A stretch of DNA of 64,000 nt from a virus. The stretch's first letter is position 1. Each line of letters starts with the position of its first letter. This document shows, in pieces, positions 1 through 64,000 of this stretch. The notes beneath the pieces were generated by a model, which saw only the letters and a program-made list of their open reading frames with translations, ran no database searches and had not been told where the DNA came from. Where the stretch lies: positions 1 through 64,000 of the IMG/VR virus record IMGVR_UViG_3300050821_017219. One strand, given 5' to 3'. The position numbers and the translations under genes are program-made.

Positions 1-14
1 TGAATCTTCGCCGT

Positions 15-41
15 TTGCGTCCGTCCAACAGACGTACGCAA
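15..41. other. Short stem-loop at left edge
   Basis: TTGCGT (15-20) pairs with ACGCAA (36-41) and CGTC (22-25) with GACG (31-34), with one C/T mismatch and a five-base loop. There is no T-run, so it is not a clear terminator. The first 73 bases hold no gene that I can see. Confidence 0.3.
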
Positions 42-73
42 GAGGCGGGCGAATCAACCGCAACGGTCAACGG

Positions 74-1279
74 ATGCCGCAACATCCGCGCAACGAAAGT
101 CGAGTCAATCACATGGCGAATCTCAACGCAGCATCGTCTCAATGGGCGTCGCGCCCGGCAGACGAACGATTCTGGAATCTCCGCGACATGAAAGCCGCTT
201 GCCTCGCAAGCCGCGCCGGTAGCAAAGTCGTCAAGGCTAAGTTTGGAAGCCTCCGCGCCGAAAACCGCGACGGTAGCCTCGTCGTCGTCGGTGACCGGGG
301 TGTGCCGGCTCACCTGACCCACTACGCCTTCGGCCAGTTCGCCGGGTCTGTCGGCGCGCCGGCCGGCTACTTGCGAGAATTGCCCCCGAGCATCGCGGCG
401 GATTGCCTCAACGTTGGCCTCGCGAAAGCGAGCGAGGAAAACAGGATCGATCGCGACCTGCTCTTTCATACCAATGGCCGTCTCACGCTTCGCGCGTCAC
501 TCAGTGAGCGATACGAGCGGGTGTGGGACTCGGAAGTCTGCGCCTACTTGGAAGGCCTGACCAATGAAGGCTGGAAGAATCCGGCCGGTCGAACTCCGGC
601 GATCCAAGGCGTCGAAAGCCGCGCCGCGACCGACGCTGACATCTTGCCAGGTCAGATCAATATTCACGTTGGCGATTCAATCTCGCCGGCCGGTCTGTAC
701 GCAAGTGATCACGACATGTTCGCCTTCCTGGTCGCGCCGGACCGCACCATCGGCAAGGGAAGTGACACGCTCATGCGCGGCGTTTTCGTCAGAAACAGCG
801 AAGTCGGTGACAGCAGCCTGGTCTTCACGTTCTTCCTCATGCAAGCGGTGTGTGGCAATCATATCGTGTGGGGTGCCGAAGGCGTTCACGAGGTCCGCGT
901 GCGTCACACGGGGGGCGATCCGATGCGAAAGGCGCTTCGCCAGTTCGAGGGAGAATTGCGGCGGTATTCGGATGCTGCGCCCGAGGAAGAGCGAATGATC
1001 GTCGCCGCGAAGTCGCTTCGTCTCGGCGCGAAAAAGGAAGACGTGTTGGATGCGCTCGTGAAGTATGCCAAAACGCATTCGATTCCGCTTTCGCGGCAAC
1101 GCCTCGCGGAGGGCTACGCAACGGCCGAGCGACACGTCGACTGGTATGGCGATCCGAACACCCTTTGGGCGAACGTCGCTGGGTTGACCGAAGCGTCGCA
1201 AACGGTCGGCTTCTCGGATGACCGGTCAACGATTGACCGCGCGGCGGGGAAGCTGCTGGACATGACGGCGGGTTTCTAA
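74..1279 (+). CDS. DUF932 family phage/plasmid-like protein
   Basis: A 401-residue protein matching the DUF932 (phage/plasmid-like, TIGR03299-type) family in length and in its central block, where a histidine-threonine-asparagine-glycine stretch leads into LRASLSERYERVWDSEV. The family occurs on phages and plasmids and its biochemical role is unknown. An in-frame ATG at 113 (protein starting MANLNAASS) is an equally possible start, since neither ATG has a clear ribosome-binding site. It is the largest gene at the head of a long rightward run of tiny genes, an early-region position. The family call is from recall of the conserved pattern; the function is not inferred. Confidence 0.8.
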   Translation: MPQHPRNESRVNHMANLNAASSQWASRPADERFWNLRDMKAACLASRAGSKVVKAKFGSLRAENRDGSLVVVGDRGVPAHLTHYAFGQFAGSVGAPAGYLRELPPSIAADCLNVGLAKASEENRIDRDLLFHTNGRLTLRASLSERYERVWDSEVCAYLEGLTNEGWKNPAGRTPAIQGVESRAATDADILPGQINIHVGDSISPAGLYASDHDMFAFLVAPDRTIGKGSDTLMRGVFVRNSEVGDSSLVFTFFLMQAVCGNHIVWGAEGVHEVRVRHTGGDPMRKALRQFEGELRRYSDAAPEEERMIVAAKSLRLGAKKEDVLDALVKYAKTHSIPLSRQRLAEGYATAERHVDWYGDPNTLWANVAGLTEASQTVGFSDDRSTIDRAAGKLLDMTAGF

Positions 1280-1297
1280 ACGAAAGGAGGTAGGCGA

Positions 1298-1418
1298 GCC
1301 GAGGGTTCAACCTTCGGCCGCCGCAATCAACATCCTGGAGGCTTTAGCGGTACGGGCTTCCGACCCTCTTTGTAGGGTCGTCCTAAGGGCCGACGACTTC
1401 GGGGTGTTGATTGCGGCG
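1298..1418 (+). ncRNA. Structured intergenic RNA candidate
   Basis: The gap between the DUF932 gene and the next gene folds strongly. A perfect 14-bp inverted repeat (1319-1332 with 1405-1418) encloses a perfect 7-bp hairpin (CGACCCT 1361-1367, AGGGTCG 1374-1380, six-base loop). A separate small hairpin lies at about 1298-1318. A strong AGGAGG at about 1284-1289 has no start codon at normal distance. It may be a small RNA, a 5' leader element controlling the downstream genes, or an RNA-processing signal. No known riboswitch or tRNA pattern is recognised. Confidence 0.45.
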
Positions 1419-1443
1419 AGGGAAGCCGCGGAGGGATGAGACG

Positions 1444-1689
1444 ATGTCAAAAGAGCTGGACAAGATTCTCGAAGCAGCCGCGATTGAATCGGCCGCCATC
1501 GAAACGCTACGCGATGACTTGAGCGCAGCCGAGAAGCGGCTCGACGCGTTGCGCGCGCAAGCGGAGAAGCAGTTGCAGGCCGACCTTGCGAAGCTGACGG
1601 GCAAGAAGACGCCGCCTAAGAATACGCACAAGCCTGCGAAGGCTGACGCCATCGATACCACCTACAATGAAGCGATGGCGCGGTCATGA
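1444..1689 (+). CDS. Small coiled-coil protein, unknown function
   Basis: An 81-residue protein. Residues 5-50 are a heptad-like, Ala/Glu/Leu-rich helix with strong coiled-coil character, followed by a Lys/Pro-rich linker. The ATG at 1444 is preferred over an upstream TTG because a GGAGGGATGAG ribosome-binding site lies just before it. It overlaps the next gene by ATGA. No family is recognised. Confidence 0.65.
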   Translation: MSKELDKILEAAAIESAAIETLRDDLSAAEKRLDALRAQAEKQLQADLAKLTGKKTPPKNTHKPAKADAIDTTYNEAMARS

Positions 1690-1880
1690 AAACGCGCCAA
1701 TACGAAGGCGTGACCTACTACCGGTACCGCCTCACGTTCAAGTCAACCGACGGCAAGCGCCATCGGGTGACGCACTGGTCGCCGGGCCATCCGTGGTTCA
1801 GCAGCGAAGTGACGCGCCGGCTCAACGATCGGAGTGACGTCGCCGAAGGGGCGCGCGTCGTCGTGGCGGGGCCGTCATGA
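1686..1880 (+). CDS. Hypothetical protein (64 aa)
   Basis: Starts in the ATGA overlap with the preceding stop and ends in the same kind of overlap with the next start, so it is translationally coupled in the early cluster. Basic and aromatic (RQYEGVTYYRYRLTF); no family recognised. Confidence 0.6.
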   Translation: MKTRQYEGVTYYRYRLTFKSTDGKRHRVTHWSPGHPWFSSEVTRRLNDRSDVAEGARVVVAGPS

Positions 1881-2092
1881 GCCGACGTAGCGCGCACGCG
1901 CAACATTGGCCCTTCACGGATAGCTCGGTAGCCGGTCTCGGCGTCCCTCCGCACAACGACAACGGTACGCCGATCATGACGCTGAGCTACGCGATGGATC
2001 GGTGGGCGTCCGATACGTTCGGGGGGCTCGGGATGGTCGAGTCGATGCTCCAAGAAGAGCGCTACATCAAAGCGAGAAAGGCCTCGCCATGA
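1877..2092 (+). CDS. Hypothetical protein (71 aa)
   Basis: Coupled by ATGA overlaps on both sides. Residues 35-60 look like an amphipathic segment; no signal peptide, membrane segment or known motif is seen. Confidence 0.55.
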   Translation: MSRRSAHAQHWPFTDSSVAGLGVPPHNDNGTPIMTLSYAMDRWASDTFGGLGMVESMLQEERYIKARKASP

Positions 2093-2283
2093 CCGCCTCA
2101 CGCCTCGGAGACGAGTGCTGCCCGGAATGTCACGGCGAAGCCGAAGTCTTTCTCGTCAAGTGGGATCGCCTCGTGAAGCGCTGCCGCGACTGTAGGCACA
2201 AGTGGCTCGAAGAAGTCGTGAGGCCCGCCGTCGAATTCGTCGGCCGCGGAGGTTGGGTCAGATTCAACTTGAAGGAGGGATGA
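2089..2283 (+). CDS. Zinc-ribbon mini-protein (64 aa)
   Basis: The start at 2089 lies in the ATGA overlap with the preceding gene. Two CxxC pairs (CPEC near residue 11 and CRDC near residue 34) with about 20 residues between them make a zinc ribbon, a fold used for nucleic-acid or protein binding. Short basic and aromatic segments follow. The role is unknown. Confidence 0.65.
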   Translation: MTASRLGDECCPECHGEAEVFLVKWDRLVKRCRDCRHKWLEEVVRPAVEFVGRGGWVRFNLKEG

Positions 2284-2486
2284 TGGCATCGGTAACGTTT
2301 TACAATGTCACAATCACGTATGATGTTGAAGGCAACGGGTCTCTCGTTGCGAAGGAGGCTTACCGCAAACTCTGCGAAGCGCTCTCCACGCTTGATCGGG
2401 TTGGTGCCCACGTCGAATGGGAGACGGATATCTATTCGATCAACAACGGCGAGCATCGCTCTACAGAGGAGCTTCGACGACGATGA
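2283..2486 (+). CDS. Hypothetical protein (67 aa)
   Basis: Two adjacent ATGs (2280, 2283) follow an AAGGAGGG ribosome-binding site; 2283 has the better spacing and a TGATG overlap. The small alpha/beta protein begins with a beta strand (ASVTFYNVTITYDV). No family recognised. Confidence 0.55.
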   Translation: MASVTFYNVTITYDVEGNGSLVAKEAYRKLCEALSTLDRVGAHVEWETDIYSINNGEHRSTEELRRR

Positions 2487-2671
2487 AACCGATAAAGAAG
2501 CCGATGATTCGCGACGGCTTCGGTGGTTGGACTGAAGCAAGCGGCGGAGCGCAACGATTCTGGCGAGTCTACAACGCCGACTATGCTTTGGCGTACCGCA
2601 GCTTCGCCGTCGTCGCCTCCGATGCGTCGAAGGTGCTCGGACCCACCCGAACCGGAAAGGCGGTTGACTGA
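2483..2671 (+). CDS. Hypothetical protein (62 aa)
   Basis: ATGA overlap with the preceding stop. The sequence is aromatic-rich in the middle (GGWTEASGGAQRFWRVYNADY). It is the last gene of the first coupled run, followed by a 171-base gap holding a long hairpin. Confidence 0.5.
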   Translation: MKPIKKPMIRDGFGGWTEASGGAQRFWRVYNADYALAYRSFAVVASDASKVLGPTRTGKAVD

Positions 2672-2710
2672 AAGCGATCACCGAAGCCTTCGCGGGTTTC
2701 GGCGTCGCTA

Positions 2711-2807
2711 GCAGCCGTCGAGCAGACCATCCCCAGCGAGCACGCCACCCTCCCCACATAGGCGCGCTCACTCATCCCCCCAGCTGGGACAACTGCTCGG
2801 CGGCTGC
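2711..2807 (+). ncRNA. Long intergenic hairpin, RNA candidate
   Basis: The 2672-2842 gap has no convincing gene but forms a long nested hairpin. A 15-base outer arm (2711-2725) pairs with 2793-2807 through 14 Watson-Crick pairs and one G-U. Inside it CCCAGC (2732-2737) pairs with GCTGGG (2783-2788), GAGC (2738-2741) with GCTC (2766-2769) and CGCC (2743-2746) with GGCG (2761-2764), leaving a 14-base apical loop. There is no T-tract, so this is not a simple terminator. It may be a small RNA or a processing site. Confidence 0.45.
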
Positions 2808-2842
2808 TTGCGGCGACTTCAAAAACGAAAGGAGAATCGACG

Positions 2843-3046
2843 ATGGATCGGATTAGAACATACAGCGTGAGTATCACCCGCAAAGATTTGCTAAGGATGC
2901 TCGAAGAGACCTTCGCCATCGGACCGGGCGAGGGAGAAGAGATTGAAGTGTCACCGCATTGCGGCGGCCACAATCAGATGCCTGATCAAGTGGTCGTGCG
3001 GGTGACTTTCTCCCGGCGGCCACCGCCGCTCGCCACCGAGACTTGA
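2843..3046 (+). CDS. Hypothetical protein (67 aa)
   Basis: A GAAAGGAGA ribosome-binding site precedes the ATG. A small alpha/beta protein with one acidic segment (GPGEGEEIEV). No family recognised. Confidence 0.55.
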   Translation: MDRIRTYSVSITRKDLLRMLEETFAIGPGEGEEIEVSPHCGGHNQMPDQVVVRVTFSRRPPPLATET

Positions 3047-3076
3047 CGGAGACGCCACCAAACCGCAAGCAGGCTC

Positions 3077-3082
3077 TACAAT
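3077..3082 (+). promoter_or_regulatory. Possible -10 element TACAAT
   Basis: TACAAT lies in the 61-base gap before the gene at 3108 with a normal-length leader and a GGAG ribosome-binding site downstream. A -35 at normal spacing is not obvious; a TTGACG lies 28 bases upstream. Confidence 0.3.
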
Positions 3083-3107
3083 ACACCTCAAACCGACGGA
3101 GAAGACG

Positions 3108-3572
3108 ATGGCATCGACAACCGCGACAACGACAACCGAGACGCTCTATAGCTGCACAATCCACCGCAACGGCCGCCAGCCGTTCGACTTGATCTCTCCC
3201 CAAACGGCCGTCGAAGTCGCGCACCTTCGCGAGACGCATCCAACCTGGCGCATCGAGGCGACGCCGATCATCCCGATCAACAGCGTCGGCAACAAGCGCA
3301 AGCCGAACGCCTACAGTCGCGCGCTCGTCGCCGTCTCGGACCTCTTCAGCCACGCGGGGGAGACCGGCGACGTGGAGCTGCAAGCGCGCGCCGGCAAGGC
3401 CATCGCGGCGCTGCTCAAGAACAGCGGCTTGTCGGCCGATGATGAGCTGCCGAGCTCGACGAAAATGAAGACGGCGCCGCCGAATGGGCCGCAGCAGCCG
3501 TCGCGGCGTTTTGCTTCATTCGAGGCGGACATCTTCACCGATACGACGATGCCGGGGTTGGGCAAGCGATGA
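3108..3572 (+). CDS. Hypothetical protein (154 aa)
   Basis: Starts after a CGGAGAAG ribosome-binding site. Residues 1-14 are almost all Thr, Ala and Ser. Residues 15-60 look like a small beta domain, 70-110 are helical, and the C-terminus is Pro/Lys/Ser-rich and probably disordered. No known motif. Confidence 0.6.
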   Translation: MASTTATTTTETLYSCTIHRNGRQPFDLISPQTAVEVAHLRETHPTWRIEATPIIPINSVGNKRKPNAYSRALVAVSDLFSHAGETGDVELQARAGKAIAALLKNSGLSADDELPSSTKMKTAPPNGPQQPSRRFASFEADIFTDTTMPGLGKR

Positions 3573-3700
3573 GACGCTTCGTTATTGACTTCGCCGTCGC
3601 AATCATCGTCGTCTCTGTTTGTTTCGGAGTCGTCGCTGCTCGAAACAAAATCGCATCGATGCCCGAGACGCGCCACTTCGACGCCGGCAGTAGCGACTGA
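3569..3700 (+). CDS. Small single-TM protein (43 aa)
   Basis: ATGA overlap with the preceding gene. Residues 4-24 (VIDFAVAIIVVSVCFGVVAA) form one membrane segment between an Arg-containing N-terminus and a polar tail. Its place next to another tiny TM peptide suggests an envelope role. Confidence 0.5.
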   Translation: MRRFVIDFAVAIIVVSVCFGVVAARNKIASMPETRHFDAGSSD

Positions 3701-3702
3701 AC

Positions 3703-3786
3703 GTGACCGCGAGTGACGCCATCTTCGTCTTCTGGTGCCTTCTCGCTGCTGCTCTACTCGTCGACCACTTCAAACGCCATCACTGA
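3703..3786 (+). CDS. Very small TM peptide (27 aa)
   Basis: A GTG-started frame two bases after the preceding stop encodes a hydrophobic segment (AIFVFWCLLAAALLV) followed by a basic His/Lys/Arg tail. The small size makes this uncertain, but composition and packing fit a real membrane peptide. Confidence 0.35.
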   Translation: MTASDAIFVFWCLLAAALLVDHFKRHH

Positions 3787-3793
3787 GGTTCCA

Positions 3794-3991
3794 ATGATTG
3801 ATTTCGATACGCCAGAGGAAGGAAGTGTGTGGGCGCAAGCGATGGCGAGCGCTATCACTTATGCGGCGGCGCTTCGCGGCAAAATCGACAGTCAAGTTTT
3901 ACATGATGATGTCTACACCATCGCCGATGACGCCGTCGTCGCCTTCCGTAAGCGCGATGCTACTCGACGGCAACGTAACGAAAGCCGATGA
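3794..3991 (+). CDS. Hypothetical protein (65 aa)
   Basis: The ATG at 3794 follows a weak GAGG site seven bases after the preceding stop and is preferred to an upstream frame start that would overlap the TM peptide. An acidic helical protein with a basic C-terminus; no family. Confidence 0.5.
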   Translation: MIDFDTPEEGSVWAQAMASAITYAAALRGKIDSQVLHDDVYTIADDAVVAFRKRDATRRQRNESR

Positions 3992-4392
3992 TGGCGCGCC
4001 CTGAGCATCGCGACTGCATCGCTCCCCCCGCACCGCGCCGCGGGCTGCTCCGGCTGCTTCGCCGATCGAAGGCGACGCTGATTCCCAAGCCGATGCCGCC
4101 GTCGAAGAAGTGGCGCGACATTGAAGAGACCGCCGTCGATACCGTCAGACCAGGCGTCAGATTGAAGGAAGAAAAGGGTATGCAGTTCGAAGTCTGCGAG
4201 GTCAAGTCAAACGATCGAATCGGTATCGTCGAAGGCGACAATTATGTTACGGCGGCGCTATCTGCGGCTTCGATGTTCTTCAACAAGCAAACGGCGCGTC
4301 GCGAGACGGGCTGGGGTGGGCAGCCGGGGGTGTTCGCCGCGTTCGATTTGGATGAGGAGAAAACCGTCAACTTTTTGTTGAGGCAGCTATGA
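3988..4392 (+). CDS. Hypothetical protein (134 aa)
   Basis: Starts at ATGATGG overlapping the preceding stop; the second ATG (3991) is an alternative. Residues 1-45 are basic and Pro-rich and the remainder is a compact alpha/beta region. No family recognised; coupled at both ends. Confidence 0.6.
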   Translation: MMARPEHRDCIAPPAPRRGLLRLLRRSKATLIPKPMPPSKKWRDIEETAVDTVRPGVRLKEEKGMQFEVCEVKSNDRIGIVEGDNYVTAALSAASMFFNKQTARRETGWGGQPGVFAAFDLDEEKTVNFLLRQL

Positions 4393-4598
4393 GCAAACGG
4401 AGCGCGATCATCGTAGCCGCGACCGTCGAAGTGCAGTGCCCGTACTGCGGAGATCCGCAACCCTCGCCAGACAACGGGTCGCACGCGTGGATGCCCTCGC
4501 AGATAGTAACGTTGCAGGGGCCGCGGGTCTGCGTTTCATGCGAAGAGCAGTTCATTCTACATACCCAAAGTCGCGTTAGCGTAGAGAAGCAACTATGA
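4389..4598 (+). CDS. Zinc-finger mini-protein (69 aa)
   Basis: Two CxxC knuckles (CPYC near residue 17 and CVSC near residue 48) predict one zinc-binding site in a beta-rich protein. ATGA overlaps at both ends. The target is unknown. Confidence 0.6.
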   Translation: MSKRSAIIVAATVEVQCPYCGDPQPSPDNGSHAWMPSQIVTLQGPRVCVSCEEQFILHTQSRVSVEKQL

Positions 4599-5089
4599 GC
4601 AAGCACCACACCTACGCCGGGGAAGCGACTCACCATCACACCGATGGCTCGATTCATCGCTTTACGCCAGCGAAAAATTCGAGACTGAAGACGTATCACG
4701 AAGCGGTTCGCGAGAATCCAACGACTCGCCTCAGTAGCGGCGGTCTCTCGGCGCGTCTTTTCGTCGGCCTCAACGTCGGACAGAAGCGCGGCTACACCGT
4801 CGATGACGTCGTCGAGATCGTCTGGAAGGTTCGCAAGAAACAGAAGCGCAGCGGCGATGCTTCAATCCTAGCGCAGAAGGGCATCTACGAAGACCGCTCG
4901 GGCAAGCGCGTGACGGAGCCTTCGGTTCAAATAATCATCATCGACTTCTCCGGTGCGGCGAAGGATGTCTTCACGTCGGAGATGGAAGGGTTGGCCGAAA
5001 CGCTTTGCAAGCAGATGAAACAAGAGACGGTCATTCTCGAAATCCAGAAGCGTGGCGTCGTCGAAGACGTCTACTCGGTGACGGCATGA
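4595..5089 (+). CDS. Hypothetical alpha/beta protein (164 aa)
   Basis: Residues 1-20 contain a His cluster (HHHTDGSIH). Residues 55-164 look like a compact alpha/beta domain with a hydrophobic strand (VQIIIIDF) followed by a long helix and a final strand. It resembles a small Rossmann-like or regulatory fold, but no catalytic motif can be named. Coupled by ATGA on both sides. Confidence 0.6.
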   Translation: MSKHHTYAGEATHHHTDGSIHRFTPAKNSRLKTYHEAVRENPTTRLSSGGLSARLFVGLNVGQKRGYTVDDVVEIVWKVRKKQKRSGDASILAQKGIYEDRSGKRVTEPSVQIIIIDFSGAAKDVFTSEMEGLAETLCKQMKQETVILEIQKRGVVEDVYSVTA

Positions 5090-5307
5090 AGCGGCGACGC
5101 GGCTATGGTTTGAAAAATCGTCGCGATTCGTCTTGCGTCGAAGCGGCGACTTGCGAAGTCTGCGAAGCCGTCGAGGCAACGCCCGGCGACTTTAGCTGTC
5201 TCGAAGGGTTTCTCGTCTGCGAGAGATGCGCAACGAATTCGTCAAAGTTGAAAACGATGCGCAAGAAGGCTGATGCAACATCTCAAAAAGAAAGAGAGTC
5301 GCCATGA
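5086..5307 (+). CDS. Cys-rich zinc-finger protein (73 aa)
   Basis: Begins in an ATGA overlap with a strongly basic N-terminus (KRRRGYGLKNRR), then CEVC and CERC pairs that predict a zinc ribbon, and a Lys-rich tail. This fits a small nucleic-acid-binding protein. Confidence 0.6.
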   Translation: MKRRRGYGLKNRRDSSCVEAATCEVCEAVEATPGDFSCLEGFLVCERCATNSSKLKTMRKKADATSQKERESP

Positions 5308-5546
5308 AGTGGATCCGCACCACCGACGGCGACAAGGCGCACGCCATCTTCAAACGCCACGACGATAAAACAGTATGTGGAATTCGATTGCGTCACGCGG
5401 CAACGATTGTTTCACCTGCCGAAGACAATCGCTGCGAAAATTGCGATCATGAATGGCGGCGACAGGCGAGGAAGAATAAACCGAAGGCGAAGCCGTCGAA
5501 TGATTATACATCGCGGTTTACCTTTCGCGATTGGGAGGAGTCATGA
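5304..5546 (+). CDS. Hypothetical Cys-containing protein (80 aa)
   Basis: The ATG overlaps the preceding stop; a GAAAGAGAG ribosome-binding site is upstream. Contains HAIFKRHDDKTVCGI and CENC about 20 residues apart, a possible half-zinc site seen in small phage proteins. Basic C-terminus. Confidence 0.55.
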   Translation: MKWIRTTDGDKAHAIFKRHDDKTVCGIRLRHAATIVSPAEDNRCENCDHEWRRQARKNKPKAKPSNDYTSRFTFRDWEES

Positions 5547-5806
5547 CGGCGACACGCAACACCGACGAGCGTTTCGCAATCCGGACTCTCGTCGACAACC
5601 GCGAGAATGGGCTTTCGTTGGCCATCTCATTTTTCTTCAATACCATCGTGACGGCTGACGATATAAAAGCAATCTATTCTGGCCGACCAGTCGACGACGA
5701 AAAATGGTCGATTGTGAAACGCGTTTTGAAAGAGCGGCTTGCGAAGGATCCGTCGGCCGAAGAGGTGCGGGCGACGCTCGACCGGGCGATGAAGGAGCAG
5801 CGATGA
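5543..5806 (+). CDS. Hypothetical helical protein (87 aa)
   Basis: The start at 5543 is supported by GGGAGGAG upstream and an ATGA overlap. Mostly helical with a charged C-terminal half; no motif. Confidence 0.6.
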   Translation: MTATRNTDERFAIRTLVDNRENGLSLAISFFFNTIVTADDIKAIYSGRPVDDEKWSIVKRVLKERLAKDPSAEEVRATLDRAMKEQR

Positions 5807-6021
5807 GCGAAGGCGCATTCAAAGGCCGACCACCGGATCTGATCCTGAAGGCCAAATCGAAGGCGAGTGGTGGCGGACGCCGCATCGGAGCCGGCTGGGT
5901 CAACGACAACGGTAAGTTAGGGCAGACCGTCTCGATTCAACTCGACACTTGCGTCACCATCTCGTGGAACGACGACGTCTTTCTTCTGCTTGTCCCCTCG
6001 AAGGAAGAGGCGAGAGAATGA
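5803..6021 (+). CDS. Hypothetical protein (72 aa)
   Basis: ATGA overlaps at both ends and an AAGGAGC ribosome-binding site. Basic Gly-rich N-terminal half, then beta strands (TVSIQLDTCVTISW). No family. Confidence 0.55.
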   Translation: MSEGAFKGRPPDLILKAKSKASGGGRRIGAGWVNDNGKLGQTVSIQLDTCVTISWNDDVFLLLVPSKEEARE

Positions 6022-6233
6022 TTCGCACACCTCCGCCCGACGGCAACAACGACGAGCTCATCAACGCCTGCGAAAAAGCACGCCGTCTTTTAGAGCTACT
6101 GTCTGAGCTGGTCGACGAGTCGCAGCGCGTCTGTCCGCACCCACTCGAGCATCGCCGCAGAGCGCATTTTACAGCATCTAACGATACGCCGTGGTGTCGC
6201 CTATGCCACAAGAAGCTACTGGAGGTGCCGTGA
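6018..6233 (+). CDS. Small Cys/His protein (71 aa)
   Basis: A helical N-terminal half is followed by a possible zinc site made of CPH, EHR and CRLC. It overlaps the SNF2 gene by GTGA, so the two are probably translated together. Confidence 0.55.
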   Translation: MIRTPPPDGNNDELINACEKARRLLELLSELVDESQRVCPHPLEHRRRAHFTASNDTPWCRLCHKKLLEVP

Positions 6234-7840
6234 TTCGCATCAGCCATCGCGGCGGCCCCCTCTACGCGTTGGTCGGCCCGTGGAATGAAACCGTCAAAGA
6301 CGTCTGCAAGTCGACGCCGGGAATGCAGTGGCAGCCTATACAACGCGCGTGGGTCGGCTACAGCGACGCCGTTGATTGTGTATCGACGCGTCTGCGAAAC
6401 GAAGGCGTCGAAGTCGCAGGCGACATCAAAATCGATTCGTCTAAAGACGTATCGACATTCGCCATCTGCTACGAAAGCTTGCGCGATTATCAGCGAACTG
6501 GTGTCGAATTCTTGGTCGATCATGCGCGCGAGGGCTGCATCCTCGCCGACGATATGGCGCTCGGGAAGACGATCCAATCGATTCGCGCCGCTCGCGCCTT
6601 CAAAGATAAGACGGTCGTTGTCTGCCCGTCGTTCGTCAAGAATCACTGGCTGGACGAGCTGAAGAAGTGGTGGCCATCGGCAACGACGCGAATTCTTTCA
6701 GGCGTCAAAACAACTGACATCATCGATAACTCCGTCGATGTCGTCATCGTCAACTACGACATACTACACGCGTGGCTTCCGACGCTCATCGTATGGCAGG
6801 CGAAGACGCTCATCGTCGACGAGCTGCATTATCTGATGACGCCGTCGTCACGACGAACGAACGCCGCACGCGACTTGGCGCGAACCTGCCAACAGCGCAT
6901 CGGCTTGACTGGCACACCCAAACCGAGTCACGTCAAGAATCTTTGGGCGGCCGTCGATGTCTTATCCGAAAGCCGCTTCGGCAAAACCTTCTTCGGCTTT
7001 GGCCTTCGCTACTGCAACGGTCATCAAGTCTCGATTGACATATTTCAGGAGGGTATCAAAGCGACACGCAACGTTTGGGATTTTTCCGGTAGCAGTCACG
7101 AAGATGAATTACGTCATCGCCTCTCGTTCTTCATGCTTCGCCGTCTGAAGTCAGAAGTGTCTATTCAATTGCCGGCGGTGACGCGTCAGATCATCGAAGT
7201 GGAAGTCAAGGCGCCAAAGTTTTCGCTATCGAAATCGCTGCAGTCTGATCGCGCGTTGCGGAAGGCGCTCGACATCGCAGCAGACCAAAAAATCCCACAA
7301 GCCATCGATTTGGTCAGAAGCTACGTCGAGTCTGGTCGCAAAGTCGTCTGCTTCGGCTACCGCAAAGCCATCGCAGCGGCAATCGCCGAAGGCGTCAGGC
7401 AACATCTAAAATCAAAAATAGAAGTTGTTACCGGCGACATCGACGTCAAAAAACGGTTGGCCATCGTCGCATCGCAGCCTGACTTACTTTGCGCAACGAT
7501 GGATTCGCTAGGCGTCGGGGTGAGCCTCGCCTACGCCGACGTCGGCATCTTCGTCGAGTTGCATTACACCCCGTCGACGCTTATGCAGTGCGAAGCGCGT
7601 ATCCCACGGTCCGACTCGAAGGCGAGCAACGTCTTGATCGTCTACTTGATCGCGCGTGGAACCGCCGATGACATCATCAAACGAATCGTCATCTCGAAGA
7701 TGGCGATCGACGAGAAGATCATCGGCAAGTCGACGTCGAAACTTTTCGACGAATTGAATGCGGCGGCGTCGGTGTCCGTCTCAGAGAAGATGCGCAAACT
7801 TTACGAGAGACTTCTCGAGCAAGACGAGGATGCAGCATGA
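6230..7840 (+). CDS. SNF2-family DEAD-like helicase/translocase
   Basis: A 536-residue SF2 ATPase of the SNF2 group. Residues 10-60 resemble the short HARP-like region of SMARCAL1-type bacterial proteins (PGMQWQPIQRAW). Walker A is ADDMALGKT (about 106-114; usual form DEMGLGKT), Walker B is DELH (197-200), motif III is LTGTP (226-230) and the motif VI region reads QCEARIPRSDSK (about 452-463). Such proteins translocate on DNA and remodel forks or remove bound proteins; phage versions may act like T4 UvsW. The GTG at 6230 is chosen for the GTGA overlap and the GGAGG just upstream, against a longer frame from 6191. All helicase motifs are present. Confidence 0.9.
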   Translation: MIRISHRGGPLYALVGPWNETVKDVCKSTPGMQWQPIQRAWVGYSDAVDCVSTRLRNEGVEVAGDIKIDSSKDVSTFAICYESLRDYQRTGVEFLVDHAREGCILADDMALGKTIQSIRAARAFKDKTVVVCPSFVKNHWLDELKKWWPSATTRILSGVKTTDIIDNSVDVVIVNYDILHAWLPTLIVWQAKTLIVDELHYLMTPSSRRTNAARDLARTCQQRIGLTGTPKPSHVKNLWAAVDVLSESRFGKTFFGFGLRYCNGHQVSIDIFQEGIKATRNVWDFSGSSHEDELRHRLSFFMLRRLKSEVSIQLPAVTRQIIEVEVKAPKFSLSKSLQSDRALRKALDIAADQKIPQAIDLVRSYVESGRKVVCFGYRKAIAAAIAEGVRQHLKSKIEVVTGDIDVKKRLAIVASQPDLLCATMDSLGVGVSLAYADVGIFVELHYTPSTLMQCEARIPRSDSKASNVLIVYLIARGTADDIIKRIVISKMAIDEKIIGKSTSKLFDELNAAASVSVSEKMRKLYERLLEQDEDAA

Positions 7841-7977
7841 GCTACCGCCAGAAATGCGCCGGTCGTCGGATGCGCCGAAGGCTACGCGAGCGTCTCTGGT
7901 TCATCCGTAACGGCTGGACATTCGTCTACTACGACATCGCCGACGCATGCTACTGGAGCAAAGGCAAAGGCAAATGA
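7837..7977 (+). CDS. Small basic protein (46 aa)
   Basis: Starts in an ATGA overlap with the SNF2 gene and ends in one with the next gene. Very Arg-rich residues 1-24 are followed by an aromatic segment (WTFVYYDIADACYW). No family. Confidence 0.5.
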   Translation: MSYRQKCAGRRMRRRLRERLWFIRNGWTFVYYDIADACYWSKGKGK

Positions 7978-8228
7978 GTCGTTGTGGAGACGAAACTGAG
8001 ACGTCGCCGTCGCGGAAAAATTGGCGGCAAGCAGCCTCTGCAGCTAGCCTTAGGCTGCTTTTCATTTTCGGCGGTTGGCTCTTCGACGCGGGGGTTGCTC
8101 TGATGGCACTCTCGTTCAGCGCAGAGTGGGAGAAGACGAGGCGAAGTCATGCGACGTGGCATCAGAAAAGCGAATTCGATCGCCGTTACGTCTTCAAGAA
8201 TCCGAAGCCTCGTCATGACGTCAATTAG
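7974..8228 (+). CDS. Small membrane protein (84 aa)
   Basis: Residues 26-48 (LRLLFIFGGWLFDAGVALMA) form one predicted membrane segment between polar, charged ends. ATGA overlap with the preceding gene. Function unknown. Confidence 0.5.
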   Translation: MSRCGDETETSPSRKNWRQAASAASLRLLFIFGGWLFDAGVALMALSFSAEWEKTRRSHATWHQKSEFDRRYVFKNPKPRHDVN

Positions 8229-8778
8229 TCTCGCAGCGACGGCTTGTGGCGGCGCGCCGTTTCAGCTTGGCGTTGTGTATGATGGTGGTGTCGTCGGAGA
8301 CGATGTCGTTACGGCTGACGTCGTGTCGGATTCAATCGTCGTCGATGCCGGTCGAGACGTGAAGCTGGCGTTGCGTCATGACAGCGGCGCTGAAGCTAAC
8401 GTTTTCATTGAAGCTGACGTCGATGCTTCGATTGATTCTTCTTTCATTGACGTCATTGATATCGACGTCATCGATGCGAAGAAAGAAGCCGAAGCTGACG
8501 TCGCTATCGAAGCTGCGCCTGTATGCACGCCAGTGACACCCGTAGCGACTATTTGTGGATCAAACCAAGCCGTCGTCTCGGCGCCGCAGTCTTACTGCTG
8601 GTTGACGGGTCTCGGCGGTACATCCACCAGTGGCGAAGCGCGCGCGATGCCGCAAGGGTGCCGCTGCCAAGAGACGTACGACTGCGGCTGCTTGCTGGCG
8701 GCGGGAATCTCATGCGGTGCGGCAATGGCGTTGCATTGTGGTTTGAGCAACGGAATCGTCGTAGTGAGTTGCACATGA
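8149..8778 (+). CDS. Asp-rich, Cys-rich putative lipoprotein
   Basis: The signal region SSRIRSLVMTSISLAATAC ends in a lipobox-like ATAC followed by GG, so the mature protein is probably lipid-anchored. It then has an Asp/Val/Ala-rich low-complexity stretch and a C-terminal domain with about ten cysteines in close spacing (CRCQ, CGC), typical of disulfide-bonded extracellular modules. The start is unsure: ATG 8149 gives an Arg-containing n-region but overlaps the upstream gene by 80 bases, while ATG 8215 overlaps by only 14 but leaves a ten-residue signal. First of six lipoproteins in this cassette. Confidence 0.55.
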   Translation: MRRGIRKANSIAVTSSRIRSLVMTSISLAATACGGAPFQLGVVYDGGVVGDDVVTADVVSDSIVVDAGRDVKLALRHDSGAEANVFIEADVDASIDSSFIDVIDIDVIDAKKEAEADVAIEAAPVCTPVTPVATICGSNQAVVSAPQSYCWLTGLGGTSTSGEARAMPQGCRCQETYDCGCLLAAGISCGAAMALHCGLSNGIVVVSCT

Positions 8779-9053
8779 AGAAAAAAGACGATTTCTCCGC
8801 GCAGTGCGAAGCGCTGGGGGGCTTCATGACCCTCCCCGAACGCATCGCCGTGCTTCGCGAGATCGCGTCCTATTACGCCGTCGGGCCGAATCGCGCGCAT
8901 CGACGCCGTGATGTCGTGCGACTCGCCAGGGCCGTCCTCGCGCTGACAGACTTCGTTACCGAAGCCGAACGTCGCGAGCGAGCTGCGTTTCGCGTCCAAT
9001 TAGACGACGTCCTCGACGCGCTCGACCGCGCCCTGGCGAAGGAGAGTAAGTGA
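8775..9053 (+). CDS. Hypothetical helical protein (92 aa)
   Basis: ATGA overlap with the lipoprotein gene. Basic start, then long amphipathic helices. Probably cytoplasmic; no family recognised. Confidence 0.55.
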   Translation: MKKKDDFSAQCEALGGFMTLPERIAVLREIASYYAVGPNRAHRRRDVVRLARAVLALTDFVTEAERRERAAFRVQLDDVLDALDRALAKESK

Positions 9054-9235
9054 TGACCACCAGATATGACCGGGCCGACAGGAGTAGAGCTCGCATGGCT
9101 CTACGGTGTAGCCTCTCTGTCGGCGCGCGCATTGCGGAACTGGAGCGCACCGTCGACGTGCTCAGGAACCTGTCGCTACCGGAGGGCCGCGCTGCGTTCG
9201 TTCAGCTCGGCCCGGCGAAGGAGCAGAAGACGTGA
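9053..9235 (+). CDS. Small helical protein (60 aa)
   Basis: The ATG at 9053 directly follows the preceding stop (TGATG) after a GGAGAG site; a GTG at 9050 is an alternative. Residues 24-45 (VGARIAELERTVDVLRNLSL) are helical with coiled-coil character. Confidence 0.5.
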   Translation: MTTRYDRADRSRARMALRCSLSVGARIAELERTVDVLRNLSLPEGRAAFVQLGPAKEQKT

Positions 9236-9744
9236 CCGACTCAGTAGAACGCGACGTGCAATGTCAGGCGTGCGGCCGATGGCACCCGAGAGAGCGCGCT
9301 TGCCAGGTGAGCACCGAAGATCTGCTGAAGCGCGCAGCCCTGGCAGAGAGCGCGAAGCCTCCGGCGTCGGCGGAGACGGACATACTCGGGCTACAGCTTG
9401 CCGAAATCGCGAGACTCAGTGCCGCGCTGGACGCAGAGCGCGCCGCGCACGAAGCGACGAAGCACAAGGCCGCCGCCGACCTCTCCGAGGCGCACCGACT
9501 CTACGCGCGAGGGATGGGCGAGCTGCGCGCGGACGTCGAGCGCCTCACCCGAGAACGCGACGAATCGCGTTCGGAACTCGCGAACGTGAAGATGGGCGCG
9601 AACGAACTACATCACGAAGTGCAGCGACTCACCCGGAAGCTGGCGGAGATGCGGAAGCTGCTTGAGTGTTGGGTGGACCACGGCGGGGCTCTCGATCTGT
9701 GGGATGACACGCGCGCCGCGCTCGCGCGGCGGAGCGGCAAGTGA
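9232..9744 (+). CDS. Coiled-coil protein with N-terminal CxxC
   Basis: A 170-residue protein that starts at a GTGA overlap. The N-terminus has CQACGRWHPRERAC, a compact Cys/His knuckle. Residues 45-145 are a long, highly charged coiled coil (ERLTRERDESRSELANVK) and the C-terminus is short and aromatic. It resembles small structural or scaffold-like proteins; no named family. Confidence 0.6.
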   Translation: MTDSVERDVQCQACGRWHPRERACQVSTEDLLKRAALAESAKPPASAETDILGLQLAEIARLSAALDAERAAHEATKHKAAADLSEAHRLYARGMGELRADVERLTRERDESRSELANVKMGANELHHEVQRLTRKLAEMRKLLECWVDHGGALDLWDDTRAALARRSGK

Positions 9745-9762
9745 ACAACGGAAGGACTGACC

Positions 9763-10620
9763 ATGAAACTCATCGCAATACTCGCACTCACGCTCGTAGC
9801 GTGTGGATCCTCGACGTCGCCAACCGATGGGGAGGTAGCGTCACAGGCCTCGGCCTCGTCGTGCTTTTGCGGAGGGCGCATCGTCGCGTGCTACGACTGT
9901 CCGCCATACCATTCGGCACCCGCTGGCACGCCGAGCAACATCCATCAGTGGCTATCCATGCAACAGACGCCGCCGGACACCTATAATGGTCAGCCGACGC
10001 AGGTCCCGCAAATGTGGAAATTCGTGTACGCGGAAATGACCGTGCCTCCAGTTCCGCCAACCGGTGGCGACCATGAGGTCGGGTACTGGGCGAGTATCCA
10101 TTCTTTCGATGGCACGTTTATCGTCCAGCCGTTCATCCAGTTCGGATCGCGTTGGGACTGTCAACCGCATCCGAGCGATGGCTGGTACATGATGGCCTAC
10201 GCGCTCGACAACCGCACCACTGCTTCCTGCGGATCCGGCGCGGTCGCCGTCAACCCCGGCGATCTGATCACGTTCCAGATCACCCTGCTCTCCACCGACG
10301 GAGCCGATGATACGTGGGGGCTCTCCGCAGAGGACGTCAATTCGCGCGTTTTCGTCAGCAATACGCACGTCGCTCCGCGCGTGCCGAATATGCTCGATTT
10401 TTCCCAAGAATGGCTCAACGTGTCATGCGACGGCACGCCGTCGGCGACATTGAATTACATTTCGGCGCTGTCCGGTCCTGCGGACGCAACGATCGCTAGT
10501 GCGGCCTCCGCGATGAGCTTCTCGAAGGTCATTATCGACGACGGCACTTGCGGCCGTGATATATCGGCGGACCTGCAGTTCGGTATCCCAACGTTGGCGG
10601 AGGTCTGGTGGACACTCTGA
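9763..10620 (+). CDS. Putative lipoprotein, beta-sandwich-like
   Basis: A 285-residue protein with a clear lipoprotein signal (MKLIAILALTLVAC, lipobox LVAC then GSS). The mature region has six or more cysteines and alternating beta strands. The pattern YWASIHSFDGTFIVQPFIQFG ... GWYMMAYALDN ... VNPGDLITFQITL weakly recalls the jelly-roll of eqolisin (G1) glutamic peptidases, but the catalytic Gln/Glu cannot be assigned with confidence. A GGAAGGAC site precedes the ATG. Codon choice from here to 12.5 kb is less rich in GTC/GAC runs than in neighbouring genes, a sign of separate origin. Confidence 0.65.
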   Translation: MKLIAILALTLVACGSSTSPTDGEVASQASASSCFCGGRIVACYDCPPYHSAPAGTPSNIHQWLSMQQTPPDTYNGQPTQVPQMWKFVYAEMTVPPVPPTGGDHEVGYWASIHSFDGTFIVQPFIQFGSRWDCQPHPSDGWYMMAYALDNRTTASCGSGAVAVNPGDLITFQITLLSTDGADDTWGLSAEDVNSRVFVSNTHVAPRVPNMLDFSQEWLNVSCDGTPSATLNYISALSGPADATIASAASAMSFSKVIIDDGTCGRDISADLQFGIPTLAEVWWTL

Positions 10621-10775
10621 TAGTTGTGGTCGTAGTACTCGTCGTCTCCGTACTCTCGGGGTGCACATCGGAGACGGCGCCGCCGTGCCAGGAACCGGTG
10701 TGCTACCACACCTATCCGGCACCATGGGACGGGGGAGTGGTGACCGATGGTGGTGCACAAGATGGTCCGGACTAG
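10608..10775 (+). CDS. Short lipoprotein (55 aa)
   Basis: A GTG-started frame overlapping the end of the preceding gene by 13 bases. The n-region is followed by an extreme Val-rich core (LIVVVVVLVVSV) and a lipobox LSGC then TSE. The mature peptide is only about 37 residues, with two cysteines and a Gly/Asp-rich tail. The signal is strong for such a short frame. Confidence 0.6.
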   Translation: MDTLIVVVVVLVVSVLSGCTSETAPPCQEPVCYHTYPAPWDGGVVTDGGAQDGPD

Positions 10776-10801
10776 GACATTCAGCCCGCTAGGAGAACAT
10801 T

Positions 10802-11410
10802 ATGAAGTTATCAATCTGCGCTTTCACGCTCACCGCAGCATGCGGAAGTGTTTCCAACGCGTTCGCTAGTAACCGCATCGACTGCCCGAGCCAGACGAAC
10901 TGGTATGCTGCGGTGTTCTCGAACGATCTCGACAACAACGTACATGGTTCGGGAACGTTTAGTTGGGATCCGAAACTCGCCACTGCGCGTTTCGCCCCTG
11001 ACTCCATGTACGGGTTCGAGACTCCCACGTGCGATGTGAGCGGCAGTAACGAGTATTTCGTGTGGGGCAACGCTAGGCCGCCTGGCAGTTCGTGCCCCGC
11101 GAACGCTTCACTTTATATCGAGCAGTCGGTCACGGACACGTATGGGGTTGCATGGGCCTCCTACAACTGGGGGACGATCGTGACCGCGTCCGTTACCTCG
11201 CTTGACTTCGGATATGTATATTGCGGCTATTATTACGGAGCCGGTAACACGATTGAGAGGCACTTGGACTGCGTGACTCAATCATGCACGTCAAGCTTTG
11301 ATTGCGCGGTCGAGGACGGGTACGTCAACAATCCGCCGCCCATTCACGCGACGAGTCACTATTTTCTCGATTACCACTTGATTAGGGGCTGCAACGGAGG
11401 TTCGCTATGA
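10802..11410 (+). CDS. Secreted Cys-rich protein, probable lipoprotein
   Basis: A 202-residue protein after an AGGAGAAC ribosome-binding site. The signal MKLSICAFTLTAAC fits a lipobox (TAAC then GS); cleavage after AFA a few residues later would instead make a free secreted protein. Ten further Cys and many Tyr/Trp/Asn residues suggest a disulfide-bonded beta domain outside the cell. It overlaps the next lipoprotein by ATGA. Confidence 0.6.
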   Translation: MKLSICAFTLTAACGSVSNAFASNRIDCPSQTNWYAAVFSNDLDNNVHGSGTFSWDPKLATARFAPDSMYGFETPTCDVSGSNEYFVWGNARPPGSSCPANASLYIEQSVTDTYGVAWASYNWGTIVTASVTSLDFGYVYCGYYYGAGNTIERHLDCVTQSCTSSFDCAVEDGYVNNPPPIHATSHYFLDYHLIRGCNGGSL

Positions 11411-12477
11411 GAACGTCAATCATTGTACTGCCGTTCGCGCTCGTAGCGTGTAGCAGTCATCCAGAAACGCTACAGGACACGTCGCACCCTCGTGTCGAAC
11501 CTGAAGATTATCGTATGGCGGCCGGTGCGCTTACGTCCGACTCGGCCGGCTATATCGCCACGTACGGAGGGCTCATCGAGCCGCCAACGGCTAAGCAATA
11601 CGTGCTCACTGCTGTGGGCGACTCATTTGTCGAGGGGAACGAGGTCGACTTCGAGCCATTGCGTTATAGCGTTGGTCAACGCTGGAACGCCACGAACTTG
11701 TGTTCGTCTTCTGGCTACTGCGACATGCAAACGCTCTATAACCGCGCCAATCCTGGGTGGCACATCTACACGCGCACTGACGGCCGACTCGGTATTACTC
11801 GAAGCTCTCAGGCGCAGGTGTTCGGATTTGAGTTCAACGTCGCATTCAACATGGGGCCGCCGTACACGTTCGGCTGTCTTGGCACCGAGACTGGTACCCC
11901 TAGCGGGCACACGACGTGGTCCACTAACTGTATCTCCAACCGATCGCAAATCATCTGGCCGCTAGGTTTCCCGACTGCGTTCGTTGCGAACAACTTCATT
12001 GGCCCGAGTTCGCCCACGCGGTATATGACCCATGGATTTGACAACGTCGATGGCCACGACACCCCAGTGAATCTAGGGCTCAACGGCGAAAACTGCTCGT
12101 TCGTCAACCCGCCAACCGCCTGCACTTGGCAGCCACCGCAAGACCCGACCCACTACAATGATGGCCGCTGGCAGCTCTACCCTGGCACGTCCTCCGCTGG
12201 ATCGCAGATTGCGTACTTGGGTGTGGTCACGTCGGCCGTGCATTTTCTGTCCTCCCAAACAGGCACGCTGCAGAACGGCCCTACGGACTACGAGGCGTGG
12301 TCCGGAAGTCTAGGAGGCGGCGCCTGTCCGACGAATCTGGTCGCGACTCGTTCGTCCTTCACCGGCGCTACGCTGATCAGCGTGTTTACGGACCACTGGT
12401 TAGCCTCATCTGAGGCGGTCAACTGTAACTCGATCGGTAGCGGCTCATTCTGGCCAGTCATCGCCCCGCTACCCTAG
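11407..12477 (+). CDS. Large putative lipoprotein (356 aa)
   Basis: Signal MRTSIIVLPFALVAC with lipobox LVAC then SSH. The mature region is rich in Gly, Ser, Thr, Asn and aromatic residues with about ten cysteines, typical of a secreted beta-rich domain; no catalytic signature seen. Translationally coupled to the preceding gene, so these two surface proteins are probably made together. Confidence 0.65.
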   Translation: MRTSIIVLPFALVACSSHPETLQDTSHPRVEPEDYRMAAGALTSDSAGYIATYGGLIEPPTAKQYVLTAVGDSFVEGNEVDFEPLRYSVGQRWNATNLCSSSGYCDMQTLYNRANPGWHIYTRTDGRLGITRSSQAQVFGFEFNVAFNMGPPYTFGCLGTETGTPSGHTTWSTNCISNRSQIIWPLGFPTAFVANNFIGPSSPTRYMTHGFDNVDGHDTPVNLGLNGENCSFVNPPTACTWQPPQDPTHYNDGRWQLYPGTSSAGSQIAYLGVVTSAVHFLSSQTGTLQNGPTDYEAWSGSLGGGACPTNLVATRSSFTGATLISVFTDHWLASSEAVNCNSIGSGSFWPVIAPLP

Positions 12478-12507
12478 TCGGCTCAATAGCTCTAAATAAG
12501 GAAAGCC

Positions 12508-12735
12508 ATGAAACCGTCAATCGTCATTACCACGCTCGCTCTCGCCGCGTGCGGTAGCCGACCGCCGACGGCAATCATCGAAGAGCCGCCAGATCGCCTC
12601 GCTGCCGCCGGAACCGGTCTGCTACTCGAGCGGCGCGCCGCAGGACAGCTCGCGAATCATCACGGAGTGGGTGCTCACGCTCTAACTCGTATCGTCTCGT
12701 CTACGTCTCAAACGCCGCCAGCGCCAACGCGTTGA
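12508..12735 (+). CDS. Small lipoprotein (75 aa)
   Basis: Signal MKPSIVITTLALAAC with lipobox LAAC then GS, after a TAAGGAAA ribosome-binding site. The mature part is short, polar and Pro/Ala-rich. Could be a surface-exclusion or lysis-related lipoprotein, but nothing specific identifies it. Confidence 0.55.
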   Translation: MKPSIVITTLALAACGSRPPTAIIEEPPDRLAAAGTGLLLERRAAGQLANHHGVGAHALTRIVSSTSQTPPAPTR

Positions 12736-13166
12736 CGGCGTTTCTCTTTTGTGAAACGCTGAACCGTGTGACGACGCCGCCTGTTTCGCCGGTGACGCCC
12801 GACGAGCGTCTCGCAGCCATCTCAGGGAAACTCGACATAGTCATCCGCCATGTCGAGATCGATAGGCGTCTCGTCGACGGCTTCGACGACCGCATCGCGC
12901 GTCTGGAAGACGTCGCCAAAAAGCAAGCGGAAACGGCGAAGATGCTCGCCGACGCTGCGATGCGGTTGTCGATCGCGCGCGTCGCGAGCGTGCCGTCGCT
13001 GCGTATCTTGACGTTGCTCGTCATCGCCGCAGTTGCTGGAGGAGCAGCCGGCGGAGTCGCAGTAGCCGGCCGTCGTCAATCAAATTCGCCGCAAAATCAG
13101 ACGATACAGCCGACAAATCTGTCGTTGCCGACGCCGAATTTGTCGCTGTCACCGTCACAAAAGTGA
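12732..13166 (+). CDS. Coiled-coil protein with C-terminal TM
   Basis: A 144-residue protein. Residues 24-85 are helical and charged with coiled-coil spacing, residues 90-117 (LRILTLLVIAAVAGGAAGGV) form a membrane segment, and a Ser/Asn/Gln/Pro tail follows. The TTG at 12732 overlaps the preceding stop; a GTG at 12768 is an alternative start. The topology resembles the minus-strand gene at 22950-23366. A terminator hairpin overlaps its stop codon. Confidence 0.6.
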   Translation: MTAFLFCETLNRVTTPPVSPVTPDERLAAISGKLDIVIRHVEIDRRLVDGFDDRIARLEDVAKKQAETAKMLADAAMRLSIARVASVPSLRILTLLVIAAVAGGAAGGVAVAGRRQSNSPQNQTIQPTNLSLPTPNLSLSPSQK

Positions 13167-13190
13167 CGCGGGTGACAGCTGTGACTTTTT
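13147..13190 (+). terminator. Probable Rho-independent terminator
   Basis: TGTCACC (13147-13153) plus GTCAC pair with GTGAC plus GGTGACA (13063-independent arm at 13163-13177) around an AAAA loop, giving 12 pairs with a three-base bulge. A TTTTT run follows about eight bases later. It overlaps the stop codon of the preceding gene and separates the lipoprotein cassette from the fibre operon. Confidence 0.5.
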
Positions 13191-13195
13191 CGTGG

Positions 13196-13201
13196 TAGCC
13201 T
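13196..13201 (+). promoter_or_regulatory. -10-like TAGCCT abutting a start codon
   Basis: TAGCCT ends seven bases before the ATG at 13209, with no ribosome-binding site between. The position matches TAGACT/TACACT-type hexamers before 25452 (minus), 48635, 53707, 58523 and 59461. It would start transcription at or near the ATG. Confidence 0.4.
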
Positions 13202-13208
13202 TCGTCTA

Positions 13209-13610
13209 ATGCGCCCGCGACCCCCCGCTGACCCTCGGACGTTCGCTCGCCTCAGTTACACGACGCTTTTCGATCACGTCGTCCCGACAAGCGTCGTCAT
13301 TCCGACGCTATACGGCAAGCTCTACGCGATCAACGGTGCGGGAAACCTCCGCTTCTTGCTGCCACCGTCGTCGTTCCTCACGAAGGCGAACGGCCAGAAG
13401 GACACCTACCACGTCGGGTTCATCAACTGCGACGGCGCCAACCAAGTCAACATCGGGACGAGCGACGGCAAGCTGATCAACTTCTCGGGCGCCGACGTCA
13501 TCATCACCGCCGGAGAGCCGGGGGGGTTCGCCATCTGTTTTTGGGCGAACGACGCTGGAGTAGGCGGGGGTTGGGTCGCGATGCTCGGTTGCTGCGCGCC
13601 ACCGACGTAA
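13209..13610 (+). CDS. Hypothetical beta-rich protein (133 aa)
   Basis: First gene after the terminator and probable promoter, directly before the collagen-like fibre genes. Mainly beta strands and turns (SVVIPTLYGKLYAINGAGNLRF is the clearest stretch), C-terminal GWVAMLGCC. Probably a virion or fibre-associated protein by position; no family recognised. Confidence 0.55.
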   Translation: MRPRPPADPRTFARLSYTTLFDHVVPTSVVIPTLYGKLYAINGAGNLRFLLPPSSFLTKANGQKDTYHVGFINCDGANQVNIGTSDGKLINFSGADVIITAGEPGGFAICFWANDAGVGGGWVAMLGCCAPPT

Positions 13611-13655
13611 TTCTGCGAATTTGAAACAAATCCGCAAACATTCAAGGAATCAACG

Positions 13656-14249
13656 ATGAAATCGACACTTCTTGTTCGCCGTGCGCGTGTTTCGATCTCC
13701 TACGAGCCGCAGTCGGGGGCGACCGGCGCAACAGGATCGCCGGGGGGTGCAACCGGAGCAACCGGCGCAGCGGGCTCACCTGGAGGAGCAACAGGCGCAA
13801 CGGGAGCCGCAGGCGGAGGGGCGATCGTCAACTTCGCCTCCTTCTTCGCGCTCATGCCCGGCGACAACGCGTCGACCATCGCCGTAGGCGCGGCGATTCA
13901 GTTTCCGCAAACCGGACCGACGGCCGGGCTCTCCCCGCCGACGCGCGCTTCAGCATCGACGTTTACTCTCCCAAACGTCGGCGTCTACGAAGTCACGTGG
14001 CAGGCGAGCATCACCGAAGCCGGACAGCTGCAGCTCGCGCTCGCTGGGGTCGGTCTGGCCAGCACAGTCGTTGGTCGAGCAACGGGCACCAACCAGATCT
14101 TCGGATCGACCATCATCAACAACCTCGTCGCTGGTCAAGTTCTGTCGGTCATCAATCCGGCCGGCAACTCAACGGCGTTGACGATGACGGTCATTGCCGG
14201 AGGAACGCATTCGGTTTCGGCGACGCTGAGCATCAAACAGCTGTCGTAA
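13656..14249 (+). CDS. Collagen-like fibre with TNF/BclA-like head
   Basis: A 197-residue protein. The N-terminal tag STLLVRRARVSIS is shared with three other fibre genes here. Residues 21-56 are Gly-X-Thr/Gly-X-Y collagen repeats. Residues 58-197 form a beta-rich head whose FTLPNVGVYEVTWQASI segment and following strands resemble the C-terminal trimeric (TNF/C1q-like) domain of BclA spore-filament proteins. Trimeric spikes or fibres of this type contact host surfaces. Domain assignment is from pattern resemblance only. Confidence 0.75.
   Translation: MKSTLLVRRARVSISYEPQSGATGATGSPGGATGATGAAGSPGGATGATGAAGGGAIVNFASFFALMPGDNASTIAVGAAIQFPQTGPTAGLSPPTRASASTFTLPNVGVYEVTWQASITEAGQLQLALAGVGLASTVVGRATGTNQIFGSTIINNLVAGQVLSVINPAGNSTALTMTVIAGGTHSVSATLSIKQLS
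13716..13823 (+). repeat. Collagen-like GXY coding repeat
   Basis: Codons for about twelve Gly-X-Y triplets dominated by Gly-Ala-Thr, encoded by mixed synonymous codons, so the repetition is in the protein more than in the DNA. Confidence 0.8.
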
Positions 14250-14274
14250 ATTCAAAGACGTATCTAAAACGCCG

Positions 14275-14481
14275 ATGAATTTGTCGAGACAAACGCAGCT
14301 TCTCGTCGATCAGGCGAACACCATCAAGGCCGCCTACGACGATCTACTGCAACAAATCAGACGAGATGGCCGCTTCGACTTCAGCGCGGCAGTAAAAGCC
14401 GCCGACGTGGAGATGCGCTGGAAGATAGCGCGACTCGCCGCACTAGAGGCTATCGCCAAAGACGCCGAGATAGAGGTTTGA
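14275..14481 (+). CDS. Small helical protein (68 aa)
   Basis: A charged, fully helical protein between two fibre genes; the next gene starts at the base after its stop. Possibly a fibre chaperone or connector by position only. Confidence 0.5.
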   Translation: MNLSRQTQLLVDQANTIKAAYDDLLQQIRRDGRFDFSAAVKAADVEMRWKIARLAALEAIAKDAEIEV

Positions 14482-17121
14482 TTGAGTGCCAACGGCCCCC
14501 CCGGTAATCCCCAGCTCGATGTGCTCCGTGCTCGCGTAGCCATCGGCGGCATCGGCGGGGGTGCGTCCGGCCCTACCGGTGCGACGGGTCCGGCCGGTTC
14601 ACCAGGGGGAGCGACGGGCGCAACTGGTGCCCCCGGAGCAACAGGCGCAGGCGCAACCGGAGCAGTCGGGGCTACAGGTGCGATCGGCGCTACTGGCGCA
14701 GTCGGGGCAACTGGCGCTACCGGCTCTGGCGCTACCGGGGCAACCGGAGCAACAGGTTCCGCCCCTCTCTTTTCGATCACAAATCCAGCGTTTGCGGGAG
14801 GCGCCAGCGCCGCTGCCACACCGACGCAGAACGTCGCCGCTATCAATGCGACAATCGCGGCAGCAAATGCCGCGGGGGGCACGGTCTATGTCCCGAACGA
14901 TCCGGCCGGGGCATACCGCATCAACGCGCCGATCTCGATCCCTCATGACACGGTGATCGTCGGGGAAGCCTCGTCGATCGGTACGCCCAAAAGCGTATTG
15001 CAAGCGGCCGTTGCTATGCCGGCCATGCTGCAAGTTGAAACGCAGCAAAATCAAACCCTGCCGACCCCTGCGCAGATCCGCGCGATCACGCTCGACCAAA
15101 ATCTTCTCGCGATCTGGGGCATCGATCGCCGAAGTGACCTCTCGAGCCGATATAGCAGTGTGCAGTGTCGTAACGCGCCGCTCGATGGCTTCCACTCGAG
15201 CTCACATTCGGTGGCCGTCGCGATTTCGGCTATCGTTCCGGGCGGTGGCGCTGGCGCAGGACAGCTCACGCTCTCGCAACCGGATGTCAGCTACGCGGGC
15301 GACATCTCAAGTTCGGGTACGCACTACGCCATCAAGTTTGTGGTCGCTGGAGGGTACGGCGTCGGGCAATTCGTACTGTCGCAAGACGGGGGCGTAACCT
15401 TCGCTACGGCGCGGCAGACAGTCCAGGCCGTCTCCAATCTCATTGTGACACAGGCTGCTCAGTATACCCACGCGATGGGGTTGCAGGCAACCTTTGCCAA
15501 TATCGTATACGGTCTCAACTGGACTTATACATGGACGGCCACGGGTGGGCTTGAGCCCAACACGAGCAATACGACAATCAACGCGCTCGTGCGCTTCGAC
15601 GATTGCTCTGTCGTCAATCTCGGTGTGGCGTATTGCTCGGACGCCGGTACGCGCGCGATCTACAGCAATCTTTTGGCTCAGGCCTTCACGACTGGTGGGA
15701 CCGTCACCTCGACGCCAGGCTCGCAGCTCTTGGTCGGCACCGGGACGGCGTTTCTCACAGGCTCGCAACCGAATTTGGCGCCTCGACCCGGCGATACTAT
15801 CTGGCTGAATAACAGCCCGGCGGACCCTCGGATCGCCAACTTTCAGATCCTCGCCGTCATGGACGACTTCACGGTGGTCGTATCCGTGGGCGATGCCCCC
15901 AACTTGCCCGCCCTCGCGGGTGTGCACTTCGCGCTCGTCGTCGGAGCCGGCTGCTACGTCACCGATGGCGGCGACAACATCGGAGAGGCTTGGCACGACG
16001 GCTACATGGAGACGGTCGCCAATGGTTGGCGGCTAAGCGGCGTCTCGCCCATGAGCCTCTATAGCCCATTTCTCGAAGCCGACTCCGCCGGTATTGGCGT
16101 GGGGATTGGCGGCCAGATGAGCGCGGGTGCTCAAACTATCGTACAAGCGCCCTACATCAAACTATCAACGCAAGGCCGCCAGTATTACGTCCAGCAGGCT
16201 TCCCTCTGCGAAATCATCGACCCCGAGGGGCCGTTCGGGCCCGATGGGCTAGGGGGCTCGGGCTTCGCGCGCGTCACGTTCAACGGCCAGCCGTACGCCT
16301 ATAACTTCGTCCAGAATGACTTTCAACCCAAAGCCAATTTGGTTTTGCAGGCAAGCGTCGTCTCGGTCACTGTGCCCAATCAAGTCCTCGTCGGCCCTCC
16401 CCTCGATGTGTTCCAGGGGGGCGCCACGGCGTACACGGTGCTTGTCCCGAATGCGGATTACATCGGGACGGCCAACACGCCGCTTTTGCCCGCGCCGAGC
16501 GTGCCCGGACAGCTTTGGCTCATCGAAAATCAGTTGAACAGCGCTCACGTCTTCGAGTTCTTCGATAACGGGACATTCGGGGCATCTCACCTGAACCTGG
16601 CGTGTCAGTCGCTTTTTATGTTTCCGGGCGAGCGGATGCTACTCGTCGCCTCGGAGGTCGCCGGCTCTGTTGCCTCGTGGCAGATCATGGGGGACGTCCA
16701 GCGGAGCTACCGCGGCCAGAGCGGCGAGGGAAGCAAGTGCGGGCCGGGCTCGGGCGTGGCGATCGGCGTCGGAACGATCAACGTGCAGCTCTGGGACGTC
16801 GTGTTTGTTCCAACGAGAGGTTTTGCCGCAAAGCTCAACGTCAGCGTCAAGGACGCGGCATCGGCCTCGTTTGCGTGTTGGCTCGGCTGCACGGTGGGCG
16901 TCGACGGCACGGGGGCCATCATCGGGCAATTCGTACCGACGACGCAGGCGCAAGGCGCCTTCGGCAGCAACGCGGGGCTGCCCCCCGTCGGTTGGGCAAT
17001 GCAATTCGCTATCGTAGTAATCGGGGGCAGTAACCAAGTGGCTGCGCAGGTGACAACGACAGGCGGCATCACGGCAAAAGCGCTTTCCCAGAGCGAGCAG
17101 ATCGCTGCATACCCAATTTAG
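14482..17121 (+). CDS. Collagen-like tailspike with beta-helix domain
   Basis: An 879-residue protein. The TTG at 14482 follows the preceding stop directly. The N-terminus contains LDVLRARV, a relative of the RRARV tag. Residues 30-93 are GXY repeats. Residues 105-150 contain the start of a pectate-lyase-3-like right-handed beta-helix (AINATIAAANAAGGTVYVPNDP), followed by some 500 residues of beta-rich sequence and a separate C-terminal beta domain. This architecture is typical of phage spikes that bind or cleave polysaccharides. Catalytic residues cannot be assigned by eye. Confidence 0.75.
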   Translation: MSANGPPGNPQLDVLRARVAIGGIGGGASGPTGATGPAGSPGGATGATGAPGATGAGATGAVGATGAIGATGAVGATGATGSGATGATGATGSAPLFSITNPAFAGGASAAATPTQNVAAINATIAAANAAGGTVYVPNDPAGAYRINAPISIPHDTVIVGEASSIGTPKSVLQAAVAMPAMLQVETQQNQTLPTPAQIRAITLDQNLLAIWGIDRRSDLSSRYSSVQCRNAPLDGFHSSSHSVAVAISAIVPGGGAGAGQLTLSQPDVSYAGDISSSGTHYAIKFVVAGGYGVGQFVLSQDGGVTFATARQTVQAVSNLIVTQAAQYTHAMGLQATFANIVYGLNWTYTWTATGGLEPNTSNTTINALVRFDDCSVVNLGVAYCSDAGTRAIYSNLLAQAFTTGGTVTSTPGSQLLVGTGTAFLTGSQPNLAPRPGDTIWLNNSPADPRIANFQILAVMDDFTVVVSVGDAPNLPALAGVHFALVVGAGCYVTDGGDNIGEAWHDGYMETVANGWRLSGVSPMSLYSPFLEADSAGIGVGIGGQMSAGAQTIVQAPYIKLSTQGRQYYVQQASLCEIIDPEGPFGPDGLGGSGFARVTFNGQPYAYNFVQNDFQPKANLVLQASVVSVTVPNQVLVGPPLDVFQGGATAYTVLVPNADYIGTANTPLLPAPSVPGQLWLIENQLNSAHVFEFFDNGTFGASHLNLACQSLFMFPGERMLLVASEVAGSVASWQIMGDVQRSYRGQSGEGSKCGPGSGVAIGVGTINVQLWDVVFVPTRGFAAKLNVSVKDAASASFACWLGCTVGVDGTGAIIGQFVPTTQAQGAFGSNAGLPPVGWAMQFAIVVIGGSNQVAAQVTTTGGITAKALSQSEQIAAYPI
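14569..14760 (+). repeat. Collagen-like GXY coding repeat
   Basis: About twenty Gly-X-Y triplets, mostly Gly-Ala-Thr and Gly-Ala-Val/Ile, forming the shaft of the spike protein. Confidence 0.8.
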
Positions 17122-17148
17122 CGTCTGAATTCCGAAAGCAAAATTCCA

Positions 17149-18042
17149 ATGGCAGTCGACCATCCCTTCGTTCGTCGTTCCCGCGTCGCCAACGTCGCTC
17201 TCACCGGCGGAAGTGGCGGCGGTGCCACCGGCGCTTCAGGTAGCAATGGAGCGACTGGCGCTACCGGCTCAAACGGAGCGACAGGTGCGACCGGCGCGGG
17301 GGTAACCGGCGCGACGGGCAGTGCTGGCGCTACAGGATCTCTCGGCGCAACCGGCGCGACCGGAAGTGGAGCAACAGGCGCTACCGGAAGCCAAGGCGCG
17401 ACGGGACCTGGCGCAGGGGCGACCGGGGCTACGGGAGCGACCGGACCGGCCGGCGTTGGCGCTACAGGTGCGACTGGAGCGGGCGTTACGGGAGCCACCG
17501 GAGCCGTAGGCGCAACTGGGTCGGCGGGGGTCGGAGCAACCGGTGCAACTGGCGCAGGAACGGTCGGTGCGACTGGCGCAACGGGCGCGGGCGGCGCAAC
17601 AGGCGCTGCTGGTGCAACGGGGGCGGGCGGGGCCACCGGAGCTACGGGGGCGACACCCGCCGCGACGCTCGTTCAGACCACAAGTGTTTCTAGTGGAAAT
17701 ACGGGGCTAACAACGACCGGCCAAACTCTCACTTCTGTAGGGATTACAATAGCGACTGGGCAGCGCGTCTTTATTTGGGCCTCTTGCTCATCGCAAATCA
17801 CTGCGGGCGTCACATCGACGGCTACCTACAAAATCACGCGAAATGGAACTCAACTTCAGGCGGCGGTGTTCCATAACCAGACCAATGCGGCTACGAGCAG
17901 CACTCCGGTATGTATGTTCGCTTTTGATACTGCGGGCGTAGCCGGTGTGCAGACCTACGCCTTTGTCGGAACGACGAGCGGTGTCAACGGTGACATCACC
18001 GCGATCGCACCGGAGATGATATTCTTCATCACTACTGTCTAA
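17149..18042 (+). CDS. Collagen-like fibre protein (297 aa)
   Basis: The N-terminal tag [12 protein letters not shown] is followed by a long collagen-like shaft (about residues 24-168) and a C-terminal beta domain of about 125 residues ([20 protein letters not shown] onward) that looks like a small trimeric head. Weak GAAAG ribosome-binding site. A surface-exposed fibre is the natural reading; the receptor is unknown. Confidence 0.75.
17218..17652 (+). repeat. Long collagen-like GXY coding repeat
   Basis: The longest GXY tract of the window, about 48 triplets with Gly-Ala-Thr dominant and a few Ser, Asn and Pro substitutions. The opposite strand reads as an open Ala-Pro-Val repeat, which is an artefact. 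Confidence 0.8.
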
Positions 18043-18077
18043 TCGGCTCTAGAAGGTTTCAAGAAAGCAAATACAAA

Positions 18078-19820
18078 ATGGGTCGTTCAACGCTACTTGT
18101 CCGTCGATCTCGCATCAGCGTCGATCCCTCGCCGTCGGGTGGAGGCGGAGGGACGGGGGCCACCGGATCTCCCGGCGCGACCGGGGCCAACGGCGCTACG
18201 GGTGCGACCGGCGCCGGTGTCACGGGAGCGACGGGCAGCGCGGGGGCGACCGGTTCTGCGGGAGCCACGGGGGCTACGGGAGCCGGAGTGACCGGTGCAA
18301 CCGGCTCGCAAGGTGCGACCGGACCGGGCGGTGGTGCGACCGGCGCTACAGGCGCGACCGGAAGTAATGGTGCGACGGGCGCTACCGGAGCCGGTGTTAC
18401 TGGCGCTACCGGCGCCGCTGGAGCTACTGGCGCGGCGGGCGCTGGAGCAACCGGAGCGACGGGGGCAGGTACAGCGGGAGCTACGGGAGCAACTGGGGCA
18501 GGCGGGGGCGGTGCCCTCACGGCGTTCGGAGCGGACCTCGTTGGGTCGGCTGCGACAACGCAGTGGATCGCATCGATCAGCGGGCAAGGTGGTACTGGCG
18601 GGACCGTTCCCATCGGAGGGTCCGCCAATACGGTGATGCAGTTCCGGGCCGGCGCCGTTCAATCTTCGGCGGGGCTTTCGCAGGCACAGCAGACGAGTGA
18701 CATCCCGACGGTCGACCTCGTCTTCGGGTCGCAGCGAGGATTCGCGACTGCAACAGGAACCAACCGCACCGCGGGCAGCATCGTCGCTGCGATTCCAGCG
18801 GTCACCAACGCTGGTACGGCTGCAGGGGCCTTCCGTGTGACGGAATCAGGCGCTGGAGTCATCGCCATCGCGCCTGGAGGCTTCGGGCAAGCGCCAACGT
18901 CTGGCGCTGCTGCTGCCGCAATTTGGTTGAACCTCACTCGCGGTACAGAGTCCGGTACGAACTACTCCATCGCAGCAAACTCTATCAATACGACCGTAAA
19001 TGGAGTCTCTACCGTTCGTCTCGACGTCGCTGGTTTCGATCAGCTTTCCATGACGTCGGTTGGTGCGCAGTTCTTCCGCACCAACGGAACGGTCGCATTC
19101 GGCGGTGGGACCGGCGGAATTATCTCGATCGACAGCTCAGCGATCGTCCCACCGACGGCACTTCCGACGACTGCGGTGCTGGTTTACGCCAATACCGGCT
19201 CCCCAGGCAGCCTAGGGCTGATGGCGACGGGGATCCAGTTCAACAAGACGCTCGGGACGGTTACCGCAACGATCGGATCGGACGGACCCACGACGGATGT
19301 CATACCAAACGGCATCCTAGTGCAAGCGGCATCGGCCTTTGCTGCTGCAGTCACCAACACCACTGGTGGGTCGGTGATTATCGCTGCTGGGGCCGCCTCT
19401 GCGCTCTCCAACGGAACGCAGATCTCACTGTCCGGCGGGGTCACCGGTGGTGGTGTACCCACCAATCTCGGGACGGTTCAGTTCCGAACGTCGGGCGTCG
19501 GCGGCAACTTGTCGGACCCATCGACGCTGTCGGTACCGTTCGCGTGGATCACGGCGCCGTCGTTCTCCATCGCGTCGGGTGGAACGATTACCCTCTCGGG
19601 CGCGCAGGCGGCATCGCCGGTGCTGACGATGACTGGGACGACGGCCGGAACGACGATCGCGTTTCCGAACGTTCCTGGCTTCTGGCTAGTCGACTTCAGC
19701 ACCGTAACAGGTCCGCTCACCTTCACGAGCGGATCTGGAACGACGGCCGCGTTGACGGCAGTGGCGGGAGCCATCGTGACCGTCGTCACCATGGGTGGAA
19801 ACAGAATCCGCATCAAGTAA
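18078..19820 (+). CDS. Collagen-like fibre protein (580 aa)
   Basis: Begins [19 protein letters not shown], the clearest copy of the shared N-terminal tag. Residues 23-150 are GXY repeats; the remaining 430 residues are Gly/Thr/Ser/Ala-rich beta strands suggestive of a long repetitive beta structure. Last gene of the rightward fibre operon; it converges with a minus-strand gene 21 bases away. Confidence 0.75.
18144..18515 (+). repeat. Collagen-like GXY coding repeat
   Basis: About forty Gly-X-Y triplets, mostly Gly-Ala-Thr, forming the shaft of the 580-residue fibre protein. Confidence 0.8.
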
Positions 19821-19841
19821 GACGTTTGCAATCGACGACGT

Positions 19842-20219
19842 CTATGGCGACGCCGTCTTCGACGAGGCCGCATTCGACGGCTTCGTCTCCGGCGCATCCA
19901 AGACGGCCTGGGTGAACGGGAGCAGCCGTACGGCGATGGTGGGGGGGAAGAACGCCTTCGGCTGCTCCGCGATGCTCCGAAGCGTCGCGTAGTCTTCGTC
20001 TTCCAACGCCAACACGTCGCCGGCTTTGACGGCATCGAAGGCATCGATGACATGGCTCCACCGTACGAGCCTCGTGAAGGCACCTTGCGTCGCGCGCTCG
20101 TCGTTCAGCCAGATGTTGAGCGCGTACTTCTTGAACGAGACCGCCTCGGGTCGCGCGTCGGGCGCGATCTCGCGGTGGGGGGTGACGATGATGTCGGCGG
20201 GGATGGTGATGTAACGCAT
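19842..20219 (-). CDS. Hypothetical protein (125 aa)
   Basis: An AAAGGCG ribosome-binding site lies upstream of the start at 20219. An alpha/beta protein with an acidic middle part and a Ser/Ala/Lys-rich, probably disordered tail. Last gene of the leftward cassette. Confidence 0.55.
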   Translation of the reverse strand: MRYITIPADIIVTPHREIAPDARPEAVSFKKYALNIWLNDERATQGAFTRLVRWSHVIDAFDAVKAGDVLALEDEDYATLRSIAEQPKAFFPPTIAVRLLPFTQAVLDAPETKPSNAASSKTASP

Positions 20220-20264
20220 TAGTTTCGCCTTTCGATTGTTGAAATCGTTTTGAATTTACAAAAT

Positions 20265-20831
20265 TTATAGAATCCACGCGCGGCCAAAACATTCAGACTC
20301 GCCGCGTAGTGTGACGACTCTGCCTTGTTGGTTTGTCCAACTGTTCAACGCAGCTTCGGTCAAAGTTTGCGGATGGCCTTCGTGTGGCGGCGTGTCTATC
20401 CACTCGAAGATCTTCAGCTGCTTCGCGCAGGCCTTCGCGTTGGCGATGATCTTCGCTGGGTCGTCGGTATGTTGGAGGCAATTGTAGATGAGCGCAACGT
20501 CGAAAACAGACGCCTGGACGATGTCTTCGCCGCGAGCTTGCAGGGAGACGATATTGGCCGAACGATATCTGTCGTAAACCCATTGTGGGTAGACGCCAGG
20601 ATCGACAACGAGGCAATGCCTCACATTCTCGAATTTCAATAAGACACTGCAAGGACCACCGCCGATGTCGATGAAGGATTGATTGTTGCCGTTGAAACTC
20701 CAGGCCGTTCGCCAAGTGGGGTAGGATAGAAATCCCATCTCTCGAAGGTAGAGAAGCTGCTTCGTCTCTTCGTTGTAGCTGTTACAGCAGTTACCCCAGA
20801 AGCGAGATTCGAGATCATCATGCGAATCCAT
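20265..20831 (-). CDS. SAM-dependent methyltransferase
   Basis: A 188-residue class I methyltransferase. Motif I is FIDIGGGPCSVLLKF (about residues 46-60), followed by LVVDPG (acidic ribose-binding position) and motif IV DVALIYNCLQHTDD. The start at 20831 gives the usual short helix before motif I; a longer frame would overlap the upstream gene. Two bases separate it from the next methyltransferase. Substrate unknown; glycan or small-molecule methylation is suggested by the adjacent glycosyltransferase. Confidence 0.75.
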   Translation of the reverse strand: MDSHDDLESRFWGNCCNSYNEETKQLLYLREMGFLSYPTWRTAWSFNGNNQSFIDIGGGPCSVLLKFENVRHCLVVDPGVYPQWVYDRYRSANIVSLQARGEDIVQASVFDVALIYNCLQHTDDPAKIIANAKACAKQLKIFEWIDTPPHEGHPQTLTEAALNSWTNQQGRVVTLRGESECFGRAWIL

Positions 20832-20833
20832 GT

Positions 20834-21718
20834 TTAGCCTCGTTTGAAGATTAGACCGTTTTGGGTCAACCAACCGAGATGGTAGCCACCGCGCATCCAA
20901 TCGAGCCATTCGTCGGTAGCGTCAGGGTCTAGCCAATAGCTAGCGTGGTGTAGCTTCTCCACCCAGTAGGCTTTCGGTTGGCAGTTGATATGGCCTTCGC
21001 CGCCTTGACCGGGGCGAGCCGCGCTGAAGTAGACCGTCGACGGATTGTTTGCAGCGATAAATTCGACGTAGGCGTCGGCTTTTTCTGCGGGTATATGCTC
21101 GCCGACTTCGAGACTCAGTACGACGCCTGGTTGCGGACACCAACTGCAAAAGCCCGGCTTGTCATCAGCGATGATATCGACTCGTTTGAGATGATCGCCT
21201 TCGACCAATCGCGAGTCGTTGTCTACGCCAAATGCGATCAAGCCGGCGTCGCGCATCGCTTTGACGTAGATGCCTGGGCCGCATCCGACGTCTAAGATTG
21301 TTGCGTCTTTACGATGAAGACGAAACCAGTCGGCGATGCGTATTGCCTGCGGCGTCTCTTCGCGCGTAATTCTATCGAAGTCACATTTTTCGACTTGATT
21401 CATCTGTCTTTTCTTTCGCTGAGACTTTCGTGTCAATTCGGCCGATTTTTGGCGATGCTCGACGCAGTAGTAGAAGCCTTCCGACGAATTATTGCAGCGA
21501 CTCCAACCGCAGATTTTAGTTTCGTCGTCTGTTAGCGGCGTCGCGCAAGCGTCGATGGCTTCTTGTAGCCATCTCTGACTGGCGATGCGCGTTTCGTTTT
21601 CGACGGCGGCGATGTTGGCGTGGCTGAGCAGACCGAGGCGAACGGCGAGGCGCTGCATCGACAGATTGGCCTTGTGTCTAGCCTTTCGTAAGTCGAAGCC
21701 TGTCAACCGCGACGCCAT
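20834..21718 (-). CDS. HTH-zinc-methyltransferase fusion
   Basis: A 294-residue three-part protein. Residues 7-55 look like an XRE-type helix-turn-helix (LRKARHKANLSMQRLAVRLG). Residues about 70-92 hold a Cys/His cluster (CGWSRC ... CVEHR). From residue 135 there is a class I methyltransferase with motif I ILDVGCGPGIYVKAM and a VD acidic position. It could recognise nucleic acid through its N-terminus or use the HTH for autoregulation. It lies between a glycosyltransferase and a second methyltransferase. Confidence 0.7.
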   Translation of the reverse strand: MASRLTGFDLRKARHKANLSMQRLAVRLGLLSHANIAAVENETRIASQRWLQEAIDACATPLTDDETKICGWSRCNNSSEGFYYCVEHRQKSAELTRKSQRKKRQMNQVEKCDFDRITREETPQAIRIADWFRLHRKDATILDVGCGPGIYVKAMRDAGLIAFGVDNDSRLVEGDHLKRVDIIADDKPGFCSWCPQPGVVLSLEVGEHIPAEKADAYVEFIAANNPSTVYFSAARPGQGGEGHINCQPKAYWVEKLHHASYWLDPDATDEWLDWMRGGYHLGWLTQNGLIFKRG

Positions 21719-21720
21719 CG

Positions 21721-22896
21721 CTACGGTAACGTCAGTGTTTCCAGATTGCGCATCTCGTAGTAACCTTCAAACCATCTCGCGTAGAGACGATCAAAATAAC
21801 GCTCGTATTTCACCGCGATTGCATCGAGCGAATACAACGACGACGCCTTCAGTTTGATGTTGGCGCGATCAGCTGACGTCAACTTCTGCGCGCGCAACGC
21901 TGCTTCGACAAATTCTCGGTGACTCGCACATCTCCAGCCTTCTTCAACTGTCTGCGTAAAGGCGCCATGGTCTGTCGTGATCGCTGGTGATCCGGCGAGT
22001 TGCGCTTCGACGGCCGTTCCGCCGAAGGGCTCACGAAAGTCGGTGGGGCAGAAGCAAGCGATGGCCCCGCTCATCAACCGCGCGCGCTCGGCGGTATCGG
22101 CGCGGCCGAAGAAGAAGACGTGGTCGTTACGCGAATCGTCGAGAAACTCTTGCCCGACGCCGCCTTGACCGGCGATGATGAGTTTTGCGCCGATGTCGCG
22201 GCAGACGTCGACGGCTACGTTCCATCCTTTGTCAACGATGATACGACCTAAAAAAAGATAATAGTCGCTACCGACGCCTTCGATGAATTCGTTCGCGTCG
22301 TCTGAGATTGGTTTGACGACAAAGTCTTCTAAATCCCAGTAATTCTCACAGACGATCGTGTCGTTATCTGATACCTTGTGACCGGCGGCGCCCATCATCC
22401 ATTCGCGATGCGCATGCGACTCAAAGACACGGTAACGACTGAAGGTACCGTAATACCCTACCCCCGCCTCAACGAAGAAAGGCCCCGTTGCGATGCCAGT
22501 GTGACTGCCAGGGAAAGCCATTGCGATTGGCGCTTGGCAGTTGCCGGACCATGAGCAGATGAAGTCACCCTTGGCGACGCGTAGCTTCAACGCTTCGATG
22601 CAGCGATCGTTGAAGAGCCGCCAGTAAGGCTCATTGGCGTCCCAGCGGAGATCATACAATTTCTGCGGATCGTGTTTACCAAACCAACTTGCGCGTTCAG
22701 CTTCGGAAAGAATATCAACGCATTCGATATCGACGCCGACGTCGGCGCCTTCGTTGGAGTAGAGGATTACTTCATGGCCGCGCGGCGCAAGCATCCCAGC
22801 GAGCTTTAGGATCTTCTGGCTGTAGGCGCAACAATTGAACTCTTTCGTGATTGTCGTATGCGGTAGGCCAAGCAAATGTAGACAGTGCGTTTTCAT
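21721..22896 (-). CDS. GT4-like glycosyltransferase
   Basis: A 391-residue GT-B glycosyltransferase. The C-terminal half has the donor-site pattern YYLFLGRIIVDKGW and, later, FREPFGGTAVEAQLAGSPAI, the EPFG...EA...G.P signature of the GT4/glycos_transf_1 family. It transfers a sugar from a nucleotide-sugar donor to an unknown acceptor; viral versions modify host surface glycans or virion proteins. The start at 22896 (MKTHCLHLLGLPHTT) places a Rossmann-like strand at the N-terminus. Confidence 0.85.
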   Translation of the reverse strand: MKTHCLHLLGLPHTTITKEFNCCAYSQKILKLAGMLAPRGHEVILYSNEGADVGVDIECVDILSEAERASWFGKHDPQKLYDLRWDANEPYWRLFNDRCIEALKLRVAKGDFICSWSGNCQAPIAMAFPGSHTGIATGPFFVEAGVGYYGTFSRYRVFESHAHREWMMGAAGHKVSDNDTIVCENYWDLEDFVVKPISDDANEFIEGVGSDYYLFLGRIIVDKGWNVAVDVCRDIGAKLIIAGQGGVGQEFLDDSRNDHVFFFGRADTAERARLMSGAIACFCPTDFREPFGGTAVEAQLAGSPAITTDHGAFTQTVEEGWRCASHREFVEAALRAQKLTSADRANIKLKASSLYSLDAIAVKYERYFDRLYARWFEGYYEMRNLETLTLP

Positions 22897-22949
22897 TGAC
22901 GACAAGCCTACCGCCGCGTCTGCTTCTCCGCAAGCCGAAAGCGGACGCG

Positions 22950-23366
22950 TCAGTGCAGCAGCTTCAGCAGCGCGTGGATCAAAACGGTTGCAAGCGCAAC
23001 CAAGATGATCGTCGCTGGCTTCTCCGTCACCCGCGCGAGCCACGGCGGCGTCGACGGCCGTTTGGACCGCAGCGGCGTGACGATCGGCAGGGCAACCGGG
23101 GGGATGTTGAACCTTCCGGTCGCCTCCCCTTGCGCTCGCGAGATGGCTTGCTCAAGTTCACGGATGCGTTCGTCGATGGCGTCGTGACGCCTCTCGTCAG
23201 CACTGAGATGCTCGTTGTGACGTTTCTCGGCGAAAGCGCCGTGCTCGGACAGCTGACGGTTGAGCGCACGAAGGTTGATGCCGTCGAAGGTGTCGCGGCG
23301 GCGCTCTTCGAGTAGCTCTCGGATCTGCTCCAAGACCAGGTCGTTGCTGCTCGATCGGTCAGGCAT
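22950..23366 (-). CDS. Coiled-coil protein with C-terminal TM
   Basis: A 138-residue protein starting MPDRSSSND. Residues 10-85 are highly charged and helical; residues 112-135 (ATIILVALATVLIHALLKLL) are a membrane segment at the very C-terminus. The topology is like that of the gene at 12732-13166. Tail-anchored; function unknown. Confidence 0.6.
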   Translation of the reverse strand: MPDRSSSNDLVLEQIRELLEERRRDTFDGINLRALNRQLSEHGAFAEKRHNEHLSADERRHDAIDERIRELEQAISRAQGEATGRFNIPPVALPIVTPLRSKRPSTPPWLARVTEKPATIILVALATVLIHALLKLLH

Positions 23367-23375
23367 CGAGATGAA

Positions 23376-23381
23376 ATTGTA
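23376..23381 (-). promoter_or_regulatory. -10-like TACAAT, minus strand
   Basis: GCTACAAT ends nine bases before the minus-strand ATG at 23366, in a 72-base divergent gap. It is preceded by TTATGC, an extended -10-like context. Confidence 0.4.
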
Positions 23382-23438
23382 GCATAATCGGCTACGGATG
23401 CTTAGATTCATCCGCAACCGTGACGTTGCAGTTGGTCG

Positions 23439-23636
23439 ATGCCTCCGAAGTTTCCGTCTGAACCCCCGACGAACCCCGACCTCCGCCGCTTCGCCTGCCC
23501 GGAATGCGCCGGTGTCGGCAGCATTGCATCCGTTGACGAACGCGGCGCCGCTTGCCGACGTGGCTGCGACGCTTGCTTCGGCAAGAAGTGGCTCGACCGG
23601 CAGGGGTACGATCGATGGAGGAAAAACCGTGGATAG
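23439..23636 (+). CDS. Zinc-finger mini-protein (65 aa)
   Basis: CPEC near residue 20 and a second group with GAACRRGCDACFGKKW about 18 residues later resemble a DnaJ-type zinc knuckle. Basic C-terminus. It is the only plus-strand gene between two leftward cassettes, which lowers confidence. Confidence 0.5.
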   Translation: MPPKFPSEPPTNPDLRRFACPECAGVGSIASVDERGAACRRGCDACFGKKWLDRQGYDRWRKNRG

Positions 23637-23852
23637 TTACAGTTTCTTCTTTCGTCGCTGCGTTATCGACTCAGCCTCAAACGTCGGTGGTGGATCAGTA
23701 TCTATCTTCGTCAGAATCCACTGGTAGCGCGTGGTCGCCGCCAACAACGCGAGAGACGCTGCATCTTTCGGCGTAGCACTTCGCGTGTTTGCCCATTCGA
23801 CGCAGAGCTTCAACACCAACGCTTCGGCTTCAAGCAACTGGCGTCTACGCAT
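23637..23852 (-). CDS. Hypothetical basic protein (71 aa)
   Basis: Overlaps the end of the wall-hydrolase gene by eight bases and runs in the same direction. N- and C-termini are Arg/Lys-rich (MRRRQL, QRRKKKL) with a helical middle. Its stop abuts the stop of the convergent zinc-finger gene. Confidence 0.5.
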   Translation of the reverse strand: MRRRQLLEAEALVLKLCVEWANTRSATPKDAASLALLAATTRYQWILTKIDTDPPPTFEAESITQRRKKKL

Positions 23853-24492
23853 TCACAATAATAGCAGATTTGATCGACCATGTCGGCAGATCGCCAAAGT
23901 TGTCCGGCTGGATGAAGTCGTGGTCGACCTGAACACCGTCGAGCCAAACATCGAGGGGGTAGCCTTGGACGTTGCAGAAGCCTCGCTGCTCCGGCGTAGG
24001 CACGTTCGACCCTGACTTCCAATAGCGCGTCATCTTCAGCGCGTGAAACCACTGCGCCGCCGTCAGAATCGACTGGAAGCCGACGTAGACGCCCGGCTGA
24101 AACCCTGCGGCGGCAACGGCGTCAAACCAGGCGTTGGCGTAGACGATGACGTCGAGACTTGAGCATTCCAGCGAGACGCCTTCGATGTCACACCAGAGAG
24201 TCGTTCCAGCGGCGAAGCCGGCGCGTTGGGCGAAGTTGGCGAGGTTCATCCCGTCGAGCGCGCCCATACCGGCGTTGGGCTTCCAGGGAGGGTAGCGCAC
24301 ATGCCCCGCGCCCATGATCGCCAAACCGGCGTCGATAATGACGTTGAATTCGGCGGGTTGCACGTCGCGCGCGTAGCGAATGACGAAATCGACGCCGTCT
24401 GATTTGAGTTTTTGACAAATCTCCGCCGTCAAGACGGTGTTGCAGTCGATGCCCTTCGCGCCGGGTCGGGCCAATGTTGCGATGGCTGTCAT
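23845..24492 (-). CDS. DUF1906-type glycoside hydrolase-like endolysin
   Basis: A 215-residue TIM-barrel-type protein resembling the DUF1906/Rv2525c-like group, related to GH25 lysozymes. GIDCNTVLTAEICQKLKSDG near the N-terminus, DFVIRYARDV, then GTTLWCDIEG and GVYVGFQ are spaced like the family's barrel strands. The acidic residues in WCDIEG are plausible catalytic groups. It is followed on its 5' side by small membrane proteins, so a host-lysis role is likely. There is no signal peptide, so release would need a holin or comparable route. Confidence 0.7.
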   Translation of the reverse strand: MTAIATLARPGAKGIDCNTVLTAEICQKLKSDGVDFVIRYARDVQPAEFNVIIDAGLAIMGAGHVRYPPWKPNAGMGALDGMNLANFAQRAGFAAGTTLWCDIEGVSLECSSLDVIVYANAWFDAVAAAGFQPGVYVGFQSILTAAQWFHALKMTRYWKSGSNVPTPEQRGFCNVQGYPLDVWLDGVQVDHDFIQPDNFGDLPTWSIKSAIIVNA

Positions 24493-24725
24493 GACACCTT
24501 CTCGAATGACACCTTCTCGAAGAGCCCGAGCGCGATCTCAATGTCTTCGACGAGGGTCGCTGGGGTATTCGTCAAGTCAGTTTCGTCGAACCAAAACCAC
24601 TGCGGGTCATCATTGACCCAAACGCAGACGCCGCACTTCTCATCCCAGAGAAACAAACCGTGGCGCCGCTCGCCAGGCGGAAATTTGGCCGTCAGAAGAC
24701 GAAGAAACTCGTAGGCGTTTGTCAT
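24489..24725 (-). CDS. Hypothetical protein (78 aa)
   Basis: Overlaps the hydrolase start by ATGA and the upstream TM protein gene by four bases. Aromatic and acidic (WVNDDPQWFWFDETD), ending FEKVSFEKVS from a 15-base tandem duplication. No family recognised. Confidence 0.6.
   Translation of the reverse strand: MTNAYEFLRLLTAKFPPGERRHGLFLWDEKCGVCVWVNDDPQWFWFDETDLTNTPATLVEDIEIALGLFEKVSFEKVS
24491..24520. repeat. Perfect 15-bp tandem duplication
   Basis: ATGACACCTTCTCGA occurs twice in direct succession (24491-24505, 24506-24520). On the minus strand it encodes FEKVS twice at the C-terminus of one gene and duplicates the GAAGGTG ribosome-binding site of the hydrolase gene. Confidence 0.9.
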
Positions 24726-24955
24726 TTCCCCAACCAATGGCTGATCCAGCCAGCCGCAATGAGAACTCCACCCGTCACCTCGACGGTCTTCGCGAGGCGC
24801 GCCGCCTTCTCGTCGGCGACGCATTGAATTTTGTCAGCATCTGTCACTTGCGGATTGTTGAGGCAGGGCAAGAACGCACCCTTGCGCAGCGTCAGAAGCA
24901 GACCGGTTCCACCAACAACGGCGCCACCGATGAGCAGAGCCGTCGACACGCGCAT
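24722..24955 (-). CDS. Two-TM small protein, holin candidate
   Basis: A 77-residue protein with membrane segments at residues 4-23 (STALLIGGAVVGGTGLLLTL) and about 58-75 (VEVTGGVLIAAGWISHW), separated by a polar loop with two cysteines. Two-TM proteins of this size beside an endolysin are often holins, but no sequence motif proves it. It could equally be a virion membrane protein like those at 58-60 kb. Confidence 0.5.
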   Translation of the reverse strand: MRVSTALLIGGAVVGGTGLLLTLRKGAFLPCLNNPQVTDADKIQCVADEKAARLAKTVEVTGGVLIAAGWISHWLGK

Positions 24956-25452
24956 CAGACAGGCTTGCCGGCGTTCGCCGCGATGTTCGTCGCGAGGTTG
25001 ACCAGGATAAGCGCGCCCAATCCGATGCCCGCCGTCGCGAAGCCGACGTTGCGATTGGCGGGGGAGACCAGACCGACGACGAAGCCGCCGAGCGCCGTCG
25101 CACCGACGCCGACGCTGCCCCCACCGACTGCTCCGCCGAGGATGTCGACGGGCTTCGCCATCGCCCCTCCGAACGCGCCGAGACCCCCGCCGACCGCGGC
25201 GCCGAGACCGAGGTAGCCGAGGGCGCCACCGATGGCGCTGTTGCTGGTAGGGTTGGCGTAGGCGAGACCGCGGTCGCGACGACGAGAAAGTCGGTGAGAC
25301 ATGTTTCGCTTCTTTTTCTGCTGCTTTGACGCTGCTTTGCGTTGAATGCGGTAGGCGATGGCTGCGGCTTGCGCGGGTGGGTAGCCGTCGCGGCGAAGGG
25401 TCGCGATGTTGCGGCTTCGGGTAGCGTCGCTTGAGCCTCGGAGGAGAGGCAT
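24955..25452 (-). CDS. Basic N-terminus, Gly-rich membrane protein
   Basis: A 165-residue protein. Residues 8-40 resemble a small phage motif (SRNIATLRRDGYPPAQAAAIAY). A very basic stretch (KQQKKKRNMSHRLSRRRDRG) leads into ANPTSNS and then several Gly/Ala-rich hydrophobic segments that could cross a membrane two to four times. The order basic patch, NP, then TM recurs in the genes at 55044 and 63016. A minus-strand promoter-like element lies just before its ATG. Probably a virion membrane protein. Confidence 0.6.
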   Translation of the reverse strand: MPLLRGSSDATRSRNIATLRRDGYPPAQAAAIAYRIQRKAASKQQKKKRNMSHRLSRRRDRGLAYANPTSNSAIGGALGYLGLGAAVGGGLGAFGGAMAKPVDILGGAVGGGSVGVGATALGGFVVGLVSPANRNVGFATAGIGLGALILVNLATNIAANAGKPV

Positions 25453-25458
25453 GCGTCT

Positions 25459-25494
25459 ACTCTAGCAGCGACGTCGATTCGGCGGTAGAGTCAA
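25459..25494 (-). promoter_or_regulatory. Promoter-like TTGACT-N24-TAGAGT, leaderless type
   Basis: Read on the minus strand, TTGACT (25494-25489) and TAGAGT (25464-25459) are 24 bases apart and TAGAGT ends six bases before the ATG at 25452. The same layout, TTGACT-N24-TAGACT-N7-ATG, occurs before the gene at 59461. No ribosome-binding site fits between. Confidence 0.45.
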
Positions 25495-25533
25495 GTAGTA
25501 GACATGCGCCGTCAGACGAGACGTTGCTGAGAC

Positions 25534-26271
25534 ATGCTTGACTTCCCCGCCGCCGCCGCTGCACTCTGGGCGATCACCGCTGCGACGGGGGTAAAGCCCG
25601 AGCATCTGTTGCCGCCGTTGTTTTTGGAGAGCGGATTCGATCCGAGCATCCCGAATGCGGCAGGGCAGCCATTTTATGGGATCAACCAGGCATCGACGCA
25701 GCTGATCTCCACCTATGCCGGAGTCGATCCGCAGACGTATCTGACGTGGCCGGCGTCACAGCAGCTCTCGACGGTCGTCAAGGGAATGATCGCAGACATC
25801 GTCCACCGGTACGGTCCGATCCGAAGTGCGACCAGAATGTATCAAGCGAATTTCCTGCCAGCGACGCTACCGACCGCGCGACAGCTTTCGGATGTTCTGA
25901 CGTCGCCGCCGTCACCCTTCTACAATGCCAACTCGGGACTCGACGCGAACCACGACGGCGCCATTACCCTCGGCGACCTCGCGGTAAAGATGACGCAGAT
26001 GGCGCATCGCCCACAGGTGCAGCAGGCGATTCGCGACACCTACGCGGCGCGTGACGGCGCAACCGCTTCGGCGTCAGCTGCGGCATCGCCGACGGACATC
26101 AACGAGATCGTCTACGGCGACGACTTCAGCTTCATGCAGCAAAATCCGACGCTACGAAACGCGTTGGTCGTTGCTGGCATCCTCGCGGTTGGCGGCGGTG
26201 TCATCTACGCCATCGAGACGCGGCGGTTGGATCGATTTATTCTACCGAAGCGAAACCGACGTCGCCGTTGA
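25534..26271 (+). CDS. Membrane-anchored lytic transglycosylase-like protein
   Basis: A 245-residue protein. Residues 25-52 contain LPPLFLESGFDPSIPNAAG, the ES.FDP..N..G pattern of lysozyme-like (SLT) transglycosylases with Glu33 as likely catalyst. DANHDGAITLGDL (about 137-149) is an EF-hand calcium loop. Residues 205-227 form a membrane segment (ALVVAGILAVGGGVIYAI), and the protein ends in a basic tail KRNRRRR. A transglycosylase with a C-terminal TM anchor resembles PRD1 protein P7, which sits in the viral membrane and opens peptidoglycan during entry. The enzyme class is fairly sure; the virion role is inferred. Confidence 0.75.
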   Translation: MLDFPAAAAALWAITAATGVKPEHLLPPLFLESGFDPSIPNAAGQPFYGINQASTQLISTYAGVDPQTYLTWPASQQLSTVVKGMIADIVHRYGPIRSATRMYQANFLPATLPTARQLSDVLTSPPSPFYNANSGLDANHDGAITLGDLAVKMTQMAHRPQVQQAIRDTYAARDGATASASAAASPTDINEIVYGDDFSFMQQNPTLRNALVVAGILAVGGGVIYAIETRRLDRFILPKRNRRRR

Positions 26272-26304
26272 ATCGATTCATCTAAAAGAATCTGAGAATC
26301 ACAA

Positions 26305-27858
26305 ATGGCCGGAACACTCATCGTTCGTCGAGCTCGCGTCGTCACCAACGTCGGCTCGGGTAGCGGCAACGGCGCAACCGGCGCAACTGGACCGGGCGGA
26401 GGCGCGACTGGACCGACGGGGGCGACAGGTGCAACCGGGGCCGTCGGCGCATCAGGTGCCACGGGTGCTTTCGGTGTCACCGGCGCTACGGGGCCGACCG
26501 CACGCACGCCGCTTGGCGCAGTCAGATTCATCGATCCATCCAACTCATCTGGCCTGGCGTCAGACAGCAACAACGGCGCAACCAACGTAACGCCAATTCT
26601 GACGACAGCGCATCTCAATAACCTTCTGTTCTTCAAATCGCTGACGGCCAATACGACGATTACGTATATGAGCGACGATCTTAGCGGCGTTGGGTTGGAT
26701 TATTCAACGATGGCGTTGGGCAATTTCAACTTGACGTTTCAGATGACGCCGGTCGTTACGCATACGGGTGGAACGCTCAACGCCGGCACGGTCGCGATCA
26801 ATCCGTTGGCGGCGTCTGGCGGTCAACGCCAAGTCGTTCATACTTCCGACGTTGTGACGTTCAATCCGTTTGTCTTTACAGGATTGGGCGGAGCGTCGGC
26901 GCATCCACAACGACTCGTCGCGACGAGTGGAGGCGACGTCAATACTGGCGCGTGGATCGTCTCAGCAACAACCCCAGCTTCGCCGTCGATGTCTCGGTCA
27001 ATCACGCCTGGTGGAACCAACGGCAATCTAACGATTGGCGACACCTACAAGATTCAGCGTGGGGGGATCATCAACGTCACGCAAGGCCAACCTCCCACAC
27101 AAGACGCCGGGCCGTCTGGAGGTGGCGGTGGTCTAGTGTTCTTCAACGACGCCGCCTTTGGCCTAACGAGCTGGGGCATCGGAGGTATACAATACGCCCG
27201 ATGTAGCTTTGAGAATTCACTTGTCGTTGCTGCGGGTCTTACCGATTGCTTCGTCGGCGCTGGTATTATCGAGATTCTACCGATTGGATCTATCTCGATG
27301 ACAGCCGGTGTTCTTGTGACGACTATCTTCGATTTACTTCATTCGTCCATTAGTTTTGCTGACGATACGTACATCACCGGATCAGCCTTTATTCTTTCGG
27401 GCAACGTCTATGGTAGCGTAACGGCTCTGCCAGGTAGTGGTAACGGGATTCAAATCCAAGATATGACGAACCCTACCGGCGCGCTCATCGTTTTGACCGC
27501 CATCCCGTTTGCGAATCAGACGGGGTCGCCGTCGAACCCGCTCATCTGGGGAAACGGTAACGTCGGACCGGGTATCACGATCGGACCGGGAGCGTGTATC
27601 ACGGTGGCTGACGAGGTTGGGGTTGTACCGAGCGTCACCGGAACCGGCGGAGACTTCGCATTCATCGCCGAAAATAGCGGACCGCTTGTGACGGTAGCGC
27701 GCGCTTGGAACAACGCGACGGGCGCCTACACGGAAGCGGGGGGCGTTGCGACCAGAACGACGACCTGGGCGCATTTCGCTGCTAGTATCTCCCCCGGTGG
27801 CGGTTTTCTCTTTCAAGCGCATAACGTAGCGACAGCAGCGTCAATCATTGCGGTCTGA
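26305..27858 (+). CDS. Collagen-like fibre with beta-helix region
   Basis: A 517-residue protein beginning MAGTLIVRRARVVTNVGSG, the shared fibre tag. Residues 22-68 are GXY repeats. From residue 70, VRFIDPSNSSGLASDSNNG is a typical entry to a right-handed beta-helix, followed by long beta-rich coils. Paired with the upstream transglycosylase-like gene; probably a receptor-binding or depolymerising spike. Confidence 0.75.
   Translation: MAGTLIVRRARVVTNVGSGSGNGATGATGPGGGATGPTGATGATGAVGASGATGAFGVTGATGPTARTPLGAVRFIDPSNSSGLASDSNNGATNVTPILTTAHLNNLLFFKSLTANTTITYMSDDLSGVGLDYSTMALGNFNLTFQMTPVVTHTGGTLNAGTVAINPLAASGGQRQVVHTSDVVTFNPFVFTGLGGASAHPQRLVATSGGDVNTGAWIVSATTPASPSMSRSITPGGTNGNLTIGDTYKIQRGGIINVTQGQPPTQDAGPSGGGGGLVFFNDAAFGLTSWGIGGIQYARCSFENSLVVAAGLTDCFVGAGIIEILPIGSISMTAGVLVTTIFDLLHSSISFADDTYITGSAFILSGNVYGSVTALPGSGNGIQIQDMTNPTGALIVLTAIPFANQTGSPSNPLIWGNGNVGPGITIGPGACITVADEVGVVPSVTGTGGDFAFIAENSGPLVTVARAWNNATGAYTEAGGVATRTTTWAHFAASISPGGGFLFQAHNVATAASIIAV
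26368..26508 (+). repeat. Collagen-like GXY coding repeat
   Basis: About fifteen Gly-X-Y triplets in the shaft of the 517-residue fibre protein. Confidence 0.75.
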
Positions 27859-27872
27859 AAAGGAGACTAAAA

Positions 27873-28280
27873 ATGTTCAAGCAAAGCTATCCAATACCGG
27901 CGCCTACCTACTTCTCGGCATCGTCGGCTCAACCGTTCAATCTTGTCCTAAACCTAGCGACCGGGCCTAATCCGATTCCAGTCGCAGCGACACAAGCTCG
28001 GATGCTCATTATCAAAGCTAAGTTCATATTCTTATGCCCTACCCCAGCCAATTCTGGCGCGGACGGCTGGGACGATTTGGTGTTTACGGTAATATCCGGT
28101 TCAACGCTGAGCGTCTCAACGCACAACACCGGCGGCGGTGGCGGATTCTCTAATGCAATAGCAGCTGCTTCGATCAATGCTAACGGAGACTTGCAGATCA
28201 GTCTCGGGTCGGCAGGTGGCGTAACCCCGTATGATATTTGGTTTGAAGTCGACGAGATGACACTATATGGCGATACTTGA
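27873..28280 (+). CDS. Beta-rich putative virion protein (135 aa)
   Basis: Follows the fibre gene after an AAAGGAG ribosome-binding site. Composition and strands (ATQARMLIIKAKFIFLC, DLVFTVISGSTLSVS) suggest a small jelly-roll or beta-sandwich. Possibly a fibre cap or capsid accessory; no family. Confidence 0.55.
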   Translation: MFKQSYPIPAPTYFSASSAQPFNLVLNLATGPNPIPVAATQARMLIIKAKFIFLCPTPANSGADGWDDLVFTVISGSTLSVSTHNTGGGGGFSNAIAAASINANGDLQISLGSAGGVTPYDIWFEVDEMTLYGDT

Positions 28281-28290
28281 ATCGCGACGT

Positions 28291-29529
28291 TTATTTGACG
28301 CGCAATTCTTTGCGTTCGCCAGATTCGATACAGCCTAGTTTTTTCAACTTCTCAATCATTCGGCCGCCTTCGAGTTGGCCGAGCGCGCGTATGATGCTGG
28401 CCTGGCTAAGATTCGTGAATGGCCGCGAAACGAAATCGACCGGTCTTCCGTCTGGTCTGATCGCCTCGCCGTTTTGACGAATCCAAGCGCGAATTTCGGC
28501 GTCGATGACGTCGGCCATCGATTCAAATCGTTTCTTCATCTCCGACAGCTTTTGATGCGCCGCGCCGACATCTTCAGCCGTTTGAAGTTGCTTTCCATTT
28601 CGTAATTCAATCAAGGCTGGCTGATTGACTGGACATGCCGAGAATGTCTGGCAGTAGCGGCAGTAGAAGTCGGGCCGAATGAAGCCACTGTCGCGTCGAC
28701 TTTCGGCTTCTTTCAATGCGTCGGCGTGTCGATTCAAGTCGTCTGAATCTAATGTGTCGGCGTAAACCGTCGGCGTCATACCAGCTGGCGCATGCATGAA
28801 AGCGATGATCGCGAAGTCAGCTTCATAGAGACGCGTCGCAGCCAACGCCAATGTCTTCAGCTGGCCTGACTCCATCGGCGAGCCGACGTCGAAGCCGCTC
28901 TTGTGGTCTAACACCAAGACGTAGCTACGTTGGCGATACATACCGACGCCAAGCAGGTCGATGGCGCCTGGAATCTCGTGCGTCTGACGGTCGCGATACT
29001 CGTGAGTGTCACTCGTTGGCGGATCGCATCGACGCGCTTCGCCGGTTTCGATGTTGTAGGCGATCGTCTCTTCGTAGGAGAGACGCCATGTTTTCACTTG
29101 AAAATTGATTCGCCACGGATTCTCTCCGCCAAGCCACGCGCGTAGGATTGGAAGAGCAGCTTCGACGCGTTCGCCGACGGCTTTCGCATCGACGTCGAAT
29201 TTGGCTGCGGTCGTCTTCAAGGTTGTAGCTGCGTCTCTGCCTCGTTTTCTTTTGAGGCGAGACTCTAAGACGGCATGAAAGGCAGAACCGAAACGCGCAG
29301 GCTCGCCGACTTCGTTGTCAGTTTGAGGCTTACCCCACGGAAACGAGCAGCCGAGGAAGCGATCTGTTTTCGACGCGGTTGGCTCAACCACCACCGGCGC
29401 GACGTCGATAGCATATGCTTCAGGAAGTCGGCAGTAGGGAAGCGATGACGGTTCGATGGTTTTGGCGGCATCTAAGGCGGCGAGACTCTCCATCAATTCT
29501 CGCGAAGCCGCTTCGACGCGTTTCTTCAC
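28291..29529 (-). CDS. Cas4/RecB-like PD-(D/E)XK nuclease
   Basis: A 412-residue nuclease of the PD-(D/E)XK superfamily. FGSAFHAVLESRL (motif with the active-site His), GAIDLLG with the catalytic Asp, and VLVLDHKSG with the D...K pair are visible in order. FYCRYCQTFSACP near the C-terminus is the Cys cluster of the Fe-S form found in Cas4, AddB and phage RecB-like exonucleases. It likely processes DNA ends for recombination with the Sak4-like ATPase at 37884 and the SSB-like protein at 38802. Confidence 0.85.
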   Translation of the reverse strand: MKKRVEAASRELMESLAALDAAKTIEPSSLPYCRLPEAYAIDVAPVVVEPTASKTDRFLGCSFPWGKPQTDNEVGEPARFGSAFHAVLESRLKRKRGRDAATTLKTTAAKFDVDAKAVGERVEAALPILRAWLGGENPWRINFQVKTWRLSYEETIAYNIETGEARRCDPPTSDTHEYRDRQTHEIPGAIDLLGVGMYRQRSYVLVLDHKSGFDVGSPMESGQLKTLALAATRLYEADFAIIAFMHAPAGMTPTVYADTLDSDDLNRHADALKEAESRRDSGFIRPDFYCRYCQTFSACPVNQPALIELRNGKQLQTAEDVGAAHQKLSEMKKRFESMADVIDAEIRAWIRQNGEAIRPDGRPVDFVSRPFTNLSQASIIRALGQLEGGRMIEKLKKLGCIESGERKELRVK

Positions 29530-29542
29530 GACGCCGTCTCCA

Positions 29543-29965
29543 TCAGCCGCATCGCCTCGTAGATTCGCTTCGCCTGTCTACCAGATCGAAAGCGTCGTCG
29601 ACGGCGGCTTTCAGCGCTTCCCAGGTCTCGCGCGTGTGATCGACTGAGGCGAGGCGCAGGGTCGGCGGGAAGGGCCCGTGGGCGTGCGGCGCGGGCGTCT
29701 CTTCGTCGACGGCCTGGTCGACGAGCACGGCGAGCTCGACGGGCGCCGTGCGGCCCGGGAGCACGGCCCGGACCGACAGCGTGCGATCGCGCACGCGCCA
29801 TTCGCGGGCCAGGTACCCGCGAATGTGCCAATCGGCGATCCGCAAGCACCCATCGGGCGCGACGGCGATCGCGCCCGCCTGGACGACGGCGACGCCGGCG
29901 GCGCCGAGCAGCTCCGCGCAGACGCGCGCCGCGAGGGCCTCGTCGAAGGGCTTCAGGACGGCCAC
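29543..29965 (-). CDS. Hypothetical GC-rich protein (140 aa)
   Basis: The GTG at 29965 lies inside the end of the upstream TM gene. Mixed alpha/beta; the C-terminal segment DHTRETWEALKAAVDDAFD matches DLTRADWETVKRAVDRAFD of the gene at 30129, so the two share a C-terminal module. The longer open frame running upstream to 30481 is a GC-rich artefact. Third codon positions are unusually G/C-rich. Confidence 0.6.
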   Translation of the reverse strand: MAVLKPFDEALAARVCAELLGAAGVAVVQAGAIAVAPDGCLRIADWHIRGYLAREWRVRDRTLSVRAVLPGRTAPVELAVLVDQAVDEETPAPHAHGPFPPTLRLASVDHTRETWEALKAAVDDAFDLVDRRSESTRRCG

Positions 29966-30132
29966 CCTTTCGAGAGAAAGCCGACGAGGTAGACGAGGCC
30001 CATGCCCCACACGGTGGCCGTCGCCCAGGGCGGCCACTTGTCGCCCTGGCCGAGCGTGTAGCCGGCGGCGAAGCTGAGCGAGGCGCACGCGACCGCCCCG
30101 GCGACCGCCCCCGTGCGTCGGCCGGCGTTCAT
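29953..30132 (-). CDS. Small membrane protein (59 aa)
   Basis: ATGA overlap with the upstream gene supports the start at 30132. Two hydrophobic segments (GAVAGAVACASLSFAAGYTL and TATVWGMGLVYLVGFL) suggest a two-TM protein of unknown function. Confidence 0.55.
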   Translation of the reverse strand: MNAGRRTGAVAGAVACASLSFAAGYTLGQGDKWPPWATATVWGMGLVYLVGFLSKGWPS

Positions 30133-30524
30133 GGCGACGGCCACTTTCCCTCGAACGCGTCGAAGGCCCGATCGACCGCCCGCTTGACCGTTTCCCAGTC
30201 GGCGCGCGTGAGGTCGCGGAGGTCCACGAGCGTGACGCGCGGCGGGTCGTCAAAGACGCCGGCGCGGTTCGAGTGCTGCGCGACCGTGCCGAGGTGCGTG
30301 GTGGGGGGGCGGTCTCCGAACACCACGAAGGATGCCCGGCGCACGCGGTCGAGCCGCTCGGATTCGACGAGCTCGAGCTCGATCGCCGGGGCGTCGGAGG
30401 GGTTCGAGACGCTGTGCACGGCGTCGGGCGGGGGCGGGGTGTGGACCATGGGAAATCCGTGGAGGAAAAGGTTGATTGCATCCCAGTCGATGATGCATCG
30501 CTGGGCGGGCGGCGGCTGACGCAT
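30129..30524 (-). CDS. Hypothetical protein, shares C-terminal module
   Basis: A 131-residue protein starting MRQPPPAQRC. Its C-terminus (LTRADWETVKRAVDRAFDAF) is paralogous to that of the gene at 29543. Very GC-rich coding. No known family; the shared module may be a small helical interaction domain. Confidence 0.6.
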   Translation of the reverse strand: MRQPPPAQRCIIDWDAINLFLHGFPMVHTPPPPDAVHSVSNPSDAPAIELELVESERLDRVRRASFVVFGDRPPTTHLGTVAQHSNRAGVFDDPPRVTLVDLRDLTRADWETVKRAVDRAFDAFEGKWPSP

Positions 30525-30564
30525 GTTTAACCGTGCCGTCCGTTGGCGGCCTTGCCGGTCTTTC

Positions 30565-30792
30565 TCATCCCGAACGACCGATTGACCCCCGAGGGGCGCG
30601 CGAGGCCGAGCCCAGCTCGTCAGCCTGATCGGCGGACTCAACGAGCATTCTGGCAAGCTCGCGCGCGTCGCGAGATGAAAGAAGCGTCTCTATGGCGGTG
30701 TGATCCGACTGAGAATCGACGAGAAGGCGTACGACGTTCCCCGGTGACGGCCCGACGAGTGATCTAACCACCACTTCAAACATCGTCTTCAT
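30565..30792 (-). CDS. Hypothetical protein (75 aa)
   Basis: ATGA overlap with the upstream minus-strand gene. Starts with a beta-like segment (MFEVVVRSLVG), then a charged helix and a basic tail. Confidence 0.55.
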   Translation of the reverse strand: MKTMFEVVVRSLVGPSPGNVVRLLVDSQSDHTAIETLLSSRDARELARMLVESADQADELGSASRAPRGSIGRSG

Positions 30793-31013
30793 TTGCGGCT
30801 CACCACCGGCGCTTCGTCGACGGAGACGCGCGCATCAGCATCCACCATTGGGATTTCGACGACGCTCACGATGCTGCCGACGCCGTTCATCCACTGCTTC
30901 GCGTTGCTCGATGCACCGGCCGACGTGGCAGCGTAGACGATTACTTTGCGTTCGATCGTCACCTCCCACCGTCTAACCTTCGATGCTGCTTCCGTCGTCG
31001 TTTCGTCGGTCAT
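30789..31013 (-). CDS. Hypothetical protein (74 aa)
   Basis: First gene of the leftward run, opposite the gene at 31142. A good AGGGAGA-type ribosome-binding site is upstream. Beta-rich middle (VTIERKVIVYAATSAG). No family. Confidence 0.55.
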   Translation of the reverse strand: MTDETTTEAASKVRRWEVTIERKVIVYAATSAGASSNAKQWMNGVGSIVSVVEIPMVDADARVSVDEAPVVSRK

Positions 31014-31141
31014 TTCGACGTCTCCCTTCGGTCTCCCACTTGCTGAGTCACAACCGTCACGGTAGTGTCTGCTTGTCGTTTCGTGCTGCCCGACTTAGTC
31101 TAAGCAGACGCGGCAGTAACGCAAGCGAAAAGGCGGCTAGA
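31014..31141. promoter_or_regulatory. Divergent intergenic region with inverted repeat
   Basis: The 128-base gap between divergent operons carries an 8-bp inverted repeat, GTCTGCTT (31067-31074) and AAGCAGAC (31102-31109), plus CTGCC/GGCAG just inside and outside it. It must hold promoters in both directions and is a plausible operator. No clear -35/-10 pair. Confidence 0.4.
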
Positions 31142-31330
31142 ATGAAAAACGTATCGACTGAAAAAGTCGACGAGTTGTTTCGTGCGGTCGAAGCGCATCT
31201 CGCGCAAGCGCCGGATTTGGCGGATCGGCTAGAGGCGGAGCTTCAGCATCATCTCGCCCGCGCGCGAGAAATCGAGACGGCGCTCGTTCATATACGACCG
31301 ATTGCCCTTGCGCATCGAAGCCGTCGATGA
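31142..31330 (+). CDS. Small helical protein (62 aa)
   Basis: An AAAGGCGG site precedes the ATG. Entirely helical and charged; first gene of the long rightward replication block, overlapping the next gene by ATGA. Confidence 0.55.
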   Translation: MKNVSTEKVDELFRAVEAHLAQAPDLADRLEAELQHHLARAREIETALVHIRPIALAHRSRR

Positions 31331-31704
31331 CGAAGCGCATCCTCGTCGTCGGGGGTCGCTCCTTCAAAGACTGGCGTCTCCTGTTTCGCATCCTCGGCGA
31401 GATCAAGGCAGCGCTCGACGAGAAGCCCGTCATCGTCACCTGGAACGCCATCGGCGAGAAGACCGACGGCGCCGTTAGGCTGGCGCGGAAGTTCGCGCGT
31501 GAGAACGACCTGCTTTGGGTCGAGAATCTCTTCGCGGAGCTACAGCTTGTCGTCGCCTTCCCGGGGGCCGGCACAGAGCGAGCGCTGCAGCATGCATGGC
31601 GCAAGCGCATCCCGGCGCTGAAGGTCTTCGCCGACGGCAACGTCATCGTCGTCGGAAGTAGCTGCAAACAATTCTTTGCGACACGGAAGGCGGCACCACG
31701 ATGA
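31327..31704 (+). CDS. SLOG-fold (DUF2493-like) protein, diverged
   Basis: A 125-residue protein with the Rossmann-type start ILVVGGRSFKDW and later VVAFPGAGTERAL, both hallmarks of the YspA/DUF2493 branch of SLOG proteins, which bind nucleotides or nucleotide-derived ligands. The central RGADxxA-like segment is replaced by WNAIGEKTDGAVRLA. Lies directly before a more canonical paralogue. Confidence 0.65.
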   Translation: MTKRILVVGGRSFKDWRLLFRILGEIKAALDEKPVIVTWNAIGEKTDGAVRLARKFARENDLLWVENLFAELQLVVAFPGAGTERALQHAWRKRIPALKVFADGNVIVVGSSCKQFFATRKAAPR

Positions 31705-32123
31705 GGGTTCTGGTCTGCGGCGGTCGCGACTATCGCGGCATCGAATGCGTCAACGCGACGCTCGATCGCCTCCACGCCGTCTACGGCATCGAGGTGGTCA
31801 TCCATAGCGGCGTCGGTAGTCTTACTGATTTTTACGCCGGAGGATGGGCGACTCATCACGGCGTTGGCCAGCATGTTTTTCGCGCAGATTTCAGAAGCTA
31901 CGGCAAGTCTGCCGGCCCGCGCCGCAACGCCGAGATGCTCCGCAAAGGGAAGCCTGACCTGGTCGTGGTCTTCCCGGGGAGATGCGGAACGCGCGACATG
32001 TTTCACAAGTCGATCCGCGTCGGTGTCGCTGTCGTCGAAATAATGTCGTCGCGCGTCGTAAAAATTCATGGCGAGGCCGTTCGATACGCGCGCGCCTTCG
32101 CTGAAGAAAAGGCGACGCCATGA
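31701..32123 (+). CDS. DUF2493/YspA-like SLOG protein
   Basis: A 140-residue protein with the canonical DUF2493 order: MRVLVCGGRDYRG, then EVVIHSGVGSLTDFYAGGWA, then ADFRSYGKSAGPRRNAEML, then PDLVVVFPGRCGTRDM. The family adopts the SLOG fold; ligands are probably nucleotide-like. Phages often carry these genes with unproven roles. Coupled to its paralogue and to the next gene by ATGA overlaps. Confidence 0.8.
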   Translation: MRVLVCGGRDYRGIECVNATLDRLHAVYGIEVVIHSGVGSLTDFYAGGWATHHGVGQHVFRADFRSYGKSAGPRRNAEMLRKGKPDLVVVFPGRCGTRDMFHKSIRVGVAVVEIMSSRVVKIHGEAVRYARAFAEEKATP

Positions 32124-32254
32124 CGCTGCCGATTTTTTGGATGATTCTGCTGCTCGGCGCCTTCGCTATCGTTTTCTGCGGTCTGCTGATCTGGCTGTCA
32201 TTCGTCGAGACGAAGTTTTTAGACGGCTCCAACAAAAACGGCGACGGCGAATGA
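32120..32254 (+). CDS. Small single-TM protein (44 aa)
   Basis: ATGA overlaps at both ends. One long hydrophobic segment (IFWMILLLGAFAIVFCGLLI) then a polar acidic tail with Asn and Gly. Placed directly before the primase-helicase gene. Confidence 0.5.
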   Translation: MTLPIFWMILLLGAFAIVFCGLLIWLSFVETKFLDGSNKNGDGE

Positions 32255-33966
32255 CCGCCGCCAACCCGAAACGGCCGTCACCCCTGGCGGCTGCGGCAGC
32301 CATCGTTGACGACGACAGCAACGCCAACGGCGGCGACTTCGACGGCATCAGCGGCATCGTCGCTAAAATTCAACAACAGAATCAATCGTCGACGACTCCG
32401 ACTGCTTCTGCTTCGACACCGCCACCAACAACGCCGCCGAAGCAACGCCAGCAGCCACCGGCGAACACCAAGCGCTTCGCGAAGACCGACACCGGCAACG
32501 CCGAGCGACTCGCCTACTACTTCGGGCAGCGCTTCCGCTACGTCGAGGAGTGGGACGAATTTCTGGTCTGGCGATCGACCCACTGGCAACGCGACCCCCA
32601 GCACGTTCGGGTGGAGGCGTTGACGAAGGAGGTCATCGCCAAAATTCGCGACGAAGCGCGTGGCTTCGGATCAACGACAGCAGAAGGTCGCGCGCTCTAC
32701 GCATGGAGTTTAGAAAGTCAGAAGCGGGCGAAGCGTCAGGCGATGGCCGCGCTCTCCCGAAGCGAGCTGGGGGTAGCCGTCTCCCACGAGAAGTTGGACG
32801 CCAACGCGTGGCTGCTGAACGTCAAGAACGGCGTTTTAGATCTACGCAGCGGTGAACTGTCGCCGCATCGACCGACCGACTTGATCACACGCGTCGCCGA
32901 CGTCAGATTCGATCGCAAAGCTAAAGCCGAAAATTTCAAACGATTTCTGTCGCGTGTGTTGCCGGATGAAGAGACGCGTCTATTTTTGCAGCGCTTCATC
33001 GGCTACAGCCTCACGGGGGATGTGGGGGAGCGCGTTTTCGTCGTTTGCTACGGCGGTGGCCGCAACGGCAAGTCGGTGTTGCTGCGCATCATCCAAGCGA
33101 TGCTCGGCAAATATTCGACGACCTGCGCGCCTGGTCTTTTGATGGCGCGCAAGGATGAAGCTCACCCCGCCGACGTCGCCGACTTATTTGGCGCGAGGTT
33201 GGCGGTGGCTTCTGAAGTCAAAAAAGGCCGAACGTTCGACGAAGAGAAGGTCAAGCGCATCACCGGCAACGACATGCTCAAGGCGCGGCGGATGCGCGAG
33301 AATTTCTGGGAGTTCTTGCCGACGCACAAGATCATCTTGGCGACCAACCACAAGCCGAGGGTGGCGGATGCGACCGACAGTTTTTGGGACCGCATCGCGC
33401 TCATCCCGTTCGACGTGCGCATCGACGATGGTGAAGTCGATCGAAGTCTCGCCGAGCGTCTGATCAAGGAGGAGCTCTCCGGCATCCTTACGTGGGCGAT
33501 GGAGGGCTGCTTGGCGTGGCAGAAGGAGGGGCTGCGCATCCCGAAGGCCATCGTCGACGCGACGCGGGAGTATCGCGCTGCCGAGGACGTCGTAGGGGGC
33601 TTCGTGGGCGAACGCTGCTTGTTCAGCACCATTGAGTTTGAGTCGATAGCGACGCTCATGGCGGCGGCGCAGAAGTGGTGCGCGACCAACGAACGCTTTC
33701 CCTTCAGCAAAAAAGACCTGGGCGAGTGGTTGAAGCAGCACAAGTGCATCGAGGGCCGAGATAAAGCCTGCAAAGTGCGTGGATGGAAGGGAATTCGCCT
33801 ACGAACGCTCTCCGAAATGGCTCCAGACGTTCAAGACGTTCTAGACTCAAATTTACCCTTATCGGTAGGATCGGGAGTTACAGATCCCAATACGCGCGCC
33901 ATAGGTAAAACAGCGTCTGAAACGGCTAGAACGTCTAACGCTAAAAAAGGCGATAAAATCAACTAG
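32251..33966 (+). CDS. D5/P4-type primase-helicase
   Basis: A 571-residue SF3 helicase of the poxvirus D5/phage P4 type. After a low-complexity Thr/Pro/Gln N-terminus, a D5_N region precedes Walker A GGGRNGKSVLL (about residues 268-278), a Walker B-like RLAVASEV and the sensor/motif C ILATNHKPRV. A C-terminal DNA-binding module (about 460-512) contains AAAQKWCATNERFPFSKKDL and GWKGIRLR. A catalytic primase domain is not evident at the N-terminus, so it may be helicase only. Replicative helicase is the expected role. The start overlaps the TM gene. Confidence 0.88.
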   Translation: MTAANPKRPSPLAAAAAIVDDDSNANGGDFDGISGIVAKIQQQNQSSTTPTASASTPPPTTPPKQRQQPPANTKRFAKTDTGNAERLAYYFGQRFRYVEEWDEFLVWRSTHWQRDPQHVRVEALTKEVIAKIRDEARGFGSTTAEGRALYAWSLESQKRAKRQAMAALSRSELGVAVSHEKLDANAWLLNVKNGVLDLRSGELSPHRPTDLITRVADVRFDRKAKAENFKRFLSRVLPDEETRLFLQRFIGYSLTGDVGERVFVVCYGGGRNGKSVLLRIIQAMLGKYSTTCAPGLLMARKDEAHPADVADLFGARLAVASEVKKGRTFDEEKVKRITGNDMLKARRMRENFWEFLPTHKIILATNHKPRVADATDSFWDRIALIPFDVRIDDGEVDRSLAERLIKEELSGILTWAMEGCLAWQKEGLRIPKAIVDATREYRAAEDVVGGFVGERCLFSTIEFESIATLMAAAQKWCATNERFPFSKKDLGEWLKQHKCIEGRDKACKVRGWKGIRLRTLSEMAPDVQDVLDSNLPLSVGSGVTDPNTRAIGKTASETARTSNAKKGDKIN

Positions 33967-33982
33967 TTGCAGAAACGTCTAC

Positions 33983-34396
33983 GTGACCGATCTCACAAAC
34001 AGCCACGGTTTTATAGCTCAGCCGGAAAGCCGCCAGATGAAGACCGCCAAGCACTACGCCGACCTTCTCGTCAACAACGTCACAAAAACGGTGGCGGCGC
34101 CGACCATCGAAGACTGGCGCGCCGAAGCCGAAAAAATCTTCGCCTTCATTCTGTTCCAACCGCAGCATCGGCCCAACATTCGCGTCAACGAGCAGATCAT
34201 CGCTACGACGGTCATCTACATCGACAGCGTCGGCAACAAGTGGGGCGAGATCGAGACGGCAGAAGCGATTCGTCGCGCGAAGGCGTTAGGGTTGTCACTC
34301 GTCGAGATCAACCCGCGCGCGTCGCCACCGGTCTGCAAGGCGATCAAGTGGCCCTACAGAAAAAAGCCGACCGAACCACCGCCGGAGATCGTATGA
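33983..34396 (+). CDS. IF3 N-terminal-domain protein
   Basis: A 137-residue protein. Residues 63-126 match the N-terminal domain of bacterial translation initiation factor IF3: RPNIRVNEQI, then GNKWGEIETAEAIRRAKALG, then LSLVEINPRASPPVCKAIKW, which parallels the family's AxxxxLDLVE.SP.A.PPVC pattern. The C-terminal IF3 domain, which carries most of the 30S-binding and anti-association activity, is absent. Residues 1-60 are an unrelated helical extension. The GTG at 33983 lacks a clear ribosome-binding site; ATG 34037 is an alternative. It overlaps the next gene by four bases. The domain call is strong; the effect on the ribosome is unknown. Confidence 0.85.
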   Translation: MTDLTNSHGFIAQPESRQMKTAKHYADLLVNNVTKTVAAPTIEDWRAEAEKIFAFILFQPQHRPNIRVNEQIIATTVIYIDSVGNKWGEIETAEAIRRAKALGLSLVEINPRASPPVCKAIKWPYRKKPTEPPPEIV

Positions 34397-34704
34397 GCAA
34401 CGTCAACGGCAAGACGAATGGCATCGCCAAAAAATCCGAAGCTGATGCCGCTTCCGACGACGACGTCGATACGCTTCCGACCATCGAAGCCGTCGTCGAA
34501 GCCTTCCTCGCCGACTCGACGTCGCCCGATCGTGCCTCCTTCACGTCGACGGCGGACATCATGGCGGCGGCGCGCGCGTGGTGCGACGACCGCGGCGAGT
34601 TTCGCTTCGGCCGGCGCTTGCTCGCGAAGCAGCTGCAGCAGCGTGGGTGCAAGCCGCAGCGGACGAACACACAGCGGGGATGGAGAGGAGTGAGGTTGCG
34701 ATGA
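34393..34704 (+). CDS. Stand-alone copy of D5 helicase C-terminal domain
   Basis: A 103-residue protein. Its C-terminal half (IMAAARAWCDDRGEFRFGRRL, then GWRGVRLR) aligns with the end of the primase-helicase at 32251 (LMAAAQKWCATNERFPFSKK, then GWKGIRLR). That region in D5/P4 proteins is a winged-helix DNA-binding module. It may bind the same origin or compete with the helicase. Starts in an ATGA overlap with the IF3-like gene. Confidence 0.75.
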   Translation: MSNVNGKTNGIAKKSEADAASDDDVDTLPTIEAVVEAFLADSTSPDRASFTSTADIMAAARAWCDDRGEFRFGRRLLAKQLQQRGCKPQRTNTQRGWRGVRLR

Positions 34705-34946
34705 CGAAGGAATGGTTTGAAGGCGTCACGCGAGAATTCGGCATGCCGGGCCGCGCGGAGGAACGCATCCGCCGATGCCCTAGAACGCCGGGTTGGTACA
34801 TCGCCGAGCTCGAGTTCGCTTGCTGCGGCGTCGGTGGGGCCGCCCACCTGATCCCTATCGGCGCGTGGATCTACGTCGCCGACGATGACGGATACGTTTG
34901 CTGCGAGAATCATCCGCCTTACGGCGGGTTTCCAGTACGTCGATGA
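34701..34946 (+). CDS. Hypothetical Cys-containing protein (81 aa)
   Basis: ATGA overlap and a GAGAGGAG site. FACCGVGGAAHLI and VCCENHPP contain paired Cys residues that may bind metal. No family. Confidence 0.55.
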   Translation: MTKEWFEGVTREFGMPGRAEERIRRCPRTPGWYIAELEFACCGVGGAAHLIPIGAWIYVADDDGYVCCENHPPYGGFPVRR

Positions 34947-35140
34947 ACTACGTCGTCAAAGACGAGCACAACCGCTACCACCGCGAGGTGCACGAGCTGC
35001 GCGGGAAGCGTTGGCATCGCCGCTTCGAGTGGGTCACGTCGCGGCTCGAAGCGACGGTCTTCACGACTTACACGGCGGCGAAGTTTCGGCGCGACAGCCT
35101 CTACACGACGGCGGCGATTTTCGTCGTCGAGCTGACGTGA
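34943..35140 (+). CDS. Hypothetical protein (65 aa)
   Basis: ATGA overlap with the preceding gene. Basic, His-rich N-terminal half and beta-like C-terminus. No family. Confidence 0.55.
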   Translation: MNYVVKDEHNRYHREVHELRGKRWHRRFEWVTSRLEATVFTTYTAAKFRRDSLYTTAAIFVVELT

Positions 35141-35155
35141 ATAGAAGCGCGGCGG

Positions 35156-35452
35156 GTGACGTCTAACGAGGCGGAGGCTGAGTCTTCGATGAAAACAGAG
35201 CGCAACTACGAGACCGAGAAGGCTGCGCATGAAAAGACACGTCTGGAGCGCAACGACGCCCAGAAGCGCGCGCAAAGCCTGATCGGAACCGTCAGAGGCC
35301 TCGAAGCGAAGGTGAAGCGTCTCGAAGAGCAGAACTTGCGGCAGGAAAAATTGATCGCTGGTCTCGAAAGCGGAGAGAGACGTGAGTTTCAGCAGCGATG
35401 CCGCCTTCTAGATCAACTTCGACAACTAGTGACGGAGGCAGACGACCGATGA
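35156..35452 (+). CDS. Coiled-coil protein (98 aa)
   Basis: Almost entirely a charged coiled coil (GLEAKVKRLEEQNLRQEKL). The GTG at 35156 gives the full frame; ATG 35190 with an upstream GGAGG is an alternative. Overlaps the next gene by ATGA. Confidence 0.55.
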   Translation: MTSNEAEAESSMKTERNYETEKAAHEKTRLERNDAQKRAQSLIGTVRGLEAKVKRLEEQNLRQEKLIAGLESGERREFQQRCRLLDQLRQLVTEADDR

Positions 35453-35630
35453 CTGAGCCGCTCCGGTGTGATTTCTGCAGGCGCACGGATGGTGGGCCAT
35501 TCGCTGAAAAGACGAGGCGCGGGCGTATTTTGAAGCAGGCTGACTTCCCGTGGATCATCTGCAAGCGTTGCTGCGACGCGGCATCGAGGTCAAGTGGGGA
35601 CCGACGTACACATTCAAGGTGGAGCCATGA
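35449..35630 (+). pseudogene. Zinc-ribbon gene with apparent frameshift
   Basis: Starts in an ATGA overlap and encodes MTEPLRCDFCRRTDGG ... WIICKRC, a CxxC/CxxC zinc ribbon. Staying in that frame runs about 70 bases into the next gene, unlike any other junction here. Near 35562-35572 another frame opens and ends RRGIEVKWGPTYTFKVEP with its stop exactly overlapping the next ATG. One indel would join the two into a 60-residue protein. It may be a sequencing error, a real mutation or programmed slippage. Confidence 0.4.
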
Positions 35631-36196
35631 ACGACGAAGACAAGAAGCTGATCGAAGAGGCGGAGCGACTCGACGCGGAAGCGACGCCGGGGTGGGCTAG
35701 CTATCCAGTGGGGTTCTGCGGGTACGCCTACGAAACCGTTTGGGCGAAAAACGTAGACGACGAACCTCTGTTTGAATCGTACAGCCAACCCGACACGCGC
35801 TTCGTCGTCGCCGCTCGTACGCTGCTGCCTCAGCTCGCGAAGCGTCTGCGCGAAGCGTTGAACGTTCCCGACGTTCCGCCGGAGCCGCCGAAGCTGCCGG
35901 AGCCGCTCGTCGACGGCTACTACTGGGTCCGCCTCCCTAGCGACGCGCCGATCATCGCCGAGCGCGAAACGTATGGCGGACGCGCTCACTGGTTCCATTT
36001 CGGTGCCGATGGTTCTGACAACGTCGAACCGCTGTTCGGCCCACTGCAGCCACCCGCCGTCACAAACACGTCGCCGATTGTTCCATGGCCTGTCGATCTA
36101 CCTCCGCGTTTCAATGGCGGAGTTCAATGCGATGCCCTCGAAGGCCCGTGCGCATGCGGCGCGTGGCACTCTAAGGTCACAAACGTCACGAAATAA
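35627..36196 (+). CDS. Hypothetical protein (189 aa)
   Basis: The ATG at 35627 follows AAGGTGGAG. Residues 1-90 are alpha/beta with ADTRFVVAARTLLPQLAKRL-like helices; a Pro-rich linker (PPEPPKLPEPL) leads to an aromatic C-terminal part. The N-terminal third resembles small phage proteins found next to SSB or ead/Ea22-like genes, but I cannot assign it. Confidence 0.55.
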   Translation: MNDEDKKLIEEAERLDAEATPGWASYPVGFCGYAYETVWAKNVDDEPLFESYSQPDTRFVVAARTLLPQLAKRLREALNVPDVPPEPPKLPEPLVDGYYWVRLPSDAPIIAERETYGGRAHWFHFGADGSDNVEPLFGPLQPPAVTNTSPIVPWPVDLPPRFNGGVQCDALEGPCACGAWHSKVTNVTK

Positions 36197-36222
36197 CAGC
36201 CAGATTTGACGGAGCGACCAAA

Positions 36223-36444
36223 ATGTCTCATCATCGACTCAACGATCGGCGACGCGTCGTGGCGGATGTCGGTCTCGCGCTTCCGTCGCCCCCCTCGCCT
36301 AGCCGCCAGGGGGGCGACGGTTTCTCAGGCGCAGACGTCAAGATGCCGTTGACTCCGCCAGCGGCAATCTACGTCACGACGATGCGTCTCGTGGGCGGCG
36401 AAGGCGGCGTCTGGGTTTGGTTCAACGTCGAGGTGCCATTGTGA
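36223..36444 (+). CDS. Hypothetical protein (73 aa)
   Basis: Follows a GACGGAGCG site. Pro/Ser/Arg-rich first half, then a short beta region ending GGVWVWFNVEVPL. Overlaps the next start. Confidence 0.5.
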   Translation: MSHHRLNDRRRVVADVGLALPSPPSPSRQGGDGFSGADVKMPLTPPAAIYVTTMRLVGGEGGVWVWFNVEVPL

Positions 36445-36701
36445 TGCGCCACGGCTACTTCCTTCCCGGGCGCGGTCTCTTCGGCGACATCGACCTCGCT
36501 GTTGATGCGCAAACGTTCTGGTCCCTAAGCCCAGCGGGGGACTTCCTCTGGAAGCACCTCGGCCACTACGACGGCGCTTCGATATGGATCACCAATGACG
36601 GCCGAACCACCATCCGTTTGTGCCTCCAAGACTTCTTCAGCGAGAAGTTCCGCGTCGAGGTTCGCGACTGGAGTGGTATCAGTTGGGAGCGCGCGCGATG
36701 A
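36444..36701 (+). CDS. Hypothetical protein (85 aa)
   Basis: ATG 36444 overlaps the preceding stop; a GTG at 36441 is an alternative. Aromatic-rich beta protein (FWSLSPAGDFLWKHLGHYDG). Ends in an ATGA overlap. Confidence 0.55.
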   Translation: MRHGYFLPGRGLFGDIDLAVDAQTFWSLSPAGDFLWKHLGHYDGASIWITNDGRTTIRLCLQDFFSEKFRVEVRDWSGISWERAR

Positions 36702-36928
36702 AACACTCGCCACTCGTCGGCGACTCCGTCAGCATCACTCGGGGCGTCTCCCTCGTCTGCCCATTCTGCGGCGGTACCGTCGACATGGGCGACCTCTCCT
36801 GTGGTGGCGTTGGCGCGATCCATACGTTCCCCACCTGCGACACGTTCGATCGTCTCACCGTCGACGAGTTTGCCTACGCCTGCCGCATCGCCATCGAAGC
36901 GACGGTGAAGGCGGAAAAAGCATCGTGA
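36698..36928 (+). CDS. Zinc-finger mini-protein (76 aa)
   Basis: Contains CPFCGG and, about 20-25 residues later, CGG..AIHTFPTC, a CxxC plus His/Cys set that could bind zinc. GTGA overlap with the next gene. Confidence 0.55.
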   Translation: MKHSPLVGDSVSITRGVSLVCPFCGGTVDMGDLSCGGVGAIHTFPTCDTFDRLTVDEFAYACRIAIEATVKAEKAS

Positions 36929-37266
36929 TCGATCTTCATGAAGGCGTCGCCGAAATCTTCGCTGCGGCGCAACAAGACGACGGCGTCGACCACGGCGACC
37001 TTCGGTTCGACTCAGACACCGCGCGGAGCCTCACCTACGAAGCCGCTTTCATTGCGCAGGCGCGCCTCGCCGAAGGTGTCACGCGATGGCGTTGCGCTAC
37101 CTGCGGCGAGGAAGTAGAACAACGACCCGGCGTTCGTGTGGCGTTTCACATGGGAAACCTACGCGACTCGAACTGTGGCCGACGAGAAGCGCCTAGAGAC
37201 TTTCAAGAGACGCAAAATCGTCTTGCTGTCGCGCCCGCTTTGACTTACCGTAACTCCTCACGCTGA
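36925..37266 (+). CDS. Zinc-finger protein (113 aa)
   Basis: GTG start in a GTGA overlap. Residues 1-55 are helical and acidic; residues 56-90 have WRCATCGEEV and a distal His and Cys (AFHMGNLRDSNCG), a C2HC-like zinc site. Function unknown. Confidence 0.55.
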   Translation: MIDLHEGVAEIFAAAQQDDGVDHGDLRFDSDTARSLTYEAAFIAQARLAEGVTRWRCATCGEEVEQRPGVRVAFHMGNLRDSNCGRREAPRDFQETQNRLAVAPALTYRNSSR

Positions 37267-37361
37267 CGCCGCCGCTTCGTGCCGCCGCGTCGGTAGCTAC
37301 CGCGAGACTTGAAGTCGACGAAAATTCAATCGTCGAAAACCACGACTGAAAGGCGTTGCCG
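37267..37361. other. Intergenic gap with palindrome and hairpin
   Basis: Contains a perfect 12-bp palindrome CGGTAGCTACCG (37291-37302) and a 7-bp hairpin TCGACGA/TCGTCGA (37315-37321, 37330-37336). There is no T-run. May be a regulator site before the recombination genes; no coding sequence seen. Confidence 0.35.
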
Positions 37362-37562
37362 ATGGCGTCGAAGTTTCGACAGATTTCTGTGTCGTCTGTT
37401 CCCGACGATAATGATGGCGTCATCGATAGCGTCTACGCGCTCGATGAAGCCGGCGTCGTCTGGCTGTTCAACAACACCGACGAGCGGTGGGAGGCGCTCT
37501 CGAAGCAGCGGTATGTCGCTGGCGCGTCGAACGACGATGCCGGCGAAGACGAGGGGGAGTGA
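37362..37562 (+). CDS. Small beta protein (66 aa)
   Basis: KFRQISVSSVP ... DSVYALDEAGVVWLFNNTDERWEAL is a pattern seen in small bacterial and phage proteins of unknown function, with a strand-turn-strand repeat around two Trp residues. The ATG at 37362 is preferred over a TTG six bases upstream. Confidence 0.6.
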   Translation: MASKFRQISVSSVPDDNDGVIDSVYALDEAGVVWLFNNTDERWEALSKQRYVAGASNDDAGEDEGE

Positions 37563-37636
37563 TGCCACCGACAAAAGAAGAAGTTGCTGACGTTCAGGAA
37601 ACTTGGTTCGGTTGGTTGCTGAAGGATGGTGGTTGA
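37562..37636 (+). CDS. Very small peptide (24 aa)
   Basis: The ATG overlaps the preceding stop (TGATG) and its stop overlaps the next start in the same way, which is the only real support. Sequence MPPTKEEVADVQETWFGWLL. Confidence 0.35.
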   Translation: MPPTKEEVADVQETWFGWLLKDGG

Positions 37637-37884
37637 TGCCATCTTACAACGACTGGCCGACGAACGACGAAGATTGGGCCTTCCGTCAACAGCTTCGTCT
37701 TCGCGACGCGCGATGGCAGCGGTTGGAGCCGACCTACAACGAGCTCGAAGCGGCGCTCAACAAGGCCACCGCCGAAATCATCGCGCTGAAGGCCGCGCAC
37801 AAAGCCGCGATGGAGACGGCGCTAAAGGCGCAACAGGAATACTACGACGGGCAAGCAATCCACCAAGCCTCGTGGGGCGGCTGA
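37636..37884 (+). CDS. Coiled-coil protein (82 aa)
   Basis: TGATG overlaps on both sides. Aromatic/acidic N-terminus, then a long Ala/Glu/Lys helix (NELEAALNKATAEIIALKAA). Directly before the Sak4-like ATPase gene. Confidence 0.55.
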   Translation: MPSYNDWPTNDEDWAFRQQLRLRDARWQRLEPTYNELEAALNKATAEIIALKAAHKAAMETALKAQQEYYDGQAIHQASWGG

Positions 37885-38705
37885 TGCCCATCCCCTCTTC
37901 CGCGCTCGAGAACGATCCGTTCCTCCGCGTCTTGGTGATGGGACCACCGAAGCTCGGAAAGACGACCACCGCCATCACTACCTCCGAAGGCAAGACGCGC
38001 GTTCTGCTCTGCGAAGCCGACTCGGCGCTCTCCGAGGCCAAGCGCCGCAAGGGCAACTTCGACTTCGAGCGTTGCCTTAGCGATAAAGCCTACGAGCAGA
38101 TGACGACCTTCCTTGCGCAAGCGAAGGAGGACGCCAAATCCGGAAGCATCCAGAATCTTCTGATCGATCCGTTGAGCGACTTTGCGGATCGACTGTTGGC
38201 GCAGTCGCACAAACTCAACCTGACGAAGGGTGGAGAAGAAGACGGACGGCGCGCCTACCCGCAGTGCACCAAACGGCTGCTACACTGCCTCGACCTCGCC
38301 TTTACTATTCCCTGCCACGTCATCGTCGTCTGCCACTACATCGACGTCGGCGGCCAAGAGTTACCCGGCGCGCTGGAAAAGACCGGAGACGGCATCGTTC
38401 CTCTTCTTCCCGGGCAAGCACGCGCTCGCGTGGCGGCGAAGTTCAACGACGTCGTCTGGTTCGACATCGACAAGGCCGACAACGAGAAGCGCATCTTCGT
38501 TACCGGCCCGCAAGGCGCGTGGGGGCCGGGATGCCGAAGTCTGAGCCGCTTCGCGATCCTGCCGGCCGACTTCACGAAGCTGATCGAAACCTTCAAGACC
38601 GGTCTGCCGAAAAAGGCTGCGCCAACGACGACGCCAACGAATGGCGTTGCGAAGTCGCCGTTGAAATCGCCAACAAAACCGCAGCCGCCGCAGCCACGCA
38701 AATAA
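37884..38705 (+). CDS. RecA-fold ATPase, Sak4-like
   Basis: A 273-residue AAA_24/Sak4-type protein. Walker A GPPKLGKTT lies at about residues 19-27, LLCEAD follows, a Walker B-like LLIDPLSDF is at about 93-101, and VIVVCHYID is a further core strand. The C-terminus is Lys/Pro/Thr-rich and disordered. Phage Sak4 proteins are single-strand annealing recombinases that work with a cognate SSB; the SSB-like gene next door supports this. Confidence 0.75.
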   Translation: MPIPSSALENDPFLRVLVMGPPKLGKTTTAITTSEGKTRVLLCEADSALSEAKRRKGNFDFERCLSDKAYEQMTTFLAQAKEDAKSGSIQNLLIDPLSDFADRLLAQSHKLNLTKGGEEDGRRAYPQCTKRLLHCLDLAFTIPCHVIVVCHYIDVGGQELPGALEKTGDGIVPLLPGQARARVAAKFNDVVWFDIDKADNEKRIFVTGPQGAWGPGCRSLSRFAILPADFTKLIETFKTGLPKKAAPTTTPTNGVAKSPLKSPTKPQPPQPRK

Positions 38706-38717
38706 AGACGTTGCCTC

Positions 38718-38749
38718 GATTGTCGCTGCCTTCAGACTCATCGACAATC
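38718..38749 (+). promoter_or_regulatory. Inverted repeat, possible promoter/operator
   Basis: GATTGTCG (38718-38725) and CGACAATC (38742-38749) form an 8-bp inverted repeat in the 96-base gap before the SSB-like gene. TTGTCG and GACAAT within it are 17 bases apart, so a promoter overlapped by a symmetric operator is possible. Confidence 0.35.
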
Positions 38750-38801
38750 TAAGCGCGAAACCGACACGACAACCTCAAACCGAGACAAGAGAACATCATC
38801 A

Positions 38802-39407
38802 ATGCCTCCCTCCAATCACGCAGAAGAGCAGCAATCCTACGGCGGTCAGTCCTTCCAGCCCTTCGAGTTCGACGAGACGGTCGAGCCCGATCTCTACGAC
38901 GGCAGCTACGAGCTCGAAATCTCCGACGTCAAGTTTCGGATGTCGAACCCCGATGCGTCGACGGGCGTCGCCTACCCGCAGCTCGTCATCGAGTGGAAGG
39001 CCATCGAGACCACCGAGGAGAGCGAAGAGTGTCGCCGCAGCGTCGGTAACACCATCAGCGAGTTCCTCACCTTCCGACCGAAGGGCGACCGCAAGGGGAA
39101 CATGTCGAAGCAGCGGTTGACCCTACTGCGCAACAAATTCGGCATCGGCAGCGACGTCATGCCGACGCAGATCACTTCCCCCAGCGACTTCGACGACCTC
39201 CGCGGCGCGCTGAAGGGCCAACGCATGACGGCGACAGCGGTCAACAAGACCGACAAGACCGGCGCGTTGCGAACGAATCTCGTCATCGAAGCGGCGGGCG
39301 GTGGCGCCGTCGAGGCGGAGGAAGAGGAGACGGTTGCGAAGCCTGCAGCGAAGTCGCCGAAGGCAACCGCAGCCAAATCGAAGGCGGCGCCGTCGAAGCG
39401 TCGATAA
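38802..39407 (+). CDS. DUF669-like single-stranded DNA-binding protein
   Basis: A 201-residue protein. Residues 18-165 form an OB-fold-like core with the DUF669-type start FEFDETVEPDLYDGSYELEI, a central strand LVIEWKAIE and the block MSKQRLTLLRNKFGIG. An Ala/Lys/Glu-rich tail ends in SKRR. Most SSBs have acidic tips, and this one is basic. Expected to coat ssDNA for replication and Sak4-type recombination. Confidence 0.7.
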   Translation: MPPSNHAEEQQSYGGQSFQPFEFDETVEPDLYDGSYELEISDVKFRMSNPDASTGVAYPQLVIEWKAIETTEESEECRRSVGNTISEFLTFRPKGDRKGNMSKQRLTLLRNKFGIGSDVMPTQITSPSDFDDLRGALKGQRMTATAVNKTDKTGALRTNLVIEAAGGGAVEAEEEETVAKPAAKSPKATAAKSKAAPSKRR

Positions 39408-39676
39408 AGACGTCGGTCGACGGTTAGTTGAGTGTCGTTTTCGATTCTCATCGGCCATCGAGTCTGAATAGCGGCGCCGCAGCGCTACGACGAAGGCTTC
39501 TGCGGCATCTTGAGGCGGCTGCTTCGGTCATACGAGCAGCAGACATAGACCCGTGGAGGGTTGAAAGCGGTGGTTCGTAACCCCGTCGCCTCTCTGACGC
39601 TTCGATAGCGTTTATTTGCGCGCGCAGACAGACGCAATCGATGCGTCACATTTGAATTCGATTTTGGAGAAACAAA
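39408..39676. other. 269-base gap, no convincing gene
   Basis: Contains a small hairpin GACGCA/TGCGTC (39631-39636, 39642-39647) and a GGGTT/AACCC pair near 39553-39578. The last 20 bases carry a GGAG ribosome-binding site for the next gene. No tRNA or riboswitch recognised. Confidence 0.4.
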
Positions 39677-39940
39677 ATGTCTGAAAACCACGACAACGAT
39701 TCGTCTACGCCGAAGAAGCTTCACGGCTTCGCAGCTTGGTCGAAAGAGCGTCAACGTGAGGCTGCCTCGAAGGGCGGTAAGACCGCTCACGCTCTGGGTA
39801 CAGCTCACAAATTCTCTGGCGACGAAGCGAGAGAAGCCGGCCGACGCGGCGGGTTGGCCATCGCAGCGAAGAAGCGGCGCATGAAAGAAGAAGCAGAATT
39901 GAAGACATTCGTCGAAATCGAAGAAACGACGCCGCGATGA
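39677..39940 (+). CDS. KGG-repeat (YciG-like) stress-type protein
   Basis: An 87-residue protein with the KGG family pattern: GFAAWSKERQREAASKGGK, then GTAHKFSGDEAREAGRRGG. Bacterial KGG proteins such as YciG are small, hydrophilic and stress-induced; the function is not established. The last third is a charged helix. Good GGAG ribosome-binding site. Confidence 0.75.
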   Translation: MSENHDNDSSTPKKLHGFAAWSKERQREAASKGGKTAHALGTAHKFSGDEAREAGRRGGLAIAAKKRRMKEEAELKTFVEIEETTPR

Positions 39941-40404
39941 TGCCGATGATGCCGCGAGTATTTCTCGTCACGCCTTACGCCGAAGTCATCGCAGACAAAT
40001 ACAAGACAGATGGATACAACTGGCTTCATCGGCCAAACGTCATCTTCGCGCAGCGTTGCATGGCTGATTGTCTTCGTCGCGAGGAAGCCGTCTTCGCTTG
40101 CCACTTGCTCTACACGCAACCCGGCGTCTTAGACGACGCCAAAACCGACGAAAGGCATCTCGGTCTAACCGCCGGTCGTCGGTTCCTCGCGGTCTGCGAC
40201 CGCGCCGTCTGCTACGTCGATCGCGGCATCTCGAGCGGAATGCGCGGCGACTTGGAAGAGGCGTTGAGACTGAAGACGCCGATCAACTTTCGGCGGCTCG
40301 ACGGAGCGATGGTCGGTGGAACGTTTCTTCATACGTATTCGGTTCCGCATTGGCCGTGCGGTTTGTGTCTAGACGTGGCGTTGTCGAAAGTCTCGGCGAG
40401 ATGA
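39937..40404 (+). CDS. DUF7768-like nucleoside deoxyribosyltransferase-fold protein
   Basis: A 155-residue protein with VFLVTPYA at the start, then RCMADCLRREEAVFACHLLYTQPGVLDD, ERHLGLTAGRRFLAVCDRAVCYVDRGISSGM. This order recalls phage DUF4406/DUF7768 proteins, related to nucleoside 2-deoxyribosyltransferases. It may act on nucleosides or nucleotide signals; activity is unproven. Starts with tandem ATGATG-type codons in the overlap. Confidence 0.65.
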   Translation: MMPMMPRVFLVTPYAEVIADKYKTDGYNWLHRPNVIFAQRCMADCLRREEAVFACHLLYTQPGVLDDAKTDERHLGLTAGRRFLAVCDRAVCYVDRGISSGMRGDLEEALRLKTPINFRRLDGAMVGGTFLHTYSVPHWPCGLCLDVALSKVSAR

Positions 40405-40625
40405 TGCAATCCTTCATCGTTGGCTTCGAGGATTTCGCCGACAAGCCGGCTTGCGTCATCAAATCCAACGACGGCGAAAACGCGTTCATTCTCGTTGCGC
40501 TGACGCGTGGCGAGATGACGATCGAGCGGCGCAATCGCATCGCGCGGTTGGCGCAATCGCTCGCCGTCGAATGTACGGGCGGGATGCCGCTAGAGATCAG
40601 CAACAACCCGAAGGATGCGTCGTGA
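40401..40625 (+). CDS. Hypothetical protein (74 aa)
   Basis: ATGATG start overlapping the preceding stop. Small alpha/beta protein (QSFIVGFEDFADKPACVIKS). GTGA overlap with the next gene. Confidence 0.55.
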   Translation: MMQSFIVGFEDFADKPACVIKSNDGENAFILVALTRGEMTIERRNRIARLAQSLAVECTGGMPLEISNNPKDAS

Positions 40626-40843
40626 AAGTCGAAGATTTGGTCGGCAAACGCGTGCGACTCCACCTCTCGGGCGGGCGCGTCGTCGAAGGTGTCTGCGGCG
40701 ATACGGTCTCCCACGGTATTCGAGGCAACAGTTTCGTAGTGTTTCCGTCGCCGGACAAGCGAGGAATGTACTACGTCGATGCGTCGCGCCAGGTCGACGT
40801 TTGGCGCGACGAGGCGTGGATGGCGGTGGAGTTTGACAAGTGA
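40622..40843 (+). CDS. Small beta-barrel-like protein (73 aa)
   Basis: GTG start in a GTGA overlap. VGKRVRLHLSGGRVVEGVCGD resembles the strand-turn-strand of SH3/Sm-like barrels that bind RNA or protein. Family not certain. Confidence 0.55.
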   Translation: MKVEDLVGKRVRLHLSGGRVVEGVCGDTVSHGIRGNSFVVFPSPDKRGMYYVDASRQVDVWRDEAWMAVEFDK

Positions 40844-40848
40844 TCCCA

Positions 40849-41019
40849 ATGCCTGACGAATTGGTGGGTCAATCAGAAGGATTCGATCTTCATCGAATTC
40901 TACTGATCCTAGGTGGAATGGCCTTCGTTATGCCGTTCTCGGTGGCATTCGTCTATTCTCTTGCGTGGCTAGTAAAGCGAGTCGACAACGAATTGTATCG
41001 TCGTGGTTACCGCAAATGA
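40849..41019 (+). CDS. Small membrane protein (56 aa)
   Basis: One or two membrane segments (RILLILGGMAFVMPFSVAFV) with a basic C-terminus. Its TGA overlaps the ATG of the polymerase gene (ATGA), which fixes both genes. The role beside a polymerase is unclear. Confidence 0.6.
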   Translation: MPDELVGQSEGFDLHRILLILGGMAFVMPFSVAFVYSLAWLVKRVDNELYRRGYRK

Positions 41020-43586
41020 ACGCCCTTCCAACCGGCGTCGCCTACGACGCTCGCGCGCATCTCGCCGAATGCGATAGGTGTCCGCTCGGTGGGAATGTTG
41101 TCGTTCCCCCCGACCCCCCGCGTCGGGCGTTGAAGCTCATCGTAATTGGCGAAGGCCCAGGCCGTTTAGAAGAACGATACGGAAGAGCCTTCGTCGGTCC
41201 GAGCGGCAAGATGCTCGATGCGGCGCTGCTCGAAGCCGGCGGCCATCGCCAAAACAGCTACGTCACCAACGTCATGCTTTGCCGCGTCGACGACGACAAG
41301 CAGATGGATGCAGCCATCGCCTGTTGCGCGCCACGTCTCGCCAAAGAATTGTCTGAATTGCCATCAGACATACCGATTCTATCGCTTGGCGCTGGCGCCT
41401 CTCGGATGACCATCGGCAAGTCGGGCATCCAAAAGTATCGCGGCTTCGTCTGGAAGGCGCCAGAGATAAAACAACAACAGATAAGAAATGCTGAAAGGCT
41501 TTACGAAAAACGCATCGAAAAAAAGCGAAGCCTCAAAGACGTCGAGAAGGCGTTGAACAGCTGGACGATTCTGAAGGCGAGACAGCAGATTCAAGGCCGA
41601 ACCGTTATTCCGACAGTACATCCGGCCTACTTGCTTAGGGGTGCAGACGGGTGGTATCCGATCTTCCGCGTGGACGTCAAGCGCGCCATCGCCTTGTCGC
41701 TGAATCCTCATACGATTCTCGAAGATGAAGGCGCGTTCGTCAAGACGACGTCGCCGAAGGAGGCAGCAAAACTACTCCGAGGCTTCTCGCAAACAGTCTT
41801 GGTCGACATCGAGACCGACGCCCCCGACGCCATGCGAGCCGGCATCACCTGCGTTGGCGTCGCCGACGTCGGCGATCCGACCAAGATTGTCGTGATGGAT
41901 CGCCGCAGCGAAAATCATCCGTGGCCTCGTGGCTTCATCAAAGTGTTGAAGCGATTCTTGCGCCGCCGAACCGTCGTCGGCCACAACATCAAAAACTTCG
42001 ACGAGCCGGTATTGAACCGCTACGGCATCTTTCTCGGCAGCGTCGAGGATACACTAGTGGCGCATCGAAGTTACGCGAGTCATTTGCCGCAGTCGCTGGC
42101 GCACGTAGCTTCGGTTTATTGCACGAGCGCGCCGTGGAAGTTGAAATTCAAGACGTCGGAAGAGAAAGGAGCGGTCGCTGGGTTTGGCGTCAAGGCAGAG
42201 GACCTCGCCATGTACAACGCCGCTGACTGTAGGCTCAACGCCTTCGCTTGGTTGCGGATGCAACCCGACTTGAAGCGAGAGATGAGCGTCTACCGCGACG
42301 ACACGGCGATGGCGGGGCTGTTCAGCCAGATGCAGCGGACCGGATTGCTTGTCGACGTCGAGAAGCAGCGTCAGCTCTCCAAGAAGTTGAAGCATCGCGC
42401 CGCCGCTTTGGTAGGTGAGATGCGCCAACTATTGCGCCGCCGCCAATTCAGCCCCGGTAAAACGGCCGACATCCGCAAGGCGTTGTACGGTCAGCTGAAG
42501 GCACCGCTTTGGCTCGCCCCGCCAACCCCCACCGGCCTTCCATCGACCGCCGCCATCGTCTTGGAGGCCCTAAAGGAGAGCGACACGCGCGCCGGCAAGC
42601 TCGCCGACTTGATCATCCGCTGGCGCTCCGCCAATGACAGCCGCAGCGAATACTTGGACGTGTATGTTCACCCTGATGGCCGCGTCAAACCAAGTTGGGG
42701 GCAAGTCGAAACTGGGCGGCCCCGCACGCGTGGGCCGAACATCCTCAACATCCCCCGCATCGCTTTCTGCTCGGGTTGCGGCGCGAAGCTGCTCGACGGC
42801 GTCATCCACAAAGACACCTGCAAAAAACGAGACGTACCGCAACCGGAGGAGATGCTCCGCGACATCTACGTTTGCGCGCCGGGGTGTAGCTTTGTTTACT
42901 ATGATATTTCTCAGGCGGAGATGCGCCTAGCGGCCTATCTGTCTGATGACGAAAACTTCATCGCGTCGTGCGCGAAGGATATCCATACGGAGAACGCATG
43001 CGTGTTGTTCCCCGATGGCGCCGACTTGATCAGAAGTGATCCGCAGGGTCGAGGCAAGAAGTTCCGTGAGATCGCAAAAAGCTGCGGTTTCGCAGTCAGC
43101 TACCTCGCGGAGGCGCCTAAGATTTTCGCTACGCTCCGAGGAAAAGGTTTCGACGTGTCGATGGATGACGTCGAGACGATGCTCGACAACCTTCGCTCGT
43201 CCTACCGGCGCTACTACGCCTACGTCGAAGGCAACGTCGAGTTTTGCCGCAAGCATGGGTTTCTCAGAACGCCATTCGCCGGTCGGATCAGGTGGCTTGG
43301 TTATTTCCCCCGACCTACGCAGGTGGCCAACTTTCCGATTCAGTCGGGCGTCGCCGACATCGTCAACCGACGGCTCTTGGAGATGGAGAAGAGACGCACT
43401 AAAAACGCTCGGTTGGTCGTCTACCACTACGATGCTGCGATCTACGAGACGCCAGCTGCGGAGGTCGAGACGATGAAAGGTCTCATCAAGGAATTGTGGG
43501 AGGAACCGGTGGTCGTTCCGACGAACGGGCGCAGCTTCGTACTACCGATTGAGCTCAAAGATGGGAGTAGGTTGAGTGACTTCTGA
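41016..43586 (+). CDS. Uracil-DNA glycosylase / family A DNA polymerase fusion
   Basis: An 856-residue fusion. Residues 1-225 are a family 4-like UDG with Fe-S cysteines (C19, C22, C89, C103 or C104), GEGPG (45-49), FVGPSGKMLD and HPAYLLR (from 202). Residues 255-410 are a DEDDy proofreading exonuclease (DIE 264-266, NIKNFD with D329, YNAAD 400-404). Residues 430-856 are polymerase: ILNIPR, motif A DISQAEMR (630-637), motif B from R679, motif C YDA at 805-807, where the usual HDE has lost His and Glu but kept Asp. A Cys/His insert (C585, C588, H598, C602) lies before motif A. ATG 41016 is chosen over GTG 40965 for the ATGA overlap. It would copy DNA and remove uracil. Confidence 0.9.
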   Translation: MNALPTGVAYDARAHLAECDRCPLGGNVVVPPDPPRRALKLIVIGEGPGRLEERYGRAFVGPSGKMLDAALLEAGGHRQNSYVTNVMLCRVDDDKQMDAAIACCAPRLAKELSELPSDIPILSLGAGASRMTIGKSGIQKYRGFVWKAPEIKQQQIRNAERLYEKRIEKKRSLKDVEKALNSWTILKARQQIQGRTVIPTVHPAYLLRGADGWYPIFRVDVKRAIALSLNPHTILEDEGAFVKTTSPKEAAKLLRGFSQTVLVDIETDAPDAMRAGITCVGVADVGDPTKIVVMDRRSENHPWPRGFIKVLKRFLRRRTVVGHNIKNFDEPVLNRYGIFLGSVEDTLVAHRSYASHLPQSLAHVASVYCTSAPWKLKFKTSEEKGAVAGFGVKAEDLAMYNAADCRLNAFAWLRMQPDLKREMSVYRDDTAMAGLFSQMQRTGLLVDVEKQRQLSKKLKHRAAALVGEMRQLLRRRQFSPGKTADIRKALYGQLKAPLWLAPPTPTGLPSTAAIVLEALKESDTRAGKLADLIIRWRSANDSRSEYLDVYVHPDGRVKPSWGQVETGRPRTRGPNILNIPRIAFCSGCGAKLLDGVIHKDTCKKRDVPQPEEMLRDIYVCAPGCSFVYYDISQAEMRLAAYLSDDENFIASCAKDIHTENACVLFPDGADLIRSDPQGRGKKFREIAKSCGFAVSYLAEAPKIFATLRGKGFDVSMDDVETMLDNLRSSYRRYYAYVEGNVEFCRKHGFLRTPFAGRIRWLGYFPRPTQVANFPIQSGVADIVNRRLLEMEKRRTKNARLVVYHYDAAIYETPAAEVETMKGLIKELWEEPVVVPTNGRSFVLPIELKDGSRLSDF

Positions 43587-43734
43587 AAGCGACAAACCTG
43601 ATGCTCGCGAGCGAGAGCAGACGGCCCGCGCTTTGATCGTACGTCTTCGCGACAAGGCGTTTCTATACTCGGCCGACCCGATTCTTGAAGAGGCGGCTGA
43701 CGAAATAGAACGCCTGCTGTCGGAGACGAAATGA
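43576..43734 (+). CDS. Small helical protein (52 aa)
   Basis: GTG start inside the end of the polymerase gene and an ATGA overlap with the next gene. Charged helices (ALIVRLRDKAFLYSADPILEE). No family. Confidence 0.55.
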   Translation: MTSESDKPDAREREQTARALIVRLRDKAFLYSADPILEEAADEIERLLSETK

Positions 43735-44507
43735 CCACCGACAAGCAGCTGACACGCGAAGACTTGTCGCCGGACCAGCGCGAGGTCTACGAAGCGATAA
43801 TTAGATGGTGCCACGGTAGCCTCGGCGAACGTTATGGCAACTCGATGCTTCTCACGATCGGCGGATTTGCTGGCGTTGGAAAATCTAGCCTTTTAGGCGT
43901 CTTCGCAGCCGAGACCAAGCTGCGCGTCGCCTACTGCGCCTTCACCGGCCGAGCCGCATCTGTCTTGCAGCGAAAACTCCGCGCCGCTGGCTGCAACGCA
44001 GCGGTGACGACAATCCACCGCCTAATTTATCTTCCGGTCATCGATTCAAAAACCGAAGAAGTCTTAGGCTGGAAGAAGCGACAGCATCTCGACGGTATCG
44101 ACTTGATTGTCATCGATGAAGCGTCGATGGTCAGCGGTAAGATGCTTGACGACTTGAAAATCTATGGCAAGCCGATCCTCGCCGTCGGCGACCACGGCCA
44201 ACTCCCACCGGTGATGGATTCGGGCGACTTGATGAAGAACCCCGACTTGAGGCTTGAAAAAATACATCGCCAAGCTGAGTCATCGCCGATTATTCAATTC
44301 TCGAAGGTTGTTCGCGAGACCGGCTGCCTCGATCGGCGGTTGGCCGATGGCGACAAGATTCGTTTTGCGTCGAGACGTGACATTGAATCTGTTTTGGCTG
44401 ATGCTTACAGATTCGTCGATCCTAGCTGGGAGCTCGTCTCCTACGCGTATCAAGAGCCGGGCTATGCGCTGATGTTCTTCAAACGGCAGCGAAAGGAAAA
44501 CACATGA
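43731..44507 (+). CDS. RecD/Dda-like SF1B ATPase, C-terminally short
   Basis: A 258-residue protein with the first helicase core domain only: Walker A GFAGVGKSS (45-53), FTGRAASVL (motif Ia), Walker B VIDEASMV, motif III GDHGQLPPV and motif IV-like LEKIHRQAESSPII. Dda/RecD2 helicases are usually 400 residues or more and need motifs V and VI from a second RecA domain, which are absent here and in the next gene. It may be a partial helicase, a regulator or an ATPase subunit. Confidence 0.75.
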   Translation: MTTDKQLTREDLSPDQREVYEAIIRWCHGSLGERYGNSMLLTIGGFAGVGKSSLLGVFAAETKLRVAYCAFTGRAASVLQRKLRAAGCNAAVTTIHRLIYLPVIDSKTEEVLGWKKRQHLDGIDLIVIDEASMVSGKMLDDLKIYGKPILAVGDHGQLPPVMDSGDLMKNPDLRLEKIHRQAESSPIIQFSKVVRETGCLDRRLADGDKIRFASRRDIESVLADAYRFVDPSWELVSYAYQEPGYALMFFKRQRKENT

Positions 44508-44779
44508 GAGTCAACATTTACGCCGAAGAGATGACAGACCGCGTCGAGATCATCTCGAAGGAAATTGAAGGTCAGAAGTTCACCGGGTTGCGCCTCTACT
44601 TGGAGCTGCCAGTTACGTTACCGCCAGAAATGGGAGTCGGTAGCGTGAGGGGACCGTTTCTGCATCACGCGGGCGACGACGACTCGGCGGCGGTGACCTT
44701 CTGGGGGAAGCGTGACCTCCGAGACGTTTTGCGCAAGATGCTCACGATGCTCGATGAGCACTACGCGAAGGGCGCTTGA
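44504..44779 (+). CDS. Hypothetical protein (91 aa)
   Basis: ATGA overlap with the helicase-like gene. Beta-rich N-terminal half and a helical end; not a helicase motif V/VI domain. No family. Confidence 0.55.
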   Translation: MRVNIYAEEMTDRVEIISKEIEGQKFTGLRLYLELPVTLPPEMGVGSVRGPFLHHAGDDDSAAVTFWGKRDLRDVLRKMLTMLDEHYAKGA

Positions 44780-44814
44780 CAGAAACCGGAAGCGAGCTCA
44801 TCATTGGAGGCAAC

Positions 44815-45486
44815 ATGAGCGACTGGAGCGAGGCTGAGTATCAAAACGCGTACGCCGATCCACCAGACCCGGAAGACGAGGAAGAAGACATGGACGAGTT
44901 GAGCCACTTTCGACGCATCGGAGGCGCAGAAGGCGCCGCCAAGCGAACCGGCGCTGGCTTCAACCGCGGCGCATCCAAACAAGACTATGCGACGCCTGTC
45001 GAATTCATCAAGGCCGTCAAGCGTAAATTCGCCATCAAGCGCTTCGCGTTTGATCTCGCTGCGACGCGCGACAACGCCGTCGACAACCTCGGACCGGCCG
45101 ATCTTTATCTCGGACCCGACCACACCAACGCAACGTGCCGCGACGCGCTCACGTTCGCTTGGTCGAGACTGCCGAATGGTGACCTATGGCTCAACCCGCC
45201 ATTTTCGCGCATCGAGCCATGGGCCAAAAAGTCTTACGAGTCATCTCTGATTCGTTTGAATGCTTCTGATTTGCCGCCGACGCCTCGACTGTTTCTGCTG
45301 ATCCCCGCCGCCGTCGGAGCCAACTGGTGGTCGCGGTGGGTTCACAAGAAGTGTCGCGTTTACTTCTTGAATGGGCGCATCAGCTTCGACGGAAAGAATG
45401 GGTATCCGAAGGATTGTGCGATTTGCTTGTATGGCGCGCCTATTGGCTATCGCGTCTGGCGTTGGAAGGAGACGAAGGCGAAATGA
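44815..45486 (+). CDS. Phage DNA N6-adenine methyltransferase (Dam-type)
   Basis: A 223-residue protein of the phage Dam family (PF05869-like). DYATPVEFIKAVKRKFAIKRFAFDLAA, then LTFAW ... WLNPPFSRIEPWAKK, with NPPF as the catalytic motif IV, then LFLLIPAAVGANWW and GRISFDGKNG. It methylates adenine N6 in DNA, marking viral DNA or blocking restriction. The ATG at 44815 with TTGGAGG upstream is chosen over a TTG at 44776. An acidic N-terminus precedes the domain. Confidence 0.88.
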   Translation: MSDWSEAEYQNAYADPPDPEDEEEDMDELSHFRRIGGAEGAAKRTGAGFNRGASKQDYATPVEFIKAVKRKFAIKRFAFDLAATRDNAVDNLGPADLYLGPDHTNATCRDALTFAWSRLPNGDLWLNPPFSRIEPWAKKSYESSLIRLNASDLPPTPRLFLLIPAAVGANWWSRWVHKKCRVYFLNGRISFDGKNGYPKDCAICLYGAPIGYRVWRWKETKAK

Positions 45487-45710
45487 AACTGACAGACGAA
45501 GAGTTGCGCCGTCTTCGGTTGGAGACGCCGCGTGGCGTAACGCGAGAGGCATTCGCCGAATATCTAACGCGCGAGCGATTCAACGATATCATCGATGAGC
45601 TGCTCGCGGCGCGGCGTGTCGTCGAAGCGGCGAGGCAACATCTCGTTGCAGCTGTTTCGCAGCAAAGAATAATCGACGCCATCGTCGACTACGACAAGGC
45701 GACGCGATGA
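45483..45710 (+). CDS. Hypothetical helical protein (75 aa)
   Basis: ATGA overlaps at both ends. Charged helical protein (ARRVVEAARQHLVAAVSQQR). Possibly DNA-associated; no family. Confidence 0.55.
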   Translation: MKLTDEELRRLRLETPRGVTREAFAEYLTRERFNDIIDELLAARRVVEAARQHLVAAVSQQRIIDAIVDYDKATR

Positions 45711-46156
45711 CACCGACGACAATGCCTATCTGCGGCGTCAAACTTCGCGACTCCGGCGTCTGCGGTAGCGCCGCCACCTGGGTGGTCGTCACCCCCTGGA
45801 ATCAACGCCGACTCGTCTGCGACGACTGCGCGCGTCACTACGCAGCAGTGTCGGGGTTCATCGCAAGGCCGATCGACCAGGTCTGTGATAGCTGCAATCA
45901 ACCGCTGCCGAAGAACTACGGCTTCTATTGCTGGTGTGGTTCAGCGACCAACGTCAAGCGTTACAACGTCGACGGCTTGTGGTTCACGTTGTGTGAAACA
46001 CATCAGCCGCTACGGCTGTCTATTCTCTGGCGTCGGCTGTGGCTTCGTCTGAAATTTCGATTGATTAGTCTTTTCAAGAAGCCGAAGGAGATGTCTGCTG
46101 CAGACATCGCTGATTTGACGGAGATGGCGCGACGGCGCGCGAAGGGAAGCAAATGA
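45707..46156 (+). CDS. Multi-zinc-ribbon protein (149 aa)
   Basis: Four Cys groups: CGVKLRDSGVCG, CDDC, CDSC and CWCG, plus C and His near 100, which could bind two zinc ions. A hydrophobic, basic segment (RLSILWRRLWLRLKFRLISL) at 100-125 could be a membrane helix or amphipathic anchor. ATGA overlaps with both neighbours. Confidence 0.6.
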   Translation: MTPTTMPICGVKLRDSGVCGSAATWVVVTPWNQRRLVCDDCARHYAAVSGFIARPIDQVCDSCNQPLPKNYGFYCWCGSATNVKRYNVDGLWFTLCETHQPLRLSILWRRLWLRLKFRLISLFKKPKEMSAADIADLTEMARRRAKGSK

Positions 46157-46800
46157 ATCTTATCGGCATCTGCGGTCGAGCCGGCGCAGGAAAGGATACT
46201 GCCGCCGACGTCTTGGTGAAGGATTTCGGCCACGTCAAAGTCGCCTTGGCCGACCCGATGAAACGCGCATGCGCTGAATGGTTCGGCTGGGATGAACAAA
46301 CGCTGTGGGGTCCAAGTGAACGGCGGAACGAGCCTCACGCGCGTCTCGGTGGTCTGACGCCGCGTCACGCGCTGCAGACGCTCGGCACCGAGTGGGGTCG
46401 CCGATGCTACAAAGACGTTTGGGTAGACATCGCGATCCGAACGGCGGCGAAGCTGCTGGACAATCAAACGCTATCGCAAATTGACCGGCGAGATGGGCAA
46501 TGGATGTATAATCCACAAGAAGGCGCGTACTGGCTTTATTTCAACGTAGAGACTTTGCCGCAACACCGCGGCGTCGTCATCTCCGACGTGCGCTTCCCGA
46601 ACGAAGTCGCCGCCATCAAAGCCGCCGGAGGCCGCATCTGGAAAATCGTTCGGTCTGAGTGGTCTATAAAAGACTTCGCGTGGAAACACCACGCGAGCGA
46701 ATCATACGCCGACGGTATCGAAGCTGATCTCGACATCGCCAACGTCGGGTCGCTCGAAACGTTCCAACAGATGATTCGAGATTTGATGAGGACGGGATGA
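46153..46800 (+). CDS. Deoxynucleoside monophosphate kinase
   Basis: A 215-residue P-loop kinase: LIGICGRAGAGKDTAADVL at the start with the P-loop, then KVALADPMKRACAEWFGWD and a C-terminal VVISDVRFPNEVAAIKAAGG. This is the order of T4 gp1-type dNMP kinases, which phosphorylate dNMPs toward dNTPs. Coupled to thyX by ATGA, consistent with joint dNTP supply. Confidence 0.85.
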   Translation: MNLIGICGRAGAGKDTAADVLVKDFGHVKVALADPMKRACAEWFGWDEQTLWGPSERRNEPHARLGGLTPRHALQTLGTEWGRRCYKDVWVDIAIRTAAKLLDNQTLSQIDRRDGQWMYNPQEGAYWLYFNVETLPQHRGVVISDVRFPNEVAAIKAAGGRIWKIVRSEWSIKDFAWKHHASESYADGIEADLDIANVGSLETFQQMIRDLMRTG

Positions 46801-47567
46801 CGAATCGAACCGACTGTATTTACGTCTTAGATCACGGCTTCGTCAAAGTCGTCGAATCGTGGGGGAGCGACGAGCGCATCATCGAAGCCGCGCGGATGTC
46901 GACGGGGAAGGGCTTCTTGGGATGGGGGCCGAAGCATTCGAGCGAATGCGCATGCGGCGGAAATGTCGATGCTGATTCGACTTGCGTTGGCGTCTCCGGC
47001 GACGAGAAGTTGCTTCGCTATCTCTACGAGAACAAGCACGCGACCCCCTTCGAGTTCGCCGGTCTCATCGTCGAGGTGCAAGCGCCTATCTTCGTCTTTC
47101 GAGAATGGTTGCGCCATCGGACACAAAGTTTCAACGAAATGTCCGCTCGTTACACGCCGCTGCCCGACCTCAACTACATTCCAACCGTCGAAAGATTGCT
47201 CATCCAAAGCGGCACCAACAAGCAAGCGGCTTCGACCGGCGCGACGCTGACGGAAGAAAACGCCAAACGCTTTCAGAAGCAACTCGGCGAAGTCTATCGT
47301 CACCAGCAAGACATCTACGAGAACGCGCTCGCCGCTGGTGTTCCGAAAGAACTGGCGCGGATTCATCTCCCCGTCGGCCGCTACAGCCGCATGCGCGCAT
47401 CGGCGAATCTCCGCAACTGGCTTGCCTTCCTGACGCTACGGATGGCCCCAACGGCTCAATTCGAGATTCGCCAATACGCCGACTGTGTTTGTCAAATTGT
47501 CAGAGAGAAGTTTCCGCGCACGTGGCAGCTATTTATCGAAGCAGATGAAGCATCAAGACGCCGATGA
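46797..47567 (+). CDS. thyX: FAD-dependent thymidylate synthase ThyX
   Basis: A 256-residue ThyX. The signature RHRTQSFNEMSARY (about residues 107-120) matches RHRxxSxNExSxRY, the flavin/dUMP-binding motif. The C-terminal half (ARIHLPVGRYSRMRASANLRNW) is the conserved substrate region. It methylates dUMP to dTMP using FAD and methylenetetrahydrofolate. Overlaps the dNMP kinase and the following protease gene by ATGA. Confidence 0.92.
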   Translation: MTNRTDCIYVLDHGFVKVVESWGSDERIIEAARMSTGKGFLGWGPKHSSECACGGNVDADSTCVGVSGDEKLLRYLYENKHATPFEFAGLIVEVQAPIFVFREWLRHRTQSFNEMSARYTPLPDLNYIPTVERLLIQSGTNKQAASTGATLTEENAKRFQKQLGEVYRHQQDIYENALAAGVPKELARIHLPVGRYSRMRASANLRNWLAFLTLRMAPTAQFEIRQYADCVCQIVREKFPRTWQLFIEADEASRRR

Positions 47568-48094
47568 TTCGTCTCACTGCCATCATCTGCTTCACAATGA
47601 CGACGTCGTGTCTTGACTATCCATCGTCTTACTCCGTCGGCATCTCCGGCTTCACCACCGACCGCAAAGCCGTCGTCATCGAGGCCATCGACAAGTGGAG
47701 CGACGCCACCGACGCGCGCCTCGTCACCTACGACGGCTGCGATGGCAACAGCGACAACGACATCTGCGTTTACGGCATCGACAACGCCGAGACGGCCCGA
47801 CGTGGCTTCGTCGACGCTCATCAGCCGCGACTTGGCTTCACTTACATCATGACGCGCCAAAATCCGTTCGACCCGTTCGGACCGCAGGTCTTCATCAACA
47901 ACGACAAGACGGGCCTACTCGGCGTCTTGAGCCACGTCGTGCAGCACGAGATGGGGCACGCGATGGGATTGGAGCACACCGGCGTCGGGACGGTCATGTA
48001 CCACGCCACCAGCGGCATCGTCGAAACGCAGACGGTGGCAGCGCAAGACGTGACGACGGCAGACGTAGAGCAGTGGCGGAGGCTACGGAGGTAG
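47564..48094 (+). CDS. Matrixin-like metalloprotease, putative lipoprotein
   Basis: A 176-residue metzincin: HEMGHAMGLEH (about 128-138) with the zinc-binding HExGHxxGLxH, followed by TVMYH, a Met-turn. The N-terminal signal MIRLTAIICFTMTTSC fits a lipobox (TTSC then LD). It would be a secreted or lipid-anchored protease. Its insertion directly after thyX, overlapping by four bases, is unexpected in a nucleotide operon. Confidence 0.75.
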   Translation: MIRLTAIICFTMTTSCLDYPSSYSVGISGFTTDRKAVVIEAIDKWSDATDARLVTYDGCDGNSDNDICVYGIDNAETARRGFVDAHQPRLGFTYIMTRQNPFDPFGPQVFINNDKTGLLGVLSHVVQHEMGHAMGLEHTGVGTVMYHATSGIVETQTVAAQDVTTADVEQWRRLRR

Positions 48095-48095
48095 A

Positions 48096-48227
48096 ATGTT
48101 TCGCTTTATCGTTTCGTCGGTGGTCGAGCGCGTTGTCTTCGCGCTGCCGCTCTACCTGTCGGCCCGACGGCTTGGATTGAGTCGATGGCGAGCGCTCCGC
48201 ATCGCTGTAGCGCCGTTGAAGAAGTAA
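48096..48227 (+). CDS. Small basic hydrophobic protein (43 aa)
   Basis: GGAGGTAG ribosome-binding site just upstream. One hydrophobic segment (FIVSSVVERVVFALPLYLSA) with Arg-rich C-terminal half, ending AVAPLKK. The next gene starts at the base after its stop. Confidence 0.5.
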   Translation: MFRFIVSSVVERVVFALPLYLSARRLGLSRWRALRIAVAPLKK

Positions 48228-48620
48228 ATGAAAGCCGATAGTTCAATCGCGCTTGTCATTAGCTGGTACGCCCAACCGATGCTTTTGGCCGTTCGCGAAC
48301 CACGTGGTTTGTGTTTGCCAGGTGGAAAAGTAGAGCCCGATGAGACGCCACAAGCAGCGTGCTGCCGTGAGCTTCGCGAAGAGACCGGCATCAAAACATT
48401 ACCTGGGCACATCGTCTATATCGCCGAGGGCTTGAGCGGCACCGAAGACGATCGGTTGGTGCGCATCTACCACGTCCGAGAAGCAATTCTACGTGGAGCG
48501 TGTGGTCAGTGGACGACCTTCGAGAAGCTGCTCGCCGAATCGCCGTTCGCCGACTTCTACAGGCGCCATCTGCCGAGCGGCATTGTTCACCTACCGCTGA
48601 CGCGCTTCCACGTTGGCTGA
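48228..48620 (+). CDS. Nudix hydrolase
   Basis: A 130-residue protein with a complete Nudix box at residues 33-55: GGKVEPDETPQA followed by CRELREETGI. It hydrolyses nucleoside diphosphate-linked compounds such as oxidised dNTPs, NADH or ADP-ribose; substrate unknown. Fits the nucleotide metabolism cluster. Confidence 0.85.
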   Translation: MKADSSIALVISWYAQPMLLAVREPRGLCLPGGKVEPDETPQAACCRELREETGIKTLPGHIVYIAEGLSGTEDDRLVRIYHVREAILRGACGQWTTFEKLLAESPFADFYRRHLPSGIVHLPLTRFHVG

Positions 48621-48622
48621 GC

Positions 48623-48628
48623 TACACT
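48623..48628 (+). promoter_or_regulatory. -10-like TACACT abutting a start codon
   Basis: GCTACACT ends six bases before the ATG at 48635, with no ribosome-binding site between. Same layout as the elements before 53707, 58523 and 59461. Confidence 0.45.
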
Positions 48629-48634
48629 GACGCC

Positions 48635-50773
48635 ATGCCTTCCACCCGCCTCTCCAGCGCCGAAAAGCCCACCATCGAAGGTCTCGTTGCAGAACGCCGC
48701 ACCTACGACGGCAAGTGGGTAGGATTTTGGAACGACGGTACGATCGTTGTCGGTCATCCGGTGGTGAACAAAACGATCGCGCGGAACGTACCCAAAGCGC
48801 TCTGGTTTATCATCGCCGATGACGTTTCGCTCTACGACGAAGCTGAACTAAAAGGACTCGTCAAAGCGGCGCGGAAGGCATATGACCTCCACAAGCGCGA
48901 GCCACATCGAGTCCGAAGCGAAGATCTACTCCGTCTCATGCGTTCGTATGCGCCGCCAACGCATGCGGCAGCATCAGAGACGACGCGTCTCTCCAGCGGC
49001 GACGTCTCCTCGTCCGATCGCCCGACGACGACCCCCGACGAGTCCGGCCCCCGCATCGTCGCCGCCGGTACCTACGAGGCGGTGCTGCGCCGTTGTCTCT
49101 CAGATTTAGGATCGAACGACCCGGACATCTTGCTGCGGATGAGCGGCGACTTCTGGAAGCGTTGCCGCGACGCCGGAGTCGATCCGAAGGTGGCGGCGAC
49201 GACCATCTACACCGCCGAGCGGCATCACCATGAAGTCGCGCGCGTCGTGATCAAAGAAGCATCCGAAACATCTTCAGCGTCAGAATCGCCAACGATGCTC
49301 GGCGAAGAGTGGGAAGTCATCGTCAGGCGTCACGGCGCATCGATGAACAAGATCGTCGAAGCTGCTGGTAAGAAGGCTGACGCCGTCGAAGGCCCGAACG
49401 TCATCTTCGGAGACTTCCGCGACGATGAGAAGGCAGCGGCGTTTGCGCGCAAGATGACGAAGGCTGGTTTTGTTAGCTACTATGGCCCGCACAAACAAAT
49501 CTCTGCTGAGGCCAAAGAGACTTCGACGTCGCCGTTTCAGCGGCCAGACGCGCTAACGCATGCGCGCGGCTACTACAAGCAGTATCTACAGGTCGAGAAG
49601 GAAGATCCGGGCGGTCTCCACTCGAGCGAGCTTCGCGGCTACCTTCTCGCGCAATTGCTTCGCCAAGATGGATCGATCCCCACCTGGGATGAAGCGGTCG
49701 CGCTGATCGATGGCGGCGCCGAATTGTCGGACGCAGAAATCGCCGCCATCGCCGCCGCTGTCGTCGCCTCGGGTGGATCGACCGACAAAAACGTGGAGAA
49801 GCTAGGCGGAAGATCATTCAGTCACTATGGCGCGCCACGACGATTGACCGACCACGAATTGGCGCGCGTGCAGCAATGTATCCACGCAGCAGACGAAGCA
49901 ACCGAAGCCGACGACAAAAAACCAGACTGGGCGCAGCGCCGTTTCCTCAAGCTGATCAAAGAGGTCCGCACCAACGGCGGGCGCGCCCGAATCGCCGACC
50001 TGCGCGATCGCCTTCCATTGCTATCGAAGTCGGAGTTCGATCAGACGCTCGTACGGATGCAGCGCGAGGGCTTCATCGTACTCTACCCCATCGACAACCC
50101 TCAAGAGATGAAGCAGCGCGACATCGACTCCGCCGTGAGCATCGCCGGTGACCCGCGGATGCTTATCTACATCGAGCCGGCGTGGGAGAGCTTCGTAGTC
50201 AACGAGGCTGAGGAGATGCCGCGCGGCGAAGGTGGCGTGCAGTCGCAAATCGCAGCGCGAATGCAGCCGGTTGAAGTAACGCCAGACAAATCAGCTTGTG
50301 TGACGTGCATCCCATGGATCAAAGTCTCTCGCGACCCCGCGCAGCACGCGGCCATCGCTGAGCTCGCGAAGAAGTTCGGCAAGATCCGAACGCCGCGCGA
50401 TGTCTACGCCATCGTCGGCGACGACTTGAACCGCGAGACACAAGAGGTCTTCCTCGTCATCGCGCTGAACGTTCACTCGCGGCTGATGTGCGCCCCCTAC
50501 GAGATTGCACGAGGGCAGCGTGACCGAGTCGCCGTCGGCATCGACAACGTCATGGACGCCGCCTCCGACGCGCGATGCGCCGCCTTTCTAGTTTGCCATC
50601 AACATCCTGGAGACTCACCCGAGCCCTCCGAGGCCGACTGGAAGCTCTACAAGGATATCGTCAAGGCGACCCCACCTGGTAGAGTTTGTATCGACAGCCT
50701 CGTCGTCGGACCAGCGAGCATCTATAGCTGCGCCGAGAAAAAGCTCCACAAAATCGCTGCGTCGAGGCGTTGA
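48635..50773 (+). CDS. Large protein with C-terminal RadC-like JAB domain
   Basis: A 712-residue protein. Most of it is unassigned: charged helical regions, a possible winged helix (about 430-500; RFLKLIKEVRTNGGRARIAD, LVRMQREGFIVLYPI), then a C-terminal domain from about 570 with the RadC-like JAMM signature CHQHPGDSPEPSEAD (about 654-668), H-x-H-P...P-S-x-x-D. RadC/JAB proteins are zinc metalloprotease folds; phage copies occur as assembly proteases or DNA-repair-like proteins. The length and the N-terminal fusion are unusual. A -10-like element abuts the start. Confidence 0.7.
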   Translation: MPSTRLSSAEKPTIEGLVAERRTYDGKWVGFWNDGTIVVGHPVVNKTIARNVPKALWFIIADDVSLYDEAELKGLVKAARKAYDLHKREPHRVRSEDLLRLMRSYAPPTHAAASETTRLSSGDVSSSDRPTTTPDESGPRIVAAGTYEAVLRRCLSDLGSNDPDILLRMSGDFWKRCRDAGVDPKVAATTIYTAERHHHEVARVVIKEASETSSASESPTMLGEEWEVIVRRHGASMNKIVEAAGKKADAVEGPNVIFGDFRDDEKAAAFARKMTKAGFVSYYGPHKQISAEAKETSTSPFQRPDALTHARGYYKQYLQVEKEDPGGLHSSELRGYLLAQLLRQDGSIPTWDEAVALIDGGAELSDAEIAAIAAAVVASGGSTDKNVEKLGGRSFSHYGAPRRLTDHELARVQQCIHAADEATEADDKKPDWAQRRFLKLIKEVRTNGGRARIADLRDRLPLLSKSEFDQTLVRMQREGFIVLYPIDNPQEMKQRDIDSAVSIAGDPRMLIYIEPAWESFVVNEAEEMPRGEGGVQSQIAARMQPVEVTPDKSACVTCIPWIKVSRDPAQHAAIAELAKKFGKIRTPRDVYAIVGDDLNRETQEVFLVIALNVHSRLMCAPYEIARGQRDRVAVGIDNVMDAASDARCAAFLVCHQHPGDSPEPSEADWKLYKDIVKATPPGRVCIDSLVVGPASIYSCAEKKLHKIAASRR

Positions 50774-50798
50774 CTTTCGGCGCAAGCAGACTCATCAT
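50770..50798 (+). promoter_or_regulatory. Possible promoter TTGACT-N17-CATCAT
   Basis: TTGACT (50770-50775) and CATCAT (50793-50798) are spaced 17 bases apart in the gap before the gene at 50832. The -10 match is weak. Confidence 0.3.
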
Positions 50799-50831
50799 TG
50801 ACGACGCATCGATTCGTTGGAGAAAGAAAAA

Positions 50832-51377
50832 ATGACAGCCACGACAACGCCGACGCCGGTGACGCCAGAAGCCGCCGATGACATCGTCGACTTCGACGAG
50901 CGAAAATTCGAGACGCAGGAAGACTTCTCGAAGGCGCTCTTCAAGGAGATCCTCGATCGATCCGGCCTGGATTCGTTCGGAGACGTCCCGATCCCCAAGC
51001 GCGCCGTGTGGGAAGACCCCGGTGGGTCGCTGATGAACATCGAGATCAACGAGCCGTCGCCCTTCGACAAAAACTCCATCGTACTTGGGCTCTTCCACGA
51101 CGATGAAGAGGTGCGTGTCTATACCCTCCCGAAACAACGAGGCGAAGCGAAGCGCTACTGTCTCTCCAAGCGCGGTCGCACGTTCGTCGTCGAGACCTTC
51201 TCGTCGCTCGAGATGATCATCGACTCGTTGGCCGAAGAGTATCACGTCTTAGGTATCACTACCGAAGTCATCGACGACGATGACGACGACGACGAAGACG
51301 AAACTCCAGCGAATGGCGTCACAAACGATGGCGTTGCTGCAACGCCTTCGTCGGCAACGCCGTCGGTGACGTCGTGA
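50832..51377 (+). CDS. Acidic hypothetical protein (181 aa)
   Basis: The ATG at 50832 follows GGAGAAAG and is chosen over a TTG at 50817. Alpha/beta core (residues 25-135) with a run of acidic residues (EVIDDDDDDDEDE) and a Thr/Ser/Pro tail. Possibly a virion or assembly protein by position; no family. Confidence 0.6.
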   Translation: MTATTTPTPVTPEAADDIVDFDERKFETQEDFSKALFKEILDRSGLDSFGDVPIPKRAVWEDPGGSLMNIEINEPSPFDKNSIVLGLFHDDEEVRVYTLPKQRGEAKRYCLSKRGRTFVVETFSSLEMIIDSLAEEYHVLGITTEVIDDDDDDDEDETPANGVTNDGVAATPSSATPSVTS

Positions 51378-52183
51378 ATACCACCGTCACGTGCGTCTAT
51401 CGCATCGCGCAAGGCGGCGCGGCGTTGACGACGCTTCAGTCGAAGGTCGCCGCCGTCGTCGTCAACTCTTCCATTCTGTCGACGCTCGGCGCGCGTATCA
51501 CGAGCGACGTCACTACCATCGCCGCCGGTTTCGCCATCCGAACCATCGTCTTTTCGATCGTGCCGACGGTCGCAGCCGGCGCGACGGCAGCGCTCAACTC
51601 CAACGACTTCCTCTCCGGCGTGTCGGTCTTCTCGGCCGGCTCTGACTACATTCTGCCGCCCGTCGTCAAATTCGCTGGTGGAAACCCCTACAAAATCGCG
51701 TCGGCGCGCGCGACGTTGAAGGCCGTCGGCGTCAACGTCGTCGCTGGTGGCTCAGGCTATACCGCAGCGGCGGTCGCAACAGCCGTCGGTGCGATCAACC
51801 CCAACCATGACATCAAGCTCGGCCAAGCCCCACCGAAGCCTGTCTTGATGACGTTGACGCTTGGCGGTGGCGGAGCCATCGTCGGCGTCGCCATCACCGA
51901 TGCGGGCGCTAACTACGAAGGCGTTCCCTCGGTTGTCGTCACCGACGTCGTTGGGGGTGGAAGCGGCGCCATCATCGATCTGTCGATGGGCGTCAGCGCC
52001 GTCGATGTGATCTACCCCGGGCAAGGCTTCCAGGCGGTTCCGGCGTGTCAGCTGATCCCAGCCTTCCGTGTGATGTTCCCCGACGGACCTTCGCAGGCGG
52101 CACCTTTCGCGAACCTCATGACGACGGCGATTGCGCAAGCAGTGATGACGCCGGTCGTTGCGGATGCGCCGGTGTTGTCATGA
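51374..52183 (+). CDS. Beta-rich putative virion protein (269 aa)
   Basis: GTG start overlapping the preceding stop. Repeats of the type GGSGYTAAAV and DAGANYEGVPSVVVTD resemble the GxGYxxxP.V beta repeats seen in viral spike and fibre proteins. No membrane segment. A structural role is inferred. Confidence 0.55.
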   Translation: MNTTVTCVYRIAQGGAALTTLQSKVAAVVVNSSILSTLGARITSDVTTIAAGFAIRTIVFSIVPTVAAGATAALNSNDFLSGVSVFSAGSDYILPPVVKFAGGNPYKIASARATLKAVGVNVVAGGSGYTAAAVATAVGAINPNHDIKLGQAPPKPVLMTLTLGGGGAIVGVAITDAGANYEGVPSVVVTDVVGGGSGAIIDLSMGVSAVDVIYPGQGFQAVPACQLIPAFRVMFPDGPSQAAPFANLMTTAIAQAVMTPVVADAPVLS

Positions 52184-53685
52184 CGCGCGAAGATGACAAC
52201 TACGACGAGCGAGACGACGATGACGGCGAAGGCGAGCCGCCTGAAGAAGTCGTCGAAGCCAAAACGAAGGCAATACCGCCGAAGAAGCGCAATCCGAAAG
52301 CGCGAAACGGCGTCGGTGGAGCGTTGGGTGGTGCGCCCGAAGATTCGCCGCGTGAAGCTGAGCTGCTCTGGCTGTGGATTCTCGCGCGACTTCCCAGCGA
52401 AGGCCGCTCCGCCTACGACGTGACCATCCAAGTCTTGCAGCTCGATCCACCCGCCTCAAACGGCCGCGCCTTCATGGTGGGAAGCTTCGGCGGTGGCGCA
52501 ATCCGCGGCAGCGAAACTGTTGATCCGTCGCAGGCGTTGATCAGCTACGTCACCGACAACTTTCACATGCCGCGGTCTCAGTCGAGACAGTCGGTGACCT
52601 ACCAGATCCGCTTCATCTGGGCATCGAACAGCCAGCAGATGAAGCGCGGCGAGCTGACGCTTCCCCCGCGCGACGAGATCATCGCCGTTCGACAAGAAGA
52701 GGCGCGCCAGCGGCAGGCCAACGGCGAGCCGGTGACCCCCTACAACCCGCCGCCGATGCATCAGCAAGGCGTCGGTGTGCCGCAACCATGGCCGCAGCCG
52801 TTTGGCTTTCCGCCGTCTTACTACCCCCCGCCTGCCGGTGGCGATGCGCAGATGATGCCGCAGCTGCTGACGATGATGCAGGAGATGTGGCGCGCGCAGC
52901 TCGAAGGCCGCCCACCCAATCCCGCAGCTGCCGGTGTCGCTGCGCCACCACCCGCGCCTCTCAACGAAGACAGCATCGTACAGAAAACGACCGCCAGCGT
53001 CTTGATGGCGCTGCAGCAAGCCGGCATCTTGACGAAGCCAACCGCCGGTGTCGCCGCCGCAACGCCAACGCCTGCGGTCTCGCCTGCGTCGCCGGCTGCA
53101 TCGAATCCATTCGCAGGCATGATGGAAAAAGCCGTCGGTCGCATGTTCGAGGCGGCCGTCGGTGAGGTGGAGAAAAGCGTCAAGAAGACCATCGCTGGCG
53201 TCGGCAAGCCGCAAGACGACGACTATTACTTCGACGACGATGACGATGGAAAGAAAGGCGGATCATCTTCGCCTGCATCTGCAGCCGTTGGCGTTGGCGC
53301 GCCACCGACACCGCCGAAAGAAGACGCCTTCGATCTGCCGTGGGCGACGAAGCCAGTCGCCGATGCGAAGTGGGGCGACGGCCGCCCAGTCGTCTACGCC
53401 GAAGACAAAGAGACCGGCAACTTCTCGTGGCAGGGCGCGCTCATGAGCAACCCCACCGTGCTCGAGAAGGGGATGGAAGCCGCGCAGGGTCTCGCCGGAG
53501 CGTTGACGAACATCGTGAAGCAGGTCGGCGCCAAAGCTTCCGCCGGCTTCGCGCAGGCGCCGCAGAATCCGCCGCCGCAGATGACGCCGAAGACGGTTTC
53601 GATACCGCCTGCCGCAACGGTTGTGGCGGAGACGCCCGCGGGCGCGGTGGATGCGACGCCAAAGTCTTGGAAAGACGGCGACTAG
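52180..53685 (+). CDS. Pro/Ala-rich putative structural protein (501 aa)
   Basis: Begins in an ATGA overlap. Residues 1-50 are very acidic then basic, and about 55-170 form a folded domain (ELLWLWILARLPSEGRSAYD, VTYQIRFIWAS). The remainder is Pro/Ala/Gln-rich low complexity with a DDDYYFDDDDDG run. It may be a scaffold or flexible virion component. No family recognised. Confidence 0.55.
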   Translation: MTREDDNYDERDDDDGEGEPPEEVVEAKTKAIPPKKRNPKARNGVGGALGGAPEDSPREAELLWLWILARLPSEGRSAYDVTIQVLQLDPPASNGRAFMVGSFGGGAIRGSETVDPSQALISYVTDNFHMPRSQSRQSVTYQIRFIWASNSQQMKRGELTLPPRDEIIAVRQEEARQRQANGEPVTPYNPPPMHQQGVGVPQPWPQPFGFPPSYYPPPAGGDAQMMPQLLTMMQEMWRAQLEGRPPNPAAAGVAAPPPAPLNEDSIVQKTTASVLMALQQAGILTKPTAGVAAATPTPAVSPASPAASNPFAGMMEKAVGRMFEAAVGEVEKSVKKTIAGVGKPQDDDYYFDDDDDGKKGGSSSPASAAVGVGAPPTPPKEDAFDLPWATKPVADAKWGDGRPVVYAEDKETGNFSWQGALMSNPTVLEKGMEAAQGLAGALTNIVKQVGAKASAGFAQAPQNPPPQMTPKTVSIPPAATVVAETPAGAVDATPKSWKDGD

Positions 53686-53694
53686 CAGCTCTGC

Positions 53695-53700
53695 TACGAT
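53695..53700 (+). promoter_or_regulatory. -10-like TACGAT abutting a start codon
   Basis: GCTACGAT ends six bases before the GTG at 53707; no ribosome-binding site between them. Confidence 0.4.
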
Positions 53701-53706
53701 TGCGGT

Positions 53707-55047
53707 GTGACAACGACGCCGCATTGGCCGCAGGTAGTGGTGCCGCGCCGTGTCGGTGTCGCCGGTCTGACCGATTTTGAGGCGCACTTCGCGTCCGACC
53801 CCAACTTTGCGTCGGCGTGGAACGATGTCGGTGGCCAGCTCCTCGCCGAAGGCGCTAGCAGCTCGCAGGTCGACCAAGCGAAGACGTGGTTCGTCAACGC
53901 CGTCGAGGGAGCTGTCCCTGGGGTAACCGGCGACCAGGCCATCGCCTCCGCGAAGCAGCTCGTGCTGCTTGGGCAGACGGTCATGGGCGCCGTCGCTACG
54001 GTGCAAGGTCTTCTCCAGACCGTCGAAAGTGGGTCGGTCCCACAAATTACGCAGGCGTTTACCGGCGTCTTGATCAGCCTCGGCGTCGGCACTGGGTTAG
54101 TCTCGGCCGGTATCGGCGCGGCCATCGCGCTCGGCATCTCCGTCGTGTTGGCGGCGCTTCAAGACCTTGGATTTTTTACTAGCAACGCCCCTCCGACATT
54201 TGACATCCCTGGGTGCGGCAAGTGGTACTGGGTGCCGGACTACCTCATCGGATGCATGGGCGTTCAAGCGAAGGGCGGCACTGCCAACGATCCGCTCTTG
54301 ACGCAACCCTTTCATGTCGCGCCGGGCTCCCCCAACTGGCGGACGTTCCCGGTGCCGGGCAACATCATCCCATACGTCGAAGGCGCGGACAAAGAATGGT
54401 ACGTCCCTGGGTTGGGGATGGTTGGCCACTGGAAGGGCATCTTCATCGACTACGGCGCCGTCGATGCAAGCGATGGGCGGCGGCCGATCGATCGCGCGTT
54501 TCCGAATTTTCGGCAGCTCGAAGCGGACAGCGGACCGGGAGCAAGCGACTTCCAGCGCGCGTTCGGTGGCGCATGGCGAAGCAACGCGGAGTATGCGTTC
54601 AACGGGTTGAAGCCGCAGCCAGACGAACAGGTGCTGCTCCATACCATTCGATTGTGGAACCGTTCGCACGATGGCCCCGCAGTTACGCTCGATCAAAGCA
54701 ACGCGACCTACGCCAATTCGCTCGTCGACGCCGCCGTCAACAACGTGATGTCGAGTGACATCGGTTTGCTGTCTGGCCAAAGCTTGCTCGTCAACGCCGG
54801 TGGGTTGAAAACCCAAACGCCACGTGTCGTCACGCTGCATCTAGGCGGTAGTTTCGATTCAGCGACGTCGCCAACAACCGGCCTTATGTCGTCGACGGGT
54901 GGAAAAATTCTCGCGGGTACAGCTGCAATCGGCGGCGCCGCACTGCTCGGAAGCGCGGCGTACGCCTTCGCAAAGAAAGAGAGCATCGGCGCCGTCTGGA
55001 AGAACGTCTTCAAGACGGTGACGAAACCTCTGAGAGGTGGAAGATGA
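53707..55047 (+). CDS. Putative virion membrane protein (446 aa)
   Basis: A 446-residue protein. Residues 115-155 contain two hydrophobic stretches (GVLISLGVGTGLVSAGIGAA, IALGISVVLAALQDLG). A central soluble domain (CGKWYWVPDYLIGCMG onward) is rich in Trp, Pro and Asn. A C-terminal membrane segment (ILAGTAAIGGAALLGSAAYA, about 399-418) is followed by a basic end (KPLRGGR). No family recognised; it begins the run of TM proteins. Confidence 0.6.
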   Translation: MTTTPHWPQVVVPRRVGVAGLTDFEAHFASDPNFASAWNDVGGQLLAEGASSSQVDQAKTWFVNAVEGAVPGVTGDQAIASAKQLVLLGQTVMGAVATVQGLLQTVESGSVPQITQAFTGVLISLGVGTGLVSAGIGAAIALGISVVLAALQDLGFFTSNAPPTFDIPGCGKWYWVPDYLIGCMGVQAKGGTANDPLLTQPFHVAPGSPNWRTFPVPGNIIPYVEGADKEWYVPGLGMVGHWKGIFIDYGAVDASDGRRPIDRAFPNFRQLEADSGPGASDFQRAFGGAWRSNAEYAFNGLKPQPDEQVLLHTIRLWNRSHDGPAVTLDQSNATYANSLVDAAVNNVMSSDIGLLSGQSLLVNAGGLKTQTPRVVTLHLGGSFDSATSPTTGLMSSTGGKILAGTAAIGGAALLGSAAYAFAKKESIGAVWKNVFKTVTKPLRGGR

Positions 55048-55370
55048 GACGAAGACACGGTCGTAGAAATCCTTCGACGCAAACGACGACGCTGCTGATC
55101 GCCGGTGGCGGTTTGGCGCTGCTCGGCGTTGGCGTCTACCTCTTCACGAAGAAGCCAGCGGCGGCGACAACGACGACTGCGATCACGGCGACGTCACCAA
55201 ATTCTCGACCGTTCGGTGACCCCGCCAACACGTCGAGCGTCGCGTTCGCGTGCAACACCTGCTGGAAGCTGAACGCACTCGGCCATCCGACGCAGGCGAC
55301 GGCGTGGTGCACGAAATGCACCGCCAACGGTGGGGTAGTACCGCAAAGCGCTGCTCAGTTGTATACTTGA
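55044..55370 (+). CDS. Basic N-terminus, TM, zinc ribbon (108 aa)
   Basis: ATGA overlap with the preceding gene. MRRRHGRRNPSTQTTT leads straight into a membrane segment (LLIAGGGLALLGVGVYLF), then a Thr/Ala linker and CNTC ... CTKC, a zinc ribbon. The order Arg-rich, NP, TM also occurs at 63016 and 24955-25452. Probably a virion membrane protein with its basic end facing nucleic acid. Confidence 0.6.
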   Translation: MRRRHGRRNPSTQTTTLLIAGGGLALLGVGVYLFTKKPAAATTTTAITATSPNSRPFGDPANTSSVAFACNTCWKLNALGHPTQATAWCTKCTANGGVVPQSAAQLYT

Positions 55371-55418
55371 GGCGCCGGTAGTCATTTTTGACGGCGACGC
55401 AAGACGAAAAGATAAAAA

Positions 55419-55775
55419 ATGGCCGACATTTACGACACGCTGACCCCCGCCGACCAGGCAACGGTTCGCTCGAAGCTGCTCGCGATCGTGCAGTCGAAGC
55501 CCTGCCCGAACGTCGACGTGACAGGCATCACCACCGTCGACAGCCTCACCAGCGCGGACAATCGCGGCATCGCCATCGATTGCTTCCAGCAAGCGCACAA
55601 GGTTGGCGCCGTCGCAGGCGCGCTCGATCAGGCGACTTACAGCGCGCTCGTCGGATGGTGGCCCGCGCGGCCGTTGTGGCAGAAAGCGGCGATCGTCGGC
55701 GGAGGCGTCGCAGCGGTGGCGGTTGGATACCATCTCATGGCGAAGCGAAGCCGTCGGCGTCGGCTAAGTCGTTGA
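55419..55775 (+). CDS. C-terminal-TM protein (118 aa)
   Basis: Residues 1-85 form a soluble helical domain with one Cys (KPCPNVDVTG) and a possible peptidoglycan-binding-like pattern (LTSADNRGIAIDCFQQ). Residues 88-107 (QKAAIVGGGVAAVAVGYHLM) are a membrane segment, followed by a basic tail KRSRRRRLSR. Same tail-anchored, Arg-rich design as 25534. Confidence 0.6.
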   Translation: MADIYDTLTPADQATVRSKLLAIVQSKPCPNVDVTGITTVDSLTSADNRGIAIDCFQQAHKVGAVAGALDQATYSALVGWWPARPLWQKAAIVGGGVAAVAVGYHLMAKRSRRRRLSR

Positions 55776-55783
55776 TGTAAACG

Positions 55784-55799
55784 TCTGAAATTTCAGACA
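55784..55799. promoter_or_regulatory. Perfect 16-bp palindrome
   Basis: GTCTGAAATTTCAGAC lies in the 66-base gap between two virion genes. The symmetry suggests a dimeric repressor site or a short RNA hairpin; no T-run follows. Confidence 0.4.
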
Positions 55800-55841
55800 A
55801 TTTTCAACTTTCAAACGCAAAAACAACCAAACGAGACTCCG

Positions 55842-56240
55842 ATGACGAAGAAACATCAGACGTACATGATCGTTGGTGGCGTCGCGCTCGCGGCGCTCGC
55901 CGTCGGTGGCATCGCCTACGCGCGCATGAAGGCGGCAGCGCCTCCAGTTCCTGCCGGTCAGCTTCCCGCCGGGACCCCCGCGACCACTTTCACCGCCGGT
56001 ACGAAGTACACCTTCGCCGCCGTCCTCCCCGCGGGCGCGACCGACCAGGCGACGCTCGTGACGATGCTCCACACCGCAGGGTGGCAGACGCCTGCGGTCA
56101 TCTTCTTCGGTCCGACGAACACCGGAACGATTCCGACCGGTCTCGAGGCCAACACGTCGGGGTACGTCGCGACGGGCATTTGGCAGGGCCCCGCCACACC
56201 GGTACCGGCGGGTGTCATCGCTGTCGTGTCGCCTCCGTGA
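55842..56240 (+). CDS. N-terminal-TM protein (132 aa)
   Basis: Residues 8-27 (TYMIVGGVALAALAVGGIAY) form an N-terminal membrane segment after a Lys-containing tip, then a Pro/Ala linker and a beta-rich domain of about 90 residues. Signal-anchor topology would place the domain outside the membrane. Overlaps the next gene by GTGA. Confidence 0.6.
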   Translation: MTKKHQTYMIVGGVALAALAVGGIAYARMKAAAPPVPAGQLPAGTPATTFTAGTKYTFAAVLPAGATDQATLVTMLHTAGWQTPAVIFFGPTNTGTIPTGLEANTSGYVATGIWQGPATPVPAGVIAVVSPP

Positions 56241-56641
56241 TCGACGCTGCGGTCTCCTCACAGCTTTCGACGCTTCGCTTTCGGCAAAGTCTCGTCGACG
56301 CTGCGCCATCGCCCGGCGGCAGTAGCGAAATCGTCGCGCTCGTTCCGTTCAACTTCGCGACGACGACGTTGGTGCTCGGCCCAATCCACGCTGGGTGGGT
56401 CGTCAACGAGGTCGTCTACGACATCCTGACGCCCTTCGCTGGCGCAACGGCGCTGAAGTTCGGCACGTCGACCAACGCGAGCCTCTTCTTCGAGCTCGAT
56501 ACCCCCATCATCGGCATCGCGCAGCAGTACGTTTCTCCGCTCATCATCGTCGCTCCGATCAACGATATCCTGCTGTTGAACGTCAGCGGTGGCGCTTTGG
56601 CGGGCGCAGGTTTACTGTTCTACCGGATCTTCACGCCGTAG
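56237..56641 (+). CDS. Beta-rich putative virion protein (134 aa)
   Basis: GTG start in a GTGA overlap. Alternating hydrophobic strands (NFATTTLVLGPIHAGWVVNE, PLIIVAPINDILLLNVSGG) suggest a jelly-roll or beta-sandwich. Candidate minor capsid or penton-type protein by size and position; unproven. Confidence 0.55.
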   Translation: MIDAAVSSQLSTLRFRQSLVDAAPSPGGSSEIVALVPFNFATTTLVLGPIHAGWVVNEVVYDILTPFAGATALKFGTSTNASLFFELDTPIIGIAQQYVSPLIIVAPINDILLLNVSGGALAGAGLLFYRIFTP

Positions 56642-56651
56642 GTAAGACCAG

Positions 56652-57467
56652 ATGGCGAACGCATTTCAACGACTTGCCGGCGTCATCGCCAACTTCTTCC
56701 AGATCGGCGGCCCCGCCGGCCCCGGCTGGAACGCGAACGGCGGCGCCATCGAAGGCCGCAACGCCGCCAATTCAGCGTTTGCGATCGTTCGGGGCGCGAC
56801 CCCCGTCGGCGACAACGACCTGACGACGAAGACCTACGTCGATACGATCTTCAAGCCGATCCCCGTCTCGCTTCAGTTCAACGGTGGCAGCGCGCTGCCG
56901 AGCAACAGCGGCACCGAGCAGTACTACGTCGTCACGACGACCGGGGTCAACGCGACCATCGGTCAAGTTCTCTGGGATGACGGGTCTGGCGTTGGAACGG
57001 TCACCGTCCTTCCCGCGAAGACGGGCAACGAGATCGTCACGACGGCTTCGTTCTCTGGCGGCACGATCACGCTTCAGTCGAACCAAAACTACGTCTGGTC
57101 CGGTACGGCGTGGCTCAACATCTCCCCCTCGGTTGCTGGCGCGCTCCTCTGCATCCGTCTGCCGATCACCAATGCGGCATCGCAGAGCTCCGCCACAACG
57201 ATCCCCGCCAACGCCGTCGTCGCGCGAGCGCTCCTCAACATCACGACCCCCTACTCCGGTGGCGCGACCATCTCCGTTGGCCAAACAGGATCGACGGCGC
57301 TGCTGATGGCGACGGGTGACAACGTCGCGACGCTCGCCAACATCTACGACGCCCCCCAAGACACCGCGTGGGGCGCGAGCGCGCTGGCGTTGCTCGTGAC
57401 CGTCGGTGGCGCGCCAGCTGCAGGTGCTGGCTTCGCGGTTGTATATTACAGCATCCCGCAGGTTTGA
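56652..57467 (+). CDS. Beta-rich virion protein candidate (271 aa)
   Basis: An N-terminal helix leads to FFQIGGPAGPGWNANGG, a tag shared with the gene at 57490. DNDLTTKTYVD (about residues 56-66) is a motif frequent in viral structural proteins, and the remaining 200 residues are beta-rich, ending GFAVVYYSIPQV. A capsid or spike component is possible; family not recognised. Confidence 0.6.
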   Translation: MANAFQRLAGVIANFFQIGGPAGPGWNANGGAIEGRNAANSAFAIVRGATPVGDNDLTTKTYVDTIFKPIPVSLQFNGGSALPSNSGTEQYYVVTTTGVNATIGQVLWDDGSGVGTVTVLPAKTGNEIVTTASFSGGTITLQSNQNYVWSGTAWLNISPSVAGALLCIRLPITNAASQSSATTIPANAVVARALLNITTPYSGGATISVGQTGSTALLMATGDNVATLANIYDAPQDTAWGASALALLVTVGGAPAAGAGFAVVYYSIPQV

Positions 57468-57489
57468 CGCATGCAACTTCGAGTCTGAG

Positions 57490-57744
57490 ATGAGCGGTTT
57501 CAACAACAACAGCGGCACGACGCAGTCGTCTTTCGAGATCGGCGGCCCCGCCGGACCGGCGCTGCAAAGCGATCCGCTCGTTCAAGCGATCAATCTGCTC
57601 GACCCGACGGGAACGATCCTTCTCGCACTGCGAGCCGGTTGGGCCGTCAACCCCAACGACGTCGTGACGCTCGTGCGGCTGCAATCGATTCTGAATCCAC
57701 CGCCGCCGTTGGGCGATCCATGGGCGTCTTCTTCCGCAGGATGA
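57490..57744 (+). CDS. Small protein with IGGPAGP tag (84 aa)
   Basis: Contains SSFEIGGPAGPALQSDP, the tag found near the N-terminus of the preceding gene, then a helical segment and a Pro-rich end. No good ribosome-binding site. May be a truncated or diverged relative. Confidence 0.5.
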   Translation: MSGFNNNSGTTQSSFEIGGPAGPALQSDPLVQAINLLDPTGTILLALRAGWAVNPNDVVTLVRLQSILNPPPPLGDPWASSSAG

Positions 57745-57757
57745 TGGGGATGACATC

Positions 57758-58489
57758 GTGAGCCAACAAGGACCGACCGGCTTCATCACCTCGCAGGGGC
57801 TGCCCAACCCGAAGCTGCCCGATGGCCAAGGCGTGTTGGCTCGTGTTGGACCGCACCGTGAGGTCTACACGAACCTTGTGCTGCCCGACTTCAAGACGTC
57901 GGCGGACGAGGGGAGCTACTTCACGGGAACGAACGCAACGTTTGGCGCGGCTATAGCCGCAGCAAATCAAGCGGCCTTCTCGGCGACGTCGGCTATCTTC
58001 ACCTTCTTGAACAAGGCTGGCGTCGGTGGGCCGCGAACCTATCTCGACTACATCCGTTTGATTTGCACGGCAGCTGGAACAGCGTCGGCGAGTATGCAAA
58101 TCGGCGTCGTTACCGACGCGATCGTACGTGGAAGCGCCGGAACCCCCGTGACGTTGGTGTCGCCCAACCAAGACGCTGGTGTCGGCGCGAACACGCAAGT
58201 GCTCTACACCCCGACGGTAGCGGCTGCAGGTCTTGCTGCGAGAAACGTCGATCGCGCTTGCGCCAAAGGCGCAGGACTCGCGATAGGCGATGAAATTCTG
58301 CTCGTCTTCGGAACCGTCGAGAAGTCAGCGAGCGCCGCATTCGCTGCAACAGCCGGGCGATTCGTGGTGCCGATGGCTCCAGTCATCCTTGGGCCTGGCA
58401 GCGTTCAGAGCGCCGTCATTCATGCGTGGTTTCCGAGTATCACCGCAGCAGCATCGTTCGAGTTCGCCGTTGGTCTCCTCGAACGTTGA
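57758..58489 (+). CDS. Beta-rich putative capsid protein candidate (243 aa)
   Basis: GTG start. After a Pro/Gly-rich N-terminus the protein alternates beta strands with Ala-rich segments (GAAIAAANQAAFSATSAIFTF, GLAIGDEILLVFGTVEKS) and ends AASFEFAVGLLER. Length and composition would fit a single jelly-roll capsid protein, but no family match can be named by eye. Confidence 0.5.
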   Translation: MSQQGPTGFITSQGLPNPKLPDGQGVLARVGPHREVYTNLVLPDFKTSADEGSYFTGTNATFGAAIAAANQAAFSATSAIFTFLNKAGVGGPRTYLDYIRLICTAAGTASASMQIGVVTDAIVRGSAGTPVTLVSPNQDAGVGANTQVLYTPTVAAAGLAARNVDRACAKGAGLAIGDEILLVFGTVEKSASAAFAATAGRFVVPMAPVILGPGSVQSAVIHAWFPSITAAASFEFAVGLLER

Positions 58490-58515
58490 TTGTCAAGCGC
58501 TTTCGCTGCTAGACT
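58486..58515 (+). promoter_or_regulatory. Promoter TTGATT-N18-TAGACT, leaderless type
   Basis: TTGATT (58486-58491) and TAGACT (58510-58515) have an 18-base spacer, near the sigma-70 norm. TAGACT ends seven bases before the ATG at 58523, leaving no room for a ribosome-binding site. Confidence 0.5.
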
Positions 58516-58522
58516 GACACCC

Positions 58523-58999
58523 ATGGCGAAGAAACCCGAGCAAGACCGCGCTCTCATCATCGTCGGCATCGTCGGCGCTGCTGCGGTCGTCGGAGGGGCG
58601 CTCTACTTCGCCTTCACGTCGCAGCCGAAGACAGCGACGGCATCGCAGGCCAACCCCACCCCGACGCCGCCAACGACCGACACCGCTTCGGCGACTCCGC
58701 CAACGCAAGCGCCGTCGTCGACGACTTTCGCGATGCAAGTCACCGGCGACACGTCGATCGCGCTGAAGAGCGGTGAATCTGTCGCGCTTTCGTTGCCAAC
58801 CGTTCCTGCGCCAGCGGCGATGTGGCAGGTCGTCATGGAGAACCACGACGGTCGTGCGGAATACACGGTGGTGGATGCGACGCACTTCAACGTGATCGCA
58901 GAGATGCCCGGCGTTTCGGTGCTGCGGTTCACCCCCATCAGCGCGCAGGGCGGATCGATCGGCCTTCCTGGCCTCAACATTACGCTGTCGATCAGCTGA
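58523..58999 (+). CDS. N-terminal-TM protein with beta domain (158 aa)
   Basis: MAKKPEQDR is followed by a membrane segment (ALIIVGIVGAAAVVGGALYF), a Thr/Pro/Ala linker and a C-terminal beta domain of about 90 residues. The start at 58523 follows a leaderless-type promoter. Overlaps the next gene by one base (TGATG). Confidence 0.65.
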   Translation: MAKKPEQDRALIIVGIVGAAAVVGGALYFAFTSQPKTATASQANPTPTPPTTDTASATPPTQAPSSTTFAMQVTGDTSIALKSGESVALSLPTVPAPAAMWQVVMENHDGRAEYTVVDATHFNVIAEMPGVSVLRFTPISAQGGSIGLPGLNITLSIS

Positions 59000-59421
59000 T
59001 GAGCGCCTGGACGGGCATCATCATCGGCGGTCTCGTCGGTGGAGGCTTAGGTTTCGTCGCGACGAAATTCTTGTTGAAGAAGCCTGACGCTGGCGTCATC
59101 GGCGCTGCCGCAGCTGCGGGCGCGCTCGCCGGTGGCGCGTTGACCGCGACCCCCGCAACCGCCTCGTCGTCACCGACGTTGCACATGCTCTTGTTGGCGC
59201 ACGGCGACACCGCCCTCGCGACGAAGATCGGCGACGTCGTCGATTTGCTTCCCGCCGCTGGTTTGACGGTGAGCGCCATCGACGCGCATGGCAGCGACGC
59301 CATCGTCGTTGCGTCGGTCAATCCCGCCACCGTCAATGCGGTGAAGCTCGGCGGTGCGCTGCTGGCGGTGACGCTTTCCGACGCGTCGAAGGTCAACGTC
59401 AAAATCACCGTCGCCGCTTGA
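58999..59421 (+). CDS. Two-TM-segment protein with beta domain (140 aa)
   Basis: MSAWTGIIIGGLVGGGLGFVATKFLLKK starts with a Gly-rich membrane segment; a second Ala/Gly-rich hydrophobic stretch (GVIGAAAAAGALAGGALTA) follows, then a beta domain that resembles in pattern that of the preceding gene. The two may be duplicated. Confidence 0.6.
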   Translation: MSAWTGIIIGGLVGGGLGFVATKFLLKKPDAGVIGAAAAAGALAGGALTATPATASSSPTLHMLLLAHGDTALATKIGDVVDLLPAAGLTVSAIDAHGSDAIVVASVNPATVNAVKLGGALLAVTLSDASKVNVKITVAA

Positions 59422-59453
59422 CTTTCGACGCTAGCGGCGTCTTGCGGTAGACT
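59418..59453 (+). promoter_or_regulatory. Promoter-like TTGACT-N24-TAGACT, leaderless type
   Basis: TTGACT (59418-59423) and TAGACT (59448-59453) are separated by 24 bases, and TAGACT ends seven bases before the ATG at 59461. The spacing equals that of the minus-strand element at 25459-25494. Confidence 0.5.
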
Positions 59454-59460
59454 GAACGCC

Positions 59461-59727
59461 ATGGACATCAATGGCGGCGCTAAGGTAGGGCTCGCGACGG
59501 TGCTCGGAGGCGGCGCCGGTCTCGTCTTCGGGTTCTTCGTCGGTGAAATCCTCGACGTGAAACGTCCCGGTCAAATGTCGCTGGCGTTGGCGGCGCTGGG
59601 TGGGCTCACCGGCGCGATGGTCGGCGGAACCTTTGTCGCTCCGACGCCTGCGTCACCGACAACTCCGGCTCTGCAGCCCATCGCTTCGACGGCCGTGACG
59701 ACTCCGCCGACGCCTGCGACGCCGTAA
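59461..59727 (+). CDS. Gly-rich two-TM protein (88 aa)
   Basis: Two hydrophobic segments (LATVLGGGAGLVFGFFVGEI and LALAALGGLTGAMVGGTFVA) separated by a short polar loop, then a Pro/Thr tail. Possibly a membrane curvature or channel-like virion protein; no family. Confidence 0.6.
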   Translation: MDINGGAKVGLATVLGGGAGLVFGFFVGEILDVKRPGQMSLALAALGGLTGAMVGGTFVAPTPASPTTPALQPIASTAVTTPPTPATP

Positions 59728-59731
59728 AAAG

Positions 59732-62035
59732 ATGAGCGACTTCTCGCCTTCGCTGCAAAACGCGGCCGCCGCCGGTATCCCGACGACGCGGCAGCCGTAT
59801 CTCGACGGCAACGCTGGCGTTCGCCAGAGCCTCGAAGCGATGGCGCTGAAGATGCGCGAGGGCCGCGTTGATCCTGCGGTAGTCGGTTGGGCGGGTGGCG
59901 TTTTGAAGGATGCGGGGTTGGACGGTCGCGACGGCTTTCCGATCCGTCGTCAAGTCTCGGCGTTGCTCGAAGCGTTGCGCAGCCAAGTCATTTACGCGCC
60001 CGATGCGTACGGCGCTGAAGTCGTGTCGAGCGCGGCTGCAACGCTCTGTCTACGACCGAACCTCTGTCTTCACCGCGGCGACTGTTTCCCGAGCGGGACG
60101 TTGCTTCTTCGAGAAGACTACGAGCTCGTTCCGATCGAAAAGATCAAGGTAGGCGAGCGAATCTGGGGGCTCGACGGTTGGACGACCATCAAAGCGACCG
60201 CCTTCAAGGGCAACCTCGCCGTCGACGCGATCGAGATGAACAACGGCTCGACGATGTTTTTGACCGGCGAGCACAAGGTCTTCGTCGGGCGATGCAAACA
60301 CGATCGGACGATCTGCCCGTCGTGCTATCCGGCGCTACGACGAGAGCGCTTCGAGCGGGTCTCTGTTGCGGACCTTCAAGAAGGAGAGGTTCTTCTTCAA
60401 CCCGAGCGAATCGCCTTCGGCTCTGAAGAACCAGATCCCGGACGCATGTATATCGAAGGGCTGTACATCTCCGACGGTTGGTCGGAAGAAAACCGCTTCG
60501 CCATCTCCGGCAAGGACGGCTGTCGAAAAGAAGCGCAGAAGCACGAGGTCAAAGCGATCTGTGAGCGGCTCGGCATCCCGACCTACTGGCACAAGAGGTA
60601 CATCCGCATCAACGATGCCGCATGGGCCAATCGTCTAGCGCAGCGTGGAACGCGTGCACGCTTCAAGCACATCGAGACGCTCAACCTCAACGAAGCCGCC
60701 GCCGAAGCACTGCTCCGCGGGGTTATGGCCGACAGTACCGCGAACACGAACGGCCCCGGTCGAACATTCTCGACGACGTCTCGAGAGCTGATGGTTCAGA
60801 TGCGCATCTTGCAGCGCATGTTCGGCGTATCGACGGGGCTCAAAATGTTGACCCCCGCGCAACACGGCGGCGTTGGAACGCATAATCTGTGGCGTCTCGG
60901 CGTCCGAGCGACGAACGGCCGTACCGAAAAAACGCTGGCCGTGAAGTCGATCGACCGCGCCGTCCGAAAGGTTCCGTGTTGGGACATCCAGACGGAAGAC
61001 CACTACGTCTACCTCGCCGAGCATGATGTGACGGTCTCCAACTGTGACGATCTCGCCGTCGCGCTTGGTTCTGCAACCCTTTCGTTGGGCATTCCGACCG
61101 TCATCGTGAAGCAAAACTTCGGCGGCGAAAATCAAGAGCATGTTCTCATCGCCTTCCAGGACGAGAACCAAGAGTGGACCTACGCTGATCCCTCGACGAA
61201 GCTTCCCGTCGGTCGCGCACCGCAAGGTGCCGTCGATGAGATCTGGATCGACCCGATGGGGCCGGTTGGACCGATTCCAGAGGCTGGCGCTGAAATCGTC
61301 ACGCTTGGATCTGCGATAGCGTCTTCGTTTTCGTCTGAGATTCATTCGCCAGTCGAAAGACGGATGCATTTCGCCGGCAACCATTGGTGGCATCACGATG
61401 CGTCGGGTGTCTCTGTCTACGTCGACGACGCATGGCTTTCGACAGGTCTCTCTGGAATCCCTTCCGAAGTCGGCGTCGGCACCATCTTCGGTGCGCCAAC
61501 GGTCAACGAGATGATCGATTTCGCTTCGGTGGTCGGCGCCGAGATGAAAGACATCGGCGCGGTACCGACGACGTGCACCGGTTGGCCGAAAGACCCCGTC
61601 GGCTACCAAGCGTGGCTGATGGACATGCAAGACACGATGGCCGAGTTTCAGACGGCGAGCGACGCAGCGTTGGCGAAATTCAACTCGACGTCGAAGTATC
61701 TGCGCGACTTCACGTCGGCACCGGAGGAAATGAACGCGCTCGCCGATGTGGCTCGACAAATCACCGACTTGGATCGCCGACTGCGCGCAGCAACGGGTGG
61801 CGCCGGTTGCTCGGCCCCGACCTACGCCGACGTGCAGCAACCCCAGGCTATCGATTGGGACCTGCAGGGCTATCAAGGCGCCGACTTCGCCGCGAAGGTC
61901 GTCGAAAACGCCGGCAAAAAAATCGCAGGCGCGGCGCAACCAGCGGGCATCGCGTTTGGTGGTCTCATCGTCGGCGCTGCGCTCGCCGTCGCCGGCTTGA
62001 TCGTGTTGGACCACATGCTGCCGTCGCGTCGTTAG
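59732..62035 (+). CDS. Transglutaminase-like membrane protein split by an intein
   Basis: A 767-residue precursor; the mature extein would be 447 residues. Residues 1-117 are helical and end LCLHRGD. An intein fills residues 118-437. The downstream extein starts at Cys438 (CDDLAVALGSATLSLGIPTV), then ENQEHVLIAF and WTYADPSTKLPVG give the Cys-His-Asp triad of the transglutaminase/peptidase fold. A C-terminal membrane segment (GIAFGGLIVGAALAVAGLIV) and a basic end (LPSRR) follow. Splicing would rebuild the active-site GDC. It may act as a virion-bound peptidase in entry or maturation. Only four bases separate it from the preceding gene. Confidence 0.85.
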   Translation: MSDFSPSLQNAAAAGIPTTRQPYLDGNAGVRQSLEAMALKMREGRVDPAVVGWAGGVLKDAGLDGRDGFPIRRQVSALLEALRSQVIYAPDAYGAEVVSSAAATLCLRPNLCLHRGDCFPSGTLLLREDYELVPIEKIKVGERIWGLDGWTTIKATAFKGNLAVDAIEMNNGSTMFLTGEHKVFVGRCKHDRTICPSCYPALRRERFERVSVADLQEGEVLLQPERIAFGSEEPDPGRMYIEGLYISDGWSEENRFAISGKDGCRKEAQKHEVKAICERLGIPTYWHKRYIRINDAAWANRLAQRGTRARFKHIETLNLNEAAAEALLRGVMADSTANTNGPGRTFSTTSRELMVQMRILQRMFGVSTGLKMLTPAQHGGVGTHNLWRLGVRATNGRTEKTLAVKSIDRAVRKVPCWDIQTEDHYVYLAEHDVTVSNCDDLAVALGSATLSLGIPTVIVKQNFGGENQEHVLIAFQDENQEWTYADPSTKLPVGRAPQGAVDEIWIDPMGPVGPIPEAGAEIVTLGSAIASSFSSEIHSPVERRMHFAGNHWWHHDASGVSVYVDDAWLSTGLSGIPSEVGVGTIFGAPTVNEMIDFASVVGAEMKDIGAVPTTCTGWPKDPVGYQAWLMDMQDTMAEFQTASDAALAKFNSTSKYLRDFTSAPEEMNALADVARQITDLDRRLRAATGGAGCSAPTYADVQQPQAIDWDLQGYQGADFAAKVVENAGKKIAGAAQPAGIAFGGLIVGAALAVAGLIVLDHMLPSRR
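60083..61042 (+). mobile_element. Intein with LAGLIDADG endonuclease domain
   Basis: 320 residues. It begins CFPSGTLLL (N-terminal Cys1, block A), has NGSTMFLTGEHKVFV (block B with the TxxH-like site) and ends CWDIQTEDHYVYLAEHDVTVSN before extein Cys438 (blocks F and G). The last two residues are Ser-Asn, so the usual penultimate His is replaced. Two LAGLIDADG-like helices are visible: YIEGLYISDGW and AEALLRGVMADS. CKHDRTICPSC is an added Cys cluster. Probably a homing intein that targets the codons of the catalytic Cys. Confidence 0.85.
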
Positions 62036-62042
62036 GCGTCGA

Positions 62043-62507
62043 ATGATCATCGTCAAAGGGAAGGCAGTCAGCTTCGACATGGCGAACGGCGACGAAATCG
62101 ATGCGCCAGCGCGCTCGGCGATGTTGCACGATCCGCGCGGCAAATTCTGGCGTCGAAATTCTATTCTTGTTGCGCCATTCAAACGCGGCGGCGGTGGTGA
62201 AGTCGACGGCGACAGCGACTCGAAAGACTATCTCGGCCGAACGCATCTGACGCGCGTCGGTGATGTACCGCTTCCCCCGAAAGAGTTGTCGGCCTGGACG
62301 TACGAAGGCGAAGTGAGCGAGATTTGGTACACGCGTCACGGCGCAAAGTACGGCGGCAAGCGGTTCCGCCACGCGTTCAACAAGTCGTTGCTCGGCCGGC
62401 TCGTGAAGGGAACCGGCAAGGCGCGGCTGTACAGCCGTGGTAGTCTCTACCGATTGGAGCTACCGCGCGGCGCCATTGTCGATGGGAGAGGATTTTTATG
62501 GCCGTGA
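62043..62507 (+). CDS. Hypothetical basic protein (154 aa)
   Basis: Alpha/beta, rich in Lys, Arg and Gly, with GRTHLTRVGDVPLPPKEL and a basic C-terminal half. Overlapped by ten bases by the HNH gene, suggesting insertion of the latter. No family. Confidence 0.55.
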   Translation: MIIVKGKAVSFDMANGDEIDAPARSAMLHDPRGKFWRRNSILVAPFKRGGGGEVDGDSDSKDYLGRTHLTRVGDVPLPPKELSAWTYEGEVSEIWYTRHGAKYGGKRFRHAFNKSLLGRLVKGTGKARLYSRGSLYRLELPRGAIVDGRGFLWP

Positions 62508-63019
62508 TCTGGAAGTCTGTCGTCGGTTACGAGGGGTTGTACGACGTCTCTGACGAAGGACAGATCCGGCGTGTGGCGCCGGGGCGACGTACACACCCCG
62601 GGCGTATCGTTGTCGGTGGCGTCTCGAAGGGGCGTTACCGCATCGTCAAACTCTATCGAGGAACGACGAAGAGCGACTTCCGCGGGTTCTCCGTTCACGG
62701 TCTCGTCGCGGCAGCCTTTCTTGGCCCGCGTCCGGAAAGGGGCGAGGTGAACCACAAGAACGGCATCAAGACGGACAACAGGCTCGAGAATTTAGAGTAC
62801 ACAACCCGCCTCGGAAACGCGCGCCACGCAGCAGTGAACGGGCTGCTCCGAAACGGCGAACGAGTCGTCGGCTCCAAGCTTACGGCCGACAATGTTCGCT
62901 CCATCCGCGCTCTGTCCGCTTTTGGCGTTCCGAAGCGACGGATCGCGAAGATGTTCGGCATCGCGCATTCGACCACGCAAAGCATCATCGACCGTCGTTG
63001 GTGGAAGCACGTCGCATGA
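62498..63019 (+). CDS. HNH homing endonuclease (NUMOD4-HNH)
   Basis: A 173-residue protein. WKSVVGYEGLYDVSDEGQIR at the N-terminus is a NUMOD4 DNA-binding motif. VNHKNGIKTDNRLENLEYTT is the HNH_3 nuclease core. A C-terminal helix-turn-helix (SAFGVPKRRIAKMFGIAHST) gives sequence specificity. Such free-standing homing endonucleases spread between related phages. It sits near the intein and overlaps both neighbours. Confidence 0.85.
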   Translation: MAVIWKSVVGYEGLYDVSDEGQIRRVAPGRRTHPGRIVVGGVSKGRYRIVKLYRGTTKSDFRGFSVHGLVAAAFLGPRPERGEVNHKNGIKTDNRLENLEYTTRLGNARHAAVNGLLRNGERVVGSKLTADNVRSIRALSAFGVPKRRIAKMFGIAHSTTQSIIDRRWWKHVA

Positions 63020-64000
63020 TCGATTATTCGCGCATGATTGACGCCAGCCGCAACGCGCCCGAACACGCGGCATCTGCGCCCGTCTTCTACGAAACAGCGA
63101 AGACGAAGACGCGCGCGCGTAGCCGTCGTTTGACAAAGCGCAAGAAACAAGCTTCACTTACAAAAGCGCGCGACCGGAAATCCACGAACCGTCGTCGTCG
63201 AAGCACCCCAGGGAAGGCTGCATCGATGGCAAAGCGAAGAATGTCGAGAAAGCAGCGCGCAGCGGCGCTGAAGAACCTCAAGAAGGCTCGCTCCGCCCGT
63301 CGGAGCAAAGCTTCTCGGCGCGGGATGCGCGTTCGGCTTCATCGGAAGTCGCCCCGTCGGCGCCGCTACATGACCGGCGGTGGTGTGAAGACGAAGCGTC
63401 GTCGTCGCCGCAAGGCCAAGCCGGAAGCAGAAGCAACACCGAAGCGTCGTCGGCGTAAGTCGGGCGGCAAGCGGAAGTCGGCCAAGCGAGTCGCGGCTGG
63501 CAAGAAGGCCGCTCGTACGCGCAAGCGCCGTCACTCCCGCAAGGGTGGCGCACCGAAACGCCGTCGTCGTCGGTCGCGCAAAGCCTCGGCGGCTCCCCGG
63601 CGGCGGCGTCGGCGTTCACGTCGGTCGTCTCCCCGTCGTCGTCGGCGCAGCCGCAAGACCGGTCGGGCGATGTCGATGCGACTCCCCCGTCGGGCGCGCA
63701 AGGTCTACGTCGTCGCCGCCGAGAAGCGCCGTCGTCGTGGACGCGGCCGTCGTCGTCACGGCGCGATGGAAAATCCGCTCTCTGGCGTCGAGCTGTTCGT
63801 CGGAAGCCTCTTCGGGTTGACCGGCTTCGCCATCGGCGATCTCACCGACCGCCTCATCGCGACCCACGCGTTGACGTTGAAGAGCGCCGCGACCACCACC
63901 ACGCCGGCCCTCTACGCCGACAACCCCCCGACGACCGGCAGCTACGCTGGCCTCTTCAATCCGACGGCGATCACTTCGCCGATGAACCTCCCCCGATGGG
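63016..64000 (+). CDS. Protamine-like Arg/Lys-rich protein with TM, partial
   Basis: Starts in an ATGA overlap with the HNH gene and runs off the right edge (328 residues visible). Residues 33-245 are dominated by Arg and Lys with Ser/Ala/Gly, in runs such as RRRRRRSRRSSPRRRRR, like histone H1 tails or protamines. Then GAMENPLSGVELFVGSLFG leads into a hydrophobic segment (about 252-276) and a Thr/Ser-rich continuation. It would bind and condense DNA while tied to a membrane. Low complexity makes homology claims unsafe. Confidence 0.7.
   Translation, partial: MIDYSRMIDASRNAPEHAASAPVFYETAKTKTRARSRRLTKRKKQASLTKARDRKSTNRRRRSTPGKAASMAKRRMSRKQRAAALKNLKKARSARRSKASRRGMRVRLHRKSPRRRRYMTGGGVKTKRRRRRKAKPEAEATPKRRRRKSGGKRKSAKRVAAGKKAARTRKRRHSRKGGAPKRRRRRSRKASAAPRRRRRRSRRSSPRRRRRSRKTGRAMSMRLPRRARKVYVVAAEKRRRRGRGRRRHGAMENPLSGVELFVGSLFGLTGFAIGDLTDRLIATHALTLKSAATTTTPALYADNPPTTGSYAGLFNPTAITSPMNLPRW

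Follow-up and report, generated by a model that had tools for sequence, protein, structure and literature searches.

A conserved late-block protein of an undescribed viral lineage joins a long polycationic chain to a hydrophobic helical domain and may tether the genome to the particle wall

What is a viral protein for whose first half is a polycation and whose second half opens with a hydrophobic helix? The question was raised by a gene at the end of the DNA stretch analyzed here (the window, 64,000 nucleotides, covers bases 1-64000; the virus record has 78,382 bases, the rest of which were also read; L002:3016-4548 in our coordinates corresponds to record 63016-64548). The reading frame is still open at the window edge and reaches its stop codon at record 64548, so that the full gene, which a preliminary description of the window had seen only in part, could be retrieved; it is a single ORF of 510 codons. 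Its ATG at 63016 overlaps the stop codon of an upstream HNH-type gene (ATGA). The product consists of a polycation of ~250 residues, an NP junction, a hydrophobic helical domain of ~130 residues and a Cys/Pro-rich tail of ~130 residues, and is hereafter called the composite protein. Its features and those of the neighboring late genes are listed in Table 1.

Table 1. The composite gene, the parts of its product and the late genes upstream
Feature	Position	Strand	Remarks
Conserved late protein	53707..55047	+	hydrophobic segments, one near the C-terminus
Small protein, MRRRHGRRNP and hydrophobic helix	55044..55370	+	junction as in the composite protein
Small late protein	55842..56240	+	N-terminal hydrophobic helix
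Small late protein	58490..58999	+	N-terminal hydrophobic helix
Small late protein	59461..59727	+	two hydrophobic helices
Transglutaminase-fold cysteine enzyme, intein-split, C-terminal hydrophobic helix	59732..62035	+	Hint/LAGLIDADG match; hydropathy
Conserved small upstream neighbor	62043..62507	+	in three relatives, 41-48% identity
Composite protein gene, 510 aa	63016..64000, on to record 64548	+	one uninterrupted ORF, also in relatives
Polycationic half, aa 1-250	63016..63765	+	78 R, 33 K, 8 D+E, net +103
Internal Met M71 in M-A-K/G motif	63226..63228	+	invariant in five homologues; purine-rich stretch upstream in all five
ENP junction, basic part to first hydrophobic helix	63769..63777	+	basic-NP-hydrophobic junction also in small membrane-type proteins
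First hydrophobic helix	63778..63867	+	KD19 peak aa 255-273; predicted helix aa 257-284
Second predicted helix, start only in window	63988..64000	+	aa 325-342; structure prediction and alignment

A long Arg-rich frame in DNA of 60% GC, where several shadow ORFs are Arg-rich too, might be a chance reading, or a frameshift might have joined two genes. Relatives were therefore sought in IMG/VR by searches with the neighboring 455-aa protein, both as a single sequence and as a profile. Homologues of the composite protein were found in records L003, L004, L005 and L006/L007, the last two being identical over the stretch compared, which gives four further distinct sequences. Each relative contains one uninterrupted ORF of 500-520 aa with the parts in the same order, located directly upstream of the 455-aa gene. 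All homologues keep the frame, the order of parts and a similar charge, and two of them belong to closed genomes. The C domains of L003 and L005 differ at 13 of 250 amino acids, with 43 further codons changed silently only, as expected under strong purifying selection. The frame, shared from end to end by these homologues, is genuine on this comparison; we rejected the chance reading and the frameshift, whose probability is negligible.

A search of the viral collection that used only the C domain retrieved the same records and no others, the domain being always accompanied by a basic part. No relative of the composite protein was found in PHROGs or among named phages, and no Pfam match, either whole or as separate halves (none at E≤1 for the basic half alone), and thus no Pfam-level homology to adenovirus core proteins V or VII. 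In the relatives the composite ORF is followed directly by a trio of genes for proteins of 455, 249 and 283 aa (48-63% identity). The 455-aa and 249-aa proteins have no match among named phages, nor did profile scans with these two proteins match bacterial or archaeal genomes; the 283-aa protein (L002:6858-7709) has none among plasmids, the sole collection searched with it. The composite protein marks an undescribed, phage-like viral lineage.

The basic half is strongly cationic, of low complexity and nearly free of acidic residues, as are viral protamine-like and basic core proteins. Residues 1-250 contain 44% K+R and 3% D+E. The initial claim of about 200 residues made up mainly of Arg and Lys holds as to the strong basicity of the stretch, "mainly" being slightly too strong: K+R reach 49.5% in residues 50-249. 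The next-highest 200-aa stretch has 21.5% among the called genes of the genome and 31% among six-frame ORFs. In the homologues the basic part contains 31-44% K+R, 2-5% D+E and few aromatic residues, and its net charge ranges from +67 to +103. The R/K ratio drifts freely, from 78R/33K here to 20R/52K in L006. Between L003 and L005, 105 of 238 residues of the basic half are changed, with 49 gap columns added, at net charges of +97 and +99. K or R occupies 119 aligned positions in either sequence and 79 of these in both, 17 of the latter being swaps. Selection seems to keep the charge of the basic half rather than its sequence. Conserved charge, drifting sequence and widely varying shares of Arg and Lys are what one would expect if the chain were disordered and acted through its charge. 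Two elements stay fixed while the rest varies: a leader at the very start (IDYxxxxDxxRxxxPEHAAxA) and the M-A-K/G motif. The Met of the latter, M71, may be a second start giving a shorter isoform, with the reservation that Lys codons alone also make the DNA upstream purine-rich.

The basic stretch is followed, as initially noted, by NPLSG (in full, MENPLSG) and a hydrophobic segment, LSGVELFVGSLFGLTGFAI, with a KD19 value of 1.63. A single membrane segment proved too simple a description of what comes after. Three predicted helices span residues 251 to ~380; outside the window lie the third (aa 348-379) as well as the tail, which is Cys/Pro-rich and ends near WGGYDL. Helices 2 and 3 are less hydrophobic than helix 1. 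The lowest approximate insertion cost of helix 1 is 0.73 on a simplified scale. On the same scale soluble enzymes of the genome cost 2.4-4.9 (PolA 4.2, D5 primase 4.6, Thy1 4.9, Sak4 2.5), two soluble proteins come near to helix 1 (integrase 0.96, DUF932 1.60), and unambiguous spans in other late proteins are stronger, with costs as low as about −2.3. Helix 1 is thus borderline as a membrane span. Structure prediction gave a weak model of the C domain (mean pLDDT 51, pTM 0.40), though scores of 79-87 are reached by most blocks within the three helices. A fold search with this model, uninformative at such quality, returned no match at E≤0.001, and comparison of the C domain with PDB sequences gave chance-level matches only.

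Borderline hydropathy is one of the points in favor of a different role, in which the C domain, with its helices, attaches to the shell from inside and the protein bridges DNA to capsid with no membrane involved, as adenovirus V does (PMC10081844). Charged residues of the C domain are conserved within the helices (E9, D25, D28, R29, R114, K118 and D122); in the alignment a conserved Arg and a conserved Lys lie at the middle of helix 3, and a conserved D..DR closes helix 1. The genetic linkage to the presumed major capsid genes, which follow immediately, fits such a bridge as well, and the C domain could possibly be a soluble capsid-binding domain. On the other hand, the hydrophobic helices are glycine-spaced, the late block is rich in membrane proteins, and the NP junction is common to clear membrane-type proteins. 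A basic run, NP and a hydrophobic helix recur in small proteins of four genomes, including the 55044 protein, that of the ORF ending at record 68359, several in relative G001 and one in G002. NP shows the highest enrichment (8-fold) of all dipeptides that occur five or more times at these junctions, and the motif could be a topology or processing signal. We rate the chances that the composite protein is anchored in a membrane somewhat better than even, and consider the capsid bridge the main rival, a tentative and less probable reading.

The genes around the composite gene bear on the same question. The most conserved late gene comes immediately after the composite gene, and the trio downstream presumably encodes the major capsid or coat proteins. 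One hydrophobic helix near an end is found in the products of many late genes (53707, 55044, 55419, 55842, 58490, 59461, 59732, L002:8366 and L002:8796). By hydropathy, the presumed virion gene block encodes many small membrane-type proteins, a trait of internal-membrane dsDNA phages. The transglutaminase-fold assignment of the 59732 enzyme is accompanied by Transglut_core matches, below the curated cut-off, in two relatives. In this enzyme the intein, which has LAGLIDADG signals, apparently directly precedes the catalytic-type Cys (VSNCDDLA); relatives of 404-470 aa appear intein-free. The HNH-type, homing-endonuclease-like gene (62498-63019) separates the composite gene from the conserved 62043 gene; among the relatives it has a match in G001 only, at a different location. 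Two small KGG-type basic repeat proteins (39677-39940 and L002:9921-10226) and a protein that by eye resembles the GroES co-chaperonin (L002:10247-10756, LGDRIFVKAD...) are conserved in relatives. Collagen-like GATGATG proteins, likely fibers, are encoded at 13656-19820 and 26305-27858.

A cysteine enzyme encoded in the same block would also suit a scaffold or assembly factor, the basic part of which binds acidic lipids or acidic virion proteins in place of DNA or is removed at maturation; processing or start sites might then lie at the NP junction and the conserved M-A-K/G motif. Since a polycation of 250 residues exceeds what lipid binding requires, such a function appears very unlikely.

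What kind of particle might the protein belong to? The record carries an exact 97-base direct repeat at its ends (1-97 and 78286-78382) and relative G002 ends in a 110-base exact repeat; both the record (~78.3 kb) and G002 therefore appear closed. Replication genes are phage-like (PolA, D5-type primase-helicase, SNF2 helicase, Sak4-like protein, Thy1 and a tyrosine integrase). The PolA gene (40965-43586) encodes an N-terminal uracil-DNA glycosylase domain in the same chain. The D5-type primase-helicase (32068-33966) has no match at E≤1e-3 in relatives G001-G003, and the replication helicase thus seems to have been exchanged within the lineage. No terminase large subunit was found in this genome or in the relatives, and no FtsK_SpoIIIE or DUF87 match indicative of an FtsK/HerA-type packaging ATPase was obtained. 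Nor was a virion-type P-loop protein found, the assignable P-loops belonging to replication or nucleotide enzymes. PHROGs profiles compared with 36 late or unassigned proteins revealed no portal, terminase or tail family, tail tube and tape measure included, except for one match of a muralytic-type protein to phrog_196, "baseplate hub". The 51374 protein matches a head-closure-like PHROGs profile (E 3.5e-7, 79/269 residues). By eye, its Gly-rich repeated segments look responsible, and we set the head-closure and baseplate matches of 51374 aside as evidence for a tail. None of the three trio proteins, the capsid candidates, matches a PDB sequence, and the predicted structure of the presumed 455-aa capsid protein (pLDDT 27) is not a usable model. 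From its gene content, the particle would most naturally be membrane-containing and tailless.

As the best explanation we propose, at about even odds of being right, that the composite protein is a late virion protein tying the genome to the particle wall through a lipid-layer anchor. The disordered N-terminal polycation would bind and screen viral DNA non-specifically, by charge alone; in a virion with a membrane, the C-terminal helical domain would anchor the chain in the lipid layer; and the tail, rich in Cys and Pro, would probably contact the shell or another virion protein. DNA binding, membrane insertion, topology, presence in the virion and the virion type itself are all what we infer from the genome, and as the wall that holds the genome lipid is modestly favored over capsid. 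The original idea of one chain that condenses DNA and anchors it to lipid thus survives in part: a conserved chain of polycation and hydrophobic helices, encoded in a presumed structural block, stands, and its DNA and lipid roles are deduced. By arithmetic, balancing the ~156,600 phosphates of a 78-kb genome needs ~1,520 copies of the protein, which makes tethering or partial neutralization as likely as full condensation. The protein could provide substantial neutralization or, at tens to hundreds of copies, tethering only.

The positive-inside rule puts the basic part on the side of the host cytoplasm. Such an orientation is simple to reconcile with a protein that, rather than being a part of the particle, enters together with the DNA or is synthesized in the cell and attaches viral DNA to the host membrane to serve replication or segregation, with its basic part cytoplasmic and its anchor in the cell membrane. 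A tyrosine integrase makes an intracellular maintenance stage conceivable. Against this, the neighbors of the gene in the relatives are a conserved late gene on one side and the presumed capsid gene on the other, which places it in the late block and not with the replication genes, and we regard a host-membrane role as unlikely. For a tether within the virion, orientation matters in another way. PRD1-like vesicle formation would leave the cytoplasmic side outside the vesicle, away from the DNA. A basic part facing the cytoplasm should suit capture of DNA before closure better than pumping into a preformed vesicle. The most radical reading is that a 78-kb genome is packaged without a dedicated motor, the membrane-anchored polycation gathering and condensing DNA on a virus-modified membrane, which closes round it. 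We hold this to be quite unlikely, as it rests on the absence of recognizable packaging genes at the sensitivity used. With two closed genomes in which no known packaging ATPase is apparent, the question of genome entry is directly testable.

In tailed phages cations and polyamines neutralize the DNA, basic proteins being regarded as minor contributors (PMC3281028). If the proposed tether is real, there are prokaryotic viruses with a chromatin-like, wall-tethered genome, held by a protamine-grade polycation with a membrane- or shell-type anchor.

Parts of this arrangement have counterparts in known systems. P23-77-type internal-membrane phages have several small membrane-associated virion proteins, as in the late block described here. 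The P23-77 minor capsid protein VP11 is reported to bind lipid, nucleic acid and capsid proteins; to our knowledge, it is without a long polycation. Internal-membrane phages such as P23-77 also encode packaging ATPases. The Salisaeta icosahedral phage SSIP-1 is tailless, contains an internal membrane and encodes two major capsid proteins and an integrase, but it has an ATPase, and a comparable basic protein is absent among the 19 SSIP-1 proteins examined; it was rejected as a relative, five alignments giving no profile match. Baculovirus P6.9 and other viral protamine-like proteins are Arg-rich DNA condensers, but in contrast to the composite protein they are short and have no anchor domain; the class is mentioned in PMC3281028. 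PM2 (Corticoviridae) likewise has a circular dsDNA genome, and a virus-specific membrane patch is thought to interact with its nucleic acid (PMC6356626). It differs in its ~10-kb genome, its double jelly-roll capsid protein and its P9 ATPase, no counterparts of which were recognized here. The chlorovirus PBCV-1 proteins A278L and A282L are likewise basic and sit on the genome within a virion that has an internal membrane, but they are proteins of a eukaryotic virus, bound to released DNA, and two have kinase activity (PMC3281028). Finally, adenovirus V, VII and mu are also virus-encoded polycations packaged with dsDNA: VII and mu condense the DNA and V bridges the genome to the shell (PMC10081844). 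There, however, the polycations are separate, shorter proteins without a membrane-type domain.
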